Origin: Protula sp. h YS-2021 | Taxonomy: Eukaryota > Annelida > Polychaeta > Sabellida > Serpulidae | Length of the DNA stretch: 64,000 nucleotides | Assembly (NCBI GenBank): GCA_949752745.1 | Contig: OX457027.1 | Coordinates: 18,618,603 to 18,682,602, forward strand | Direction: 5' to 3' | In this document: in pieces, positions 1-64,000 of the stretch | Layout of the letters: every line of letters starts with the position of its first letter | Position numbering within the stretch: the first letter of the stretch is position 1 | The notes under the pieces: model-generated | The model's input: only the letters and a program-made list of their open reading frames with translations | What the model was told of the DNA's origin: nothing | Databases searched by the model: none | Made by a program: the position numbers and the translations under genes

Positions 1-835
1 TATATAAAATTCGAGCAACGATAAGTTGGTTTCTATGGGCTAAACAATGGAACGCGATATAGTTCCTACAGAGGTATTACACAGGGTAAAAAATAAGGAT
101 GAGCTGATTTGGAGCTGATTTGGAAGTCTTAAGCAACTTCGTACTTAAGACTTTTGCCTAGTTATTAATAGTCCTAGATGACTGTTGTGATCTTCCTATA
201 ACTGCAAAAGTCATAGTTCCTATAATCGAAATTGTCATTGACGTCAGTTTTGCTTATCTCAGCGCACGACTCAGGCCAATGGCGTTCTTTTAGAAAGAGT
301 GTATCACATAAATGGCTTAATTATATATACAGCGCACAATTTTTATGGTCAAATAACAAATAAGTACTGAGAAAAACAGATTTTTTCTTGACATCAGGAT
401 ATAGAATCTCCCATTATCTACCCACAACAATGACTCAACAACTGCAAAACCACTCTTAACTCAAGTTTGGTAGTTTCGCTGTGGTCTAAAATAGTGCAGG
501 ATACTTCTCAGTGTGATTTTTCAAGAAGCCAGCTAGTCCGAACTTCGAACGTGCGCCGAAAGATCCAGGGCCTCGGAAGTTGAGCTCAATGGCCAATTCC
601 ATCACAGGAACCTGTAATGGTCTCTGTGATTCTTTCTGTCCTAGGAACATAGACAGTGCCCGCCGGGACTAATTTTTTAAAAGATATGATGGCTTTTTAA
701 ATATCAAAGTGTGCATGTTGGAGGAAAATTAGTATTTTGATGATTTTCCCTGATCATTGATTTTATAATGTAATTTAAAGAATCTGCAGTCGAAACGACA
801 CCTCAATCGTAAAGATCAGAAAGCACGAATTGGCT
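1..835. other. No recognisable gene (window start)
   Basis: AT-rich sequence without a convincing reading frame. At about 94-111 there is a GAGCTGATTTGGAGCTGA motif like the 3' end of the short-TIR elements further on (GAGCTGACTTGGAGCTA at 1366-1382). A truncated relative may therefore start outside the window, but one motif is not enough to call it. Confidence 0.4.
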
Positions 836-1194
836 TATAAGTCAAATCACACTTTGGTATTTCGAATAAAATGCGCAAGAATTTTGAATTTCGCATGCAA
901 GGGAACCGGGTAAAGAAGTGAACGACATGACAGAAGAACTATAGCAAAAACAGCTCATACTCGGACCATAAAAGAAATTGGAACTGGAAACTATTTGTTA
1001 AAATTTTTAACAATTATTTAAAAGTAGCATAAGGGTTGTTAAAAACAGGACTGTTCTTTGATGCAAGAAATATTTGAAATCCAAGCAAAATCCCTCTATC
1101 ATACCTTTCATTTTTACCCGGTTAGTTTATAATCGAAATGCAGAATTTTTGCGCATTTTATTCGGAACACCCAAACTGTGATTTGGCTTCTTAC
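836..1194. repeat. Foldback/MITE-like inverted repeat
   Basis: Two arms of roughly 55-75 bp, near 839-908 and 1120-1192, are imperfect reverse complements. Both contain the block CGAATAAAATGCGCAA in opposite orientation, preceded by CAAATCACA/CTTTGG-type sequence. The roughly 210-bp middle shows no coding potential. This is the layout of a small non-autonomous foldback element or MITE. No target duplication was found, so the ends are approximate. Confidence 0.5.
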
Positions 1195-1206
1195 TCATAC
1201 ACGTAG

Positions 1207-1391
1207 ACTCGTACCCAGCTCTAAGAAGCGGCCCGCTACTGAAATTCGACGTACCTGCTTCAACTCCTCGCTATATAACGATATGCAAGTCAACTGCGCT
1301 CGCTTTGAGGCACTTCTGTGGGGATATTACGATACATTTAGATGCACACTATATTTGATAGTGAAGAGCTGACTTGGAGCTAACTCGTATC
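1207..1391. mobile_element. Short-TIR DNA transposon, 167-bp deletion derivative (copy 0)
   Basis: The element runs 1216-1382. Its 5' end CAGCTCTAAGAAGC and 3' end ...TTGGAGCTA match the ends of the two ~790-bp copies at 1668 and 2623. It shares their first ~115 bp (block CTCGCTATATAACGATA, then CGCTCGCTTTGAGGCAC) and then jumps to the 3' terminus. It is flanked by ACTCGTACC (1207-1215) and ACTCGTATC (1383-1391), a 9-bp target duplication with one mismatch. It is an internally deleted member of the family. Confidence 0.7.
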
Positions 1392-1463
1392 GGTACTCGT
1401 ACGTTTTTATGTTCTATCTATCTGTTCATAATGTGCGTCTATCATATCTGAGCATCTTCGCAC

Positions 1464-2558
1464 ATGGGTGCAATCGTGCGTCTGGATGTCCATCACCAAA
1501 AACAACTGGATAAAATGCTGGCGCAATGTGCAGTAAAAATTGATAAAAAAAACACGGAGGCTCAGGCACAGAGGCTTCAGCCTAGTCCCAGCGGACCCTT
1601 TCTATCTTCCCAGGACAGAAAGGTGTCATATGAAGACCGCAAGAGCCATCTAGGACTAGCTGCAGCCTAGCTCCAAGAAGCGGTGCGCAAAAAAGTTTCC
1701 AGGCACCGCTTCAAAGCCTCGCTATATAACTATAAGCAAGTCAACTGCGCTCGCTTTGAGGCACCCCTGTGGCTACTTTGTGCGAGATTCAACGACCCAT
1801 AAGATTTTATTGGCATTTGCTAAACGCCCTCAAAGTACAACGGTAATCATACACAACTTTTGTGTTACGCTTTCTTTAAAAGAAAATAATACGGAAATGA
1901 CCCCAAATCTCCCGCAATGATGATATTTGTTTGTATACAGGGAGCATCCCTTATTACGTGAAATAGTAACAATAATTTTTTGCAATTATCCACCAAAAAA
2001 CTTTAAAATTGATATTTCAAAAAGAACGTAAATATAACAAGTCAAATATCGTGGGTGTACCAAATAAATTTATACGTAATTCTGCATCTATCAACTGTTT
2101 AATATATATTGTTCAAATAAACTATAACCCCTTTATTTAAATTTTCGGGGCTTTGGTCACGTGACATTTAAAGGCCAGAATGTAAACAAACATTTGACAG
2201 GTGGATGCGGAAGCTAACTTTTCTGCACTTTTATGAACAAGTAAAAGATATACAGCTCTCTAAAAACTTTGCCTGTTTTACAAAAAGGGCATATTGGGTA
2301 TGAACTTTCTGTAGATGTTTGAATAATAGGGGCTGGTATGCAGGATTCGTGCCTCAGAACATATGAAATTGACCCCTATTAGTGGAACAATGGAAGGTTT
2401 CGTAGCTCTGACACAGAGATATACGATGTTATACAAGTCAGAGCTACTCGGAGCTAGCTGCAGCCCAACAGAGCGAGCTTGAAGCAGTCCAAAGTGGGCT
2501 GGCTAAACACTTTTTGCGGGAGGCTATTCAACAATCGTATCACAGCGGGAAAGAATGA
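1464..2558 (+). pseudogene. Unrecognised ORF split by a transposon insertion
   Basis: An ORF starts at ATG 1464 (an in-frame TGA lies five codons upstream) and runs 68 codons to 1667. There it hits a TAG that is the first trinucleotide of the transposon inserted at 1668. If the element and one 9-bp target copy are removed, the same frame continues at 2466 for 30 more codons and stops at TGA 2556-2558. The second part is rich in Q, E, A and L and looks helical. I do not recognise the product. The reading frame surviving exactly across the insertion suggests a real exon or a former gene, although 30 open codons could also arise by chance. Confidence 0.45.
1659..2465. mobile_element. Short-TIR DNA transposon copy 1 (789 bp, 9-bp TSD)
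   Basis: The element occupies 1668-2456. Its terminal inverted repeats are TAGCTCCAAGAAGC at the left and GCTACTCGGAGCTA at the right, matching at 12 of 14 positions. GCTGCAGCC flanks it on both sides (1659-1667 and 2457-2465), a perfect 9-bp target-site duplication. Near the 3' end an 11-bp perfect stem (GTAGCTCTGAC at 2402-2412, GTCAGAGCTAC at 2437-2447) can form a hairpin. No transposase is encoded. A 9-bp duplication is usual for Mutator-like elements and also occurs in Merlin; the class is inferred. Confidence 0.85.
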
Positions 2559-2613
2559 GTACTTATAGGCAAGTGTTCTCGTATGGGGTGACAGGAAACG
2601 TACGTCGTGGCCT

Positions 2614-3427
2614 CTAGTTGCTTAGCTCCAAGAAGCGGTACTCTACAAAGTTTCCGGGCACCGCTTCAAAGCCTCGCTATATAACGATAAGCATGTCAAC
2701 TGTGCTCGCTTTGAGGCACCCCTGCGGCTGCTTTATGCGCGAATCAACGACCCATAAGTTTTTATTGGCATTTACTAAAGGCCCTCAAAGTACTACGGTA
2801 ATCATATACAACTTCTGTGTTACGATTTCTTTAAAAGAAAATAATACGGAAATAACCCCGAATCTCCCGCAATAATTGACATTTGTTTGAATACAGGGAG
2901 CATACTTTATTACGTGAAATAGTAACAATAATTTGTGTAATTATCCACTCAAAAACTTTTAAATTTGTATTTCAAAAAGAACGTAAAAATAAAAAGTCAA
3001 ATATTGTGGGTGTACAAAATATATTTATACGTAATTCTGCATCTATCAACTATTTTAGTATATATTTTACAAATAAACTACAATCCCTTTATTTAAATTT
3101 TCGGTCCCTTGACTTTGGTCACGTGACATTTAAAGGCCAGAATGTAAACAAACATTTGACAGGTGGGTGTGGAAGCTAATTTTTCTGCACTTTTATGAAC
3201 AAATAAAAAATATACAGCTCACTAAAAATTGTGCCTGTTTTGCAAAAAGGGTATTTTATGCATGAACTTTCAATAAATGTTTGAATTATTGGGACTGGTA
3301 TGCAGGATTCGTGCCTCAGAACATACGAAGTTTACTCCTATTATTGGAACAATGGAAGGCTTCGTAGCTCTGACAGAGAGATATACGATGTTATACAAGT
3401 CAAAGCTACTCGGAGCTACTAGTTGCT
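2614..3427. mobile_element. Short-TIR DNA transposon copy 2 (796 bp, 9-bp TSD)
   Basis: The element occupies 2623-3418 with the same TIRs as copy 1 and is recognisably homologous over its whole length, with scattered substitutions. Flanks are CTAGTTGCT at 2614-2622 and 3419-3427, a perfect 9-bp duplication. The two long copies are direct repeats only about 165 bp apart but have different target duplications. They are therefore independent insertions and not a tandem duplication. Confidence 0.85.
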
Positions 3428-3429
3428 GT

Positions 3430-5147
3430 GCTTCGGCACTAGAAACTATGTTTCCAGACGACTCGTATGTGTGATCTTCAACAAACTTGAAGGGTAGCGA
3501 CCTTCGGTGCAGCCTTTTACTTTAATCACTCTGATATGTATTTGATAATCACATTCGTACCATGCAAAAGAAGAACACTGTGACAGGTCAGTATTTCAGT
3601 TGTTTGTTGACACTCCCACCATTTCGAATGGCTAGTATTCGGTCAGATCGGTCAGGTATTTTGCACGGAAAACTGAACAACTAACGGCTTTGGAAATTTT
3701 TAACCCTGAACAGAAAGGAAAGTTACAAATGATATCACGACAATACGCCCGGCGAAATTTAAAGTAACTTCCTGCATGGTGTGACTATAGATGAAGATTG
3801 GGCCTAAGTGACCAGTGCGACAATTCATCATAACCGGTTATTTACGTATGAGCATGTTATATTTAACGATTGGTTTATTGTTAGAAGCAAAACAAGTGCA
3901 CATCTGGTGGATGAAAATGAGGCCACGCATAAGTAAATGTTACTTTCTTCTTTGAATGAAAAACATCGAAAGGAACCATAGCGAAAATACTCCACAACAT
4001 TCGCTTTGATGAAATTTCCACTTCAGATTTCTGACTTCAGACATATTATGTCATAAAAAAAGTTAGCTACGAAGTCTGAAGTCTGAAGTCAGCTTTCAGA
4101 CTTATATGTCAGAAGTATGAAGTCTGAAGTGTGAAATGTGAAGTTTGAAGTGTGTAGACCTTCAGAGCCATCGTAGTTATTTAATCAGTTATTTTAAAAT
4201 AAAATTGGCAATCAATAAATTTCTGTTCTTGTTGTAACCTCCATACTTTAACTGAATCTTCGTTTGTTGATTTTTTTTTAATCAAATTGCTTCGAGTTTT
4301 GTGAATTCTTGGTGAGAAATTGTTTCACATCAAATCAACTAGTTTTTTTCTGCAAATTGCAATATATCAAGCAGTCCATAGTACATTATAAAGAGAGATA
4401 CAAAACGTCAAGCAGAGAAGACACGAACAGAAGTAATTAAATCTATAACGTAGTTTAGACCTTTAATACAAGTACATTATCCCTGACTAATGTCACTGAA
4501 CGCTGGCAATTTTATTTTAGTTTAGTTTCTGTGTCTAACAATTATATACGGTATTGCCAACATCATATACTGCCAAGGCATTAGAAGGTAAATGCGTATG
4601 TGATAGAATAATTTCCATTACTTCAAGGAATAACTGTGAAAATTCAATTACAGATTTCATCAAATATAATCAGCATACAAACTGGGTGCCAGATTTTTTT
4701 AGCATTTTTTGCTTATTTATATTAATATCGATATAAAAAATTTAAGTAGTTTCTAGCAATTCAATCTGAGAAATTGAAACTTTTTTCGGTGCTTGTTTCT
4801 AAAGCTGAGACAATTATATAATCTACGCATGACATCCTCTATCCCTTTCTCCCATAAATAGTTGAAATTTCTGAACCAGTCTTTTTCAACAGGTCGGCAT
4901 AAGTCAGCTCATAAAATAGACAAGATGACAACAGATTATTCTTATTTTTGTTTCTAATCAATTGGATAAAAACCTTTTCATAAAAACACCGAAATTAATA
5001 GATATAATATTTGAATGAATGAAAGTGTAAGCGTAGTATCATTTTGCAAACATTTTCATCAAAGTTGCCAGTGAGTACGCAATCCACTTCATTTGTCAAC
5101 CTGCCTTGCTCATAGTCACTCAACGCTGATAGTACGCAACAACAACT
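3430..5147. other. WWOX upstream region, no other gene seen
   Basis: AT-rich sequence lying 5' of the WWOX start codon, so it should contain the promoter and 5' UTR. I cannot place a TATA box or transcription start with confidence. At about 4020-4155 there is a short array of GAAGTCT/AGACTTC-type heptamers in both orientations, which can fold locally. No coding frame above about 60 codons is convincing. Confidence 0.4.
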
Positions 5148-5239
5148 ATGGATCTTATTGTGGACACGGATAGCGATGAAGAACTTCCTGTAGGATGGGA
5201 AGAGCGTGTAACAATTGATGGCAAAGTATATTATGCAAA
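5148..5239 (+). CDS. WWOX: WWOX exon 1 (start codon, first part of WW1)
   Basis: ATG at 5148 is followed by an acidic leader (DTDSDEELP) and the first half of WW1 with Trp17 and the YYA motif. The first Tyr of the pair corresponds to human Tyr33, a known Src phosphorylation site. The exon ends AA|GTATGA, so intron 1 is in phase 2; the Asn codon is completed by the T of exon 2. I chose this start because it is the first ATG in frame and gives a leader close to that of the human protein (five residues shorter). Confidence 0.93.
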
Positions 5240-5922
5240 GTATGATTATCACATTCCTTTTTTTGTAATAAAGTTGCAACTTCTATTATCGCCCAGGCAT
5301 CGGAACACCAGGAACAAGACCACATTTACTTTTAAAAAAAAAAACGTTTATTTTCCAAGAAATACATACAAAATTAAAAATGAATTTATGTAATACAAAA
5401 CTTAATACTAAAACTTCAATTGTCAATTTATACATTTATACAGTTTAGTAATTAATGAGGTATTTCGGAAAAAGGTAGATCGAAAAAAGTTAAAAACTTG
5501 TAGTAAACAATCTACATAAGTGCAATTTAATGATTCACTGACCTTACTACTGCATACTTTACTTACAAAAAAAATATTAATGAAAATAAAACCACATGCT
5601 ATGTTTTATACGCTATGTATATGTATGAAAACTACACTGCGACAAATCAGCATACATTTATCAAATAATTTTTATACGCCCGTTTGAAAAGCTCAAAACT
5701 TTTTAGCATTTTTACACACAAATCTAAATTATTCCACAAATTCAAACCAATTATAGAGATACAAAAGCCTTTTAAATTGATCCTCTTATATCTTACATAA
5801 AAATCTTGACTTGTCTTGTGGTACATCTATTAATTTGAAAATGTCCAAGTATTCGTTCAGGTAAAAGTTGATGTTTTGCTTTATACATAATGCAACAAGT
5901 GTTTAACTCAATAATCCTCACC

Positions 5923-5960
<38 letters not shown>

Positions 5961-8900
5961 AATTTATGACATTGTGTAATCGGGATAAATATGTATTGCC
6001 TCATATTTCGCAACAGTAATTAAGGTACGGTAGAATAAGCGAACAGTACAGCGTGTACAACGATTGTCGATCTAAAAGCTATTTCACTTTATACAAAAGA
6101 GATACATTTTTTTCTATTTTATTTTGTGCATGTTTAATTTGTTCCGACCAAGACAACAGTAAAGTTTGTTTTAGCAAGATTTAAGGACAGCTTGTTAGCT
6201 TTGAACCATCTGTCTATTTTTTCAAGTTCATTACAAATAACACTACAGATTTCATTGACGTCAGTGCCGGTATAAAAAATGTTGGTATCGTCAGCAAATA
6301 GAATGAACTTTAACAGATCTGATACATTACACATGTCATTAATATATAACAAAAAGAGTGTTGGTCCCAAAATTGAACCTTGGGGCACTCCACACACCAT
6401 ACTAAGAACGTCAGAAGTTGTTTCGTTATGCTGTACAAATTGAATTCTGGAGGATAAATAACTTGACAACCATGATAAACTTGTCCCCGAACACCGTAGA
6501 CATCCAATTTTTTTAAACAAAATGTCATGGTTAATGGTGTCAAATGCCTTTTTAAGGTCAATAAAGACACCAACTGTTGTTCGTTGTTTGTCTATGGAGT
6601 CAGTTATTTCTATGGGGTCAATTAAAGCTAATGATGTTGAATGATTTATCCGAAAACCGTACTGTCCAGAATACAATATATTGTTTTTATTAATAAAAGA
6701 TGTTAATCGATTATTACATAATTTTTCTAAAATTTTTGAAAACTGAACGAGTAAAGAGACCGGGCTATTATTTGTAAAAACGCGATTATCACCAGATTTA
6801 AACAAAGGAATAATTTTTGCCTTTTTCATATTGTTTGGAAATGTACCTGTTGTAAATGAAATGTTACAAATGTGTGTTAAGGGATCAGCAGTTATTTCAC
6901 TAATTTTCTTAACAATGTCTATTGATATACCATCATATCCGCATGATGTTTTGTTTTTAAAACGACTAATTACATTAGTGATTTCTTCCCGATATGCGGA
7001 CTCAATAAACACTGACTCAGTGCTGTTGCATTTAATAAATTCTGAAAAATGTTCTTTGCACTGAGGAATACCTTTTGCTAACTTTGGAGCCACATTTGCA
7101 AAAAAATCATTAAAACCATTTGCAATATCTGTGTTATCTGAAACAATTTTACCATTACAAGTAAACGAATCTGGAAAACAAGACGTGGCCTTTCCCCTTT
7201 TGATACAGTCATTTAAGACCATCCATGTTTTCCTAATATCCGATTCGTGAGTTTGCAGCAAATTACTATAGTATGCTTCTTCAGCACCTCTAAGAATACT
7301 AGTGAGTTTATTTCTATAGCACTTGTATCGTTGAATTGATGTTTCAGTTTTAAGTTTAACCTTGTGCCAATACAGTTCCTTTTTTTTTCTTGTGGCATTA
7401 ATTAAGCCATGCGTAAGCCATGGCTTTGGTTTTCTTTTTTCAACAAACTTCACCCGTTTAACGGGGAAACATTTGTCATATAAAACACATATTATATCAG
7501 TAAATAACATCTGAAAAGTCAACACTACGAAGCTGATTCACAAAATTATTTATATCTTGTTGACCTTTATCGCGTTTGAGAATATATTTCACATTATCGG
7601 TTTTAACTACAGTATACTGAAACACGGCAAAAATAGGTAAGTGGTCGGTTATGTCATCTATAACCAGTCCATAATTTATATCTATATCACAATCTGATGT
7701 GAAGATATTATCTATTAATGTTGAAGTTTTGTCCGCTAACCTCGATGGTTTAGTTATAAGTGGATGTATACCATTACTGTGCAACAAATCAAAGAAAGAA
7801 TTGGTATTTGCATCGGTGTCAACCTTCAACAGATTAATGTTAAAATCACCACACAAGTACAAAGTTTTTTTGCATAAACAATGTAATAAAACCTCGAAGA
7901 AGTTATTAAAAGAAGCAATATCAGTGTTAGGTGGTCGATAGTTTTATAAGTATTAACACGTAAATCAACACAAACGCAATCCAAAATATCATCAATACTA
8001 TTGCTGAGCTGTTTTACAAAAGAATGTTCAGTTGAGCTTTTATGTAAACAGCTACTCCGCCACCTCTTTTATTATTACGTGAAATTCCGTACGAAATATA
8101 ATTTTGCAGTAAGTAGTCATTCAGAGTGTTATTTTCTGTCCAAGTTTCCGAAAAACAAATTACATCAATCAAACTTTTAAACTAACCAAATAATCTTTAA
8201 TGTCATCAAAGTTTGCATTCAGACTTCCTGCATTGAAGTGTATTATACTAAAGCCGCTATGTGTAGAAACATCAACAATGAATTGATCATCTAAAAGATA
8301 TTCACTATTTATATTTAATTTATAATAAAACTTTTTTTCACTATCAATATCGTTGTCAAAATAAAATGCACTATCTGATTCTTGAAGTGGTTTAGCTTGA
8401 AATGTATTACACCTGTTATACAAACAATTTAATTCAATGTTGATACCAGTTGCAAAATTCGTCGTCCAATGATGCGAATGGGAAACAAAAGGCTTACAGA
8501 TTGTACAAAATCACATGCAATCTGATAACTGCAAGTCATTTAAGTGTTTCCTCTGTAAACCGGAACGTCTTAAATGAGTCCATTTGTTACACGAGTCACA
8601 CTTCACAGAGTCACCTTTCACATTTTTTGTACATATACTGCATGGATAAACAGTCATTATTAACGAGGTATGTTATCAAGATCTTCCTGGCTTTTCACAA
8701 CGAACACCTGTTCTCAGGCGAGCGACCATTGAGTTTAACAAACACTTTGCAGTCCCTCGTCCACGTATTTAAAATGCGTTTCTCGGTTCTCAGCTGACGT
8801 GCCTGGTAAAACATTTTGGCCGTTTTTTGCGTTATATGTTCGTTGATGAAAACTGATTTGCCTTTGAGATTCTTTCTGTTGGCAAGCACGGCATTTTTTG

Positions 8901-11900
8901 CTCTTCTTGAGGTAAACTTAACGATAATGTTCTTTTTATTACCTATTGTTGGTAGGTAGTGGACTGTGTCAATATCAGCCTTGATGATATTTGGTTTCAT
9001 GTCATTGTTGAATAATTTTATGACTTTGTCTTCGATAATGGGAGCCTCGTACGCAGACGGTGTATCTTGAGTGGAGGATGGCGGAGCCGCGGCTGCAGAG
9101 TACAATTAAGCAGACAATCCGGATAAAATAACGTTGTCAATTCTGGAGTAATGCTCTAACTGGTCCGGCTTTTCCTCCAATTAATTTATTAGCATATGCT
9201 GTTCTTTATATTCTTTTCAAGCTCACTTATTTGCTTTGTTTTTTTTTTTTTTTGTATGTTCTCACTTTCTAGTCTTTCAAGTCTGGCATGAAATCTTTCA
9301 TTTTGACTTTCAATATTTGATAAAGTTATTTCCATGGCATAAAGTTTAGCAAGAATAATTTCAAAATTGTCCGTTTTCTGTGTAACCACAGTTACAATTT
9401 TTGGCTCTGGTTGTATCTCACTTGCACCTGATGATCGTATATTTTTCTCCATTTTCTTGTAACGATCAGTACACTGTCTCAAATCGGTTGGGCATATGTC
9501 AACATCACTTTTCTTTCTTTTATAGGATACGCAAACGCTAGACTTTGGAGCCATTGTCAGTTATCGCTCACCATCTTCATAGTTTTACACCGCATTCGAC
9601 ACATAAAATAGCAGCTTTGCAAGTCTGTATGGTGTAATAATGATTATAGTCACTAATCACATCTTTAAAATGTCTTTACATAACATACGCTTAGCGTTAA
9701 AAGAGATTTTTGGCTTTACATGCCAAAAACGTGGTTGCATGGATTGAATTTAAAGCAAAAAAAAAAAAATTCCGCCTTCATTGCCTGATGACAGTAAGAC
9801 TAATAGCGTGCCAGCTGTGCGTTTTGGCAGGATTGCATGATGCAATCATGGTTCCACTGCTCGAGCTTCAGAAGTCAACGGTACAACCCGAAAAACAAGT
9901 TTGGTTGTAATAACGTTTTAAAAACGGTTCCCCAAAACTTTTCTATGTTGCAGCGTTTTTTTAAGAAACGTTTTTGAAACGTTTTTAAAATGTTCTTTAG
10001 AAAACGTTTTAAAAACGTTTTTAAAAAACATTTTTCGGTCTTTCATATACAACCTTCAGAAAACGTTTTTAAAAGGTTTTTGGAAAAAGGTTTTGAAAAT
10101 TTTCTTTAAAAAACGTTTTTCGGTAGAAAGATTTTGAAATGAAAAAATATTAGCTCTTTATTTCGTTTTTTTTTTAAGTTGGCCACATAACAAGACTGCA
10201 GTTTCTAAAAACAGAAGCAATTCTCTTGCAGGCAAAATTCATATAAATGCGGAAAAAAGTCTTGTAACATGTAAAAACAAGAACACCGGAACGCTGCAAA
10301 TCCCCTCGCCCTTCGCACGTTTTGTAACATAAACACTGTATGACATATTTAACAAGTTCAAATGAAATGGCTAGGTTTCGACCTCAATTTCGGCTAAATC
10401 AATGAAAATTTGGACAAACTGAATACGAGGTGCACAACTACAATACCATGAGCAGAAAATCTGTATAGGATTTGAAATGTGTGTGCTTACCCGTTTGGAG
10501 GAGTTGTGCATACAAGACCACTACCCAAACGCGTGACGGACGGACAGACGGACTAACCAAATCCTATACCCCCTTCGCAGACAAAGTTGGGTGAGGGGAT
10601 AATGAGTCATGTTCGTTGCAAAATCCTTATCTGTTAAACAGAAGCGTTCTTAGTTCCTCCATTGACGAAACAGGGCAAATTTAAAAATTGTCCCCATGGC
10701 CTTTTCAGTCTTTTTTCCGTGACGGCTTTGCACGGCATGACCGCTTTGGTGACGACTTTAGATGTTGTAGTTGTCAAAAAGGCGAGCTTTCCAGCCTTTT
10801 GCCCCTTCAAGCTCGTCTTGCACATCAGCGCAGGCGTAAAAATGCGTTTCAGTACGCGATGAGTCGTATCACGTAGTGATATTCGGCTCACGCGTTTCAG
10901 TGTGCTTAACTGCAACATGAGAATTTTTTTATTTATGTTTTTTTTCTTTTATTGATTTGTTAATAATTATTTATTATTAAGTTTTGAATTATAGACAATC
11001 TGTATAGACGTAAATTTTGACTAGACCGAATTTCGCTACACGTAGCGAAATGGTATCCACTTGCAATGGCAGAAGGTCAGAGACACAATATATCTGGTTT
11101 AAGACAATTCTTTCAGTGTTTCGACATAATGATCAGCTTCCGGATTATTATTGTGAACGAGGCCATCGAAGTAAATACAATTTAACATATTTTAGAGACA
11201 AATTATCAAATTCAGTTTTCTAACAGTTTTCGAGATAATTGTCAACTTGACCATGACGGAGGAGGTCGAGGTCACCGAGGCACCTCTTATTAATGTTCTT
11301 TAGGCCCACAGAGTCAAAAATGACCTAAAAATCGCTCTATCTCTAACCGTATTCCGGATAAACGTCAACTTCCGGTTTTTTGGCCGTGACCATGACGGAG
11401 AAGGTCCAGGTCACCGCGGTACCTCTTTTATAAATCTGTTTAGGCGCAAAGGGTCGAAAATAAGCTGAAAATGGCTCTATCTTTAACCGTTTTCGAGATA
11501 ATAGTCATCTTCCGTGGTTTGACCTTGGCCATGGCGGAGGAGGTCGAAGTCACCTCTTATATAACGTCTTTTAGTCTCAAAGGGTCGAAAATAAGCTCAC
11601 TATCGCTCTATCTCTAACCGTTTTCGAGACAATGGTCAACTTCAGGTTTTTGACCTTGACTATGACGGAAGAGATCAAGGTCACCAAGGTACCTCTTAGG
11701 CCCAAAGAGTCGAAAATAAGTTCAAAATCGCTGTATCTCTGACTGTTTTCCGGATAATTTCTGGTTTTAAACCTTGACCATAACGGAGGAGGTCCAGGTC
11801 ACGAGCTACCTCTCATATAACGTCTCTTTATGCGCAAAGGGTCGAAAATAAGCTGAAAATAGCTCTATCTTTAACCGTTTTCGAGATAATGGTCAACTTC

Positions 11901-12562
11901 CGTTTTTTTATTTGACCATGACGGAGAAGGTCAAGGTCACCGAGATACCTCTTATATAACGTCTTTTAGGACCAAAGGGTCGAAAATGAGCTCAAAATCG
12001 CTCTATCTCTAAGAGTTTTCGAAATAATGGACAATCTTTCTCTAACGCATTACGATATGGTCATATGACCTTGACACTGAATGTCGAGATTCAGTCCGCA
12101 ATGTTGCTGACTACTGACACCGTACACGTGTTGAAACAAGGATTGAAGCGCTATTTCGAGCAGTTTTTCGTGCTGAATTAGGGTTTGAAAAAATATTTTG
12201 ACCTCAATTTGACCGTGACCAGGTCAAGGTAAAAAAAAATATGCGGATTTCAGGACAACTCATTTCCCTATATATCTCTGGCAAGGAGGAGTTTTCTGGA
12301 AACCACTTTGACCTTGATCTTTGAGGTCAAGGTAAAAAAATTGTGGATTTCACTACATCTCGTCACACTCTATCTCTGTGCTAAATTTCATCGTCCTGAG
12401 GCAAATAGTGTAAGAGGAGTTTTCTGGAAAGGGAAACGGAAAAAAGAAAAAAAATATAAAGAAACAAAAAAACGGAATTCTTAGCAAAGCATACGCATTT
12501 GCAAGCTATGTTTGCAGGTGGGAATAATTAAGAGGGGCAGTGTGTTTTTATATTTCTCCCTC

Positions 12563-12626
<64 letters not shown>

Positions 12627-14392
12627 TTTATTTATGTATTTCTTTATTATTATTATTTAACTGGTGTAACTTTGCGCGTAAATTTGATGGAGGTAAACTT
12701 TAATAATAACTAAGAGAGATGCATTTTCATTTGGTACGCCAACAATAATGAAATTTCTAACTATCTGAAGTCGCTTCGCGGGATCCGTCTTCACATGGTG
12801 CTCAAGTGCCATGAAAGCTTCCACTGAGTCACAAGGCTCAAAAGTGAACACATCCTGTGCACTTTCGAGTTGCTGGCCTGTGAGTTCCTTCAATTTGGAT
12901 TTCATTTCTGCCAGCTGGGCAAAAACTTTTTTCTGAAATTCTAAAAACAAACAGACAATGTTCATATTTTCATTGCGTATACAGTGAGCTATGTTAAATA
13001 ATAATATTTACCTCATTTACCTATGACTTCACTTGTTCTTATCATCAATAAATAACTGTGTGACGTCAGGAAAATTAATAAGTCGATATGCCTATTCTCT
13101 CTTTTCAAGCAAAACTGCGATAGGTTCAAATATATGAACATATTTCTCTAATAATCTGATAAAATGAGTAAATATCGAACACTGTATAATTATAAATTGG
13201 GACAGATACAGGGAATGCGTTTAACAATAATTTTAAACTTTTTATAAGCAACAAAAATAATACAAACAAAAAAGAAAAAAAGTTTGAAACCGGGTTATTA
13301 TCTGAATGGCCTAACTACAGGCTTATAATACTCCCTACTATCCAAGGGCATGATAAATACAGAAGCAGAAGGAACTGCTTTGTTTTCTGCCGTGCTATTA
13401 TTGGGAAAAATGCTTTGTTCACTGAAGTCCTCATCTACGTTTGAGCTTTCTTGCCGTGTCACGCCCTTCGTCGCAACTTGGGGTGCAGGTGGTAATGGCA
13501 CTTTTAAAACAAATACACAAGTGCATTTCTCATTACTAAGCAATTTCTTAATGTCTTTAATTTTGAAACAGATTGAATTAATTTTTACCTAATCGCTACT
13601 CATGCTGATATAGCAAGGACATTGAACCAAATGAACATCTTCAAATTTCGCTTGTTATTTGGGTTGCTTACATGAGATCCTAGTGGCGTCTGTAGGGTTC
13701 GTCTTTTCTTTGCGCTTTCCGACACAAACTACCATTTTTTGGACGGAGGGAACGGGACTTAAACACAATACAGTATGTTTGAGTTATTTAAGATTCAGTT
13801 ATCAAATGCGAACCATAACAAGAGTGACTTCAAATTAAAATGCAAAAAAAATCATCTTAACAGATGCTCTACCAAAATTTATAACTTTCGCAATTTATGC
13901 GAGAAAGTGAAATGAGAGCAGTCCTGTACAGATTTACATATCTTTCGCATCCTTGGCAAATTACATTACCTTTGTATACTTACCCTCTGATGAAGTCGAT
14001 GGCTTGGCCTGCGACCTGCTTTCCTCACCACTGCTGAATTCGTTGTCAATGTTTGAACACAACGGCGTTTAACCGGTCGATTTTTAATGTTTTTATTTCT
14101 TTTCTATGTCATGTCTCATTGGGAATAAGACATAGCCTTCCTTGTAGTCAAGGGATATAACTTTGGCCTGTAAGTCACTTACATGAATCAACGCCCTTTT
14201 GCTATTTATCAAAGAATTTTTTTTGCAATACGAAATACTGAGTAATTTTGAACTGAGACCTTCCGGATAAAAATCATCACATGTTTCAATGGGTACAATA
14301 TCACACCAAAACATGCCGCTGTCTCTCTTTTCCCTCATAAATGCATATGTTTTATTTCCGTACATGAATGTTCTGTTTCGTTTGACCTTTGC

Positions 14393-14424
<32 letters not shown>

Positions 14425-17400
14425 GAGTTTATGTAAAAAGTTTTCAAACTCAAAAGCTGACATTTCATTTAATGAAGTGTCAAATGTCTGACAGTCATCT
14501 GGCAGATTCAAGATATTATGAACGTTGTCATTAATAAACGAATCCGTGTAAAGATGTACGCTTTCAAGTACGAAATATTTTAGTAGCTCCCTTGCATAAG
14601 GCAAAAGTTCCTTCCTTTTCAACTCGTTGGCATCAAGAAGAACAAACATGGCAATACTTAATGCCAGAAAGTGTTTGTAGTACTTTGGCGGTAAAACCGC
14701 TCTCGTGACAACTGGCCAAGTGTACAACAGGAACTGCCTGAACTCAGTTGCCTTCAAACGATCAAAATCATGCAAGGGTCGTGGCTGCCGTGCAAATTCA
14801 GACGGCATTTTGCCGTTGTAAGTGTATAGGTTGTTGAACGATAATTTATGCTTGTTTGAGGATTTTGCGCCATTTTTCCAAAACAGTAGCGATCTTTTCA
14901 TCACACCGAGGCAAACGAGGTGCATATAATCGAGAACGAAGGGTGAAACGCAAAGAACAGCATCGCATAACGGCGATGGTCCTAACTGGTGTCCAGTTAC
15001 ACCGTCAGTCTTCCCAATATACGCTAATTTCGCAAAGGCATCATCAGTGCGTGGTGTTTCATCTTTGGTGCTTTTAATATAACTTGTCTTTCATAACTAG
15101 ACTATTGCGGCATTGTCTATGGATCAGCAAGACCTTCATACCTAAAAATGCTAGACCCGATGCAAAATCAAGGTTTACGACTGTGTCTAAACGCTTTTAG
15201 AACATCACTAGCAGAAAGCCTCCATGTGGAGGCAAATGAGCAGCCGTCGAGTTACACTCGCTATGCAGTACACAACAAATGTTAATGCAAAGAAGAAGAA
15301 CCCCACCTACAACTCAGTCTTTGGATTAGATTTTTCTCGCTTCCATGAAAGAGGCCCTACCGTAATACCTCCATTTGGAGCGAGGGTTCAGCCTCACCTT
15401 GATAATGCTGACATCACCATAGAGTCAATTGCAAAATACAGAGTACCAAAAGTACCACAGTGGAAACTCACCAAACCTGTGGTACTAAAGAACCTTTCGG
15501 TCTATGCAAAGGAAACAACTAGCCCCTTTCTATTTCGATCAAACTTTGCAGAGCTCAAGGAAGAATTTAAAGACTACCAGTTCGTCTACACGGACGGCTC
15601 AAAGCTCGACAACAAATCGGCTGCTTCCGTTGTAACTGAAAATAACACCTTGAAAACAAGACTTCAAATAGTTCCTCTATTTTCTCAGCCGAAATTAAAG
15701 CTCTACATCTCCCTATCAAGATAGTGAAGATCAGCCGAGACAAAAAGTTTATATTATGCGTGGACTCTATGTCCGTACTGCAATCAATTGAAAACCTAAA
15801 AATATCAAACCCACTTCTCCTTGACCTTCTGGATAGGTATGACGAGGCCACCAAAGCTGGCAAAGACATAGTGTTCTGCTGGGTTCCAAGTCACGTGGGT
15901 ATCCGAGGAAACGAGATAGCCGACAAAGCTGCAAAAAAGGCTCTAAATGATAATTGTATCGGTATGCTCATACCGGCCTCCGATTTCAAATATCACAAGA
16001 TACACAAAAAGATTGTGGCAAGAAAGATGGAACAAACAAAGAAACAACAAGCTGTATCAAACAAACCCGTTAGTCGGACAAAAACCCCCGCCACTTAACA
16101 GTGTGCGAGATGAAATGGTTTACCATAGAGCCAGAATAGGACATACATATATCACCCACAAACATCTTTTAAGAGGCGAGCCGGCACCCGACTGTGTCGG
16201 GTGTCAGGAACGTTACACCGTTAAACATATCTTAATAGACTGTACCGATTTCCAAGACGCCCGCTCACGTCATTTCAGAGCTGACTCTTTGAGGCAGTCT
16301 TTGATGAAGTAGAACCTAGCAAATTTATACAATTTTTAAAAGAAATCAATCTGTATCAGTATTTCTAGTCGTTTTTTAACTTTATGATTTTAGAATATAC
16401 ATGGTTTTAGCTTACTTTGATTTTAACTTGTAGCATTGTCTTCTAGTCACTGATTACTGCCATGTTCTGACACAATGTAACCCGCTATGGGTCGATCGTG
16501 TCGTTAGACAAATCATTTAACTAACTAACTAACTTTCATAACTATACCCTTTAATTTCGCGCCGTTCGCAAGCGAAATAACCTGTGTGACCCTTTATTTT
16601 TTTCAGCATCTGCCTAGCGGGGGCATCGCAAATAAAACAATGTACCTACGCGCGTAATGTTTTACCTTCCAATGTGATTCCGTACATGCACAAAGAATGC
16701 AACTCTTCTACAAAATCTTGCAGATATTCCTCGACAGGGCTAGGTTTTTTGTTCCGCAAAATGAACCAACAACAAATGGTGAAAACTTAGAAAATGAACA
16801 TAAAATCGGCCAAAATGAAGTGTTATTTGATCGGAAAAGAGAGACACCATCTATATTGACTTTCAATCTGATTATCTGGTTTCTTTCTAAGAAATTTTAA
16901 TCGCCCAGAAGAATTTCACGGATTCCAGAAGCCACCCCAAAGTACAGTAACTCTCCTCCTGCACGTTGATTAAACCGTTATTTCAGATGATGTTTTATTC
17001 AATGTTCTCGAATCTTTTGGCACATTTAAACCCTCGTCTCTGAGAATTAATAGCAACTTATTCATAGAATTCTGTGAAACAAGAGACTCTTTCGACCATA
17101 TCGCTAATTTTGCACATAAATCGGGGCTTTGGTTACTATCGGGCCATGTGTCAACATCTACAATATCCTCTGCTGAACTGGTATCAAAGTCGCTAAGACT
17201 GATATCGCTTTCTCCTTCACTGTCGTCTGCATTCACACTTGTGTTTAATGTGGTGTTATCAGATTCATCCGGAACTAAATTTGTTTCCGTGGTATTGGAA
17301 TCCCTAAAAATGATATCCCTTTCTCCTTCACTTTCGTCAGCATTCACACTTGTGTTTAACGTGGCGTTATCAGCTTCATCTAGAGCTAAATTTGTTTCCG

Positions 17401-20400
17401 TGGTTAAATCGTCACGCGAATCCCTGGTAATTAATTCGGCTTCCTTTTGAAAATGTCGCCATTTCTTCACTGAGGCCATACCTTCTTCTGAAACAATATT
17501 GAATATAGAATATACACGGTTTTGACCTACCTCTATTTTAAGTTGTAATATCGTCTTCTAGTCACTGATTATTGGCATGTTTTGACACAATGTAACCCGC
17601 TAAGGGTCGGTCGTGTCGTTAAACAAATCATCTAACTAACTAACTAACCAATATTGAAACGGCCAAATGTTGCTTTTTAAAATTGAATCTCTCCAGTTCA
17701 TTTGCGGTAAATGATGAGAACGATCACCATGCTTCAAGCTCGCTTGACCCTCACACAGATCAGCACCATCTCCAACAGCAAAAGCTGTAGAGTCTTCCAA
17801 GGACCTTTTAGCTCCATCCTTCGAATCTGAAATTTTGAGAGGGCGTGGGGAGTGGAGATATAGATTCAATACTTAGGCTGCATCAACGCACAGCTTCGCA
17901 CAATCTTATTATTTAAGTAATAAAAAAAATCAACAACACTCGGTGCAGGGGGTGGGGGAGTGGAGGTATGGATTCAATACTTAAGTCTCATCAACGGGCA
18001 ACTTTGCAAAAAGAAATCGAAAAAAAACATCGATGACAGGCACAGTACTCAAGTAAATAAATAAAACACCAAAGATCGTCATTTAACGAAACAACACAGC
18101 GTAATAAAAGCTGTTTTACCCTTCACAAAAAAAAACAGACTTGCCCAGTTGAAGCGCCGTCTGGCGGAAGAGAGAAGAGTATAGAAGAGCGCTTTTTTCG
18201 GTGTTTTTAGAAGCTGAAACGCACGAATCTGACCTCCACTCATACTCCCTTCTTTGCTGACAGATGGCGTGCTAGTCACTGAGATAAAGTGGGCGAAACC
18301 ATTTCTATTTACTTTAAAATAGGGGTGAACAGCGATAATCGAATTTTTTCAGCGATAAATGGGCGATATATGGCTATCTTACGCAACACCCTAATTTTGA
18401 TCGAATCTGTCTCAACATTTCTAGATAGATACAGAAAAGGGTTATATACAATATTCCATATACAAAATCGGAACTCACTCTCGCTTTCCTTGCGCGCAAA
18501 TTACTATGTGATATTTGATATTTAGCCGAATTCGGAAAGGATAATGATTAGCAACCAGATAAGACGGCTGCAAGCTATTAGCACTTAGCTGATTGAAGAT
18601 TTGAGAAGAGAAAAGCATGGGGTTTTTATCCATGCAAAAATCTGATATTAAAAATTTATGTCGACTCAATTTGTTTGCACCATCGTATTCACAAATCTAA
18701 ACAATACACTTCAGTAAACATTTATGTTAAGCTTACCGTTTGGATGTATCATGAAAAGCAATCTTCGGCAGGATCCAAATTCAAACTGTTATACACCTCA
18801 AAATGGTGGCGCGGAAAGGAAGAATCTAGATGCGCATGCGCAAGGTCTTGTTCCTGTGCTATTTATCATCCTGCCGAAAATGCTACCGAAAAATAAGTTA
18901 TCTGCCGTTGGTATTTATTGCTTTATAATCAGTGTCACGCAGTAATTTTTTTTGTTCAACTTTTTTTTTCTTTTTTGCACCCTTATTTTATAAGCCACAT
19001 TGTTTAAGAGCATAATATGCAGATTCAATATTGGCATCTTTTATCCCACGCATTTTATACGTATAATATATGGTTCTAGAAATGCGGATATTTTTATACA
19101 TATTTTATATGTTTATTATGCGTCTGAGAGAAGATGCTCATTTTGCCCATGCATTTTAGATATTAAATGCGTCTACTGTTTTGTAGGGTACGCATTTGTG
19201 AAGCATATTAACTTATGGAAATCAATTTTTTCTGGAATTAATGTCAACAAAACTCTTTTTAGAAAGTATGTCTGGCAGAGCAATTTTAGATGAGCATGTG
19301 TGAGTGCGAGAAGTCAGGTTAGATAGAAGGCTTTTAGCAACTTATGTAATATAAATACACAACATACACTATACTGCAAACAATTGAAAGCGGTTCTTCT
19401 GTTCATAATGCGCTCTGGAATATGTGGAGCACTCGTACACAACACAATATATATATATATATTTAGAACATTAAAGTTTTAATTTCAAAACAGCTTTAAT
19501 ATATATAGCAAAAATTTGTCATATATCACATACTTGGAAAACTGTATCTCATAGTATCAGAGTATTGCGCCATAAAATTGAAAGTGGTATTTGTTGCGCA
19601 AGATTGATTAGCTTCTTCTTTATTTTACGTCTCCATCTTGGTTTCACAACATCGTTTGTATTACTTGTCTGATTGGTTTAGTTGCGACCCGTCGCCATAT
19701 TGACTCTACTACATCGTTTGTATCGCAGGTGATGATTGGTGCAGACCGATGCTTTATTTCAAAAACTTTTATTGTTTGCCTTAGCAACTCCGGCGCCGTT
19801 TAAAGACGGCACCGGGGCCGTTTTGGGACCGATGCCTGTCTCAAAATGGCCTGGCGGTTTTGAGTCGGCGAGGGGCCGTTTTGGGACCGTCTTGGTCGCG
19901 AAATGCCGTTTTAAAACTACGTTAAGTTTTAAGAAGCAAAATAAAAGGGACATTTTACTTATATAGCTTCCTGGGATCCCGTAGTTTTCCCGTTGAAGCT
20001 GTGCTTGAACTTTTTATGCGCCAGAGTGGAGTTGCTCATTTGATGTGTATGCTCAGAGTTAACTACATAAAATAATGTGTCCGTACTAACAACTCGAACT
20101 AGTTCTGTTTTTGAATTAACACTAGTCGGCTTACACTTTGTCACTGTTATTGATAATTTTCACTTTTTCTGCGGCAATTCATTTCTCTTTCTTTTTGTTT
20201 CTGCTGTTTCAATTGCAATTGCTTTTTGAGTACAGACTTAGTTAAGAATTCATATTTTATGGATATTGCTAAGCCCGGAGATGTCAGAGCAAAAGATGTA
20301 ACGCTTACTCGGGAGACTAACGCGAAAATGGAATTAGCCCTGCCTCCTGTCTAAACACATCCTACAAAACAGCTTTGGCGTAGCTTGATAGGATGTACTC

Positions 20401-23400
20401 TGGAAGGATTAAGCAAGGAGTGTTGGCAAACAACACGCTGCAGCGTGAAAAGCGGACTATGTTTATTATTTACTTTATGAGACTTAAGATTACTGTCCTC
20501 AACGTGCGTGTCGACTTCAGTGTAAAAGTTGATTTGCGGGCAAAAATGTTGTCCCCAGTCCTTAGTAGCCAGGTGTCCTTATTATATAGGTTTTCTAAGT
20601 ATCGAAGTCAATGGGATTTCAAAACAGTCCCAGGTGTCCCAAATATACAGGGTGTCCTTATTGTGTTTGGAATGTCCGGGCATTATTGAACCTAGGGCAA
20701 GTTTATTTCCCAAAGGGTTATATTAGAGACATGCTTAAAATCTTTGCAGTAACTTGTAGTGTTTTTGATAAATGTGACGTCAAAATTCAGTCACTAATTC
20801 ATGTGATCGAGTGATCTCGAGACCACATTGGTACCGCTATTTCGTACGAAATAGCAAAAAATCCAATTGGTAAACCCACAAATATTTTGGTGTTTTTTCT
20901 TTCTCAAGGGTTATTTTGAACGATTTCATAAATATTGTATTCCCAGCAATGTTATGGAAGAAATTTGAAGTTCTATAAAGAAATATTTGAGTATATTAAT
21001 TGTGGTCTGTGGCCACTACAAGAGAAAGGAGATATAATTGGTTGTTGTATGTTATTATTGGTGACATCCAAATTTTAAATTACGACTCTACTGAATAGGC
21101 CAGATGCAAACCTGGCAACTCCATCGACTCAGTCTTTATTTTTCGATACATCACTTCTACTGTAACCATTTGTTTTCATCTCCCTCGTAGCGCCATAGAA
21201 GTGAGAAGCAACTAGACACGGACCAAAAATGTGGGGATTAAAAGTTTGCAATATTAGCACAGATTTATCCTGTCGTTGACTTGTTATTTGAAACAGCTTC
21301 TCAATACTTAACGCTTTGCAAGTCGAAGACTTGCGAGGAGTATATTGAAGTTGTACAGGACCTTTTTCCACTTGTCCATCATTTTGTCCTTACCACTGCT
21401 CTGACCAATTACACTTGAACTCCAAAATTTCGCATACCGTAATTTCCTGTGTATGTTGCGCTCCCAAGCATATTGCGCAACCCCAGTTTGGGCCTCTAAA
21501 TTAAAAAATTTTTCCTGTGTATATCGCGCACCCCCAAATGGAGACTCATCCGCTTCAATATTTTTTTACCAGTTATGAAGCCTCCGTTACGTCGATTACT
21601 CAAATCAGCCAATCAGTGCTATTGTTTTACATTGCTACATTATTGCTGACAAATTATGTAAACTGCATACACCTCGATGACCCAAACTGCACCCTCTTCC
21701 CCTTTTGTAATCGGCTTGCCACCCCGCTCAAATGAAAAGCCTCCAAAAGTAACGATTAACAGAAATCGAGCTCTTAGCAAGTAACGATGACCATAATTCA
21801 TTGGAATATTAGAGGTTTTTGGACCAACTACCATGAATTGTTAACACTTATGCATTTAAATGATCCGGCAGTATTTTGTCTTCAGGAAACATTCAGCAAA
21901 AACGACAATCCACCAAAACTTAGAGGATATACGTCATACAACAAACCCTCATCGGATGACAGAGCGACGGGTGGAATCGCGATGTTTGTTCGAAGTGATC
22001 TCTTACAAAGCGAAATTAAACTAAATACGCCTTTCCAGACCCAGGCGATTCGTATCACGCTTGGCAAAACTTTCACAATTTGTAATATTTATTTGCCACC
22101 ACATTTGAGACCTCAACCAGAAGAGTTGAATGACCTAATAAATCAGTTACCTAAGCTCACAGTACATTGTTGGGCAATAGTTACGTAGATTTGAAGGGAA
22201 AATTGGTAGAAAATCTCCTTAACCATCATAATTTAACCATTTTCAACGACAAGTCATACACATATCTTCACCCTGGTACTGGTTCAAAAACCTCTATTGA
22301 CCTTTCTATAGCATCTGCTAATTTATATCTTGATTTTAATTGGAAAGTGCTGGGTGATCTCCACGGCAGTGACCACTTTCCTATTTTATTGTCTGAGTCT
22401 AAACCATACCACGAAAAAAGATCCCCAAAATGGAAGTTTCAGAAAGCAGACTGGTCAGAATTCCAAGAATTATGTCATCAGAGTATCAAAAGGAAACATT
22501 TTACTGATGATGAAGACGAACATATCTCATTATTTACCTTTCTTCTCCATGGAGTGTGTGAAAAATCTATCCCAAGGACATCAGGATCCCGCAAGAAACC
22601 ACATAAACCGTGGTTTAATGACGCTTGTAAAGAATCCATAGCGCGTCGTAAACAAGCTCTCAAAAATTTTTCAGACTACCCAGACATTACAAGTTAAACT
22701 CTTGATATTTTGCAAGCGTCTCTAGCTACTTAAAAATAAAACGACTGCGATTGGGATCATGATTTATCTCGTGTTAAATCAACTGGTACATGCATACAAT
22801 TTTTGACACAATTCAAATTTACTGTCACTACACACAACTACAATATATATATATTGGTGTAAGGGGAGGGGTGGTGGGTGTTAAAAGCAGTCCGATTTTT
22901 GCGTTCTAATGCATTCGCCGCCAGCAAGCTAGTTGGTGTGATCTGTCACACCGGAGATGAGACGGGGTTTAAATAGACAGAGGGGGGCGTGTGAGGGGCT
23001 CGGTGCCTGCTGCTAGGGGATTACTCAGGAGTGAGCATGCAAGCAAGAACATCTGTAAAATAAACATAGAGGCCATAATTCGGCCTGCTATCGCGTTCGC
23101 CGGTAGTGTGCCCCCACTCCCGCAGACAGGGAGGCGGGAACAAAAAACATGTTTAAACACAATTAACAAATAAACACTTAATTGTCCATTAAACTCTTGA
23201 TATTTTGCAAGCGTCTCTAGCTACTTAAAAATAAAACGACTGCGATTGGGATCATGATTTATCTCGTGTTAAATCAACTGGTACATGCATACAATTTTTG
23301 ACACAATTCAAATTTACTGTCCAAAGGATCCCAATCGTTTTTGAGGGAAGTAGTGGTCGGACAGATTTTGGTAAGGTTTAATGTGAACCCATTTTTAACG

Positions 23401-26400
23401 CGATGATTCTAGAACAAGTCTTACGCATGGCCAATGGAACCGACAGGTACTGTTGGTACGCGTCCGATTTCCAGTCCCCTTGCGTTTTAATAATATAGGT
23501 TGGTAAGCCACACGAAAAGGCAAATGATGCACCACCCCGTCGAAACGAATGCCCACTGTAGTCCTCTGCTTTGAGACCGACTTGGGTGAGTAGGGTACGC
23601 AGTGTGTTGACAAAAAGACTGTGTGTCAAGGGGACAGTGCTGGCACCTTTGCGGAAGGAGAATAGGGGGGCGTTGCTGTCAAGATGGACCATGTCCAGGT
23701 GTTTCGACATGGCCGTTACTGGACATAGGACGGATCCAGGGATAAATGGAATGGGAACTTCTAATCTCCTGTCGAAATTCTGCAACGTTTTTGTATGCTT
23801 CACGGAGATGACGCCTCCCTCGGTACTCGTGGTATAGTCCTCTCTGCAGAGGTCTTTCCTGCAGTCGTGGCTGCACGACGTCCTTGTGAGGAGGGTTGAT
23901 TTTCGAAAGTAACAGAAGAAAGCCACTAGGCATGCAGCCCAAAAACAACACTGAAACGAGTCTTGAAGTGTTAGGACGTTGTGCAGACGTTGTAGAATAG
24001 CAATTGTGATGGGCAGTTTCTGCTTGGGTTGCGTACCTTTGGTGTGGACAATGCCTTTTAGCGTCGTTGATAGGACGAAATTATCGTCCGTAGGGCTTGG
24101 ATATCCAAGCTCCAGGTGGAGCACGCGTATTCCTGCTAAATAACACCGTATGGACTGTGGTCTCAGCGTTCTTGCCAAAAAAGCACTAAAACGGGCGACA
24201 GTTATTTTGCTCGCGGGCACGGGTGTATATCTGTAGTAAGCGCAAAACCGCAAGAACGTATCTCTGTGGGTCCTGTAGGCAGACTTGGTCGCTTCTGAGA
24301 ACGCAGCACGACGATAAGCTCTTAATTCGCCATCCAGTATGGCCTCTTGCTGAACCACTCCTGTATAATGAAATTAAACGACGCTTGTGACATATTATTC
24401 GACATTTTTTCCATGTGCACTCGGTGTGCCACGTACGTTGCGTGGGGTAGCAAATGTAAACGGCTAATTGAGTCGGCAAGTTTATTGTTATTTGTAGAAA
24501 TATACTTTGCTCGTATCCGAATATTGAAAATGGCACAAGTCATTAGCATGTCCCTCAGAATGTCACTGCCTTGCTTATTCCGAATGGCGAATCTATTTAG
24601 TGCATGGAGAGTTGTTGTGTTATCCGTATATAGCAGAACAACCGAGTTACACAGGGTGGGGCCCCATCTATGGATTGCTAGCGCAGCCGCAGCCAGTTCC
24701 TTTATGTTAATATGTGCAGTATTGAGTTCCTTAAAATCGCTCGCCCAGCGTGTATATAGCCAATCGGTAACGCGTGATTCCTTAACTAGGGCCGCTGCCC
24801 CAGCAACGCCGCTGGAATCTGTCACAATGTATGCAGCTTCGGGCCTCGCCTTGCGGAGAAAACAGGACGTGCCATTGAAGTAAATGCATAAATCGAGAAT
24901 AGCCTGTAGCGACAGCTTTAAATCACGGGAGACGCGAGCGCGATGATTCTGCTTTCTAAGTTTGCTCATCTGGTCAATGAGCCGGCGGAGGGCGGGTCTC
25001 ACTGAATGGATAACCGACGCAACCCAGTTTAGGCGACCTATAAGCACCTGAAATTCACGCTTTGTAGCGGTTCTGTTTTTGCTTCCCCACTCCCTAAGGG
25101 TACGAACGACGTCCGTGAGCTTCTGATTGGGGATGGAAAGTATTCCGGATTCCGAGTCAATGTTAATACCTAGAAAAGTGATGTTTTTGGAGGGGGAGAC
25201 ACACTTATCCCAACTTATGGTAAAGCCCAGGTTCTGTAGGAGTTGGAGCAATATGTCCATCGCTTGTCTACATTCTTGTTCTGTTGCTGCGCATATGAAG
25301 AAGTCGTCTAGGAAACAAATTATGGCCTGTAATCCCCGGCGATTCATCATTCGAACGACGGACTGGGTAATTTTATGAAAAGCTCCAACGCTCAGGGACG
25401 CACCGAAGGGTAAACGAGTGTCTACTAAGTACGTATAATCTTTATCTTCCCTGAAGCGCCATTTTAGCCCCGTAGCTCGCCTCGAGTCTATGCTAATCGC
25501 AGCGTGCCGATAAGCATTTTTAAGGTCCACTTTCGCCATGTACCAGCCTTTATCGATCATATTAACAGCAGAGTCTACCGTAACAAAAGTGTTTTTTTCA
25601 GGATTCGCATGACTGTTTAAACTTAGGCCGTCGGGTTGGGAGCAGTCGTGAATAAGGCGAATGGAACCATCTTCTTTTACAACGCATGAAATGGGGCTAA
25701 CTATTTCTGGTTCATAATCAACTTTTACATATCTTCCCATGTCGATTTCCTTCTGGATTTGTTCTTCAACTTTTGTACGATACACTGTCTCAGCTTTTTT
25801 GCTATTCGGGAGGTTAACTTTCGTAAGAGGTACACCGGGTGTTATAATGTCAAAACCTTCTGAAATTCCGTTAGCCAGGTAGACGAGATCGGGGTCGTTT
25901 TGCAGTTCTGTAAGCCATGTGTCCATGTTATCTTTAAGCGGGCTAGAGACGCTTCCAACTCAGTGCTTGTGCTCGGGGTGCCGTTTATGGCAACCCTGGA
26001 TAATGCAGACATGAGCAAATTTACAGTCGCGGTACAGGCACCCCTTAGTTGTTTGGAAGTTTTTGCAAATTTCGGAACCACTAGCGGGGTCGATGGGTGC
26101 TTTTGTGCGGGGTGCCGTTGGGGCGTTACGGGTGGGTCGTGTGCGTGGGCCCAGGTCCGACGACAGGTATTTGAGACCGAGGTGAAAACTATCCTCACCC
26201 CATGCAATTTGTCCGGCTGCTTGTTGGATGCGATACTCCTGGTCCAGCAACATGACGCGCTCACGAGGGTATGTTTGCAAGTACTCTCCCATTTTTATCA
26301 GGTACTTGAGGTGCCCTAATATCGCCGGTAGTGTGCACGGGAGTTGCCCGGAACGTAACAGTTGGGCCAGGATGCGCGAAGCACCAACAAGGTATTGTGA

Positions 26401-29400
26401 AACGGAGATGTCAGTGGGACTAGGCTTAGGCGCGCGAGGCTGTGTGAGGATGCGAGCGTTACCGAGTTGTATGACGTCCTCCTCGTGTGGGGCTAGGACG
26501 AGTCCACAAAAATCTTGCACGAGTAGGGCTTTTACCGTACCTGCAGGGCGGCCATCGAGCCATGGGTCGTGTGTCGTTTCGCCGGCTTGTGCTTGTTGCA
26601 GTACATTGTCTGCCTCCTGTACTGACTTAAGGAGATCCTCTATATTCTGGTCTCTAAGCGTTGTGGCTGTTGCTGGGGCAGCGGACGGGAGTGTCCCAGC
26701 TTTCTCCGCGGGAATGCTGTCAGACGCTGTTGAATTCCCGTCGTCTGGCGATTTAAGCTGCTGTATAACTTTGGTCAGCGCGATAGTTTGACCCGTGGTT
26801 AATTTAAGCTTTGCGATTGAACTAGAGTCTGTTTCCGCGAGCAGCTCGAGGTCATCCAATTCCTCCTTAATAAGCTTATCGATCGTACTTTGGCGTACCT
26901 TACGTTCGAGCAAGTAGCTAGTAAACTGCTCAATGTTTGCTTCCATTTTTTTTATGTTTAATTATTTGCCAAAGCACAAAGAAAAGAGAAAGAAATTATC
27001 GCTTTCCGACAGTAAATTGTCACCATAGGCACAGTTATTGTTTTCGTCACAATATCCTTTCAACTATCCAATTTTGCTCGTTATTTGATTTCGTCACAAT
27101 AAAACTCTCAGTCAGGCTTATTATTTCGTCACAGAACCATTTTATCCCAGTATATTTTTACAACTTTATTGTGTTAAAAGCAGTCCGATTTTTGCGTTCT
27201 AATGCATTCGCCGCCAGCAAGCTAGTTGGTGTGATCTGTCACACCGGAGATGAGACGGGGTTTAAATAGACAGAGGGGGGCGTGTGAGGGGCTCGGTGCC
27301 TGCTGCTAGGGGATTACTCAGGAGTGAGCATGCAAGCAAGAACATCTGTAAAATAAACATAGAGGCCATAATTCGGCCTGCTATCGCGTTCGCCGGTAGT
27401 GTGCCCCCACTCCCGCAGACAGGGAGGCGGGAACAAAAAACATGTTTAAACACAATTAACAAATAAACACTTAATTGTCCAAAAAATAGAATATCAAAGG
27501 GCCAAGGCAGTTGCCCGTAAAACAGTCAAAAAAAGCAAACAAGAGTCCTGGCATGAATGTGTTTCTCAACTCAACACAAATAATTCTCTAAAAAAGACCT
27601 GGGACATGGTTAGAAAAATATCTGGCAAGAACACTTTTAACACAGTAAGCCATCTAGAAGTTAACAATAATATGATCACCGACCCAAAGGACATTTTAGA
27701 TACCCTAGGCGAAACATTTGAACATAACTCATCTTCCAAAAATTATAACCACGAGTTTAGACACTATAAAGAAACAGAAGAAACTAATCCTCTTAACTTC
27801 TATTCTGACAACAGCGAAGCGTATAATGAGCACTTTTCTCTTAATGAATTGAGAAAAGCCATAGATAGTTCCCATGATTCAGCAGCAGGACCAGATGACA
27901 TACATTATCAGATGCTTAGACATTTGCCAGACCATACCCTAAAGATCCTTTTAGAATTGTTAAATCATACCTGGAACTCCGACACTTTTCCAGAAATATG
28001 GAAGGAAGCCACAATAATACCAATACCAAAGCCAAACAAAGATCCACGAAATCCTCAGAATTACAGACCAATTTCCTTGACAAGTGCCCTGTGCAAAACA
28101 TTTGAGCGAATGGTAGCTGAAAGATTAAAATGGTACCTGGAAAGAAACAGTTTGCTTGCCGACATACAGAGTGGCTTTAGGAAACAAAGGAGCACTCTGG
28201 ACCATCTTGTAAGACTAGAATCTTTTGTGAAAGAAGCTTTCAATAACAAGGAACATTCAGGGTTCGCCTTGGTACAATATTCTCAGAATACTTTGAACAA
28301 GAGGAAGGTTTCCCCCAAGGATGCATCCTGTCAATTCTACTTTTCCTGATAAAAATCAACAATATAAAAGATACACTGAGACAGGGGATAGATAGCTCAC
28401 TCTTCGTGGATGATTTTGCCATGTCGTGTAGAGGCAAAAGTATGAATTTAATACAGCGTCGTCTTCAGCAGAGTATTTATTCTCTCCAAGTTTGGGCGAA
28501 TAAGAATGGTTTTAAATTCTCACAAACCAAAACGGTTTGTATACACTTTTGTAAAAAACGAAAACAGCACGACGATCCAGTTTTACACATCTCTAACGTG
28601 CAAATCCCTGTTGTCAAGGAAAACAAATTTTAGGTGTAATTTTTGATAGCCAACTTAGTTTTATCCCACATATCAAACACCTCCGAAGAAAGTGTCAGAA
28701 GGCCTTAAATTTACTGAGAGTCATCTCCTCCCACGATTGGGGAGCAGATCGTGATACTAAACTCATGTTGTATAGAGCTCTAATTAGATCGCGACTGGAC
28801 TATGGCAGTATAGTTTATGGCTCAACTAGACCATCATATCTCAAGATGCTAGAACCGATACAGAATCAAGGCTTAAGAATATGTTTAAATGCCTTTAGAA
28901 CATCCCCAGCCGACAGTTTACACGTTGAGGCAAATGAACAACCTCTCAATATACGGCGGTTAAAACTTGCCATGCAGTATTGTATAAAACTTTACGCCAA
29001 TAGAAATAACCCTACTCATCAGATTGTTTTCGGATCACATTATACGGATAGAGGTACCAATGCTATCCCTCCCTTTGGAACTAGGATAATACCACACCTG
29101 CAAGAAGCAGGTATAATCGTTGAATCTGTTGCAAATTACAAAATACCTAACCAACCCCCTTGGAAGTTAACGAAACCTGTGGCCTTGAAGACTCTTTCTG
29201 AGACCACAAAAGAACGAAGTAACCCGTGTGTATTTCAGTCAAAATTTGCAGAATTAAAGGATAATTATAATGACTACCATTTCATATATACCGATGGTTC
29301 CAAACTTGAGGACAAGGCTGCAGCAGCTATTGTCACAGAAAATAACACATTCAGAACCAGGCTCCCTGATGGGTCTTCTATTTTCTCTGCAGAAGTTAGA

Positions 29401-32400
29401 GCCCTGCAGCTAGCTATGCAAATTGTCAAGATTAGCCGCTACAAAAAATTCATATTGTGCGTGGACTCAATGTCAGTGCTTCAGTCACTAGAAAACTTAC
29501 AGGTATCCAACCCAATAATTGTGGACTTGATAGAAAAACACGACGAAGTGGTAAAAGCTGGCAAAGAGATAATATTTTGTTGGGTACCGAGCCACGTTGG
29601 AATCCCGGGCAACGAGGCAGCCGACAAAGGCGCCAAAGAAGCGTTAAACCAAGACTGCTCAGATTTCCTTATACCGTCATCAGATTTTAAGTGCCATATT
29701 TCTAGATATGTTAAAAATCTATGGCAACAATATTGGGATGAACAAACCAACAATAAGTTATACCAAATTAACCCTGTGGTAGGGCGCAAATTGCCCTCCC
29801 TAAATGGCCTTCGCGACGATATGGTAATTCACAGATTAAGAATAGGACATTCTTACACTACTCACAAACACCTCTTAAGAGGTGAACCACAACCCGAATG
29901 TATAAGTTGTCAGGAACGGTATACAGTAAAACACATCTTGATAGATTGTATAGACTTCAATCACATTCGTCCCCGTTATTATAGAGTTGATTCCATGAGA
30001 GAGCTCTTTGAGAAGGTAAATTCCAACAAGGTCCTAGAATTTTTAAAAGAGATTAATATGTATTCCTATGTGTAGACCACCATTGAGTCTATTTTTAGTA
30101 TATTTTTTAGTATATTTAAGATTTTATTTTAATCATTTTTAATCAATAAAGTATAAATTCGACAAAGTTACCAGGAATGACACAATATGACCTGCAACAG
30201 GTTGGCGGTGTCGTTAAACCAATCAAATAACTAACTAACTAACATGTAATCGGCTTAATAAGCAACACACTACAAGTCAATACTCACTCCGACGTCTCAA
30301 TAACCCTTTTTACAAACAAACCGCCTTAAAAATAACACTTTAAATAGCGCATCTGTTAACACAATAGATCATGAATACTTTAGCTATTACTAGTACTTGT
30401 TTTAAGCAACTGCTATTGGATAGTTAATTGTATGTCACGTCAGAACTCAGTTTTATAACACTGGAACTTTGGCATTTTTGATAGATTTTAGTTCTAGCCT
30501 GAGCAGTTTATAGTATTTATCAATTTACCACACGTTACACGGTTACATGCCATGACATCAATAAAATATTTCAGGTAAAAAAATTATTTCATTTAACTCC
30601 GTGTCCCCTTTTTTCGAGAGCCTAAGAGCACCCTCCACCCCTGCTATAAATGATTGCAATTCTTGAAAAATTTAGAATTTAGGAATTCTGATTGCAGTTG
30701 TTAATTACTAACGTCTTCTGGAAAAATTAAAACTGTTCCTGTTTAATGGCAACTTTATGTGAACATTCCCACGCAGTACTGTGTCTACGCCACAAAATAA
30801 ATCCAATGATATACGTAAAATTTGCAAATAAGTAAAGTCGCATATTGTACAAGTAAAGTCACATATTTTCTACCAGTAAAACTACAGTGTTTCACAGTCT
30901 TATCTATCTTGTGCCTCCGCAACTGAAGACGGACGTCGTGACCCAGTGCCCTCAAGGTCTTAGAGAGTGTTTTGGTGCGGTCCGCGCGTGCCTGAAGCAG
31001 TGTTTGAAGGCGGCCTTGTATGTCAGCTAGGCGGCGTCGTTTCGCTAGAGGCTGCCTCACAGGAGACTGCTCGATGTGAGTATTCACGATGGCGGCGTCT
31101 TGCTGCAGGCATTGTATAGCAAACCAGATAGAAGGATGGTCATGGCCCACCATTGTGCAGAATAAGTGATTCGTTTCCGCCAGGGTCCGACCTGGCGGAG
31201 ACGAATCACTTATTAACCTGCAGTTGTGGGTTCTTAAGGTAGGGCATCTCGCTTCAGCTTTCTGCTGTGGCGGCGCATGGAATTTGTAGGCGGCAGTTCG
31301 GATCGGAGATTGGTGTCCGCGTTGTGCAGCGTTTGGCTTGGTATCATGGATGTCTCTTATCGACTACTAGGCGCCCTTTTGTTAATTCCTTGCTTGACCT
31401 TTGCCAACTCACTGGTGTGTGGATCATGGCAGGTTTCTGTTGATTTCTTCACTTCTATGACCTGGACGTCAGTGGTCACCTTGCAGCTGTAGCGCGCCTG
31501 GGTGCGAGCATTCCCAGTGAATGGAAGTCGGTTTCTTGTCTTTCTTTATGTGGTGTAGTGTTGGTAACACAGCGTTTCGCCTTCTTTTTGGGTTCTTTAT
31601 TATTTCCATGTTACCACTTCGTCAGGTTTACTTCGGACACCGTTGCATTACATAAATGATATGTCCTGTATTTGCTCTAGCCAAATACGCGGTGAAATGC
31701 TTGTGTAGTTTTATAAGAACGGCGCATGGATGCAAAATGCTACTTGGTCATTTCAAATACGCTAAATGTTCAAATAAATTACCAGCTTCAGTTACGCACT
31801 ATTCTTGGTGAGGGAGGGGGGGGTACAGTATCATTTCATAGAGTAAGAAGCAAAGCTTTTTTTTCTAGAAAGGTTTAGACCGGCAAAAAAGTAAGTAAGA
31901 GAGGTTTCAGAAACTGAAAAAAAAAACATTATTTTGTCTGTACATGAAGAGCAAACCAAAATCAGGCTGAAAAATTGTTAAAGTTCTATTCGAAATGAGA
32001 AGATAATTTTAAAAATATTAAGTTTTGGCCAAGTGTTTAGTATTTCGCCTTTGAGAAATAGGTTCTCGTTATATTTTTTTTATACTTGCAAATACAGATG
32101 GTTGTAAATTTTAGTTGTTTTTTTACCCCAGCAGACTTTTGTCGGTTTGCTCTCCGTATCCGTCGCACGTTGTGTGTATGTGTGTGGAATATAGAAGGAA
32201 ATAAGTATGGTATGTGGAATATGTAATAAATTAAATAGCAATATTTTCATAGCTAGCTTTGATTATTTTAACCTTCTGAGTTAAAAAGTTCGTGCCATTT
32301 TTACCCAGCGTTTGATGTTCATTATCTGTTTTTTTTTTTTTTAATCAGTATTGCTTTCTTTATCAGTTAACTAACTGTGGGTAAAAACAAAAATAACCAG

Positions 32401-35400
32401 TTCAAGCATACACTACGAGAAACCACTCGGAATATGATAAGACAAAACGCTTAATTTCTTTGGGCGCTTTCTTGTATTTCGGTACTGGTAGGAAAGGAGT
32501 TCTGTTTACTCAGGACACACGGCTTTATGCCTCACAGGCAACGGTTGGTATACGGTGATTGTGTAATCATTCAGGATAAGTATAAAATAGGTCATCAGTT
32601 AGGGTTTCCCTAATTGTGGGGTCAATAGCATCAGTACGAAAGTCAAAAGCATTTTAAAACAGAGTCCACGACGTTTCGTCTATCGACAGTTCGTCTAGCG
32701 ACGTTTCGTCTAAATCTGCAAAGTACAACAGTGCGTCGAAATTTTAAAACTCGTTTTTTTTTTCATCAATTTTTTCATTGCAAAATTTAAAAAAAATACA
32801 AAAAGAATATAAAGACCTACAGAGACAGCTATGTCGCCAACGGGCAAATGGCGAAAAGACGATACCGGATTTTCTTCGCGGAGTAGGCTACAACATTAGG
32901 TGGAGGTCCATAAACCACGAAAATCAGGAAGGCAATGAGTAAAGGCGAGACTGACATATGGTAGAGTCATGTAGAGTCATGGTAGAATGTGACTGAGGAA
33001 TCTAGGCCCAAACCCCCCCCCCCCCCGTCAAAACTCCCCGGCGGCCTAAACCCCCCGACCCAAAATCCCCCGGTTCTCAGGTTTATTTTATATTTTGTAA
33101 TTGTGATACATCCACGTTGTTAATTACACTTCAAATGCCCATTGAAGGGACACATGGCGTTTAAAATTGGAATTTCCGAACCACTGAAGGAATTGATCAT
33201 CATTATAAAAGAAACTTCATACATCCATTGATGATAGCACTCAGTTTTTGAAATTGCAATTGCTCTTGCGATTGATGAGTGTGTATACATTAAAAAATGC
33301 AATTCATATGCCGGTTGCGAGATCAGTAGAGTTTACAAATTACAATTTCTCTTGCGGTAGATGTGACTTATATCCATTGTGATTCACTTGAATGGGTAAT
33401 TTAGTGACCCAGATTGCTGTGAAAAATCATGCTACTATCATGGAATACATCACATCTGCTAAAGGGAATCCAAAGAAATTGTACCAAGGGCATTTGCACG
33501 TAAAGCAAAAAAAAAAATCTAGTGCGAAAAGAGGCGCCAGAACAAATTATCATTACACATTTTCTTTGAGAACAGGGGGGGGGGGGGTTAGGGCCGGGGG
33601 GGGGGGGGGTTGGGCCTTTTCCCGTGACTGAGTAGTGTATTATTTATATCATGAGATGACGAACACTGTTTGAAGGTGTTGTTAATGTGTTCTGTAGCAC
33701 CAGATGTCTGTGCGTTGTAATATGGTCCAGTCATGGCAGAATATGATTGACTGGTGTATTATTTAGTTAATGTGTTTTGTAGCACTAGATATCTGTAGCA
33801 AAGTAGAAGGTAGCAAAAAAGCTTGATATGATGTTTATATTTTTTTAATCAAAAAAGCGTCTTCATATCAAGCTAAACGTTCAGATAAATTCACGAGTAG
33901 TAATAAAATTTAGACGAACTTCGTACTTTGCAGATTTAGACGAAACGTCCCTAGACGAAACATCGGGATACCGTCCGCAACCGGGTTTTTGTTTGGGTAA
34001 TTGAAAGTGTGTTCTCTTTCTGTTGGATATACCGATGATAGTCTGTATGGGCCAGTTTTACATATATTTTCTTATTCGTAATGCATGTGCATCTTTCTTT
34101 CAGTCATGACTCGGAGACAACGCAATGGACACACCCGGTGACGGGGAAAAAGAAGATAATTGCCGGAGGTGCGTCATCAAATGTTGGTTTTTTGTCTTGT
34201 AAACCCTGTGAATGCTAATGGGTTAGAATAAGAAGGTATTTTAGAGAGTGATTATTGGTGGATGTTTGCGGTAGTCTTAGTCTTTAAATACACAAGACTG
34301 TGGAGATTAAGCAAAAATACACGGTTGCTTTTGATTGACAAATTCCTTTAGAAAATTGAATAAAAATAGTGATATTAAAGAGGAAACTATGCAGGCAGCT
34401 CATTCATAAACGGCGTCAAGTTGATCGTTCATCGGTAATTTGATGTATAAATCAAAGGTAGTAGTGAAACATAACGTCTGTACCTAATACTGATATTAAT
34501 TATCTAACAGTATTGTTGTGTAATTCATAAATGTTGGTCAGAAGTCATATGAATAAGTCGTCGCGGTGTTAGATTTGACCGCTCCGTAAACAATATCAGT
34601 CACAGTATGAGGTCGCTGATGTCAGTAATTTGCCAGATGCACTGTAGCCTTGGGTATATTTTTATGTCACTAGAGCTGCCTTATGGATGGGAGATGAAAG
34701 TGAATGAAGAGGGCTCCGTATTCTATGTCGAGTAAGTGCATTTTTGTGTAGAAATGCATGTTCTTTTTTCTGGTCACCCTCTTGGCCACACATTTTGTAA
34801 AATTATTCGTCTGGCACAAAGATCGATTACCCGACTCATTTACTTGTAAAAAATCATTTACTCAATAATTCATTTACTTATAAAAATATGCCGCTACACT
34901 AGAGACCAAATTAAAGAAGTTGTTGCAGCGGGCAACCGCAAAATCTGAACTAGCAACTTATTTTTTCGTCATGCTGCGTGTTTCATTCACGCACTGGCCA
35001 CGCGCTCTTGACATCATGCTTCGTGTTTCATTCACGCACTGGCCACGTGCTCTGACATCATGCGCCGTGTCTCATTCATGCACTGGCCACGTGCTCTGAC
35101 ATGTGTCGTGTTTCATTTATGCAGTGGCCACATGCTCTGACATCATGCGTCGTGTTTTATTTCCCACAGGTAGAACCCGCGTGTCGGTCGGTCTGTCGGT
35201 CTGTCATCAAGAGCTTGTTAACACGATAACTTAAAAACTCCTGCAAGGATTTTCATGAAACTTGGTATGTAGCTTCTATGGGAACACACACAGATCAGTA
35301 TTGTGAATGGGACAGGTTCGTCCAAGGAAAATGGACCAGCTGGAAAATGAGCCAAATGCACTTTGAAATTTATCAAATTCTGGAAATTATTCAGCATCGG

Positions 35401-38400
35401 AACGAGTTTGTTAACACGATATCTCAAGAACAACTGCAAGGATTTTAATGAAACTTGGTGTGTATCTTCTGTGGGCACTAACAAGGATCGGTATTGTCAA
35501 TGGGTTAGGTTGGCCCACGGAAAATGAGCCAAATGCACTTCGAAATTCACCAAATCCTGGAAATTATTCAGCATCGGAATGAGTTTGTTAACACGATATC
35601 TCAAGAACAACTGCCGGGAATTTAATGAAACTTGGTATGTAGCTCCTATGGGAAACAAACACAGATCGGTATTGTGAATGGGCCAGGTTCGTCCAAGCAA
35701 AATGGATCAGATGGACTTAGAAAATTTCAGCTCTTGATTGACTATTGATGGCCGTGTTTAACTGATTGGGGGCCTGTGGGGAATATGTGGGCTATGCACA
35801 CTGCTCTAGTTCATTCATGCACTGGCCACCTGCTCTGACATTATGCGCCGTGTTTCATTCACGCATTGGCCACGTGCTCTGACATCATGCTTCGTGTTTC
35901 ATTCACGCACTAGTCACGTGCTCTGACATCATGCTTCGTGTTTCGTTCACGCAATGGCCACGTGCTCTGACATCATGCGTCGTATTTCATTCACACACTG
36001 GCCACGTGCTCTGACATTATGCGCCGTGTTTCATTCACGCACTAGTCACGTGCTCTGACATCATGCTCCGTGTTTCATTCACACACTGGCCACGTGCTCT
36101 GACATTATGAGCCGTGTTTCATTCACGCACTAGTCACGTGCTCTGACATGCGTCGTGTTTCATTCACGCACTAGTCACGTGCTCTGACATCATGCTTCGT
36201 GTTTCATTCACGCACTGGCCACGTGCTCTGATATTATGCGTCGTGTTTCATTCACGCACTAGTCACGTGCTCTGACATCATGCTTCGTGTTTCATTCACG
36301 CACTGGCCACGTGCTCTGACATCATGCTTCGTGTTTCATTCACACACTGGCCACGTGCTCTGACATTATGCGCCGTGTTTCATTCACGCACTAGTCACGT
36401 GCTCTGACATGCGTCGTGTTTCATTCACGCACTAGTCACGTGCTCTGACATGCGTCGTGTTTCATTCACGCACTAGTCATGTGCTCTAACATCATGCTTC
36501 GTGTTTCATTCCCGCACTGGCCACGTGCTCTGATATTATGCGTCGTGTTTCATTCATGCACTAGTCACCTGCTCTGACATTATGCGCCGTGTTTCATTCA
36601 CGCACCGGCCACGTGCTCTGACATCATGCTTCGTGTTTCATTCACGCACTGGCCACCTGCTCTGACATTATGCGCCGTGTTTTATTCACGCACCGGCCAC
36701 GTGCTCTGACATCATGCTTCGTGTTTCATTCACGCACTAGTCACGTGCTCTGACATCATTCGTCCTGTTTCATTCACGCACTAGCCACGTGAACAAGAAG
36801 ACGACGTTCACGGACCCGAGGCTTGCCTTCGCCGTGGACACGGAAGTCGCCGTGGAAGGCCGAGCGCGGCACCGCTACGAGGTCAAGCAGAGGTTCGATG
36901 CCAGCAGCAAGCCGTCGCAGATTCTGCTGGGCCGAGACCTGTCCAAGAAGTGTGCCATTGTGACGGGGGCCAGCTGTGGCTTGGGTTCGTCTGCATTCTT
37001 TCATGTAGTCACCTGAAACTAGTCAAAATTAAAAACTAGAGAAGCAGAATAGTTAGTACCCCAGAAATACAGCTACAGCTGTAAATGCAGATGTAACATC
37101 TGTTCCTCTGACTTTTCATCGAAAAACCTATATTCAACCTCCCCCCGCCCCTGCCCAAATCGTTGTGGAAAGTAAACCCGTCCCGAATCGTATGGAATTT
37201 GGTGTATTGACCACGGGGAATTTGAAAACCTGGAATATTTTTATCGACTTAGTCTTGGATTTCATCTGAATGACAGGCATTCTAAACACTTTAAAACGAG
37301 TCGTATCCAATTTCGAAAAAATAAAAATATAACGCAAGTTTTAGCAAAAGAATAGGTTTGAAAAAAAAAATGTTATTAAGACCAAAAACATGACCAGAAA
37401 GACAGACTGACATGTACAGAGCACTTTAAAGAGAGCGCCGTGTGTCTGTTTGACTGCAGGATACGAGACAGCTCGAGCCCTGGCCTTGCATGGCGCCAAC
37501 GTGGTGCTGGCGTGCAGAGACGCGGCAAGGGGACAGGCGGCCGTGGACGCCATCAGGAACGAGAGGCCACAAGCTTGTGTAAGGAAAGATAGTATCACAA
37601 TGACGGCAGTATCTTCCATGTGTCCCTTCTGACAAAAAAATTAAATAAAACAAAACAGGACTATTAAAAAAACACGCGCTCACCCTTCTGGGTAGTCTAG
37701 GCATACTGAGACTGATTTCATCCAAATTGTGGTGTGTAAAATGTGGGACCTTACTTCATTAAAAATGCAAGGAAAGGAATGGAAGATATTGCCATAGTGA
37801 TAATATTATAATAGTAGCAACAATAATAGCTATTGTTGTTTGTTTTCATCTGAAGTGACTGATGGAGGCAACTGGTTGATGAAGTTGCACCTAGAAAGAT
37901 TATACAATTTTTAAAAGAAATCCACCTGTATTTCTAGAAGCTATGCTTAGTTATAATTTTAGAATTTACACGGTTTTAACTAACGTGGATTTTAACTGTG
38001 ATAATATTGTTTTCTGCTCAGTCCTTGACATGTAATGACACACTGTAACCCGCGAAGGGTCGACCGTATAACTAACTAACCATCCCATGTACCCAAACTG
38101 GGAAGTCGGGTGCCTCCAAAAGTAGGTGACGTAAGACAAAGAAACCTTATTTTAATAATTCTCGCTAATTATAGTGTATGAAATGGCAAATCATCAAGAA
38201 AATAATTAGGCTTGTGAAGGTTTTAATGCGTACAGTTATAAGCGTATGCGATGCCTCTTGTTGTATGTACACTACAGTTACGGGTCACAAGTAATGACGT
38301 CATCCAAAAAAGGGATCGTTTTTGTCATGAAATGTTTCTGAAGATGAGAGAAACTTGTATAGATGCAAACCTGTTGGGTTCCTAGGTGTCGTTAGGATTA

Positions 38401-41400
38401 AGAAACCTTGGTGTTATTTTCGAGCAGGTGGAAGCAATGACCCTCGATTTACTGTGTTTGAAGAGTGTCACGGATTTTTGTGCCAAGTTTATTTCCAGCA
38501 GAAGGTATGAATAAAGTTCTGATCATGCAGCTCATCGCTCTAGGTGTAAACATAACAGGGAACTGTGCCATTTGAAAAGCATCGTTTCTGTGAAGCTGTG
38601 AGTCGTTAAAATGCGACATCAGAGTGAAAACCAGGGTTAAACATTAGCCTGTATGAAGAGAAAGAGATAAACGGGGTCACTTATAGGTCACTTCCTTTCC
38701 TGTGTCAGGTAATGGGGCCCAAAAGACCATTTTGATTTATAAATAAATATAATTTGATGAAAAGTGTCATTTATATTATTTGTATTTTTTATTCCAGGCA
38801 TTTACATATCTTAGTTTTAAACGCTGGAGTGTTTTCCATGCCATACACATTAAGTGATGACGGTTACGAAAGCACCTTTCAAACCAACCATTTGGGACAT
38901 TTCTACCTGACGCAGCAGCTGGAGCCCCTACTGCTGATGTCAGCTCCAGCCAGGGTGGTCGTCGTTTCGTGCGAGTCACACAGGTGACCTTTTTCGCCAA
39001 ATTGACTTATTAGAATGACTTATTATCCCCCGTGAAACGGAGGGTTATAGTTACGAGCTGGTCCGTCCGTCCGTCTTGCCGTCTGTCTGTCCGCAAAAAG
39101 GAACCTGAAACCTTACGTGGTGAAAATATATATATTGAAGATGTGCAACGTGGCATTATTGTCAGAATCGGCCAAAAATTGACGTCGTGAGAAACTGTGA
39201 AATATGGTGAATTTTTGGCTTGAACTTAGCCGTGAGACGATGTTTTCGATAGAAAGGATTGTCGTAGGAACTTGAAACCTTGCGTGTTGAAAATATATAT
39301 ATTGAAGTTATGCAACGTCGCATTATTTTCAAAAGCGGCCAAAAATTGACGTCGTAGGAAGTTGTCAAATATGATGAATTTTTGGCTTGAACGTAGCCGT
39401 GAGACGATGTTTTGTCCGGTCGACTTCTCATAGCAGGGATTGTAGTAAGAACCTGAAACCTTGCAGCGTGACTTGCTGCAATCTAATTGGTCAATTTCCA
39501 AGTCAATAATTTTTCAATGCTGACCGAAACGCAAAAGTCTATAGATATTACTGTTATTTGCGATCAAAACGCCTGTTAAGTCATGTAACAAAGGATGTAG
39601 TGAATTATTTCGGGTCAACATGAAGGTCAACATTTTCTCACTGTTCAACAGTCCATCATGTTTACTCAAAATAAGTCTGTATCTGACTCAAGAGTAGTCA
39701 GTAGGTGCAGTTGTGTGAGTCACTGTGTTCGCTTTAATGTAATCATAGTGCATGTCACTCATTGTAATCACTTCAATTTAATCGTAATGCGTGTGTGTGT
39801 ATTGTAATCGCTTCAATGTATATTTCTAGATTTACAGATCTCAACAGTCAAACAATATCTGTTGACAAGCTGTCTCCTTCCGCGGGTGCCTACAAGCCAA
39901 TGGTAGCTTACAACCAGTCTAAGCTCTGCAACATTCTCTTCTCAAACGAACTCAACAGGCGCCTGTGCCACCAGAAAGTGTTCAGCAATGCGGTGCATCC
40001 GGGCAATGTAATAAGCACGGGGCTGTCGAGGCAGTGGTGGGTCTGGCGTCTGCTCTTCGCGCTCCTCAGGCCGTTCACTAAGTCAAAGGTAGAAACACCG
40101 CAATCAAAGCAGTCAATGACTACGTGCATCACTGACTTTCCGGTAGTACTTTTATTCAGAATGCCCACGTTTTCTGGGCCAAACCCACTTGCGTCAGGGG
40201 AATTCCATCAGCTTTGTGGTTTTTAAATGTATGTAGTTGTGTTATACGATTTCTACATACTTTTACTAATTCTTACAAATAGCCTCCCCCACCCCCATCC
40301 CCCCCCCTCACCTCGTCGACTCATAAACAAATTTGTTACAGCTAAATGTGGCAAGCAGGCAGATGATATGGAAACTTTGTTTTTATACTTTCTGTGTGTA
40401 TGAGTATGTAGTATGTGCGTCTGATGTAGACACTTGAATTTGTTAACACGATACGCCGGATCAGCTTCAAACTTGGTGGGATTATGCTCTGGTTTGGTTC
40501 ACCGGTTGGGTTTATTTCACGTATACAGGGTTCGCACAAAGTCCTGGAAGGCCTAGAAAAGGAAACGGCCGAAAAAAGTTCTGGAAAGGCCTGGAAATTG
40601 CAAATCCCCCGAATTTTTTTCCAGACTTATAAAGGGCCTATGTAATCGATGCCTACATATATAACGTCATTGAAGGGTCGTAGGTAAGAAGTGCACAAGC
40701 GGCATTTTTGTTAGTTGTCAGCTGAACCCGGCAGTGAATCGATAAGGGTTACTTCTAACATTTCCAATGCAAAGTTTCTCGGTGTAACTGAATGAGTCCA
40801 TTATAACACCACAAAAAGACTTGTGCTGTTCTGCATTTTTGCGACTTTTCAAGGGAAAGAACTGCACAAGCCCAAAACCAAAGACATGCCGCTTTAGCAC
40901 TGCTTTCCGACGACCCTTCCTGTGTTGTGGACACTAGATCTTGTTAACACAATAACTCAGCTTCAACTGGTGGGATGGTGCCTTGGTCTGTCGGTTACTT
41001 TTTTACGCTTATATAAAAACGCGTGACGTCATATGACGCCACAATGTCAAAAGTGCGTCGTCATTGTAAGTGCAAAACAAAACATCGGATTAGCTTCGAA
41101 CTTAGTAGGATAGTACCGTGGGTGAGTTTGACGATTCATATTATATTTGGCGTGTAAAGTGCTCTGCATGACGTCTTAGGACGTCAAAACGTGTTGTGGA
41201 CACTTGACGTTGGTAACACGATATCTGTCGAGCGACAGACCGGATCCATCCGATTCAAACTTGATGGGATTATGCCCTGGATTAGACTGCCGGTTTCTAG
41301 TGTAGGTGACGCATGTTGGACAGTACGTGACGCCATATGACGTCAAAGCGTGATTACAAACTCGCACCTCACCCGCTTCTCCTATGAATGTTGGGGAAGA

Positions 41401-43101
41401 TAGGTTCGGTAGCACCCAGATTGATGAGCGGTGCTTGGAGGGGGGAGAGTACCAATGCAAAGCCATATCGGGGTGACCGGCTGAGCGAGAGGGGTATGAT
41501 TAGCAGCCGGGGAGGGGGGGGGGGGGCGGAGAGGGTAGGCGGTACCTTTGTTAACCAATGCATAAGTTTTCTCGACTCGTTAGACACAACATTTTCTGTG
41601 GGTTTTTTTTTCTGTTATCGTTGTGTTTACAATCCTCTGCAGGACTTATCTATTAATTTTACTGGGCTGACAAGAGAGTTGTTTTCACTGCCAAACTCTT
41701 CCATATGTGGGAGCGGTTATGTTACATTTACTTGCAGTGCCTGGAATCATTTTTCACTTTCTAAGTGGGTTATCTGGTATCTTCTGTTTTGGCAAGCAGC
41801 TCACCATTTTGGCACAAATATGTTCCCCAAACCCCCCCCCCCCCCCCCCCCCCATTGAGATGAGGCGTCTGCTGTACAGTTAAGAAAGGACAGTGAGGAA
41901 TGCCTTTCCTGTGCTTTTTGGACGATAAGATTGCACAGAAACAAGGTATATAGCATGGGTGTAACTAAAATGGGGAATTGGTTATGTAGCGATCACCTTC
42001 CAGACCCTGATAAAAAAAGACGTGCAATGAAACATGTTTGTAGTTCCGACCTTCCAGAATCGGATAAAAAGACGAACAGTAAAACCTGCCTCAGTAAAAC
42101 CTGCCTGTCGTTACCTGCATAAAAGAGACTTACAGTCGAACCTCTGTAGTAAGCACTCCCCAGGTCCCGATTCAAAAGACGTAGAGGTTAATCCCAGTTT
42201 ATAGTGACTATATTGCACATTGCTTAACTTGTTCCTAGACTGTATAGAAAGTAAGAATAAAGATACCCAGAAGACAGGTTGCGAAGCTCCCCCTTCCCCT
42301 ACAGGAATGGGATGAAGATGTTCGGTAACCCGACTTCTAAACATATCATATATATTGTCAGATATATTTGTATAAGGTAAAAAGTCTTAAAATTCGGACA
42401 TAGAACAAAATTGTCAATATAAAACTTCGTAAACAGTGGGCGAGCAAGCGGTGGAAAAAGATTTGTTTCTGTTTACAAAAACAAAACGGCAATGGCTGGC
42501 TAATAAAAGTGTTTGACATGTAGGAGTACACTAATGTTGTTATGCACTGGCCGCTCTAGTTTTAAACTACATTCAATGAAAATTACTGGCGTGCTTCATT
42601 GATACATTTATCAAATGGTGTAAATTAGATAGCAAGTTTTGCTGGACAGTTGTGGTCGGTAGTCCTGTACTCATTCACTCAAACCGCAGATGATGCTGAG
42701 AGTTTCTGTGTACACTTTGTTAGTAGAACTGTTTCCATTTCCTCAGTGATGCAAGTAACGGCCCAACTTAATTTTTTTCCAAGAAAATTTCGAATACCAT
42801 TAACGAATAAGAAATAAACAGGCATGGGGAGATGATAAACGTATTACTGGAAGATCGTGCTTTTATGTCAAAATGGTGGATGGAGGTAGTTATTGTAAGC
42901 GTATTGTTGCAGGAACAAGGTGCCAGTTGTTCGATTTTCTGCGCCACGGCGAGAGAACTCGAAGGGACAGGAGGCTATTACTTCAATAACTGTTGCCGTT
43001 GTGAACCAATCAAAGAGGCGTATAACGTGGAAACGGCGGCAAAGCTTTGGGACCTTAGCGTAGCCATGGTAACCAGCGCACGGTCTCTGCAAAACGGCTG
43101 A
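5148..43101 (+). CDS. WWOX: WW domain-containing oxidoreductase, nine coding exons
   Basis: Join 5148-5239, 34104-34168, 34674-34731, 36785-36984, 37460-37578, 38428-38504, 38798-38983, 39830-40088, 42913-43101: 1245 nt, 414 codons with no internal stop. All introns are GT-AG. In order the product has an acidic N-terminus, WW1 (W17, W39, P42), a basic GKKK linker, WW2 with the second Trp replaced by Phe (W58, F80, P83), then a short-chain dehydrogenase with TGASCGLG (132-139), LNAG, NHLGHF and catalytic YNQSK (Y293, K297). WWOX binds PPxY partners through WW1 and is a tumour-suppressor/stress scaffold and putative NAD(P)-dependent oxidoreductase. Length, intron phases and the position of the YNxSK motif agree with the human gene as I recall it. 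The open frame and intact motifs suggest a functional gene. Confidence 0.96.
6134..7525 (-). pseudogene. LINE reverse transcriptase (CR1/L2-like)
   Basis: An open frame of 463 codons with the canonical polymerase motifs: a [12 protein letters not shown] block, [21 protein letters not shown] (motif A), [19 protein letters not shown] (motif B) and LFADDTNIF (motif C). These copy element RNA into DNA at the target site. The usual NYRPIS motif reads NNSPVS, and the C-terminal third normally found after the catalytic core is missing or displaced, so it is very likely inactive. It overlaps the endonuclease frame at its 5' side by 29 nt in another frame, a sign of a frameshift in an originally continuous ORF2. 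Confidence 0.88.
7497..8423 (-). pseudogene. LINE AP-like endonuclease, frameshifted
   Basis: 8423-8169 carries an [18 protein letters not shown] motif typical of the start of LINE endonucleases. Around 8160-8030 another frame carries ICFSETW and RGGGVAVYI, and 7862-7497 carries GDFNIN and the late ITDHLPIF motif. These are catalytic-block signatures of the exonuclease/endonuclease/phosphatase fold that nicks target DNA. Several frameshifts and stops separate the pieces, so this domain is dead. Confidence 0.75.
8695..9554 (-). pseudogene. LINE ORF1 protein, broken
   Basis: 9554-9189 encodes a protein that begins MAPKSS, has a basic stretch (YKRKK) and then a coiled coil with a heptad-like NIESQ..ERL..LE region. 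9105-8695 carries the C-terminal part ([16 protein letters not shown] ... CKVFVKLNG), like the RNA-binding/FP25K-like C-terminus of many LINE ORF1 proteins. Stops between 9189 and 9105 break the frame. ORF1 proteins coat LINE RNA. The assignment rests on position upstream of the endonuclease and on the motif style. Confidence 0.65.
9560..11225. other. Intron 1 sequence with simple AT-rich repeats, no gene
   Basis: 9910-10135 is a degenerate low-complexity run built from AAAACGTTTTT and related words. About 10520-10600 holds a GACGGACAGACGGAC motif and a block seen in other dispersed repeats of this type. Overlapping short frames at 10634-10918 show no recognisable domain and occur on both strands, so I do not call them genes. 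At 11029-11050 a 9-bp stem (ATTTCGCTA/TAGCGAAAT) is visible. Confidence 0.4.
11230..12035. repeat. Degenerate ~115-130-bp tandem repeat array
   Basis: About six to seven imperfect units share, in order, CTCTATCTCTAACCGTTTTC, GAGATAATGGTCAACTTC, GACCTTGACCATGACGG, AGGTCAAGGTCACCGAGGT, ACCTCTTATATAACGTC and GGGTCGAAAATAAGCTCAAA. Units differ by many substitutions and small deletions, so the array is old. The AGGTCAAGGTCA core looks like a steroid-receptor half-site pair but is probably only part of the satellite word. Confidence 0.8.
12566..12623. repeat. (CT)n microsatellite
   Basis: About 29 uninterrupted CT units. The +strand frame through it (a poly-SL peptide) is a by-product and not a gene. 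Confidence 0.97.
12657..14085 (-). pseudogene. DUF4806-type protein exons
   Basis: Coding-like pieces on the minus strand appear in order. About 14065-13985 ends in SSEG with a GTAAGT donor. About 13730-13680 encodes [16 protein letters not shown]. 13533-13298 encodes a P/S/E-rich linker starting VPLPPAPQ and follows a TTTTAAAAG acceptor. 12951-12720 contains [20 protein letters not shown] followed by [10 protein letters not shown]. The last block has the pattern of DUF4806 (hydrophobic-aromatic start, xxVExxxALE, short helical tail). DUF4806 proteins are common in invertebrates and often lie beside transposase genes. Whether this copy was a host gene or the cargo ORF of the adjoining element cannot be settled here. 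Confidence 0.5.
15088..16544 (+). mobile_element. 5'-truncated I/Nimb-type LINE copy with TSD
   Basis: The insert 15100-16532 is flanked by the 12-bp repeat CTTTCATAACTA (15088-15099 and 16533-16544). It starts inside the polymerase C-terminal domain (SLHVEANEQ), continues through RNase H ([39 protein letters not shown]) and a CCHC-like tail ([17 protein letters not shown]), and ends in a 3' UTR and an AACT-repeat tail. Frameshifts near 15660 and 16010 break the ORF. It landed inside the minus-strand transposase gene. Confidence 0.9.
16970..17479 (-). pseudogene. Transposase N-terminal exon with internal duplication
   Basis: 170 codons of open frame. The middle contains two tandem copies of a ~35-residue acidic segment (each with [18 protein letters not shown] and SEGE..I), visible in DNA as near-identical blocks about 120 bp apart (17190-17310 and 17310-17430). 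The C-terminal part has the conserved LAxWxxxxxxSxxxxNxLLLxLR and LPKDSRTLxKT-type signature. The LINE 3' fragment at 17504-17648 sits just upstream, at a pyrimidine-rich TTTCAG acceptor, so this is probably an internal or first coding exon. Confidence 0.6.
17494..17658 (+). mobile_element. I/Nimb-type LINE 3' UTR fragment with TSD
   Basis: Only 145 bp (17504-17648) of the family 3' UTR: the block ATACACGGTTTTGACCTAC, TGTAACCCGCTAAGGGTCGG and a CTAACTAACTAAC tail. Perfect 10-bp flanks CAATATTGAA (17494-17503 and 17649-17658) prove insertion by target-primed reverse transcription with extreme 5' truncation. Confidence 0.9.
17880..21700. other. Intron 1 sequence, no gene recognised
   Basis: Mostly AT-rich. 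Short frames here (for example 18079-18279 minus and 19000-19293 plus) show no known motif. About 19785-19920 is a GC-rich island with repeated GGCCGTTTTGGGACCG words. 19448-19462 is a short (AT)n. 20836-20855 is the perfect palindrome GCTATTTCGTACGAAATAGC. About 21435-21535 carries two copies of TTTCCTGTGTAT followed by CGC-rich sequence, resembling an old MITE, unclassified. Confidence 0.4.
21787..22693 (+). pseudogene. I-type LINE AP endonuclease (5' half of split ORF2)
   Basis: Starts [15 protein letters not shown] and contains [26 protein letters not shown] and NIYLPP, all standard EEP-fold blocks. At about 22150-22190 the frame changes and the expected GDFN catalytic block is missing, a small deletion. 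After it come IDLSIAS and [12 protein letters not shown] (the SDH motif). The frame then reaches the RT linker ([22 protein letters not shown]) and is cut by the Ngaro insertion. Confidence 0.82.
22694..22826 (-). repeat. Ngaro repeat B2
   Basis: 133 bp from TTAAACTCTTGATATTTTGC to ...TTTACTGTC, matching 23189-23321 with no difference that I can see. It forms the 3' end of the element (minus strand) and abuts LINE coding sequence. A 51-bp AT/G-rich segment (22827-22877) separates it from A2. Confidence 0.92.
22878..23187 (-). repeat. Ngaro repeat A2
   Basis: 310 bp starting GTGTTAAAAGCAGTCCGA and ending CACTTAATTGTCC on the plus strand. It matches A1 at 27171-27480 in the same orientation. 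In the replication model for Ngaro elements, A2 and B1/B2 allow regeneration of the complete ends from a circular intermediate. Confidence 0.93.
23189..23321 (-). repeat. Ngaro repeat B1
   Basis: 133 bp, the partner of B2. It lies one base from A2, giving the B1A2 fused block, and follows the recombinase stop codon by 56 bp in element orientation. Confidence 0.92.
23378..24358 (-). CDS. Ngaro tyrosine recombinase
   Basis: 326 codons. N-terminal SAM-like core-binding region ([15 protein letters not shown]), then the catalytic domain with the first Arg in [13 protein letters not shown] (Lys region), the HSFRRGG box (H-x-x-R) and the presumed Tyr nucleophile in [14 protein letters not shown]. 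It cuts and rejoins DNA through a covalent Tyr-DNA link and replaces the integrase of LTR elements. Its start overlaps the end of the RT ORF by 37 nt in another frame. No disabling change is visible. Confidence 0.93.
   Translation of the reverse strand: MVQQEAILDGELRAYRRAAFSEATKSAYRTHRDTFLRFCAYYRYTPVPASKITVARFSAFLARTLRPQSIRCYLAGIRVLHLELGYPSPTDDNFVLSTTLKGIVHTKGTQPKQKLPITIAILQRLHNVLTLQDSFQCCFWAACLVAFFCYFRKSTLLTRTSCSHDCRKDLCREDYTTSTEGGVISVKHTKTLQNFDRRLEVPIPFIPGSVLCPVTAMSKHLDMVHLDSNAPLFSFRKGASTVPLTHSLFVNTLRTLLTQVGLKAEDYSGHSFRRGGASFAFSCGLPTYIIKTQGDWKSDAYQQYLSVPLAMRKTCSRIIALKMGSH
24322..25926 (-). CDS. Ngaro reverse transcriptase-RNase H
   Basis: 534 codons. RT blocks are [32 protein letters not shown] (motif A Asp), [15 protein letters not shown] (motif B) and ICFLDDFFI (motif C with FLDD instead of YxDD, usual for this group). 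The RNase H block follows ([40 protein letters not shown]). It makes and processes the cDNA. The start is 34 nt downstream of the gag-like stop, so translation may use reinitiation or frameshifting. Confidence 0.93.
   Translation of the reverse strand: MDTWLTELQNDPDLVYLANGISEGFDIITPGVPLTKVNLPNSKKAETVYRTKVEEQIQKEIDMGRYVKVDYEPEIVSPISCVVKEDGSIRLIHDCSQPDGLSLNSHANPEKNTFVTVDSAVNMIDKGWYMAKVDLKNAYRHAAISIDSRRATGLKWRFREDKDYTYLVDTRLPFGASLSVGAFHKITQSVVRMMNRRGLQAIICFLDDFFICAATEQECRQAMDILLQLLQNLGFTISWDKCVSPSKNITFLGINIDSESGILSIPNQKLTDVVRTLREWGSKNRTATKREFQVLIGRLNWVASVIHSVRPALRRLIDQMSKLRKQNHRARVSRDLKLSLQAILDLCIYFNGTSCFLRKARPEAAYIVTDSSGVAGAAALVKESRVTDWLYTRWASDFKELNTAHINIKELAAAALAIHRWGPTLCNSVVLLYTDNTTTLHALNRFAIRNKQGSDILRDMLMTCAIFNIRIRAKYISTNNNKLADSISRLHLLPHATYVAHRVHMEKMSNNMSQASFNFIIQEWFSKRPYWMAN
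25960..26946 (-). CDS. Ngaro gag-like protein with CCCH finger
   Basis: 328 codons. The N-terminus (about residues 5-65) is helical and SAM-domain-like, with [19 protein letters not shown]. The middle is an A/P/T-rich linker and a conserved block with [18 protein letters not shown]. The C-terminus has a CCCH-type finger ([20 protein letters not shown]-x8-C-x4-C-x3-H) followed by a second Cys/His cluster ([13 protein letters not shown]). It is the first ORF of the element and presumably binds its RNA. The role is inferred from position and the finger. Confidence 0.82.
   Translation of the reverse strand: MEANIEQFTSYLLERKVRQSTIDKLIKEELDDLELLAETDSSSIAKLKLTTGQTIALTKVIQQLKSPDDGNSTASDSIPAEKAGTLPSAAPATATTLRDQNIEDLLKSVQEADNVLQQAQAGETTHDPWLDGRPAGTVKALLVQDFCGLVLAPHEEDVIQLGNARILTQPRAPKPSPTDISVSQYLVGASRILAQLLRSGQLPCTLPAILGHLKYLIKMGEYLQTYPRERVMLLDQEYRIQQAAGQIAWGEDSFHLGLKYLSSDLGPRTRPTRNAPTAPRTKAPIDPASGSEICKNFQTTKGCLYRDCKFAHVCIIQGCHKRHPEHKH
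27171..27480 (-). repeat. Ngaro repeat A1
   Basis: The 5' end of the element in its own orientation, same sequence as A2. The gag-like ATG lies 225 bp inside it. It abuts LINE sequence at 27481. Confidence 0.93.
27486..28633 (+). pseudogene. I-type LINE reverse transcriptase (3' half of split ORF2), deleted
   Basis: Resumes the LINE after the Ngaro insert. Present are [43 protein letters not shown] and the [13 protein letters not shown] block. Motif A (the F/Y-x-D-x-x-K-A-Y-D aspartate) is missing: the frame jumps at about 28265-28275 to QYSQ..., and motif B resumes in another frame at about 28305 (FPQGCILS). Motif C is LFVDDF in a further frame (28406-28633). Loss of motif A means no polymerase activity. 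Confidence 0.85.
28639..30075 (+). pseudogene. I-type LINE RT thumb, RNase H and Cys/His tail
   Basis: Open from about 28639 to stop 30073-30075. It starts [15 protein letters not shown] (thumb region), then [17 protein letters not shown]. RNase H1-like blocks are [38 protein letters not shown] and [19 protein letters not shown]. It ends with [18 protein letters not shown] 1-nt frameshift near 28625-28632 separates it from the upstream piece. RNase H in a LINE removes the RNA strand after first-strand synthesis. This is the best-preserved copy of the domain in the window. Confidence 0.88.
30076..30244 (+). other. I-type LINE 3' UTR and AACT tail
   Basis: Contains AATCAATAAAGTATAAATTC (an AATAAA signal), a GTGTCGTTAAACCAATCA block and the tail AACTAACTAACTAAC. 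The same tail closes the copies at 16532, 17648 and 38080. Tandem tetranucleotide tails are typical of I-group elements instead of poly(A). Confidence 0.85.
30257..30850. other. Intron 1 sequence, nothing recognised
   Basis: AT-rich spacer between the LINE target duplication and the MULE fragment. I see no coding frame, inverted repeat or splice signal of note. Confidence 0.4.
30785..31153 (-). pseudogene. C-terminal fragment of a MULE-type transposase
   Basis: 122 open codons beginning [19 protein letters not shown], followed by a basic region ([21 protein letters not shown]) and [14 protein letters not shown]. This matches, from memory, the C-terminus of metazoan Mutator-like (MULE) transposases, where a VGHxHPSxWxxIxxLQ motif precedes a basic QKRL tail. 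The DDE catalytic domain is absent. The 5' side ends at the hairpin at 31161-31214, so the fragment was cut there. Confidence 0.6.
31161..31214. repeat. Near-perfect 24-bp hairpin with 6-nt loop
   Basis: Left arm 31161-31184 and right arm 31191-31214 are reverse complements at 23 of 24 positions (one T/C difference); the loop is GTCCGA. The right arm partly overlaps what would be coding sequence just upstream of the MULE fragment, so it looks like an inverted duplication made at a break or by foldback synthesis. Confidence 0.9.
31215..32683. other. Intron 1 sequence, no gene recognised
   Basis: A frame at 31277-31492 (71 codons, with a hydrophobic stretch [14 protein letters not shown]) resembles a signal peptide but has no homologous motif and no splice context, so it is not called. 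The rest is AT-rich with T tracts (32328-32342). Confidence 0.35.
32684..33965 (+). mobile_element. TIR DNA transposon with a possible FLYWCH-like segment
   Basis: Terminal inverted repeats of 43 nt at 32684-32726 and 33923-33965 match at 39 positions, built from CGTTTCGTCTA words. Inside lie C-rich (33009-33060) and G-rich (33576-33612) tracts in inverted orientation flanked by GGCCCAA/TTGGGCC. The plus-strand frame 33392-33631 contains [20 protein letters not shown], like the start of a FLYWCH zinc finger, a domain often found at the N-terminus of MULE proteins. No transposase remains and no target duplication is evident. Confidence 0.6.
34104..34168 (+). CDS. WWOX: WWOX exon 2 (rest of WW1 and linker)
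   Basis: 65 nt, the same length as the human exon as I recall it. Acceptor CTTTCTTTCAG, donor GTGCGT. It encodes [11 protein letters not shown], completing WW1 with its second Trp and conserved Pro, then TGKKKIIAG, the basic linker that is a nuclear localisation signal in the human protein. Phase 2 in, phase 1 out. Confidence 0.95.
34674..34731 (+). CDS. WWOX: WWOX exon 3 (first part of WW2)
   Basis: 58 nt, again the human length as I recall it. It follows a TTTTTATGTCACTAG acceptor and ends GA|GTAAGT. It encodes [18 protein letters not shown], the first two strands of WW2. The split Asp codon is completed at 36785. Confidence 0.95.
34969..36784. repeat. Minisatellite in WWOX intron 3 abutting exon 4
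   Basis: Units of about 38-44 bp with the words GTGTTTCATTCACGCACT, GGCCACGTG or AGTCACGTG, and CTCTGACATCATGC. About four to five units lie at 34969-35168 and about 22-23 at 35811-36784, with a three-unit repeat of another kind (35169-35810) between. The last unit ends ...CATTCACGCACTAG at 36784, which is the acceptor of exon 4, and the first exon bases CCACGTG continue the unit. About ten earlier units carry the same CACTAG|TCACGTG arrangement. Confidence 0.95.
35186..35760. repeat. Three ~178-bp tandem repeat units
   Basis: Each unit starts GTTTGTTAACACGATA(A/T)CTCAAGAACAAC or close to it, followed by AATGAAACTTGGTATGTAGC, AACACAGATCGGTATTG and AAATTATTCAGCATCGGAA. It begins with a GTCGGTCGGTCTGTCGGTCTGTC motif. 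Similar words (TTAACACGATA, CAAACTTGGTGGGAT) recur at 40440-40510, 40945 and 41210-41280, so this is a dispersed family. It interrupts the minisatellite. Confidence 0.85.
36785..36984 (+). CDS. WWOX: WWOX exon 4 (end of WW2, start of SDR domain)
   Basis: 200 nt. It encodes [16 protein letters not shown] (end of WW2; Phe stands where classical WW domains have the second Trp, as in human, which has Tyr), a linker, and the Rossmann motif TGASCGLG that binds the dinucleotide. The donor GTTCGT is weak apart from its GT. The start is fixed by the Asp codon split with exon 3. The exon is longer than the human one (179 nt as I recall), mostly in the linker. Confidence 0.94.
37460..37578 (+). CDS. WWOX: WWOX exon 5 (SDR domain)
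   Basis: 119 nt after acceptor TGACTGCAG, ending TGT|GTAAGG in phase 0. It encodes [20 protein letters not shown] and the following helix (the cofactor-binding beta-2 region with ACR). No ORF-breaking change. Confidence 0.95.
37857..38080 (+). mobile_element. I/Nimb-type LINE 3' fragment in WWOX intron 5
   Basis: Matches the last codons and 3' UTR of the copies at 16270-16532 and 30020-30244: GATGAAGTTGCACC, ATACAATTTTTAAAAGAAAT, TTACACGGTTTTAACTAAC, GTAACCCGCGAAGGGTCGACCGT and a short CTAACTAAC tail. Strongly 5'-truncated. I could not find a convincing target duplication. Confidence 0.82.
38428..38504 (+). CDS. WWOX: WWOX exon 6 (SDR domain, short exon)
   Basis: 77 nt between acceptor TTTTCGAGCAG and donor GTATGA. 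It encodes [20 protein letters not shown], matching the [14 protein letters not shown] block of vertebrate WWOX, including the Asp that contacts the adenine ring in SDR enzymes. Frame is phase 0 in, phase 2 out, as in human. Its single reading frame is too short for routine ORF detection; I found it from the gap between exons 5 and 7. Confidence 0.94.
38798..38983 (+). CDS. WWOX: WWOX exon 7 (SDR core)
   Basis: 186 nt, the human length as I recall it, acceptor TTTTATTCCAG, donor GTGACC. It encodes [18 protein letters not shown], the NHLGHFYL block and [12 protein letters not shown]. The NAG motif is canonical here, whereas human WWOX has NAA. Phase 2 at both ends. Confidence 0.96.
39040..39490. 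repeat. ~165-180-bp tandem repeat in WWOX intron 7
   Basis: Two full units and a partial one with the words GAACCTGAAACCTTGCGTG, GAAAATATATATATTGAAG, CGGCCAAAAATTGACGTCGT and GAATTTTTGGCTTGAAC. It is preceded by a GTCCGTCCGTCTTGCCGTCTG motif, as for the intron 3 repeat. Confidence 0.85.
39830..40088 (+). CDS. WWOX: WWOX exon 8 (catalytic YxxxK)
   Basis: 259 nt after acceptor TGTATATTTCTAG, ending TCAAAG|GTAGAA in phase 0 at coding nt 1056, the same coding position as I recall for human exon 8. It encodes [16 protein letters not shown], then [20 protein letters not shown] with the catalytic Tyr293 and Lys297, NAVHPGNV and [18 protein letters not shown]. Confidence 0.97.
40089..42912. other. 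WWOX intron 8, degenerate repeats
   Basis: No exon-like frame. 40440-41340 holds several copies of the TTAACACGATA ... TTCAAACTTGGTGGGATTATGCC repeat words. 41513-41527 is poly(G) and 41830-41853 poly(C). 41990-42120 has repeats with CCTTCCAGACCCTGATAAAAAAGACG and CAGTAAAACCTGCCTG that recur at 45130-45440. Confidence 0.5.
42913..43101 (+). CDS. WWOX: WWOX exon 9 (C-terminus, stop)
   Basis: 189 nt after acceptor GTATTGTTGCAG, stop TGA 43099-43101. It encodes [20 protein letters not shown], then [11 protein letters not shown] and a helix with [12 protein letters not shown], all aligning with the human C-terminus. No clear polyadenylation signal lies close by; the nearest good AATAAA that I see is at 44019-44024. 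Confidence 0.96.
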   Translation, partial: EQGASCSIFCATARELEGTGGYYFNNCCRCEPIKEAYNVETAAKLWDLSVAMVTSARSLQNG

Positions 43102-46100
43102 CTGGGCCCACAGTTTAAATGGATTTCAGAATGGATAAATGCTGTGCAATGCACTGTGATAGTTGTCTTTGGTGATAACAGATGTGGGACTGTATTTTGC
43201 AGCTTGTCATAAACACTTCTACGCATTTCTTACTCGATATTATTCTTGGAACTTGCGGGATTTTCACGTTAGAAAAGAAAGCACATGTTCAGTAATTGTA
43301 ATATTGCTTGCATTTTATACGTTGAAGTAAAAAGCTTTATTCGAAATTCGATTGTGCCAACTTGCAAACTCCATTCTCCAGCAATTGTCTTAGCTGGAAA
43401 AGCAGGGGTAACTACCATACCAGGCCTACAACTAAATGATTCAACGCCACTGTGCGTCATGTACATATATGGTTATCTAAATGGAAGATGCATAAACGGA
43501 TTCCGCGAAATTTCAGCCACAACAGAGTGAAAACAGCCATGTTTTATCTTGGGAAAAATAACAATTATTATAAGAGGATTTATCATGCGGTTAGACTGCA
43601 GTATTTTGTATGTATTGCACCCCGGCTCATTACGTCCCACAATCGCAGTTGCGTATGAATATTTTGTCAGTGATTCGACTTGATGTCCTGTCACTGTAGT
43701 TATTATGTCTCCCCGACCAAGGGGAGATATATATAGGTCCGATTTCGCAACTTAAGTCTAGACCTGGTCTGAAACGAGGTTTCAAACCCAGTCCAGACAG
43801 GGTTTTGTCAGTTTATACAGACATAGAAGGCCACACATGAATGTGGTCTGGACCTAGGCTGTGAAATTTACTATGATCTGAAACCCAGTCTTAGCCGCGG
43901 TCTAGACTGATTTTGCTCCACATTAGGTCTAGATTGAAGTTGTGAAATCAGTCCAGTGTTTGTACTTTCTGTGTGTGTGTGTGTGTGTGCACGTGTATAT
44001 GTACGTCAGTTTGTTGTGAATAAAACTTGATCTGTTCATTCCTTGGGTAGTTTGGGCGGTTCTGTCAACTTCTGACGCAAGTTACATTATTAGGGAAGGC
44101 ATATGACGTCATTATATGAAAATCTTGTGTGCGAAATTTCTTAGCCGCTAAACATCGGAGAAAGCTCAAACTTGGGATTATTTCTTGATAGGTCCGAAAG
44201 ATTCTATCGATTTTTTTTTCGCGAGTACAACGAACTAGTGCGGCGTATGACGTCATCATGTAAAATATGTACATATTTTGAACACGATCTTGTGTATCGG
44301 TTTCAAATTTTATCTGGATATTGCTTGGGTTAGTCGGCGCTTTCAACTTTTGATGGATGTAGTGAAATTAAGAAAGGCGTATGACGTCATTACATTAAAG
44401 TCTTGTACGTAAGATTTCTCATCCGCTGAACACCGGGGAAAGTCAAACTTATTGCGTTTTTTGCTTGGTAGGTCCGAAACACGCTATCAAATTTTGTAGC
44501 GAGTACCACGAACGAGTGCGGCGTATGACGTCCTCACGTAAAGCGTGCATACAATTTGGACAAGATCTTGTGTAGAAAATATCTTGATAACGGAATCTCG
44601 TATCGAGTTCAAATTTTGTATGGCTGTCCCTAAGGTCAGTCGGACGGTTCTTTCAATTTTTGACGGGTGCATCGAAATTAAGAAAGTTGTATGACTTCGT
44701 TACGTTAAAATCTTACATGTTTACATTTCTCAGCCGCTGAACATCGTGAAAAGTGTCGTTTGATATGTTTTGCAGTAGCTGAATCTAATACTGCCCATCC
44801 TCGCAATGTTTGTGCAGTACCTGAAACCAGCTTTCTATTTTAGAGTGGGTCATCTAATATGTTATGTTATGGCAAGCAGCGCATTATTTTGACACCAAAA
44901 TGACTTCCCTCACTCTCCCACCGAGGTCAGTCATGTGTTGCCGATGGGAATCTACAAAAGAAATATATATATTATGGCTAAACCTATACTTAGTGGACAG
45001 ACCCTTACCGTAACGCTGACTGAAATGGTAAGGGTTGCCTTTAGAGTCTTACCTACATTAGATAGCTGGGGGGGGGGGGGGTTAAGGTTAGCAAAAAAAA
45101 ATGTACATTTTGGTAAACGTACTTTTAACTGCCACCTTCAAGATCCAGATAAAAAGACGTGAAGTAAAACCTGTTTGTAGTGACCAACTTCCAGTTTCGA
45201 ATACTAAGACGTACGGTAAAACCTGCATGTCTTGACCACCTCCATACCCGGGTAAACAAGATACGTACAGCAAAACTGCTGTAATGACCAGCTTCAAAAC
45301 CGGGATAACAAGGGCGTACAGTAAAACCTGTGTATCGGCCCCCATCTGGAACCGGACAAAACAACGACGTACAGTTAAACCTCTTTAGTGACCACCTTCT
45401 AGACTCAGATAAAACACCTAAGCCGAAAACTTGTATAAAAAAGAGGACTGAAATACCCACAATTCAAGTCACGTATCCCCCTTCAGAAAATGGATAAAGG
45501 TGATACACAACCCAACTGCTGGGCACATTGAATACAGGTATATAAGGTAAAAGGTCTTATTATTCTGAAAATGGTACAAACTTGTTCAAATAACACTTTG
45601 TGAAAGGGCTGTCGGGGGGGGGGGGAGACAAAAAATAGAAAATGGTTATTGGTGAATTAAGGGTTATGTCGGGAAGAAATAATTCAATAGGTGTCGATTG
45701 AAAGTTTGTGATATAAGCCTGTACTGTTATGTTTTGTGTGCACTGGCCACTATTAGCTTTTTCGCCGTTCATGGGCAGTTTTTGAGTCTGATATACATCG
45801 CCTGCCCCCCCCCCCCCTCTCCCCTCCTCACAGAAATAATGTTTAAATGAAATTTGTTTAATCCCAACAATAATCCATTAATTTTCCCAATCTTCCCTTC
45901 CCTTCTTCTGTGAAAAAATATTGGGCGAAAAGTGCGATGGTGCATTCTCATTTTAAAATATCTTTCTCTTTTATTTATGCATATTGTTGTATTGACACCG
46001 AGCCAACTAAATAAGGCTTGATTACTGCATTGTTGCGTAATATTGACACCTATCTCATGACCGCGAAATACATTGAAACGTCATGTTATGACTTTAGGAG

Positions 46101-46435
46101 ACAATTGTGATCTAAACATATCATCACCTCGAATGCCCTTCGGCATCATAATTCGTGAGTTGAAGAGATAAAAGTATAAACAGATGTTGTTTTTTTTTAA
46201 TTTAGAATTGAATAGTAAGAAAAAATTATCACATTTTCATAAAAAATGTAAAGTTTTGATAAATACAGTACGACTGTAATATTATTGATAGTGTTACAAC
46301 CATCCACCCTTGGGTATTGGTTACTGAATATGTTCTATCTGGTCGTGTGACCATGTGACGAAATAAACAGAATGGCTCTGATGTAAATAAATTTCAAATT
46401 CAAACTTGCAGATGGCTGTGTCTTTTTTATTTCTT
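43102..46435. other. WWOX 3' flank with degenerate repeats
   Basis: Probably the WWOX 3' UTR, then repeats. 43970-43990 is (GT)n. 44040-44760 is a ~300-bp degenerate tandem repeat with TATGACGTCAT near 44103, 44250 and 44383 and ATCTTGTGT(A/G)words. 45065-45081 and 45616-45626 are poly(G), 45806-45818 poly(C). No gene was recognised. Confidence 0.45.
45120..45440. repeat. ~55-65-bp tandem repeat (GTAAAACCTG family)
   Basis: About five units share CACCTTC, GATAAAAAGACG, TACAGTAAAACCTGT and TAGTGACCA. Two to three further units lie at 41990-42170. Frames through these repeats are open by chance on the minus strand. Confidence 0.75.
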
Positions 46436-46467
46436 TTATATATATATATATATAAGTAGTAGGAAAA

Positions 46468-46975
46468 CGCCGATTCCAGCACAGCCCCCTCCTCCCTCCC
46501 CTCCCCTCCTCCCCTCCCCCCCTCCCCCCTCCCCCCCCCCCAGGCGGCAGTCAGGTCAGACCATAAAGTGTGGACGCCGATTCCAGCTCACCTGGTTGTG
46601 CTGCCGATTCCAGCTCAGTGACGTCAAACCCCCCCTCCCCTCCCCCCCCCCCCCCTAGGCGGCAGTCAGGTCAGACCATAAAGTGTGGACGCCGATTTCA
46701 GCTCAACTGGTTGTGCTGCCGATTCCAGCTCAGTGACGTCAAACCCCTCCCCTCCCCCTCCCCTCCCCTCCCGTCCCCTCCCCTCCCCCCCCCCCCAGGC
46801 GGCAGTCGAGAATTCTTTTTTTTTTTTTTTTTGGGTGGCAGGTGGCAGTCGGGACAGACCATACAGTGTGGACGTCGATTCCAGCTCACTTCATTGTGCC
46901 GCCGATTCCAGCTCAGAGACGTCATACACCCCCCTCCCCCCTCCCCCCCTCCCCCCCTTCCTAGCCGAGCCACAT
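46468..46975. repeat. Left subterminal C-rich repeats
   Basis: Four degenerate ~90-170-bp units, each with CCGATTCCAGCTCA (usually twice), TGACGTCA or GACGTCAT, a C-rich tract with CTCCCC runs, CAGGCGGCAGTC and AGACCATA(A/C)AGTGTGGACG. Repeated subterminal motifs next to element ends are typical binding sites for a transposase or replication protein. TGACGTCA is also a CREB-type site. Proline-rich frames here are by-products of the C tracts. Confidence 0.8.
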
Positions 46976-48476
46976 TCTATCAAGTGAGCAAGTGACACAC
47001 AAGAATTTGATCACATACCAAATCGGTGTGCTACAGGACAGGTGGCAAAAATCAAGACACCTCCCCCCTCCCCCCCCCCCCCCAGGCGGCAGTCGAGAAT
47101 TGTTTTTTTTTTTTTTTTTTCTTTATTTTTAATTTTTTTTTTTTTTTTTTTTTTTTTTTTGATTCAACTCATTGGGTTCTGCCACCGAATCTAGCTCAGT
47201 GACGTCAGTCTAAAACACACACAGCTCTTGTTATGCAGTGTTTGTAAACAGACAGGCGGCAAAGCCAGCCTGGATACTGTAACAGGTGGTAAAAATCAAC
47301 ATTGCTAGCAGTGTTAAAAACAATGAATGCAAGAGGCAAAGCTCACGTTCTGTGAGGTTGCGTATCCAAATGACGCTGGGGTCACCATGTGTCGCGAATA
47401 GCGACGGGAGTGTGTTCACACGGGCCATGAAAATAAGTAACCTGACATGACCTGAATTTTAATAGTTTATTTCAACGCACAAAAAATACGTTTTAAATTC
47501 CCCAACACACCAAATATCTTTAATGAAAACACCTTATCAAAGACAAGCATATTCCAACCGGTACTAAACCTGGTGCACCACAATGCACCACACGCTGTTC
47601 TCCTTGTAGTAACACAGCACCTCCTCTACGTATACACTGAAGCTGTGTCCGTCAAAGTACGGACCACACCATGAAATTGCACCCTTCCGAAAGGTGCTGT
47701 AACACTAACAACGCGCTGCTCCCAGTTCCTTTGACACACCGCCGCGGCACCCGTTATGCACCTCAGACGCACCAATTGAACATCACACTACACCCGCTCC
47801 TGTACACACGCTGTGCCCGACACCGTACTGCCAGAACTCCCACTTCACCGGCACGTCTTAGCAGGCATGCTGAATAACACAGAATCAAATGATTCTTTTA
47901 CTAATCAGCTCTACAAAGCTTTCAATACATTCATTTTTTTTTGCTCTCGTTGACTAGTTTTTTTTTAAACCCTGTGCTCCCGTACTGGTTTATGAATTGT
48001 GTATTGGTCAGTCTGTTTTGCAACATTTTACAGCATTGTAGGATTTCTTTACTAAAAAAAAATGTGCAAACACAAAACAACAGAAAAAAACTTACCTGAA
48101 TATAGTATCTCTTACTAATCTAAATGAATATGTTACAAACCATTTACTGTGCTATCCTAAAACAGTTAGCATCCGTATTAAAAGTTAAACGTTAGCACAT
48201 ATTTTTTAGAATGCTCTTTCAATATGTAAAACTTCTCGCCTGTTCTCTAACAGCATTTGTTCTAAGACTCATTCTTTTCTCAAATAGCTGAAAAGTACAA
48301 AGTCGACTGCGCTAGACACACAGCTCTTGTTATGCAGTGTTTGTAAACAGACAGACGGCAAAGCCAGCGGGGATACTTAACAGGTGGTAAAAATCAACAT
48401 TGCTAGCAGTAAGTGAGGAAAGAGGGGTTCCAGCACATTTCACTGTTTGATTCAGGTTTATGTTAAGTTTTGTTAT
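46856..48476. repeat. 1.62-kb tandem duplication, unit 1 (left arm)
   Basis: Starts AGACCATACAGTGTGG and ends ...TAAGTTTTGTTAT. The next unit begins at 48477 with the same AGACCATACAGTGTGG. Both contain C-rich and T-rich tracts, an LTR/PBS-like segment and two copies of a ~95-bp motif (ACACAGCTCTTGTTATGCAG onward). The short ORFs at 47671-47877 and 47231-47428 are repeated identically in unit 2. Confidence 0.92.
47217..48412 (-). mobile_element. LTR/PBS-like segment, left arm copy 1
   Basis: Read on the minus strand it has an AATAAA, then ...CGCGACA, two bases, and TGGTGACCCCAGCG (plus-strand 47380-47393), like the U5 end of an LTR followed by a primer-binding site. A ~95-bp motif occurs on both sides (47217-47310 and 48318-48412). 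The same segment is present at 48827-50020 and, in mirror, at 55830-57020. The upstream LTR border is not secure because the repeated motif extends beyond the candidate TG. Confidence 0.45.
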
Positions 48477-50088
48477 AGACCATACAGTGTGGACGTCGAT
48501 TCCAGCTCACTTCATTGTGCCGCCGATTCCAGCTCAGAGACGTCATACACCCCCCTCCCCCCTCCCCCCTCCCCCCCTTCCTAGCCGAGCCACATTCTAT
48601 CAAGTGAGCAAGTGACACACAAGAATTTGATCACATACCAAATCGGTGTGCTACAGGACAGGTGGCAAAAATCAAGACACCTCCCCCTCCCCCCCCCCCC
48701 CCCAGGCGGCAGTCGAGAATTGATTTTTTTTTTTTTTTTTTTTTTTAATTTTTTTTTTTTTTTTTTTTTTGATTCAACTCATTGGGTTCTGCCACCGAAT
48801 CTAGCTCAGTGACGTCAGTCTAAAACACACACAGCTCTTGTTATGCAGTGTTTGTAAACAGACAGGCGGCAAAGCCAGCCTGGATACTGTAACAGGTGGT
48901 AAAAATCAACATTGCTAGCAGTGTTAAAAACAATGAATGCAAGAGGCAAAGCTCACGTTCTGTGAGGTTGCGTATCCAAATGACGCTGGGGTCACCATGT
49001 GTCGCGAATAGCGACGGGAGTGTGTTCACACGGGCCATGAAAATAAGTAACCTGACATGACCTGAATTTTAATAGTTTATTTCAACGCACAAAAAATACG
49101 TTTTAAATTCCCCAACACACCAAATATCTTTAATGAAAACACCTTATCAAAGACAAGCATATTCCAACCGGTACTAAACCTGGTGCACCACAATGCACCA
49201 CACGCTGTTCTCCTTGTAGTAACACAGCACCTCCTCTACGTATACACTGAAGCTGTGTCCGTCAAAGTACGGACCACACCATGAAATTGCACCCTTCCGA
49301 AAGGTGCTGTAACACTAACAACGCGCTGCTCCCAGTTCCTTTGACACACCGCCGCGGCACCCGTTATGCACCTCAGACGCACCAATTGAACATCACACTA
49401 CACCCGCTCCTGTACACACGCTGTGCCCGACACCGTACTGCCAGAACTCCCACTTCACCGGCACGTCTTAGCAGGCATGCTGAATAACACAGAATCAAAT
49501 GATTCTTTTACTAATCAGCTCTACAAAGCTTTCAATACATTCATTTTTTTTTTTGCTCTCGTTGACTAGTTTTTTTTTAAACCCTGTGCTCCCGTACTGG
49601 CTTATGAATTGTGTATTGGTCAGTCTGTTTTGCAACATTTTACAGCATTGTAGGATTTCTTTACTAAAAAAAAATGTGCAAACACAAAACAACAGAAAAA
49701 AACTTACCTGAATATAGTATCTCTTACTAATCTAAATGAATATGTTACAAACCATTTACTGTGCTATCCTAAAACAGTTAGCATCCGTATTAAAAGTTAA
49801 ACGTTAGCACATATTTTTTAGAATGCTCTTTCAATATGTAAAACTTCTCGCCTGTTCTCTAACAGCATTTGTTCTAAGACTCATTCTTTTCTCAAATAGC
49901 TGAAAAGTACAAAGTCGACTGCGCTAGACACACAGCTCTTGTTATGCAGTGTTTGTAAACAGACAGACGGCAAAGCCAGCGGGGATACTTAACAGGTGGT
50001 AAAAATCAACATTGCTAGCAGTAAGTGAGGAAAGAGGGGTTCCAGCACATTTCACTGTTTGATTCAGGTTTATGTTAAGTTTTGTTAT
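48477..50088. repeat. 1.62-kb tandem duplication, unit 2 (left arm)
   Basis: Nearly identical to unit 1; differences are in T and C tract lengths and a few bases (for example CTGGCTTATG against CTGGTTTATG). It continues at 50089 into AAGTGGTTATGGGC, the sequence that follows the single copy in the right arm. Unit 1 is therefore the extra copy. Confidence 0.92.
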
Positions 50089-50407
50089 AAAGTGGTTATG
50101 GGCTACTTGCATTTTTTGTCGCATGCCGCCATTTTAACTTAAAAGTGACCTAACTGTCGTTATGCTTAACCAATTTGTATGAAAATATCACTGTTTGATT
50201 CAGTTTTATATCTAGTTTTGTTATTAAGTAGTCACAGGTTATTTGCACATGTGGCTGTAAGCATAATGTATATTTTAGTAGCGTTTGAAAAAAGTAGATA
50301 ACTTTCACCATGTTCAACCGATTTGACTGAAAATTTTACCGTTTGATCTAGTTTTATTTCTAGTTTACAGTGGTCACAGGCTATTTGCACAGGTGAGAAG
50401 AGCACAC

Positions 50408-50489
50408 CATTCAAACATGTGTTCGAATGGCAAGCCCATTTAAAAGACGTGTTCGAATGGCAAGCCCATTCAATACACGTGTTCGAATG
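50408..50489. promoter_or_regulatory. Three 22-23-bp palindromes, ~30-bp period (left arm)
   Basis: 50408-50429 reads CATTCAAACATGTGTTCGAATG, with sister sites at 50437-50459 and 50467-50489 (CATT...ACGTGTTCGAATG). Each is an imperfect palindrome of the form CATTCRAACAYGTGTTCGAATG separated by GCAAGCC. Regular spacing on about three helical turns and a position between the array and the outer arm suggest protein-binding sites, perhaps for a dimeric protein. Function is inferred. Confidence 0.65.
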
Positions 50490-50531
50490 ATTTTGTGGAA
50501 GATATTACGTCATGGTATTGTTCAAAAAATT

Positions 50532-50774
50532 GTTCAACATGTTGAACATGTTCAACATGTTCAACAAGTTCAACATGTTCAACATGTTCAACATGTTCAA
50601 CAAGTTCAACATGTTCAACATGTTCAACAAGTTCAACATGTTCAACATGTTCAACATGTTCAACATGTTCAACATGTTCAACAAGTTCAACATGTTCAAC
50701 ATGTTCAACAAGTTCAACATGTTCAACATGTTCAACAAGTTCAACATGTTCAACATGTTGTTCAACAAGTTGTT
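50532..50774. repeat. 9-bp tandem array GTTCAACAT/GTTCAACAA (left arm)
   Basis: About 27 units of TTCAACATG with TTCAACAAG variants, ending CATGTTGTTCAACAAGTTGTTG. It lies about 60 bp upstream of the zinc-finger start codon. Since 9 is a multiple of 3, the array is open in several frames (QHV, FNM, LNM peptides); these are artefacts. The order of ATG and AAG variants differs from the right arm, so the arrays evolve independently. It resembles an iteron array. Confidence 0.9.
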
Positions 50775-50836
50775 GTATATGAAGCTATGTTTAAAGACTT
50801 TCTCATCATTTGAATAGTGTAGGTTGAACCGAAAGA

Positions 50837-51572
50837 ATGTATAAATGCAACATTTGTTCGAAATCTTACAATTGGCCGCAAAGTCTTAAAAGACACTCAA
50901 AGGTTACTCACACGTCAGAAGTGGATGAAGAATCGGATATGGAAAAACCCTGTAAAACTACCTTTCACGGAAACTTTAGATGAGTCTTCTATGGAAAGTC
51001 AAAGCGTTAATATGGCTGAAAAGAACGCACAGGCTTGTACAGAATGTGGTGCATTATACAACAGCGAAGAAGCTTTGCTCAAACATATGGAGCAGTGTGG
51101 TGAGGATGCTGATGACAGGAGTTCTGAAAGTGAGTCAGAAACAGACTCTGAAAGTGAGTCAGAAATAGACTCTGTTTGGTATGATATGGTTCAAGAAGTC
51201 TACGATGACTATGATGTCAAATTTCAAGAAAAGGTTTCAGAATATGAAGAACAAGGACTTGAAGATGCGCGGGAACTAGCAAGTTATGACCTTCGACCCA
51301 TTTATAAACATGGACTAAAACAACTGTTTATGAGACTATTCAACTATACCCAGCGTCTAGAACAAAGCCAACATTATCAAAAGATTTTAAAGGACTTTAA
51401 TTACTTTGTGGATGAAAAACATTACAAGTATTCAAAGGCACTAAAGGCGGCTATAAGGAAAAACAATGCATTCTTTGAAGAGCTACTAGATATGGAGGAA
51501 GAGGAGTATGACAGCAGTGATGAAGAAAGTGGTATGGAGAGTGAACAGAGTGAAACAGAAGAAGAAAAATAG
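50837..51572 (+). pseudogene. Zinc-finger/acidic protein gene, left copy with frameshift
   Basis: Same gene as 54264-54998 (-). An extra A in the run near 50941-50945 shifts the frame after about residue 36, separating the first C2H2 finger from the rest. A downstream Met-started frame (50925-51572, 215 codons) still encodes the second finger and the helical/acidic part. Leu replaces Ile in the AREL/AREI position. This arm may therefore make only a truncated protein. Confidence 0.8.
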
Positions 51573-51822
51573 ACTTATTTGACTAAACTTTATGATAAAG
51601 ACTTTATAAATGTTGTAATATTTTATGAACTTAAGCGTTGTGTATTAATATATGCCTTGCTTTGCAACATATAAAGTCGTAAGGTTATTGACGCGGTTTT
51701 AATTGACCCGTAAACCATATATCATATATCGTATATTAGGTATTATAGTTAATTTTGTATTATTATGTATTATATTCAAGAATTGTATTATTATGTATTA
51801 TATTCAAGTATTGTATGAGAAA

Positions 51823-51858
51823 AATAAAAAGTTGAAAAGCATCATATGTGTGTTTATT
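51823..51858. terminator. Convergent poly(A) signals, left arm
   Basis: AATAAA at 51823-51828 (+, for the zinc-finger gene) and TTTATT at 51853-51858 (AATAAA on the minus strand, for the PC4-like gene) are 24 nt apart, so the two convergent transcripts should overlap at their 3' ends. Confidence 0.6.
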
Positions 51859-51998
51859 GAATATTACAAATATGTACAATTATGATACAAACAAAACTAT
51901 TTCAAATACATATTATGTTAATACATGTGCAGATTCACAAGAACTTAACTTAAAATTTTATAACAACTAACTTCACATGAACATAGATGATGTTAATT

Positions 51999-52184
51999 TC
52001 ATAGTCTACATATGAAGACAATTTTATTTGAACTACATATCAAATGTACATGCCCATTTGAGTTAAAGCTAAGTTTCAAGTTCTTGTTAAGCTTCAAAAC
52101 CTTCGCTCCAATCTTCTGCACTGAGGGTGATGAAATCATAGCATCCACTAAGCTCGTCATGCAGTTAAAACTGTATACAGTCAT
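51999..52184 (-). CDS. Small ORF downstream of PC4-like gene (left)
   Basis: Mirror of 53652-53837 with the same 61-residue product. The same caution applies: it may only be untranslated sequence. Confidence 0.3.
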   Translation of the reverse strand: MTVYSFNCMTSLVDAMISSPSVQKIGAKVLKLNKNLKLSFNSNGHVHLICSSNKIVFICRL

Positions 52185-52192
52185 CTCGCTGT

Positions 52193-52765
52193 CTACTCAA
52201 CGATCTTCTGACAGTCACTACATTTATACAAATCCATTTTCTGAAGCATGAGATCCACTGACGTCATTTGCTTCTTCAGCATGTGCCAATCGTTCAATGA
52301 CAACAAAATTCCCTTCTTGGTAGGATGTAACCTCCCAGATGTATGATCCGTAATATATTCACGAATGTTAACCATCACTTTCTGTTGATATTTCGCCAAT
52401 TTAATATATATTTCTCCATTAATAGGTATCATAACCGGTAAATCGTCTACACTCATCTCCTTCATGGTGGTAGCAGCTTTACACTCTGGTTCTCGCTTCA
52501 TTTTAGGCTCTGTCTTAATTTTTCGCTTTTTACACGGCGGCGTCATAGCTGGTAACTCATCTCTTTTTATCTTTCTAAGATGTGGTCGCTTTTGACGCTG
52601 CTGACATGACTTTGCCTTAGACTTTACCATGGGCATTGCCTTAGACTTTGCTGTAGGTATTGTCTCAGGCTTTACTGTAAAATTTTCTGCAGGCATTGTC
52701 TCAGACTTTTCTACAGGCATTGTCATAGATGGTAGTTGTTGTTCACTCACTGCAGACATGTTCAC
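52193..52765 (-). CDS. PC4-like ssDNA-binding protein, left copy
   Basis: 190 codons, identical in protein to 53071-53643. Residues 1-55 are a low-complexity M/P/K/E repeat region. 56-95 is basic with a likely nuclear localisation signal (PPCKKRKIK). About 116-172 matches the PC4/Sub1 coactivator fold: GEIYIKLAKYQQKVMVNIRE, then a GRLHPTKKGILLS loop and NDWHMLKKQM helix. The C-terminus has CSDC. PC4 binds single-stranded DNA and melted promoters and aids transcription or replication. The gene is transcribed away from the central array. Confidence 0.82.
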   Translation of the reverse strand: MNMSAVSEQQLPSMTMPVEKSETMPAENFTVKPETIPTAKSKAMPMVKSKAKSCQQRQKRPHLRKIKRDELPAMTPPCKKRKIKTEPKMKREPECKAATTMKEMSVDDLPVMIPINGEIYIKLAKYQQKVMVNIREYITDHTSGRLHPTKKGILLSLNDWHMLKKQMTSVDLMLQKMDLYKCSDCQKIVE

Positions 52766-52841
52766 TCTTCAGTATCTTGATACAGAATGTACGTTATGTC
52801 TGAGGACAGATGCCTTTTATGCTCTATAGTGAGTTGTCTTA

Positions 52842-52994
52842 ATATGTTGAACAACAACTTGTTGAACATGTTGAACAACTGGTTGAACAACAACTTGCTG
52901 AACATGTTCAACATGTTCAACATGTTGAACAACTGGTTGAACAACAACTTGCTGAACATGTTCAACATGTTCAACAAGTTGTTGTTCAACATAT
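52842..52994. promoter_or_regulatory. Centre of symmetry with GTTGAAC/GTTCAAC array
   Basis: Between the two divergent PC4-like genes. The 83-bp spacer 52877-52959 holds a 29-bp direct repeat (52877-52905 and 52931-52959, AACTGGTTGAACAACAACTT then GCTGAACAT) around a GTTCAACAT core. The flanks are inverted GTTGAAC words. It must contain the promoters of both PC4-like genes and could also be a replication origin. The spacer's asymmetry means the axis itself is not a perfect palindrome. Confidence 0.7.
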
Positions 52995-53070
52995 TAAGAC
53001 AACTCACTATAGAGCATAAAAGGCATCTGTCCTCAAACATAACGTACATTCTGTATCAAGATACTGAAGA

Positions 53071-53643
53071 GTGAACATGTCTGCAGTGAGTGAACAACAA
53101 CTACCATCTATGACAATGCCTGTAGAAAAGTCTGAGACAATGCCTGCAGAAAATTTTACAGTAAAGCCTGAGACAATACCTACAGCAAAGTCTAAGGCAA
53201 TGCCCATGGTAAAGTCTAAGGCAAAGTCATGTCAGCAGCGTCAAAAGCGACCACATCTTAGAAAGATAAAAAGAGATGAGTTACCAGCTATGACGCCGCC
53301 GTGTAAAAAGCGAAAAATTAAGACAGAGCCTAAAATGAAGCGAGAACCAGAGTGTAAAGCTGCTACCACCATGAAGGAGATGAGTGTAGACGATTTACCG
53401 GTTATGATACCTATTAATGGAGAAATATATATTAAATTGGCGAAATATCAACAGAAAGTGATGGTTAACATTCGTGAATATATTACGGATCATACATCTG
53501 GGAGGTTACATCCTACCAAGAAGGGAATTTTGTTGTCATTGAACGATTGGCACATGCTGAAGAAGCAAATGACGTCAGTGGATCTCATGCTTCAGAAAAT
53601 GGATTTGTATAAATGTAGTGACTGTCAGAAGATCGTTGAGTAG
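53071..53643 (+). CDS. PC4-like ssDNA-binding protein, right copy
   Basis: Mirror copy with an identical 190-residue product, so selection or very recent homogenisation keeps both. A short LP(A/V/S)M(T/I) motif recurs three times (near residues 11, 71 and 109). A second start (MSAV) lies two codons in. It is followed after 8 nt by a 61-codon frame and then by an AATAAA at 53978-53983, 25 nt before the opposing signal of the zinc-finger gene. Confidence 0.82.
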   Translation: MNMSAVSEQQLPSMTMPVEKSETMPAENFTVKPETIPTAKSKAMPMVKSKAKSCQQRQKRPHLRKIKRDELPAMTPPCKKRKIKTEPKMKREPECKAATTMKEMSVDDLPVMIPINGEIYIKLAKYQQKVMVNIREYITDHTSGRLHPTKKGILLSLNDWHMLKKQMTSVDLMLQKMDLYKCSDCQKIVE

Positions 53644-53651
53644 ACAGCGAG

Positions 53652-53837
53652 ATGACTGTATACAGTTTTAACTGCATGACGAGCTTAGTGGATGCTATGA
53701 TTTCATCACCCTCAGTGCAGAAGATTGGAGCGAAGGTTTTGAAGCTTAACAAGAACTTGAAACTTAGCTTTAACTCAAATGGGCATGTACATTTGATATG
53801 TAGTTCAAATAAAATTGTCTTCATATGTAGACTATGA
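53652..53837 (+). CDS. Small ORF downstream of PC4-like gene (right)
   Basis: 61 codons starting MTVYSFNC 8 nt after the PC4-like stop, in the same orientation. The mirror copy is 51999-52184 on the minus strand with the same protein. No domain recognised; KVLKLNKNLKLSFNSNGHVH looks like a beta-rich stretch. Conservation alone is not evidence, since the arms are homogenised throughout. It may be 3' UTR. Confidence 0.3.
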   Translation: MTVYSFNCMTSLVDAMISSPSVQKIGAKVLKLNKNLKLSFNSNGHVHLICSSNKIVFICRL

Positions 53838-53977
53838 AATTAACATCATCTATGTTCATGTGAAGTTAGTTGTTATAAAATTTTAAGTTAAGTTCTTGTG
53901 AATCTGCACATGTATTAACATAATATGTATTTGAAATAGTTTTGTTTGTATCATAATTGTACATATTTGTAATATTC

Positions 53978-54013
53978 AATAAACACACATATGATGCTTT
54001 TCAACTTTTTATT
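53978..54013. terminator. Convergent poly(A) signals, right arm
   Basis: AATAAA at 53978-53983 (+, PC4-like gene) and TTTATT at 54008-54013 (minus-strand signal of the zinc-finger gene). Mirror of the left arm. Confidence 0.6.
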
Positions 54014-54263
54014 TTTCTCATACAATACTTGAATATAATACATAATAATACAATTCTTGAATATAATACATAATAATACAAAATTAACTATAATACCTAA
54101 TATACGATATATGATATATGGTTTACGGGTCAATTAAAACCGCGTCAATAACCTTACGACTTTATATGTTGCAAAGCAAGGCATATATTAATACACAACG
54201 CTTAAGTTCATAAAATATTACAACATTTATAAAGTCTTTATCATAAAGTTTAGTCAAATAAGT

Positions 54264-54998
54264 CTATTTTTCTTCTTCTGTTTCACTCTGTTCACTCTCC
54301 ATACCACTTTCTTCATCACTGCTGTCATACTCCTCTTCCTCCATATCTAGTAGCTCTTCAAAGAATGCATTGTTTTTCCTTATAGCCGCCTTTAGTGCCT
54401 TTGAATACTTGTAATGTTTTTCATCCACAAAGTAATTAAAGTCCTTTAAAATCTTTTGATAATGTTGGCTTTGTTCTAGACGCTGGGTATAGTTGAATAG
54501 TCTCATAAACAGTTGTTTTAGTCCATGTTTATAAATGGGTCGAAGGTCATAACTTGCTATTTCCCGCGCATCTTCAAGTCCTTGTTCTTCATATTCTGAA
54601 ACCTTTTCTTGAAATTTGACATCATAGTCATCGTAGACTTCTTGAACCATATCATACCAAACAGAGTCTATTTCTGACTCACTTTCAGAGTCTGTTTCTG
54701 ACTCACTTTCAGAACTCCTGTCATCAGCATCCTCACCACACTGCTCCATATGTTTGAGCAAAGCTTCTTCGCTGTTGTATAATGCACCACATTCTGTACA
54801 AGCCTGTGCGTTCTTTTCAGCCATATTAACGCTTTGACTTTCCATAGAAGACTCATCTAAAGTTTCCGTGAAAGGTAGTTTTACAGGGTTTTCCATATCC
54901 GATTCTTCATCCACTTCTGACGTGTGAGTAACCTTTGAGTGTCTTTTAAGACTTTGCGGCCAATTGTAAGATTTCGAACAAATGTTGCATTTATACAT
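54264..54998 (-). CDS. C2H2 zinc-finger protein with acidic helical C-terminus, intact copy
   Basis: 244 codons. Finger 1: C4, C7, H20, H25 (C-x2-C-x12-H-x4-H). Finger 2: C67, C70, H83, C87, a C2HC variant. Residues 91-115 are Ser/Glu/Asp-rich, 115-215 a helical region (VWYDMVQEVYDDYD, DLRPIYKHGLKQLFMRLF, AAIRKNNAFFEELL), 216-244 a very acidic tail. The layout, finger then W..xxxY, ARE.AxxDLxPxY and KxxxFxxLL helices, resembles a family of C2H2 proteins that I recall as abundant in invertebrate genomes near Maverick/adintovirus-like elements; that link is from memory only. It probably binds DNA, perhaps the upstream 9-bp array. Confidence 0.75.
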   Translation of the reverse strand: MYKCNICSKSYNWPQSLKRHSKVTHTSEVDEESDMENPVKLPFTETLDESSMESQSVNMAEKNAQACTECGALYNSEEALLKHMEQCGEDADDRSSESESETDSESESEIDSVWYDMVQEVYDDYDVKFQEKVSEYEEQGLEDAREIASYDLRPIYKHGLKQLFMRLFNYTQRLEQSQHYQKILKDFNYFVDEKHYKYSKALKAAIRKNNAFFEELLDMEEEEYDSSDEESGMESEQSETEEEK

Positions 54999-55062
54999 TC
55001 TTTCGGTTCAACCTACACTATTCAAATGATGAGAAAGTCTTTAAACATAGCTTCATATACAA

Positions 55063-55312
55063 CAACTTGTTGAACAACATGTTGAACATGTTGAACATGT
55101 TGAACTTGTTGAACATGTTGAACATGTTGAACTTGTTGAACTTGTTGAACATGTTGAACTTGTTGAACATGTTGAACATGTTGAACATGTTGAACTTGTT
55201 GAACATGTTGAACATGTTGAACATGTTGAACTTGTTGAACATGTTGAACATGTTGAACTTGTTGAACATGTTGAACATGTTCAACATGTTGAACAATTTG
55301 TTGAACAATACC
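55063..55312. repeat. 9-bp tandem array GTTGAACAT (right arm)
   Basis: Mirror array, about 27 units, with a different pattern of CTT and CAT variants. It lies upstream of the intact zinc-finger gene (start codon at 54998). Both ends finish in inverted GTTGAAC/GTTCAAC words, giving small hairpins. Confidence 0.9.
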
Positions 55313-55336
55313 ATGACGTAATATCTTCCACAAAAT

Positions 55337-55418
55337 TATTCGAACACGTGTATTGAATGGGCTTTCCATTCGAACACGTCTTTTAAATGGGCTTGCCATT
55401 CGAACACATGTTTGAATG
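55337..55418. promoter_or_regulatory. Three 22-23-bp palindromes, ~30-bp period (right arm)
   Basis: Mirror of the left-arm sites: ATTCGAACACGTGTATTGAATG ending at 55359, a middle site at about 55367-55389, and CATTCGAACACATGTTTGAATG at 55397-55418. Sequence is preserved between arms except for G/T-type changes in the spacers (GCTTTCC against GCTTGCC). Confidence 0.65.
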
Positions 55419-55829
55419 GTGTGCTCTTCTCACCTGTGCAAATAGCCTGTGACCACTGTAAACTAGAAATAAAACTAGATCAAACGGTAAAATTTTCAGT
55501 CAAATCGGTTGAACATGGTGAAAGTTATCTACTTTTTTCAAACGCTACTAAAATATACATTATGCTTACAGCCACATGTGCAAATAACCTGTGACTACTT
55601 AATAACAAAACTAGATATAAAACTGAATCAAACAGTGATATTTTCATACAAATTGGTTAAGCATAACGACAGTTAGGTCACTTTTAAGTTAAAATGGCGG
55701 CATGCGACAAAAAATGCATACAGCCGTCGGTGCAAGTAGCCCATAACCACTTTATAACAAAACTTAACATAAACCTGAATCAAACAGTGAAATGTGCTGG
55801 AACCCCTCTTTCCTCACTTACTGCTAGCA

Positions 55830-57020
55830 ATGTTGATTTTTACCACCTGTTAAGTATCCCCGCTGGCTTTGCCGTCTGTCTGTTTACAAACACTGCATAA
55901 CAAGAGCTGTGTGTCTAGCGCAGTCGACTTTGTACTTTTCAGCTATTTGAGAAAAGAATGAGTCTTAGAACAAATGCTGTTAGAGAACAGGCGAGAAGTT
56001 TTACATATTGAAAGAGCATTCTAAAAAATATGTGCTAACGTTTAACTTTTAATACGGATGCTAACTGTTTTAGGATAGCACAGTAAATGGTTTGTAACAT
56101 ATTCATTTAGATTAGTAAGAGATACTATATTCAGGTAAGTTTTTTTTCTGTTGTTTTGTGTTTGCACATTTTTTTTAGTAAAGAAATCCTACAATGCTGT
56201 AAAATGTTGCAAAACAGACTGACCAATACACAATTCATAAACCAGTACGGGAGCACAGGGTTTAAAAAAAAAACTAGTCAACGAGAGCAAAAAAAAATGA
56301 ATGTATTGAAAGCTTTGTAGAGCTGATTAGTAAAAGAATCATTTGATTCTGTGTTATTCAGCATGCCTGCTAAGACGTGCCGGTGAAGTGGGAGTTCTGG
56401 CAGTACGGTGTCGGGCACAGCGTGTGTACAGGAGCGGGTGTAGTGTGATGTTCAATTGGTGCGTCTGAGGTGCATAACGGGTGCCGCGGCGGTGTGTCAA
56501 AGGAACTGGGAGCAGCGCGTTGTTAGTGTTACAGCACCTTTCGGAAGGGTGCAATTTCATGGTGTGGTCCGTACTTTGACGGACACAGCTTCAGTGTATA
56601 CGTAGAGGAGGTGCTGTGTTACTACAAGGAGAACAGCGTGTGGTGCATTGTGGTGCACCAGGTTTAGTACCGGTTGGAATATGCTTGTCTTTGATAAGGT
56701 GTTTTCATTAAAGATATTTGGTGTGTTGGGGAATTTAAAACGTATTTTTTGTGCGTTGAAATAAACTATTAAAATTCAGGTTATGTCAGTTTACTTATTT
56801 TCATGGCCCGTGTGAACACACTCCCGTCGCTATTCGCGACACATGGTGACCCCAGCGTCATTTGAATACGCAACCTCACAGAACGTGAGCTTTGCCTCTT
56901 GCATTCATTGTTTTTAACACTGCTAGCAATGTTGATTTTTACCACCTGTTACAGTATCCAGGCTGGCTTTGCCGCCTGTCTGTTTACAAACACTGCATAA
57001 CAAGAGCTGTGTGTGTTTTA
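55830..57020 (+). mobile_element. LTR/PBS-like segment, right arm
   Basis: Candidate LTR from TG at 55848 to CA at 56840-56841 (994 bp), with AATAAA at 56760-56765 about 75 bp before the end and TGGTGACCCCAGCG at 56844-56857 as a primer-binding-site-like sequence of the type seen in BEL/Gypsy elements. The 95-bp start motif recurs after the PBS (56930-57020). No gag or pol follows. It was presumably captured before the arms became inverted copies, or was spread between arms by gene conversion. Confidence 0.45.
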
Positions 57021-57254
57021 GACTGACGTCACTGAACTAGATTCGGTGGCAGAACCCAATGAGCTGAATCAAAAAAAAAAAAAAAAATTCAAAAAAAAAA
57101 AAAAAAAAAAAAAAACAATTCTCGACTGCCGCCTGGGGGGGGGGGGGGGAGGGGGAGGTGTCTTGATTTTTGCCACCTGTCCTGTAGCACACCGATTTGG
57201 TATGTGATCAAATTCTTGTGTGTCACTTGCTCACTTGATAGAATGTGGCTCGGC

Positions 57255-57705
57255 TAGGAAGGGGGGGAGGGGGGAGAGGGGAGGGGGAGGGGGGTGTATG
57301 ACGTCTCTGAGCTGGAATCGGCGGCACAATGAAGTGAGCTGGAATCGACGTCCACACTGTATGGTCTGTCCCGACTGCCACCTGCCACCCAAAAAAAAAA
57401 AAAAAAAAAATTCTCGACTGCCGCCTGGGGGGGGGGAGGGGAGGGGAGGGGAGGGGAGGGGAGGGGTTTGACGTCACTGAGCTGGAATCGGCAGCACAAC
57501 CAGTTGAGCTGAAATCGGCGTCCACACTTTATGGTCTGACCTGACTGCCGCCTAGGGGGGGGGGAGGGGAGGGGGGAGGGGAGGGGTTTGACGTCACTTA
57601 GCTGGAATCGGCAGCACAACCAGGTGAGCTGGAATCGGCGTCCACACTTTATGGTCTGACCTGACTGCCGCCTCCGGGAGGAGGGGGCTGTGCTGGAATC
57701 GGCGT
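57255..57705. repeat. Right subterminal G-rich repeats
   Basis: Reverse complement of the left subterminal repeats with TGAGCTGGAATCGG motifs about 20-60 bp apart, TGACGTCA at each unit and G-rich tracts. Unit lengths and G-tract lengths differ from the left arm, as expected for slippage-prone sequence. Confidence 0.8.
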
Positions 57706-57718
57706 TTTCCTACTACTT

Positions 57719-60700
57719 ATATATATATATATATATATATATTAATCGAAATGAAGAGCAGGGAAGTTAAAATGGATACATTAAAACTAGCGTTTATAGC
57801 AAAAGAAAATTTAAATATGGTTCACGTAAATATGGGTCACATCACCCTGCGGGTTCGGTCAATATTCACCTTTGACTTTGAAACGTATTCCCCTCTTATT
57901 TATAATGTCCACACTAGTAGGACTGTGTTTGATTGGGCCCCAATTTTATATTTATTTCTTATCTTCCCTGTTTTTTTTTTTTTCTTATGCCCATATACGG
58001 CCTCTTGAGTAAAGGCGAACGTTGAACACAATGAAATAAAAGGTGTTATACGTTTTTCTAACATTTACTTTCGTGATCCTCAAGGGCGAATGGGATAGGC
58101 TTTTCTTAACATTTTAACATGAGGCTACGTGCACTTCATCAGTTTCTGTGATTAATGCAGTTGAGTCCTATTGCCACACATTACATGTTCGCTCTCATTT
58201 CGGCTTATTACATTTTAGAACATTCCGCTATGTGAACGGAAACGTTAAAATACACTTTGAGGGTGCTTTATGCCAGATGTACAACCACTTCTGCCGCGGA
58301 GGATGACATGACATTTTTTAAACTACAGTTAAGCCACTATTGTAGATGTGTTTAAAAAATACGGGTTTTTGAGTGAGTTTCGTATTACGATGTGAAAAAA
58401 AATACTTAAAAACAGGTTGCATCCAAATGACATCACAATGCGTGAGATGCAATAACTACTTTGTTTTCTGTAAGGCGAGATACGATTGTGTGGTTAATGA
58501 CATAGTCCTCAGTAAGCCAGCCATGCAATAGCAACCAAGCCTGCCGCAACAACCTTTCCAGCAACAAAAGGTGATGCAGGAGCAACGAGCACATAATTAT
58601 ACAAGTAGTGGTATAGAAACAACATGAAGTGTGGTCATAACTCTTTTGGGCAGAAGGAGACTCGTATCAATGGCCAGTTCAATCAGGCTTAACAGGCTTA
58701 ACAGGTCTTGGTAATCAATTGGAAAGAATTTTCAATTTTTTTGGGCTTGGGATATTATCCAAACACCGCATTTTTTTAAGTGCCCGTCTCCTATGAATTC
58801 CAGTCTTGGCCTTCTCAAGTTTTTGCCATCGGATATGTAACTCTTCGACCAGTTTAACTTATCCACGTATTGCTTGTTATGACTTATGCATAACTTCTGA
58901 AAAATTCTTGAGTTTCTTGAACTTTTTATAATCTGATGTAATATTTGACGTTGTGATGACATAGTTTAATATTCAGTGCCACACCGAACTGCAACGTGGT
59001 GAAATATCACTTGATCAAGCACTCGGTAATAAGCTTAGATACCAATAGGAATCGTGTTATGAATTTATTGTGCATTGCCTGAGCAAAAAAACTTTTAAGT
59101 GTGTATATTTTGACAAAGCTTAGTTGTTTTCCTGCTTCAGCAATATTTTGCGAAGTGCGGGATATTATGATAAAAATCCACTATTAGAGATCGAGTGGGT
59201 TTATAACCGATGTAAAATACGGAATGGAACAAGAGAATGCAAATGTATGGAAAACTTAATTCCAAATGCTGCACAGGTAATATTGTTATTGACGTTTAGT
59301 ACTGCACTTACTATAAGCTTTCAAGGCATCTATTAAACGCATCTTTACCATGACATTTTGTTTATAAAAAAATGCGGCTGCATCAACATAAAATAAACTC
59401 AAAAATGTGCATGTGCCATTAAAATACAAAAAAAATTATGTACTGCGCTGTCTCGAAAGTATTTTGAATTCTGTGCTTTTGATTTCATGTAGAAAGTATT
59501 TTCAATGCCTTTACATTCAAGAACCATACACGTTTGTGACTTCAACTATTTTAAACCATATTTGTTCTTCATATATTAAACATAAAAAAATCCTAAACAA
59601 GGCATTTAAACTTTGACATTTTGGACAGAACTGTCATGGAGGAGATGAGGTTGAGGGGAAGAACTTAGAGGAATCGTTTAAAGCTGATCGACAATTAAAA
59701 ACATAAGATAGGGTTGACGGGTTTGAATAACAACGCTCATTGTCGATGAGTAGTTTCGATTTTGTTGTTTATTTTGTGTTGTGGTTAGTGGTAAATAAAT
59801 ATTTTTATTTTAAAAAATGTCGGATTGTAGACGATGAAGCTATAGGTTTTCCAATGTGTTAACATTGGTTATTACTGCAAATGTAAACATTGAACGATTT
59901 CACCTGTTGCTGTGTTTACAATGCTTAATCATCCAATCGGCGAATCAGCGTCGGTGCAATGTCAGTCACCTGTCCGTGCCATTCCCAACTTATCGCGATC
60001 TAATAAACAGGACATTTTGACTAGCCACATTTTTTCAATCATGACCTATCAAATTCAATAATGATTTGCATACTTTTCGGATATTACTTATCTTTATTAG
60101 CATGCATAAGTATACCGTAAGTTTCATATTGTTTGGTTTACAGATTACGTTTTGCTGACTTTGTTTTTCCTACATGCTGTAGTTCTGGGTTTTGTAAAAC
60201 TGGTTTCGTTTGATAAACGCTTTCTGGCTATCAGGAACTTCATTGTAGGTTATAGCTAACTTATGCCGAAGTGATTTCTGGGCGATTTCCTTAGAAATCA
60301 TGCCTCGACGCCTTCTCATTGTCAGCACGTAGTTTCAATCGAGTCTTCTATGCAATCAGGAGAGTATTAACTCTCCGTCATCCTCGTGATGTCCTCGTGA
60401 TGTTATAGAGGCAGCCTACTAGTAGTGGTTCGCCATCTCGCCACTGTGTCGGATCACAGCTTAAATACACCGTCTCTGTATTACTGTACGAGGTTTTCCC
60501 TTGCTTTTCCACATTCATAGTGAATGTGAACACATTTAAGCGAACAGCAAATTGTATCTGCTTTGCTTCTGAAGACTGTGAGGTTATCGGTGTAATACTG
60601 CGCGTCTTGGGTTATTTCGGCACTTGAAACCACATATATCCTCGGCACAGTTAATCAGACTCCACGCTCAGCCAGCTAGCTAGGATGCTCCCCTGTTCTT

Positions 60701-60780
60701 CCTGTCCTTTTTATTCACAACCAGTTTGATGCTCTTTTGGCCGCATCGCTCATCAGCTATACAGTGGTTGACTTTTCTTT
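57719..60780. other. Right flank of the giant element, mostly non-coding
   Basis: (TA)n at 57719-57742, then AT-rich sequence. The frame at 57751-58008 is hydrophobic and low-complexity and not convincing. Apart from the candidate exon at 59141-59276 I see no gene. 60300-60600 has no coding signature. Confidence 0.4.
59141..59276 (+). CDS. Candidate orphan exon
   Basis: 136 nt open in one frame, preceded by a strong pyrimidine-rich acceptor (TTGTTTTCCTGCTTCAG) and followed by CAG|GTAATA. It would encode a Cys-rich segment with GYYDKNPLLEIEWVYNRCK and GTRECKCMEN, ending NAAQ. I do not recognise the family. Good splice signals on both sides make it more likely than other short frames here, but no partner exon was found in the window. 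Confidence 0.35.
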
Positions 60781-61156
60781 TCTAGTGAGCCCAGTTTCTC
60801 TTAGAGCTATATAGGTTGAGGTTTCCGCAAATCCCCTTGCTCCATTCTATACAGGGTAACACCAGGCTTTGTGACCCTGCTCATGGCACCAGTCCATGAG
60901 GTCACAGTATTTGGTCCGTTTTCTCTCATGCGTTTCGTCAATTCTGCTTTCTCAGGGGACTGTTAGGTCTATCGTCGCGATTACTTTTGCTGTCTTTGTG
61001 TACAGGCGCATGTCTGGTCTGAGTTGTGTTTGCTTTGATTCCATCGGAAACTGAAGTCGTTCTCCGATGTCAATATTAGTTGCCAGTCTGTTGCTCGCCG
61101 GGTGATACTTATACTTCCAGTTGTCTATTTATTCCCACCAATATTTTGGCTCTCTT

Positions 61157-61591
61157 TTACAAAAATTGAATTTGTTGATTTGCTTCCGAACTAGCTTTGT
61201 TGTTCCCTGTGCGTTTGATATCTAGCTCATGAGCCACCTGCTTCAGGGCCCTATCATGTCTCCATGTAAAACGACCCTGCGGCAGGACTATACTACAGGT
61301 CGATAAGACATGTTCAAGATTGCAATAGCCGTCACACAATGCACGTCTGTAGTCGTGAACTAAACCCCACTTGTGAAGGTTAGAATGGGATAATAACAGG
61401 TCGTATGTCGCTCGTATGAACAGTGGTTCCATTTTCCGTATGGCATCCCTTGTGATATAACTGCTAGAGGTGTTTTTCCAGTTCATCCATGCACCTTGAT
61501 CCTTCATCGTCTTCACCGCCTTCATCATCCTTGCCTCTTCTACCTTATGTGTAACTAGGGCTCTCCTTTGCTTTTGTCTGCATTTCCCCAT
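61157..61591 (-). pseudogene. R2/NeSL-like ORF fragment, CCHC-like part
   Basis: 144 open codons. The Cys/His arrangement around ALCDGYCNLEHVLSTC and GRFTWRHD corresponds to the zinc-knuckle region next to the restriction-like endonuclease. Likely inactive. Confidence 0.6.
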
Positions 61592-61593
61592 AG

Positions 61594-61938
61594 CTACTGC
61601 TTGTTACTGCTGAATCCTTGACCCTGGCGCTCGATACACACTGCTCCAACCAGGTTGTCCTGCTTTATTCGCGACATTACTAACTGAATAGTTTTGGTAA
61701 GGTCCAACTTCGTTCTTGTAGGGAACTTTGCTCGAGTCTGACTCAAGCATTCATTCTTAGAACAATCTATGGTGCGCGCAATTCTCGCTTTTGAGACTTT
61801 AAATTCTTCCGTGAGCGCTATGAACGGGAGTTGAAGTTTGCTGCTACTGACGTTGGTAAATGATTGTGGAATGCCGAGCCATTTGGGAAGTTTTGAGCTA
61901 ACTTTCGTTTCCATCTTTCCCACTGTACCCAAAGGCAC
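61594..61938 (-). pseudogene. R2/NeSL-like ORF fragment, upstream piece
   Basis: 114 open codons (MPLGTVGKMETKVSS onward) corresponding to the segment just after the RT domain. It ends three bases before the next frame starts, so a single mutation separates the two parts. Confidence 0.6.
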
Positions 61939-61999
61939 CTTGCAGATTATCAGTCATCAGTGACGAGGTGCCTTTGTCTACCGTAAAAAATACAGCTTT

Positions 62000-62695
62000 A
62001 GTAGAGGTTACCAGCTGTACCATATGAAAATTTCAAAATCCTGGTTCTGGCATCGACATATGTACGGTCACGTGAACAAACATGTGCTGGTTTCGTGACA
62101 ATGGCGTGCCGTTACACTGAAGGATGTAGTAAAGACTATAAAGACTATAACGTCGATAGGTCTTAACTGCGTTAACTCGAGTGTTTCAAGGTCAGGTATT
62201 CAGTGACCATGATTGCTCGTTGAACTATCGTGTCTGTGATGACCTATGACTGTGACAGGTCTTCTGTGTGTCGCGTCGCCCTTGTCACGAGTTGTACTTG
62301 CAACAGGCGTGAACGCCACGTCTCGTGGCTGTGAAAGGGTCGTGTCTGACATTAATCGTGCATGCGACAGGTTGCGACTTTAGGAACCGTGACTTTGATG
62401 GCTCATTCGTGCGACAGATCGAACAAGTGAAGGTCACGACCCGGAACTGTAGCGGATTGACCGTGTGACAACAGGGTTCGAAAAGTCTAGCAGAAAAGTG
62501 GTGGTCGACCGGGCTCCGGACTTCAAAAAGTTGGGAGCCCATCGGAAAATCGTGGAGCCTGGCAGTAGAGGGGCATTCGTCATTCGTCTGTACATGTGTA
62601 CGCTTTACGTTTGTTTTAACTTTTGCTTAAATTGCTTCATCTCCTTCAGTTTTAATCGGATTCCTTTCACATTCTGTAAGAGTGTTCTCTAAATA
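62000..62695. other. No gene recognised
   Basis: Contains loosely repeated CGTGACAGGTC-like words (for example TGACAGGTC at 62253, GCGACAGG at 62363) and frames on both strands without known motifs. Confidence 0.35.
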
Positions 62696-62696
62696 G

Positions 62697-63235
62697 GCTT
62701 CCTTTAAAAATTTACTTTTTTGATGATCCGCCAAAAATTGGCTAAATGGATCGGGGATTTAATATTTTTTGGTTGCCAATTTTTAAAAAGGTTCTTGTTG
62801 CCGTCCAGTTTTCAAAATGCTACTTCTCCCACAATTTCTTTCCTATTTTGTACGATTGTTTCCTGGGCTGTCTTGAAAAGGTGCTTTTTGTTTGGTTGCA
62901 GAATATTAAAATGCTTCTTCTCCCACGATTTTGATAACATTTTGTTAAAATTTATGTACAAATGTTTTCGAGGTAGCTCTCTTTAAAAAAATTATTTTTT
63001 GGTGATCCGTCAAAAATTGATAAAATGGCGGGGGGGGAGGGATTTTTAATTTATTGGCGCTCAATTTTCAAAATGCTGCTTCTCCCACAGTTTGTTCTCT
63101 TGATGGTTCCCTCTTAAAAATTACTTTTATGGTGATCCGCCATAAATTGGCTAGATGGGGACATTTGAAAAATATTTAGTAACAAATTTTCAAAATGCTT
63201 CTTCTCCTACAATTTTGACCGGATTTCTTTAAAAA
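62697..63235. repeat. Degenerate tandem repeats (three to four units)
   Basis: Units begin with CTTTAAAAA(T)TTACTTTT and contain GGTGATCCGCCAAAAATTGG, AAATGG followed by a G run, and TTTTCAAAATGCTTCTTCTC with CCACAATTT. Units vary from about 120 to 270 bp. Confidence 0.75.
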
Positions 63236-63305
63236 TTTGTACGAATTTTCAACAACCGGGATTAACAAAATTACTGCCACTTTTTGTTGACAGTAGTGTA
63301 GTTTT

Positions 63306-63391
63306 AAGAGTTCTACCACACTTTTTGTGGCAGAACTCTTAAGAGTTCTACCACACTTTTTGCGGTAGAACTCTTAAGAGTTCTGCCACAC
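63306..63391. repeat. Tandem 35-bp hairpins
   Basis: Two back-to-back 35-bp units (63306-63340, 63341-63375), each a stem of AAGAGTTCTACCAC and GTGGCAGAACTCTT type (13 of 14 paired) with an ACTTTTT loop, followed by a half unit AAGAGTTCTGCCAC. Such tandem palindromes suggest foldback expansion. Confidence 0.85.
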
Positions 63392-63655
63392 ATGATGTGT
63401 TTGTATGTGAAGAGTTGTGGCGCAGTGGCCGCGTGGTTGTGACGAAAGAAAACGTCATTAGATGCAAGGATTGCGATTGCGATTGCGAGCGAAAGTGTGT
63501 TTCCGGTGAAACGTTGTACGTTGTGTGTACAATGGTATGGGGATGGTAGGGACTTAGCTTGTGAAAAAAAAGGTGTGGCGTCTCGAGTGAAAGAGGGGGG
63601 GGGATTGGAGAGAGTTATAAGAGTTTTATTTTAAAAAAGCATTTCCCACACATTC

Positions 63656-63832
63656 TCATGCATACACATAGCGGTTAAATTCCTGTTGATGTTGAGACTG
63701 AAAATCCCTCCATGTTTCATAGAGGAACGCCTGGTAGTCGACATATACCTCTTCCCATAAATCGGCATCCTTCTTTGAGAAATGATAAGCCGCCAGGCGT
63801 TCCTCAGTGAAAAATTCTTTCTTAAACTGCAT
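63656..63832 (-). CDS. Short coding-like ORF at window edge
   Basis: 58 codons on the minus strand, MQFKKEFFTEERLAAYHFSK onward, rich in aromatic and acidic residues, ending YVYA. Composition looks like a real helical protein (YETWRDFQSQHQQEFNRY), but I recognise no family. A 13-bp inverted repeat (GAGGAACGCCTGG near 63721, CCAGGCGTTCCTC near 63794) lies within it. It could be the last exon of a gene or an element ORF extending beyond 64000. Confidence 0.35.
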   Translation of the reverse strand: MQFKKEFFTEERLAAYHFSKKDADLWEEVYVDYQAFLYETWRDFQSQHQQEFNRYVYA

Positions 63833-64000
63833 ATTATTTTTTCGACACGTCTGCTCTCTACAAAAAGTTCGAAAGCTCTGCAGGCGGAGATGACGAAATG
63901 TGTGTATGTGACGAAATGATGTGTGAAACGTCAGACCACCCCCCCACCCTCCTTGTCAATACACAGTACAGAGTACAGAGTATTGACGACCACCCCCCCA

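What the first reader, a model, noticed from the sequence alone, without database searches (positions are those of the whole stretch)
46454..57718. Giant gene-bearing palindrome: two near-identical arms with zinc-finger and PC4-like genes
An 11.3-kb inverted repeat centred at 52918 carries a PC4-like ssDNA-binding protein gene and a zinc-finger gene in each arm, with no transposase, integrase or polymerase. The gene pair, the 9-bp arrays at every promoter and the palindromic layout resemble a replicon with iterons, or a snap-back (head-to-head) derivative of a larger DNA virus or Maverick-like element. I know of no described element with this organisation. The symmetry and ORFs are seen; the replicon idea is inference.
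Basis: partly seen in the sequence, partly recalled or inferred. Interest (0 to 1): 0.92.

Follow-up and report, generated by a model that had tools for sequence, protein, structure and literature searches.

The report
Palindromic Polinton-derived gene-carrying mobile element
The giant palindrome is one of many copies of a parasitic DNA element, apparently a stripped-down mirror-image offshoot of virus-like Polinton (Maverick) transposons that keeps two of their genes, and it may record how such elements copy themselves.

Summary
Window 46455-57717 is an 11.3-kb imperfect palindrome with a PC4-type gene and a C2H2 zinc-finger (ZF) gene in each arm; one ZF copy is frameshifted. The same 863-Mb genome gave 43 further PC4 matches, 39 of them full or nearly full length. 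AGTAG ends and exact 6-bp target duplications were found in 6 of 8 sister copies and 2 of 2 PolB-bearing Polintons; mismatched flanks gave 0 of 90. The ZF protein is related to the C-terminal part of Polinton ZF-ATPase proteins (hhalign 99.0%), and a Polinton carries a PC4 ORF beside its integrase. So it is a non-autonomous Polinton/Maverick derivative. A 13-kb sister palindrome, also between 6-bp duplications, is centred on that Polinton's terminal hairpin; a PolB-flanked palindrome has a 26-nt loop. All 20 arms tested are closest to the opposite arm of the same copy. Best reading: snap-back replication products that integrate and spread as satellites of Polintons; the fold-back step is inferred.

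The parts
46455..57717 (.). whole palindromic element, 11,263 bp
46449..46454 (+). left TATATA flank (target duplication; exact length undecidable inside a TA microsatellite)
57718..57723 (+). right TATATA flank
46455..46484 (+). left terminus AGTAGTAGGAAAACGCC..., (AGT)2 Maverick-type end
   Evidence: motif in PMC8097293
57688..57717 (-). right terminus, inverted copy of the left
46856..50089 (.). 1.6-kb tandem duplication peculiar to the left arm
50531..50759 (.). 9-bp array upstream of left ZF gene
50837..51572 (+). left ZF gene copy, frameshifted
52193..52759 (-). left PC4-type gene (188 codons from ATG)
52853..52981 (.). centre of the palindrome: 9-bp-type array between divergent PC4 genes
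53077..53643 (+). right PC4-type gene, PF02229 E 1.5e-11
54264..54998 (-). right ZF gene, 244 aa: two C2H2 fingers; helical domain and acidic tail by reading the sequence
55076..55295 (.). 9-bp array upstream of right ZF gene

Best explanation
A non-autonomous, self-complementary derivative of a Polinton/Maverick (adintovirus-like) element. Shown: a dispersed family with Polinton-type ends and 6-bp target duplications, two genes related to genes of Polintons of the same genome, and palindromic sister elements. Inferred: (1) during Polinton-type replication a displaced strand folds back (at a terminal hairpin in one sister element, at a short loop in another) and is copied into a head-to-head duplex; (2) the product keeps Polinton ends, so a Polinton integrase supplied in trans integrates it with a 6-bp duplication; (3) PC4 (ssDNA binding) and the ZF protein (possibly binding the 9-bp arrays) help its own copying or expression; (4) later one-sided losses next to the centre make arms unequal.
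For: Dispersed family: 45 PC4 matches (2 in the window) from 40 scored of 1977 candidates; 41 ZF matches from 40 scored of 2396. Exact 6-bp duplications in 6 of 8 sister copies and 2 of 2 Polintons, control 0 of 90; C4 palindrome GTTGTT on both sides. Ends resemble the C3 Polinton end beyond the first 6 nt: window 1 of 2000 shuffles, eight sister ends 0 to 49 of 2000. PC4 ORF beside integrase in the C3 Polinton. ZF profile to ZF-ATPase profile 99.0%, E 6.6e-18. C4 palindrome: 99.9% over 8356 columns, perfect for 3100 nt each side of the axis, 99.6% to the C3 Polinton over 2425 nt, axis = axis of the 44-nt terminal hairpin. PolB-flanked palindrome, 99.5% over 4582 columns, 26-nt loop. Own opposite arm is the nearest relative for 20 of 20 arms. 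About a dozen different inner stops of the opposite arm among 19 copies.
Against: The window family's own centre is a 9-bp array, not a Polinton hairpin, so the fold-back step is shown only by analogy with sister elements. At the C3 Polinton's right end, the end whose genes the C4 palindrome holds, the hairpin has one mismatch in this copy; it is perfect at the left end. ZF orientation relative to PC4 differs between window family and C4 palindrome. Window DNA had no match in the C11 or C3 Polinton stretches compared, so kinship there rests on ends and proteins. Arm-to-arm similarity could come from gene conversion after insertion; the narrowest margin is 98.23 against 98.08% (L018). Two of ten duplications were imperfect (5/6, 4/6). 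Constraint within the family is weak: PC4 pN/pS 0.46 (7 distinct of 8 open among 14 copies), ZF 0.67 (5 distinct of 7 open among 17); window ZF against L034 ZF gives dN/dS 0.35. No helper action was tested.
Confidence: 0.75

Rival explanations
1. An ordinary long-TIR cut-and-paste DNA transposon or fold-back element, unrelated to Polintons, that happens to carry PC4 and ZF genes.
For: Long inverted arms and no PolB or integrase ORF in the element; no DNA match between the window element and the C11 or C3 Polinton stretches.
Against: 6-bp duplications plus AGTAG ends like those of two PolB-bearing Polintons; ZF and PC4 kinship with Polinton proteins; a C4 palindrome that holds a relative of the window's ZF gene together with a stretch 99.6% identical to a Polinton.
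Confidence: 0.07
2. Non-autonomous Polinton family as above, but the palindrome and arm similarity arise after insertion in the chromosome (inverted duplication and gene conversion), not during extrachromosomal replication.
For: Gene conversion homogenises chromosomal palindromes (general knowledge); inner arms are more alike than outer arms in the window.
Against: The C4 palindrome has Polinton ends and a 6-bp duplication around the whole, so it most likely entered as a palindrome; its axis coincides with a terminal hairpin.
Confidence: 0.15
3. Assembly artefact from fold-back (hairpin) long reads.
For: Such reads exist (general knowledge); reads could not be inspected.
Against: Arms differ in substitutions, indels and a 1.6-kb duplication, flanks differ, target duplications flank whole elements, several loci show it.
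Confidence: 0.03

Closest known systems
Polinton/Maverick elements and adintoviruses
   Same: 6-bp target duplications and (AGT)2-type ends (PMC8097293, passages); PC4 and ZF genes related to genes in Polintons of this genome
   Different: no PolB, integrase, ATPase core or capsid gene seen; two inverted copies of a two-gene unit
Snapback defective genomes of AAV (PMC8235507, passages)
   Same: self-complementary, symmetric or asymmetric, derived from one part of a viral genome
   Different: AAV is a parvovirus; those are particles in a virus stock, not a dispersed chromosomal family
Non-autonomous DNA transposons / foldback elements (recalled)
   Same: inverted-repeat elements mobilised in trans
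   Different: here protein genes, conserved between two families, sit in the arms

Membership tests
Polinton/Maverick (as a non-autonomous derivative) | 6-bp target-site duplication | tested here: met
   6 of 8 sister copies exact, control 0 of 90; the window's own TATATA lies in a TA repeat and is only consistent
Polinton/Maverick (as a non-autonomous derivative) | terminal inverted repeats starting AG, (AGT)2-type end | tested here: met
   motif from PMC8097293 passages
Polinton/Maverick (autonomous element) | protein-primed PolB | tested here: not met
   no such ORF among those of 100 aa or more in the element; present elsewhere in the genome
Polinton/Maverick (autonomous element) | rve integrase | tested here: not met
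   present in L029 and L031
Polinton/Maverick (as a non-autonomous derivative) | homology with a PolB-bearing Polinton of the same genome | tested here: met
   ends, PC4 domain, ZF via ZF-ATPase proteins and via L034; no direct DNA match
Adintovirus | capsid genes | tested here: not met
   none seen in the element; capsid-like ORFs of the C3 Polinton are guesses by size and place: no Pfam match, no PDB match for the 457-aa ORF
Iteron-regulated replicon | initiator binding to iterons | not testable with these tools
   only the arrays are seen

The most novel reading that the evidence does not exclude
A lineage of obligately self-complementary satellites of animal Polintons/adintoviruses: mirror-image replicons that copy themselves through a folded strand, rewrite one arm from the other at each cycle, keep their own ssDNA-binding and ZF proteins, and borrow polymerase, integrase and perhaps capsids from helpers.
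Probability: 0.3. Interest if true: 0.85.

Novelty: new variant of a known kind. Interest (0 to 1): 0.66.

Why it matters
Polinton replication in animals is, to my knowledge, inferred rather than watched. A palindrome centred on a Polinton terminal hairpin and framed by a target duplication (C4), a PolB-flanked palindrome with a short loop (C5; its ends were not examined), and a dispersed palindromic family with target duplications (the window's) would be chromosomal records of strand fold-back during that replication. They also suggest satellites of virus-like transposons that carry their own genes, comparable in role to defective or satellite genomes of viruses. In the listings of my ten literature searches I saw no title or abstract start that describes a palindromic or non-autonomous gene-bearing Polinton (the last, on six phrases for non-autonomous, miniature or derivative Polintons, found 0 papers). 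Only open-access papers are held, and listed papers were not read beyond the passages named.

Tried and rejected
Rejected: ordinary tandem host genes (dispersed copies with target duplications); Ginger (4-bp duplications and TGTNR ends in PMC2836005, passages); phage origin (viral-contig scans with the single ZF and PC4 sequences found no relative; with alignments 0 for ZF, and one PC4 hit, L047, on a contig whose ORFs of 180 aa or more look phage-like to me, with a terminase-like one and no Polinton gene).

Led nowhere: genome-wide count by short pattern (not completed); capsid identification of the 457-aa ORF; the C3:98.13-Mb PolB pair, where inverted repeats are present but the centre is complex. 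My first target-duplication script mis-set the right ends (3 of 10 exact; its control 1 of 800); I replaced it, which looks for AGTAG-type ends on both sides and takes the best of one or two placements, with the same procedure in the control. One search was blurred by the 9-bp arrays and was replaced with the arrays masked. PMC11071308 was searched and held none of six terms; PMC10294476 and PMC6431247 gave passages without palindromes.

Bias: sister copies were taken from the best PC4 matches, so their PC4-bearing arm is intact by choice. Dropped or weak rows: L021 (no opposite arm) from the arm test; L037 and L022 had no opposite arm in the stretch read, and L042 only two short matches; L027/L028 and L021/L022 are not among the ten because their ends were not located. 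In one search I read only 0.9 kb at the left end of the C4 element; 12551801-12553499 was not read, so its symmetry is shown for the inner 8.4 kb and for 458 columns at the ends (99.6%).

Full report
What is there. The window lies at C4:18618603-18682602 of an unnamed 863-Mb genome. The element runs from 46455 to 57717. Its two arms, 98.6% and 97.3% alike in the two aligned blocks, each hold a PC4-type gene transcribed away from the centre and a ZF gene convergent with it. The centre and the region upstream of each ZF gene are arrays of a 9-bp unit. The left arm has an extra 1.6-kb tandem duplication and a frameshifted ZF copy.

It is a mobile family. A DNA search with the PC4 gene gave 45 matches, 40 of 1977 first-look candidates being scored; 2 are the window's own, 39 others are full or nearly full length at 98-100% identity, 4 are partial. 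With the ZF gene there were 41 matches, 40 of 2396 scored; by my count of that table these are 32 places, the window included, and 9 of the 32 have two ZF copies in inverted orientation within 4 kb. A search with the PC4 Pfam family gave 150 matches, 150 of 5119 candidates being scored, with open frames of several length classes. These are lower bounds. I read ten sister copies in paired stretches.

It has Polinton ends. Sister copies begin AGTAG (AGTCG on one side of L017/L018) and are flanked by 6-bp duplications: exact in 6 of 8 sister copies and in 2 of 2 PolB-bearing Polintons tested, 5/6 and 4/6 in the other two, and in 0 of 90 mismatched flank pairs. For vertebrate Mavericks PMC8097293 reports (AGT)2//(ACT)2 end motifs, among others, and 6-bp duplications (passages read). 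The window's first 30 nt resemble the end of a Polinton on C3: 1 of 2000 shuffles that keep the first 6 nt did as well; for eight sister ends 0 to 49, and for the C11 Polinton 20 of 2000.

Its genes are Polinton genes. The genome has many Polinton-type polymerases (84 matches, 89 of 4183 candidates scored). One such element on C11 (L029/L030, ends L029:4148 and L030:3127) holds PolB, integrase and a 579-aa protein with an N-terminal C2H2 finger, an ATPase-like part and a C-terminal finger-like motif, helical stretch and acidic tail (the last three by reading). The window's ZF protein matches the N-terminal finger (42% over 26 residues) and weakly the C-terminal part (17%, E 0.006) of that protein. 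As a 4-sequence profile it matches the C-terminal part of 11 such proteins (hhalign 99.0%, E 6.6e-18; the N-terminal finger is not in that alignment). So it looks like that protein without the ATPase core; which came first is open. Named relatives of the ZF-ATPase protein include bivalve entries (Mytilus, Mizuhopecten, Mya, Solemya, Mercenaria; 145 hits, 120 listed). PMC11071296 mentions zinc-finger regulators in some adintoviruses and in an adomavirus from a clam dataset (passages). A second element on C3 (L031-L033), with PolB, integrase (two ORFs) and an ATPase matching adenovirus IVa2, carries a PC4 ORF next to the integrase and has a CTCAGT duplication. Its capsid and protease ORFs are my guess from size and place; Pfam found nothing for them, and PDB, searched with the 457-aa ORF only, nothing either. 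The window element's DNA has no BLAST match in the C11 and C3 stretches compared.

Palindromes of Polintons. At C4:12551330-12564350 lies a 13-kb element with GTTGTT on both sides; its left end equals the C3 Polinton's left end over 40 nt. It is a palindrome over the inner 8.4 kb (99.9%) and its outer ends are inverted copies as well (99.6% over 458 columns); 1.7 kb of the left arm was not read. Each arm holds a PC4 ORF and four further ORFs of the C3 Polinton right end (99.6% over 2425 nt) and a ZF gene 81% alike to the window's in DNA. Its axis is the axis of the 44-nt hairpin that lies 8 nt inside the C3 Polinton's left terminus; at the right terminus of that copy the hairpin has one mismatch. 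At C5:28.72 Mb the stretch between two inverted PolB matches is a 99.5% palindrome with a 26-nt loop; its ends were not examined. These are what fold-back of a displaced strand would leave; the step itself is inferred.

Copying of arms. In ten elements with both arms readable (the window included), each of the 20 arms is closest to its own partner (95.8-100%) rather than to any arm of another copy (best 90.9-98.7%); the narrowest margin is 98.23 against 98.08%. Either every new copy rewrites both arms from one, or conversion does so after insertion. Among 19 copies the arm opposite the intact PC4 stops at about a dozen different places next to the centre: the unique sequence is complete in 2 (window, L025), one breakpoint is shared by 3 (L038, L041, L044), and none was found in 2 (L037, L022); several stops lie in repeats and are approximate. 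This fits an ancestral full palindrome with later one-sided losses, or repeated asymmetric fold-backs.

Function. PC4 aligns to solved PC4 structures (E 5e-7), which by general knowledge bind ssDNA. ZF evolution between the window and L034 is constrained (dN/dS 0.35); within the family the signal is weak (pN/pS 0.46 and 0.67). A role of the ZF protein on the 9-bp arrays is a guess.

Verdict. A new variant of a known kind: a gene-bearing, palindromic, non-autonomous Polinton derivative.

Noticed in passing
window 22155-30075: A non-LTR retrotransposon on + appears interrupted by a DIRS-like element on - (gag-like, RT-RNaseH and tyrosine-recombinase ORFs at 26961-23378) with a 300-bp direct repeat at 22878/27171 (identities from reading the ORFs).
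   Followed up: partly
window 34969-36791: 44-bp tandem array, about 22 copies in the main block.
   Followed up: no
window 39795-40226: Short-chain dehydrogenase-like ORF, weak Pfam match E 0.17; resembles a WWOX exon by recall.
   Followed up: no
G000 C3:98126045-98130955: Another pair of inverted PolB matches; the stretch between (L046) has inverted repeats at 99.5-99.6% and what reads like a ZF-ATPase start near its middle.
   Followed up: partly
P0006, P0010, P0012, P0014: PC4 proteins with a long extra N-terminal domain that resembles a death-fold by eye; Pfam found only PC4 in P0010 and P0012, the two scanned.
   Followed up: no
C1:29273010, C3:92563910, C10:40224914 (L041, L044, L038): Three copies of the window family share one breakpoint inside the ZF start (arm coordinate 2035), so an asymmetric form seems to have spread itself.
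   Followed up: no
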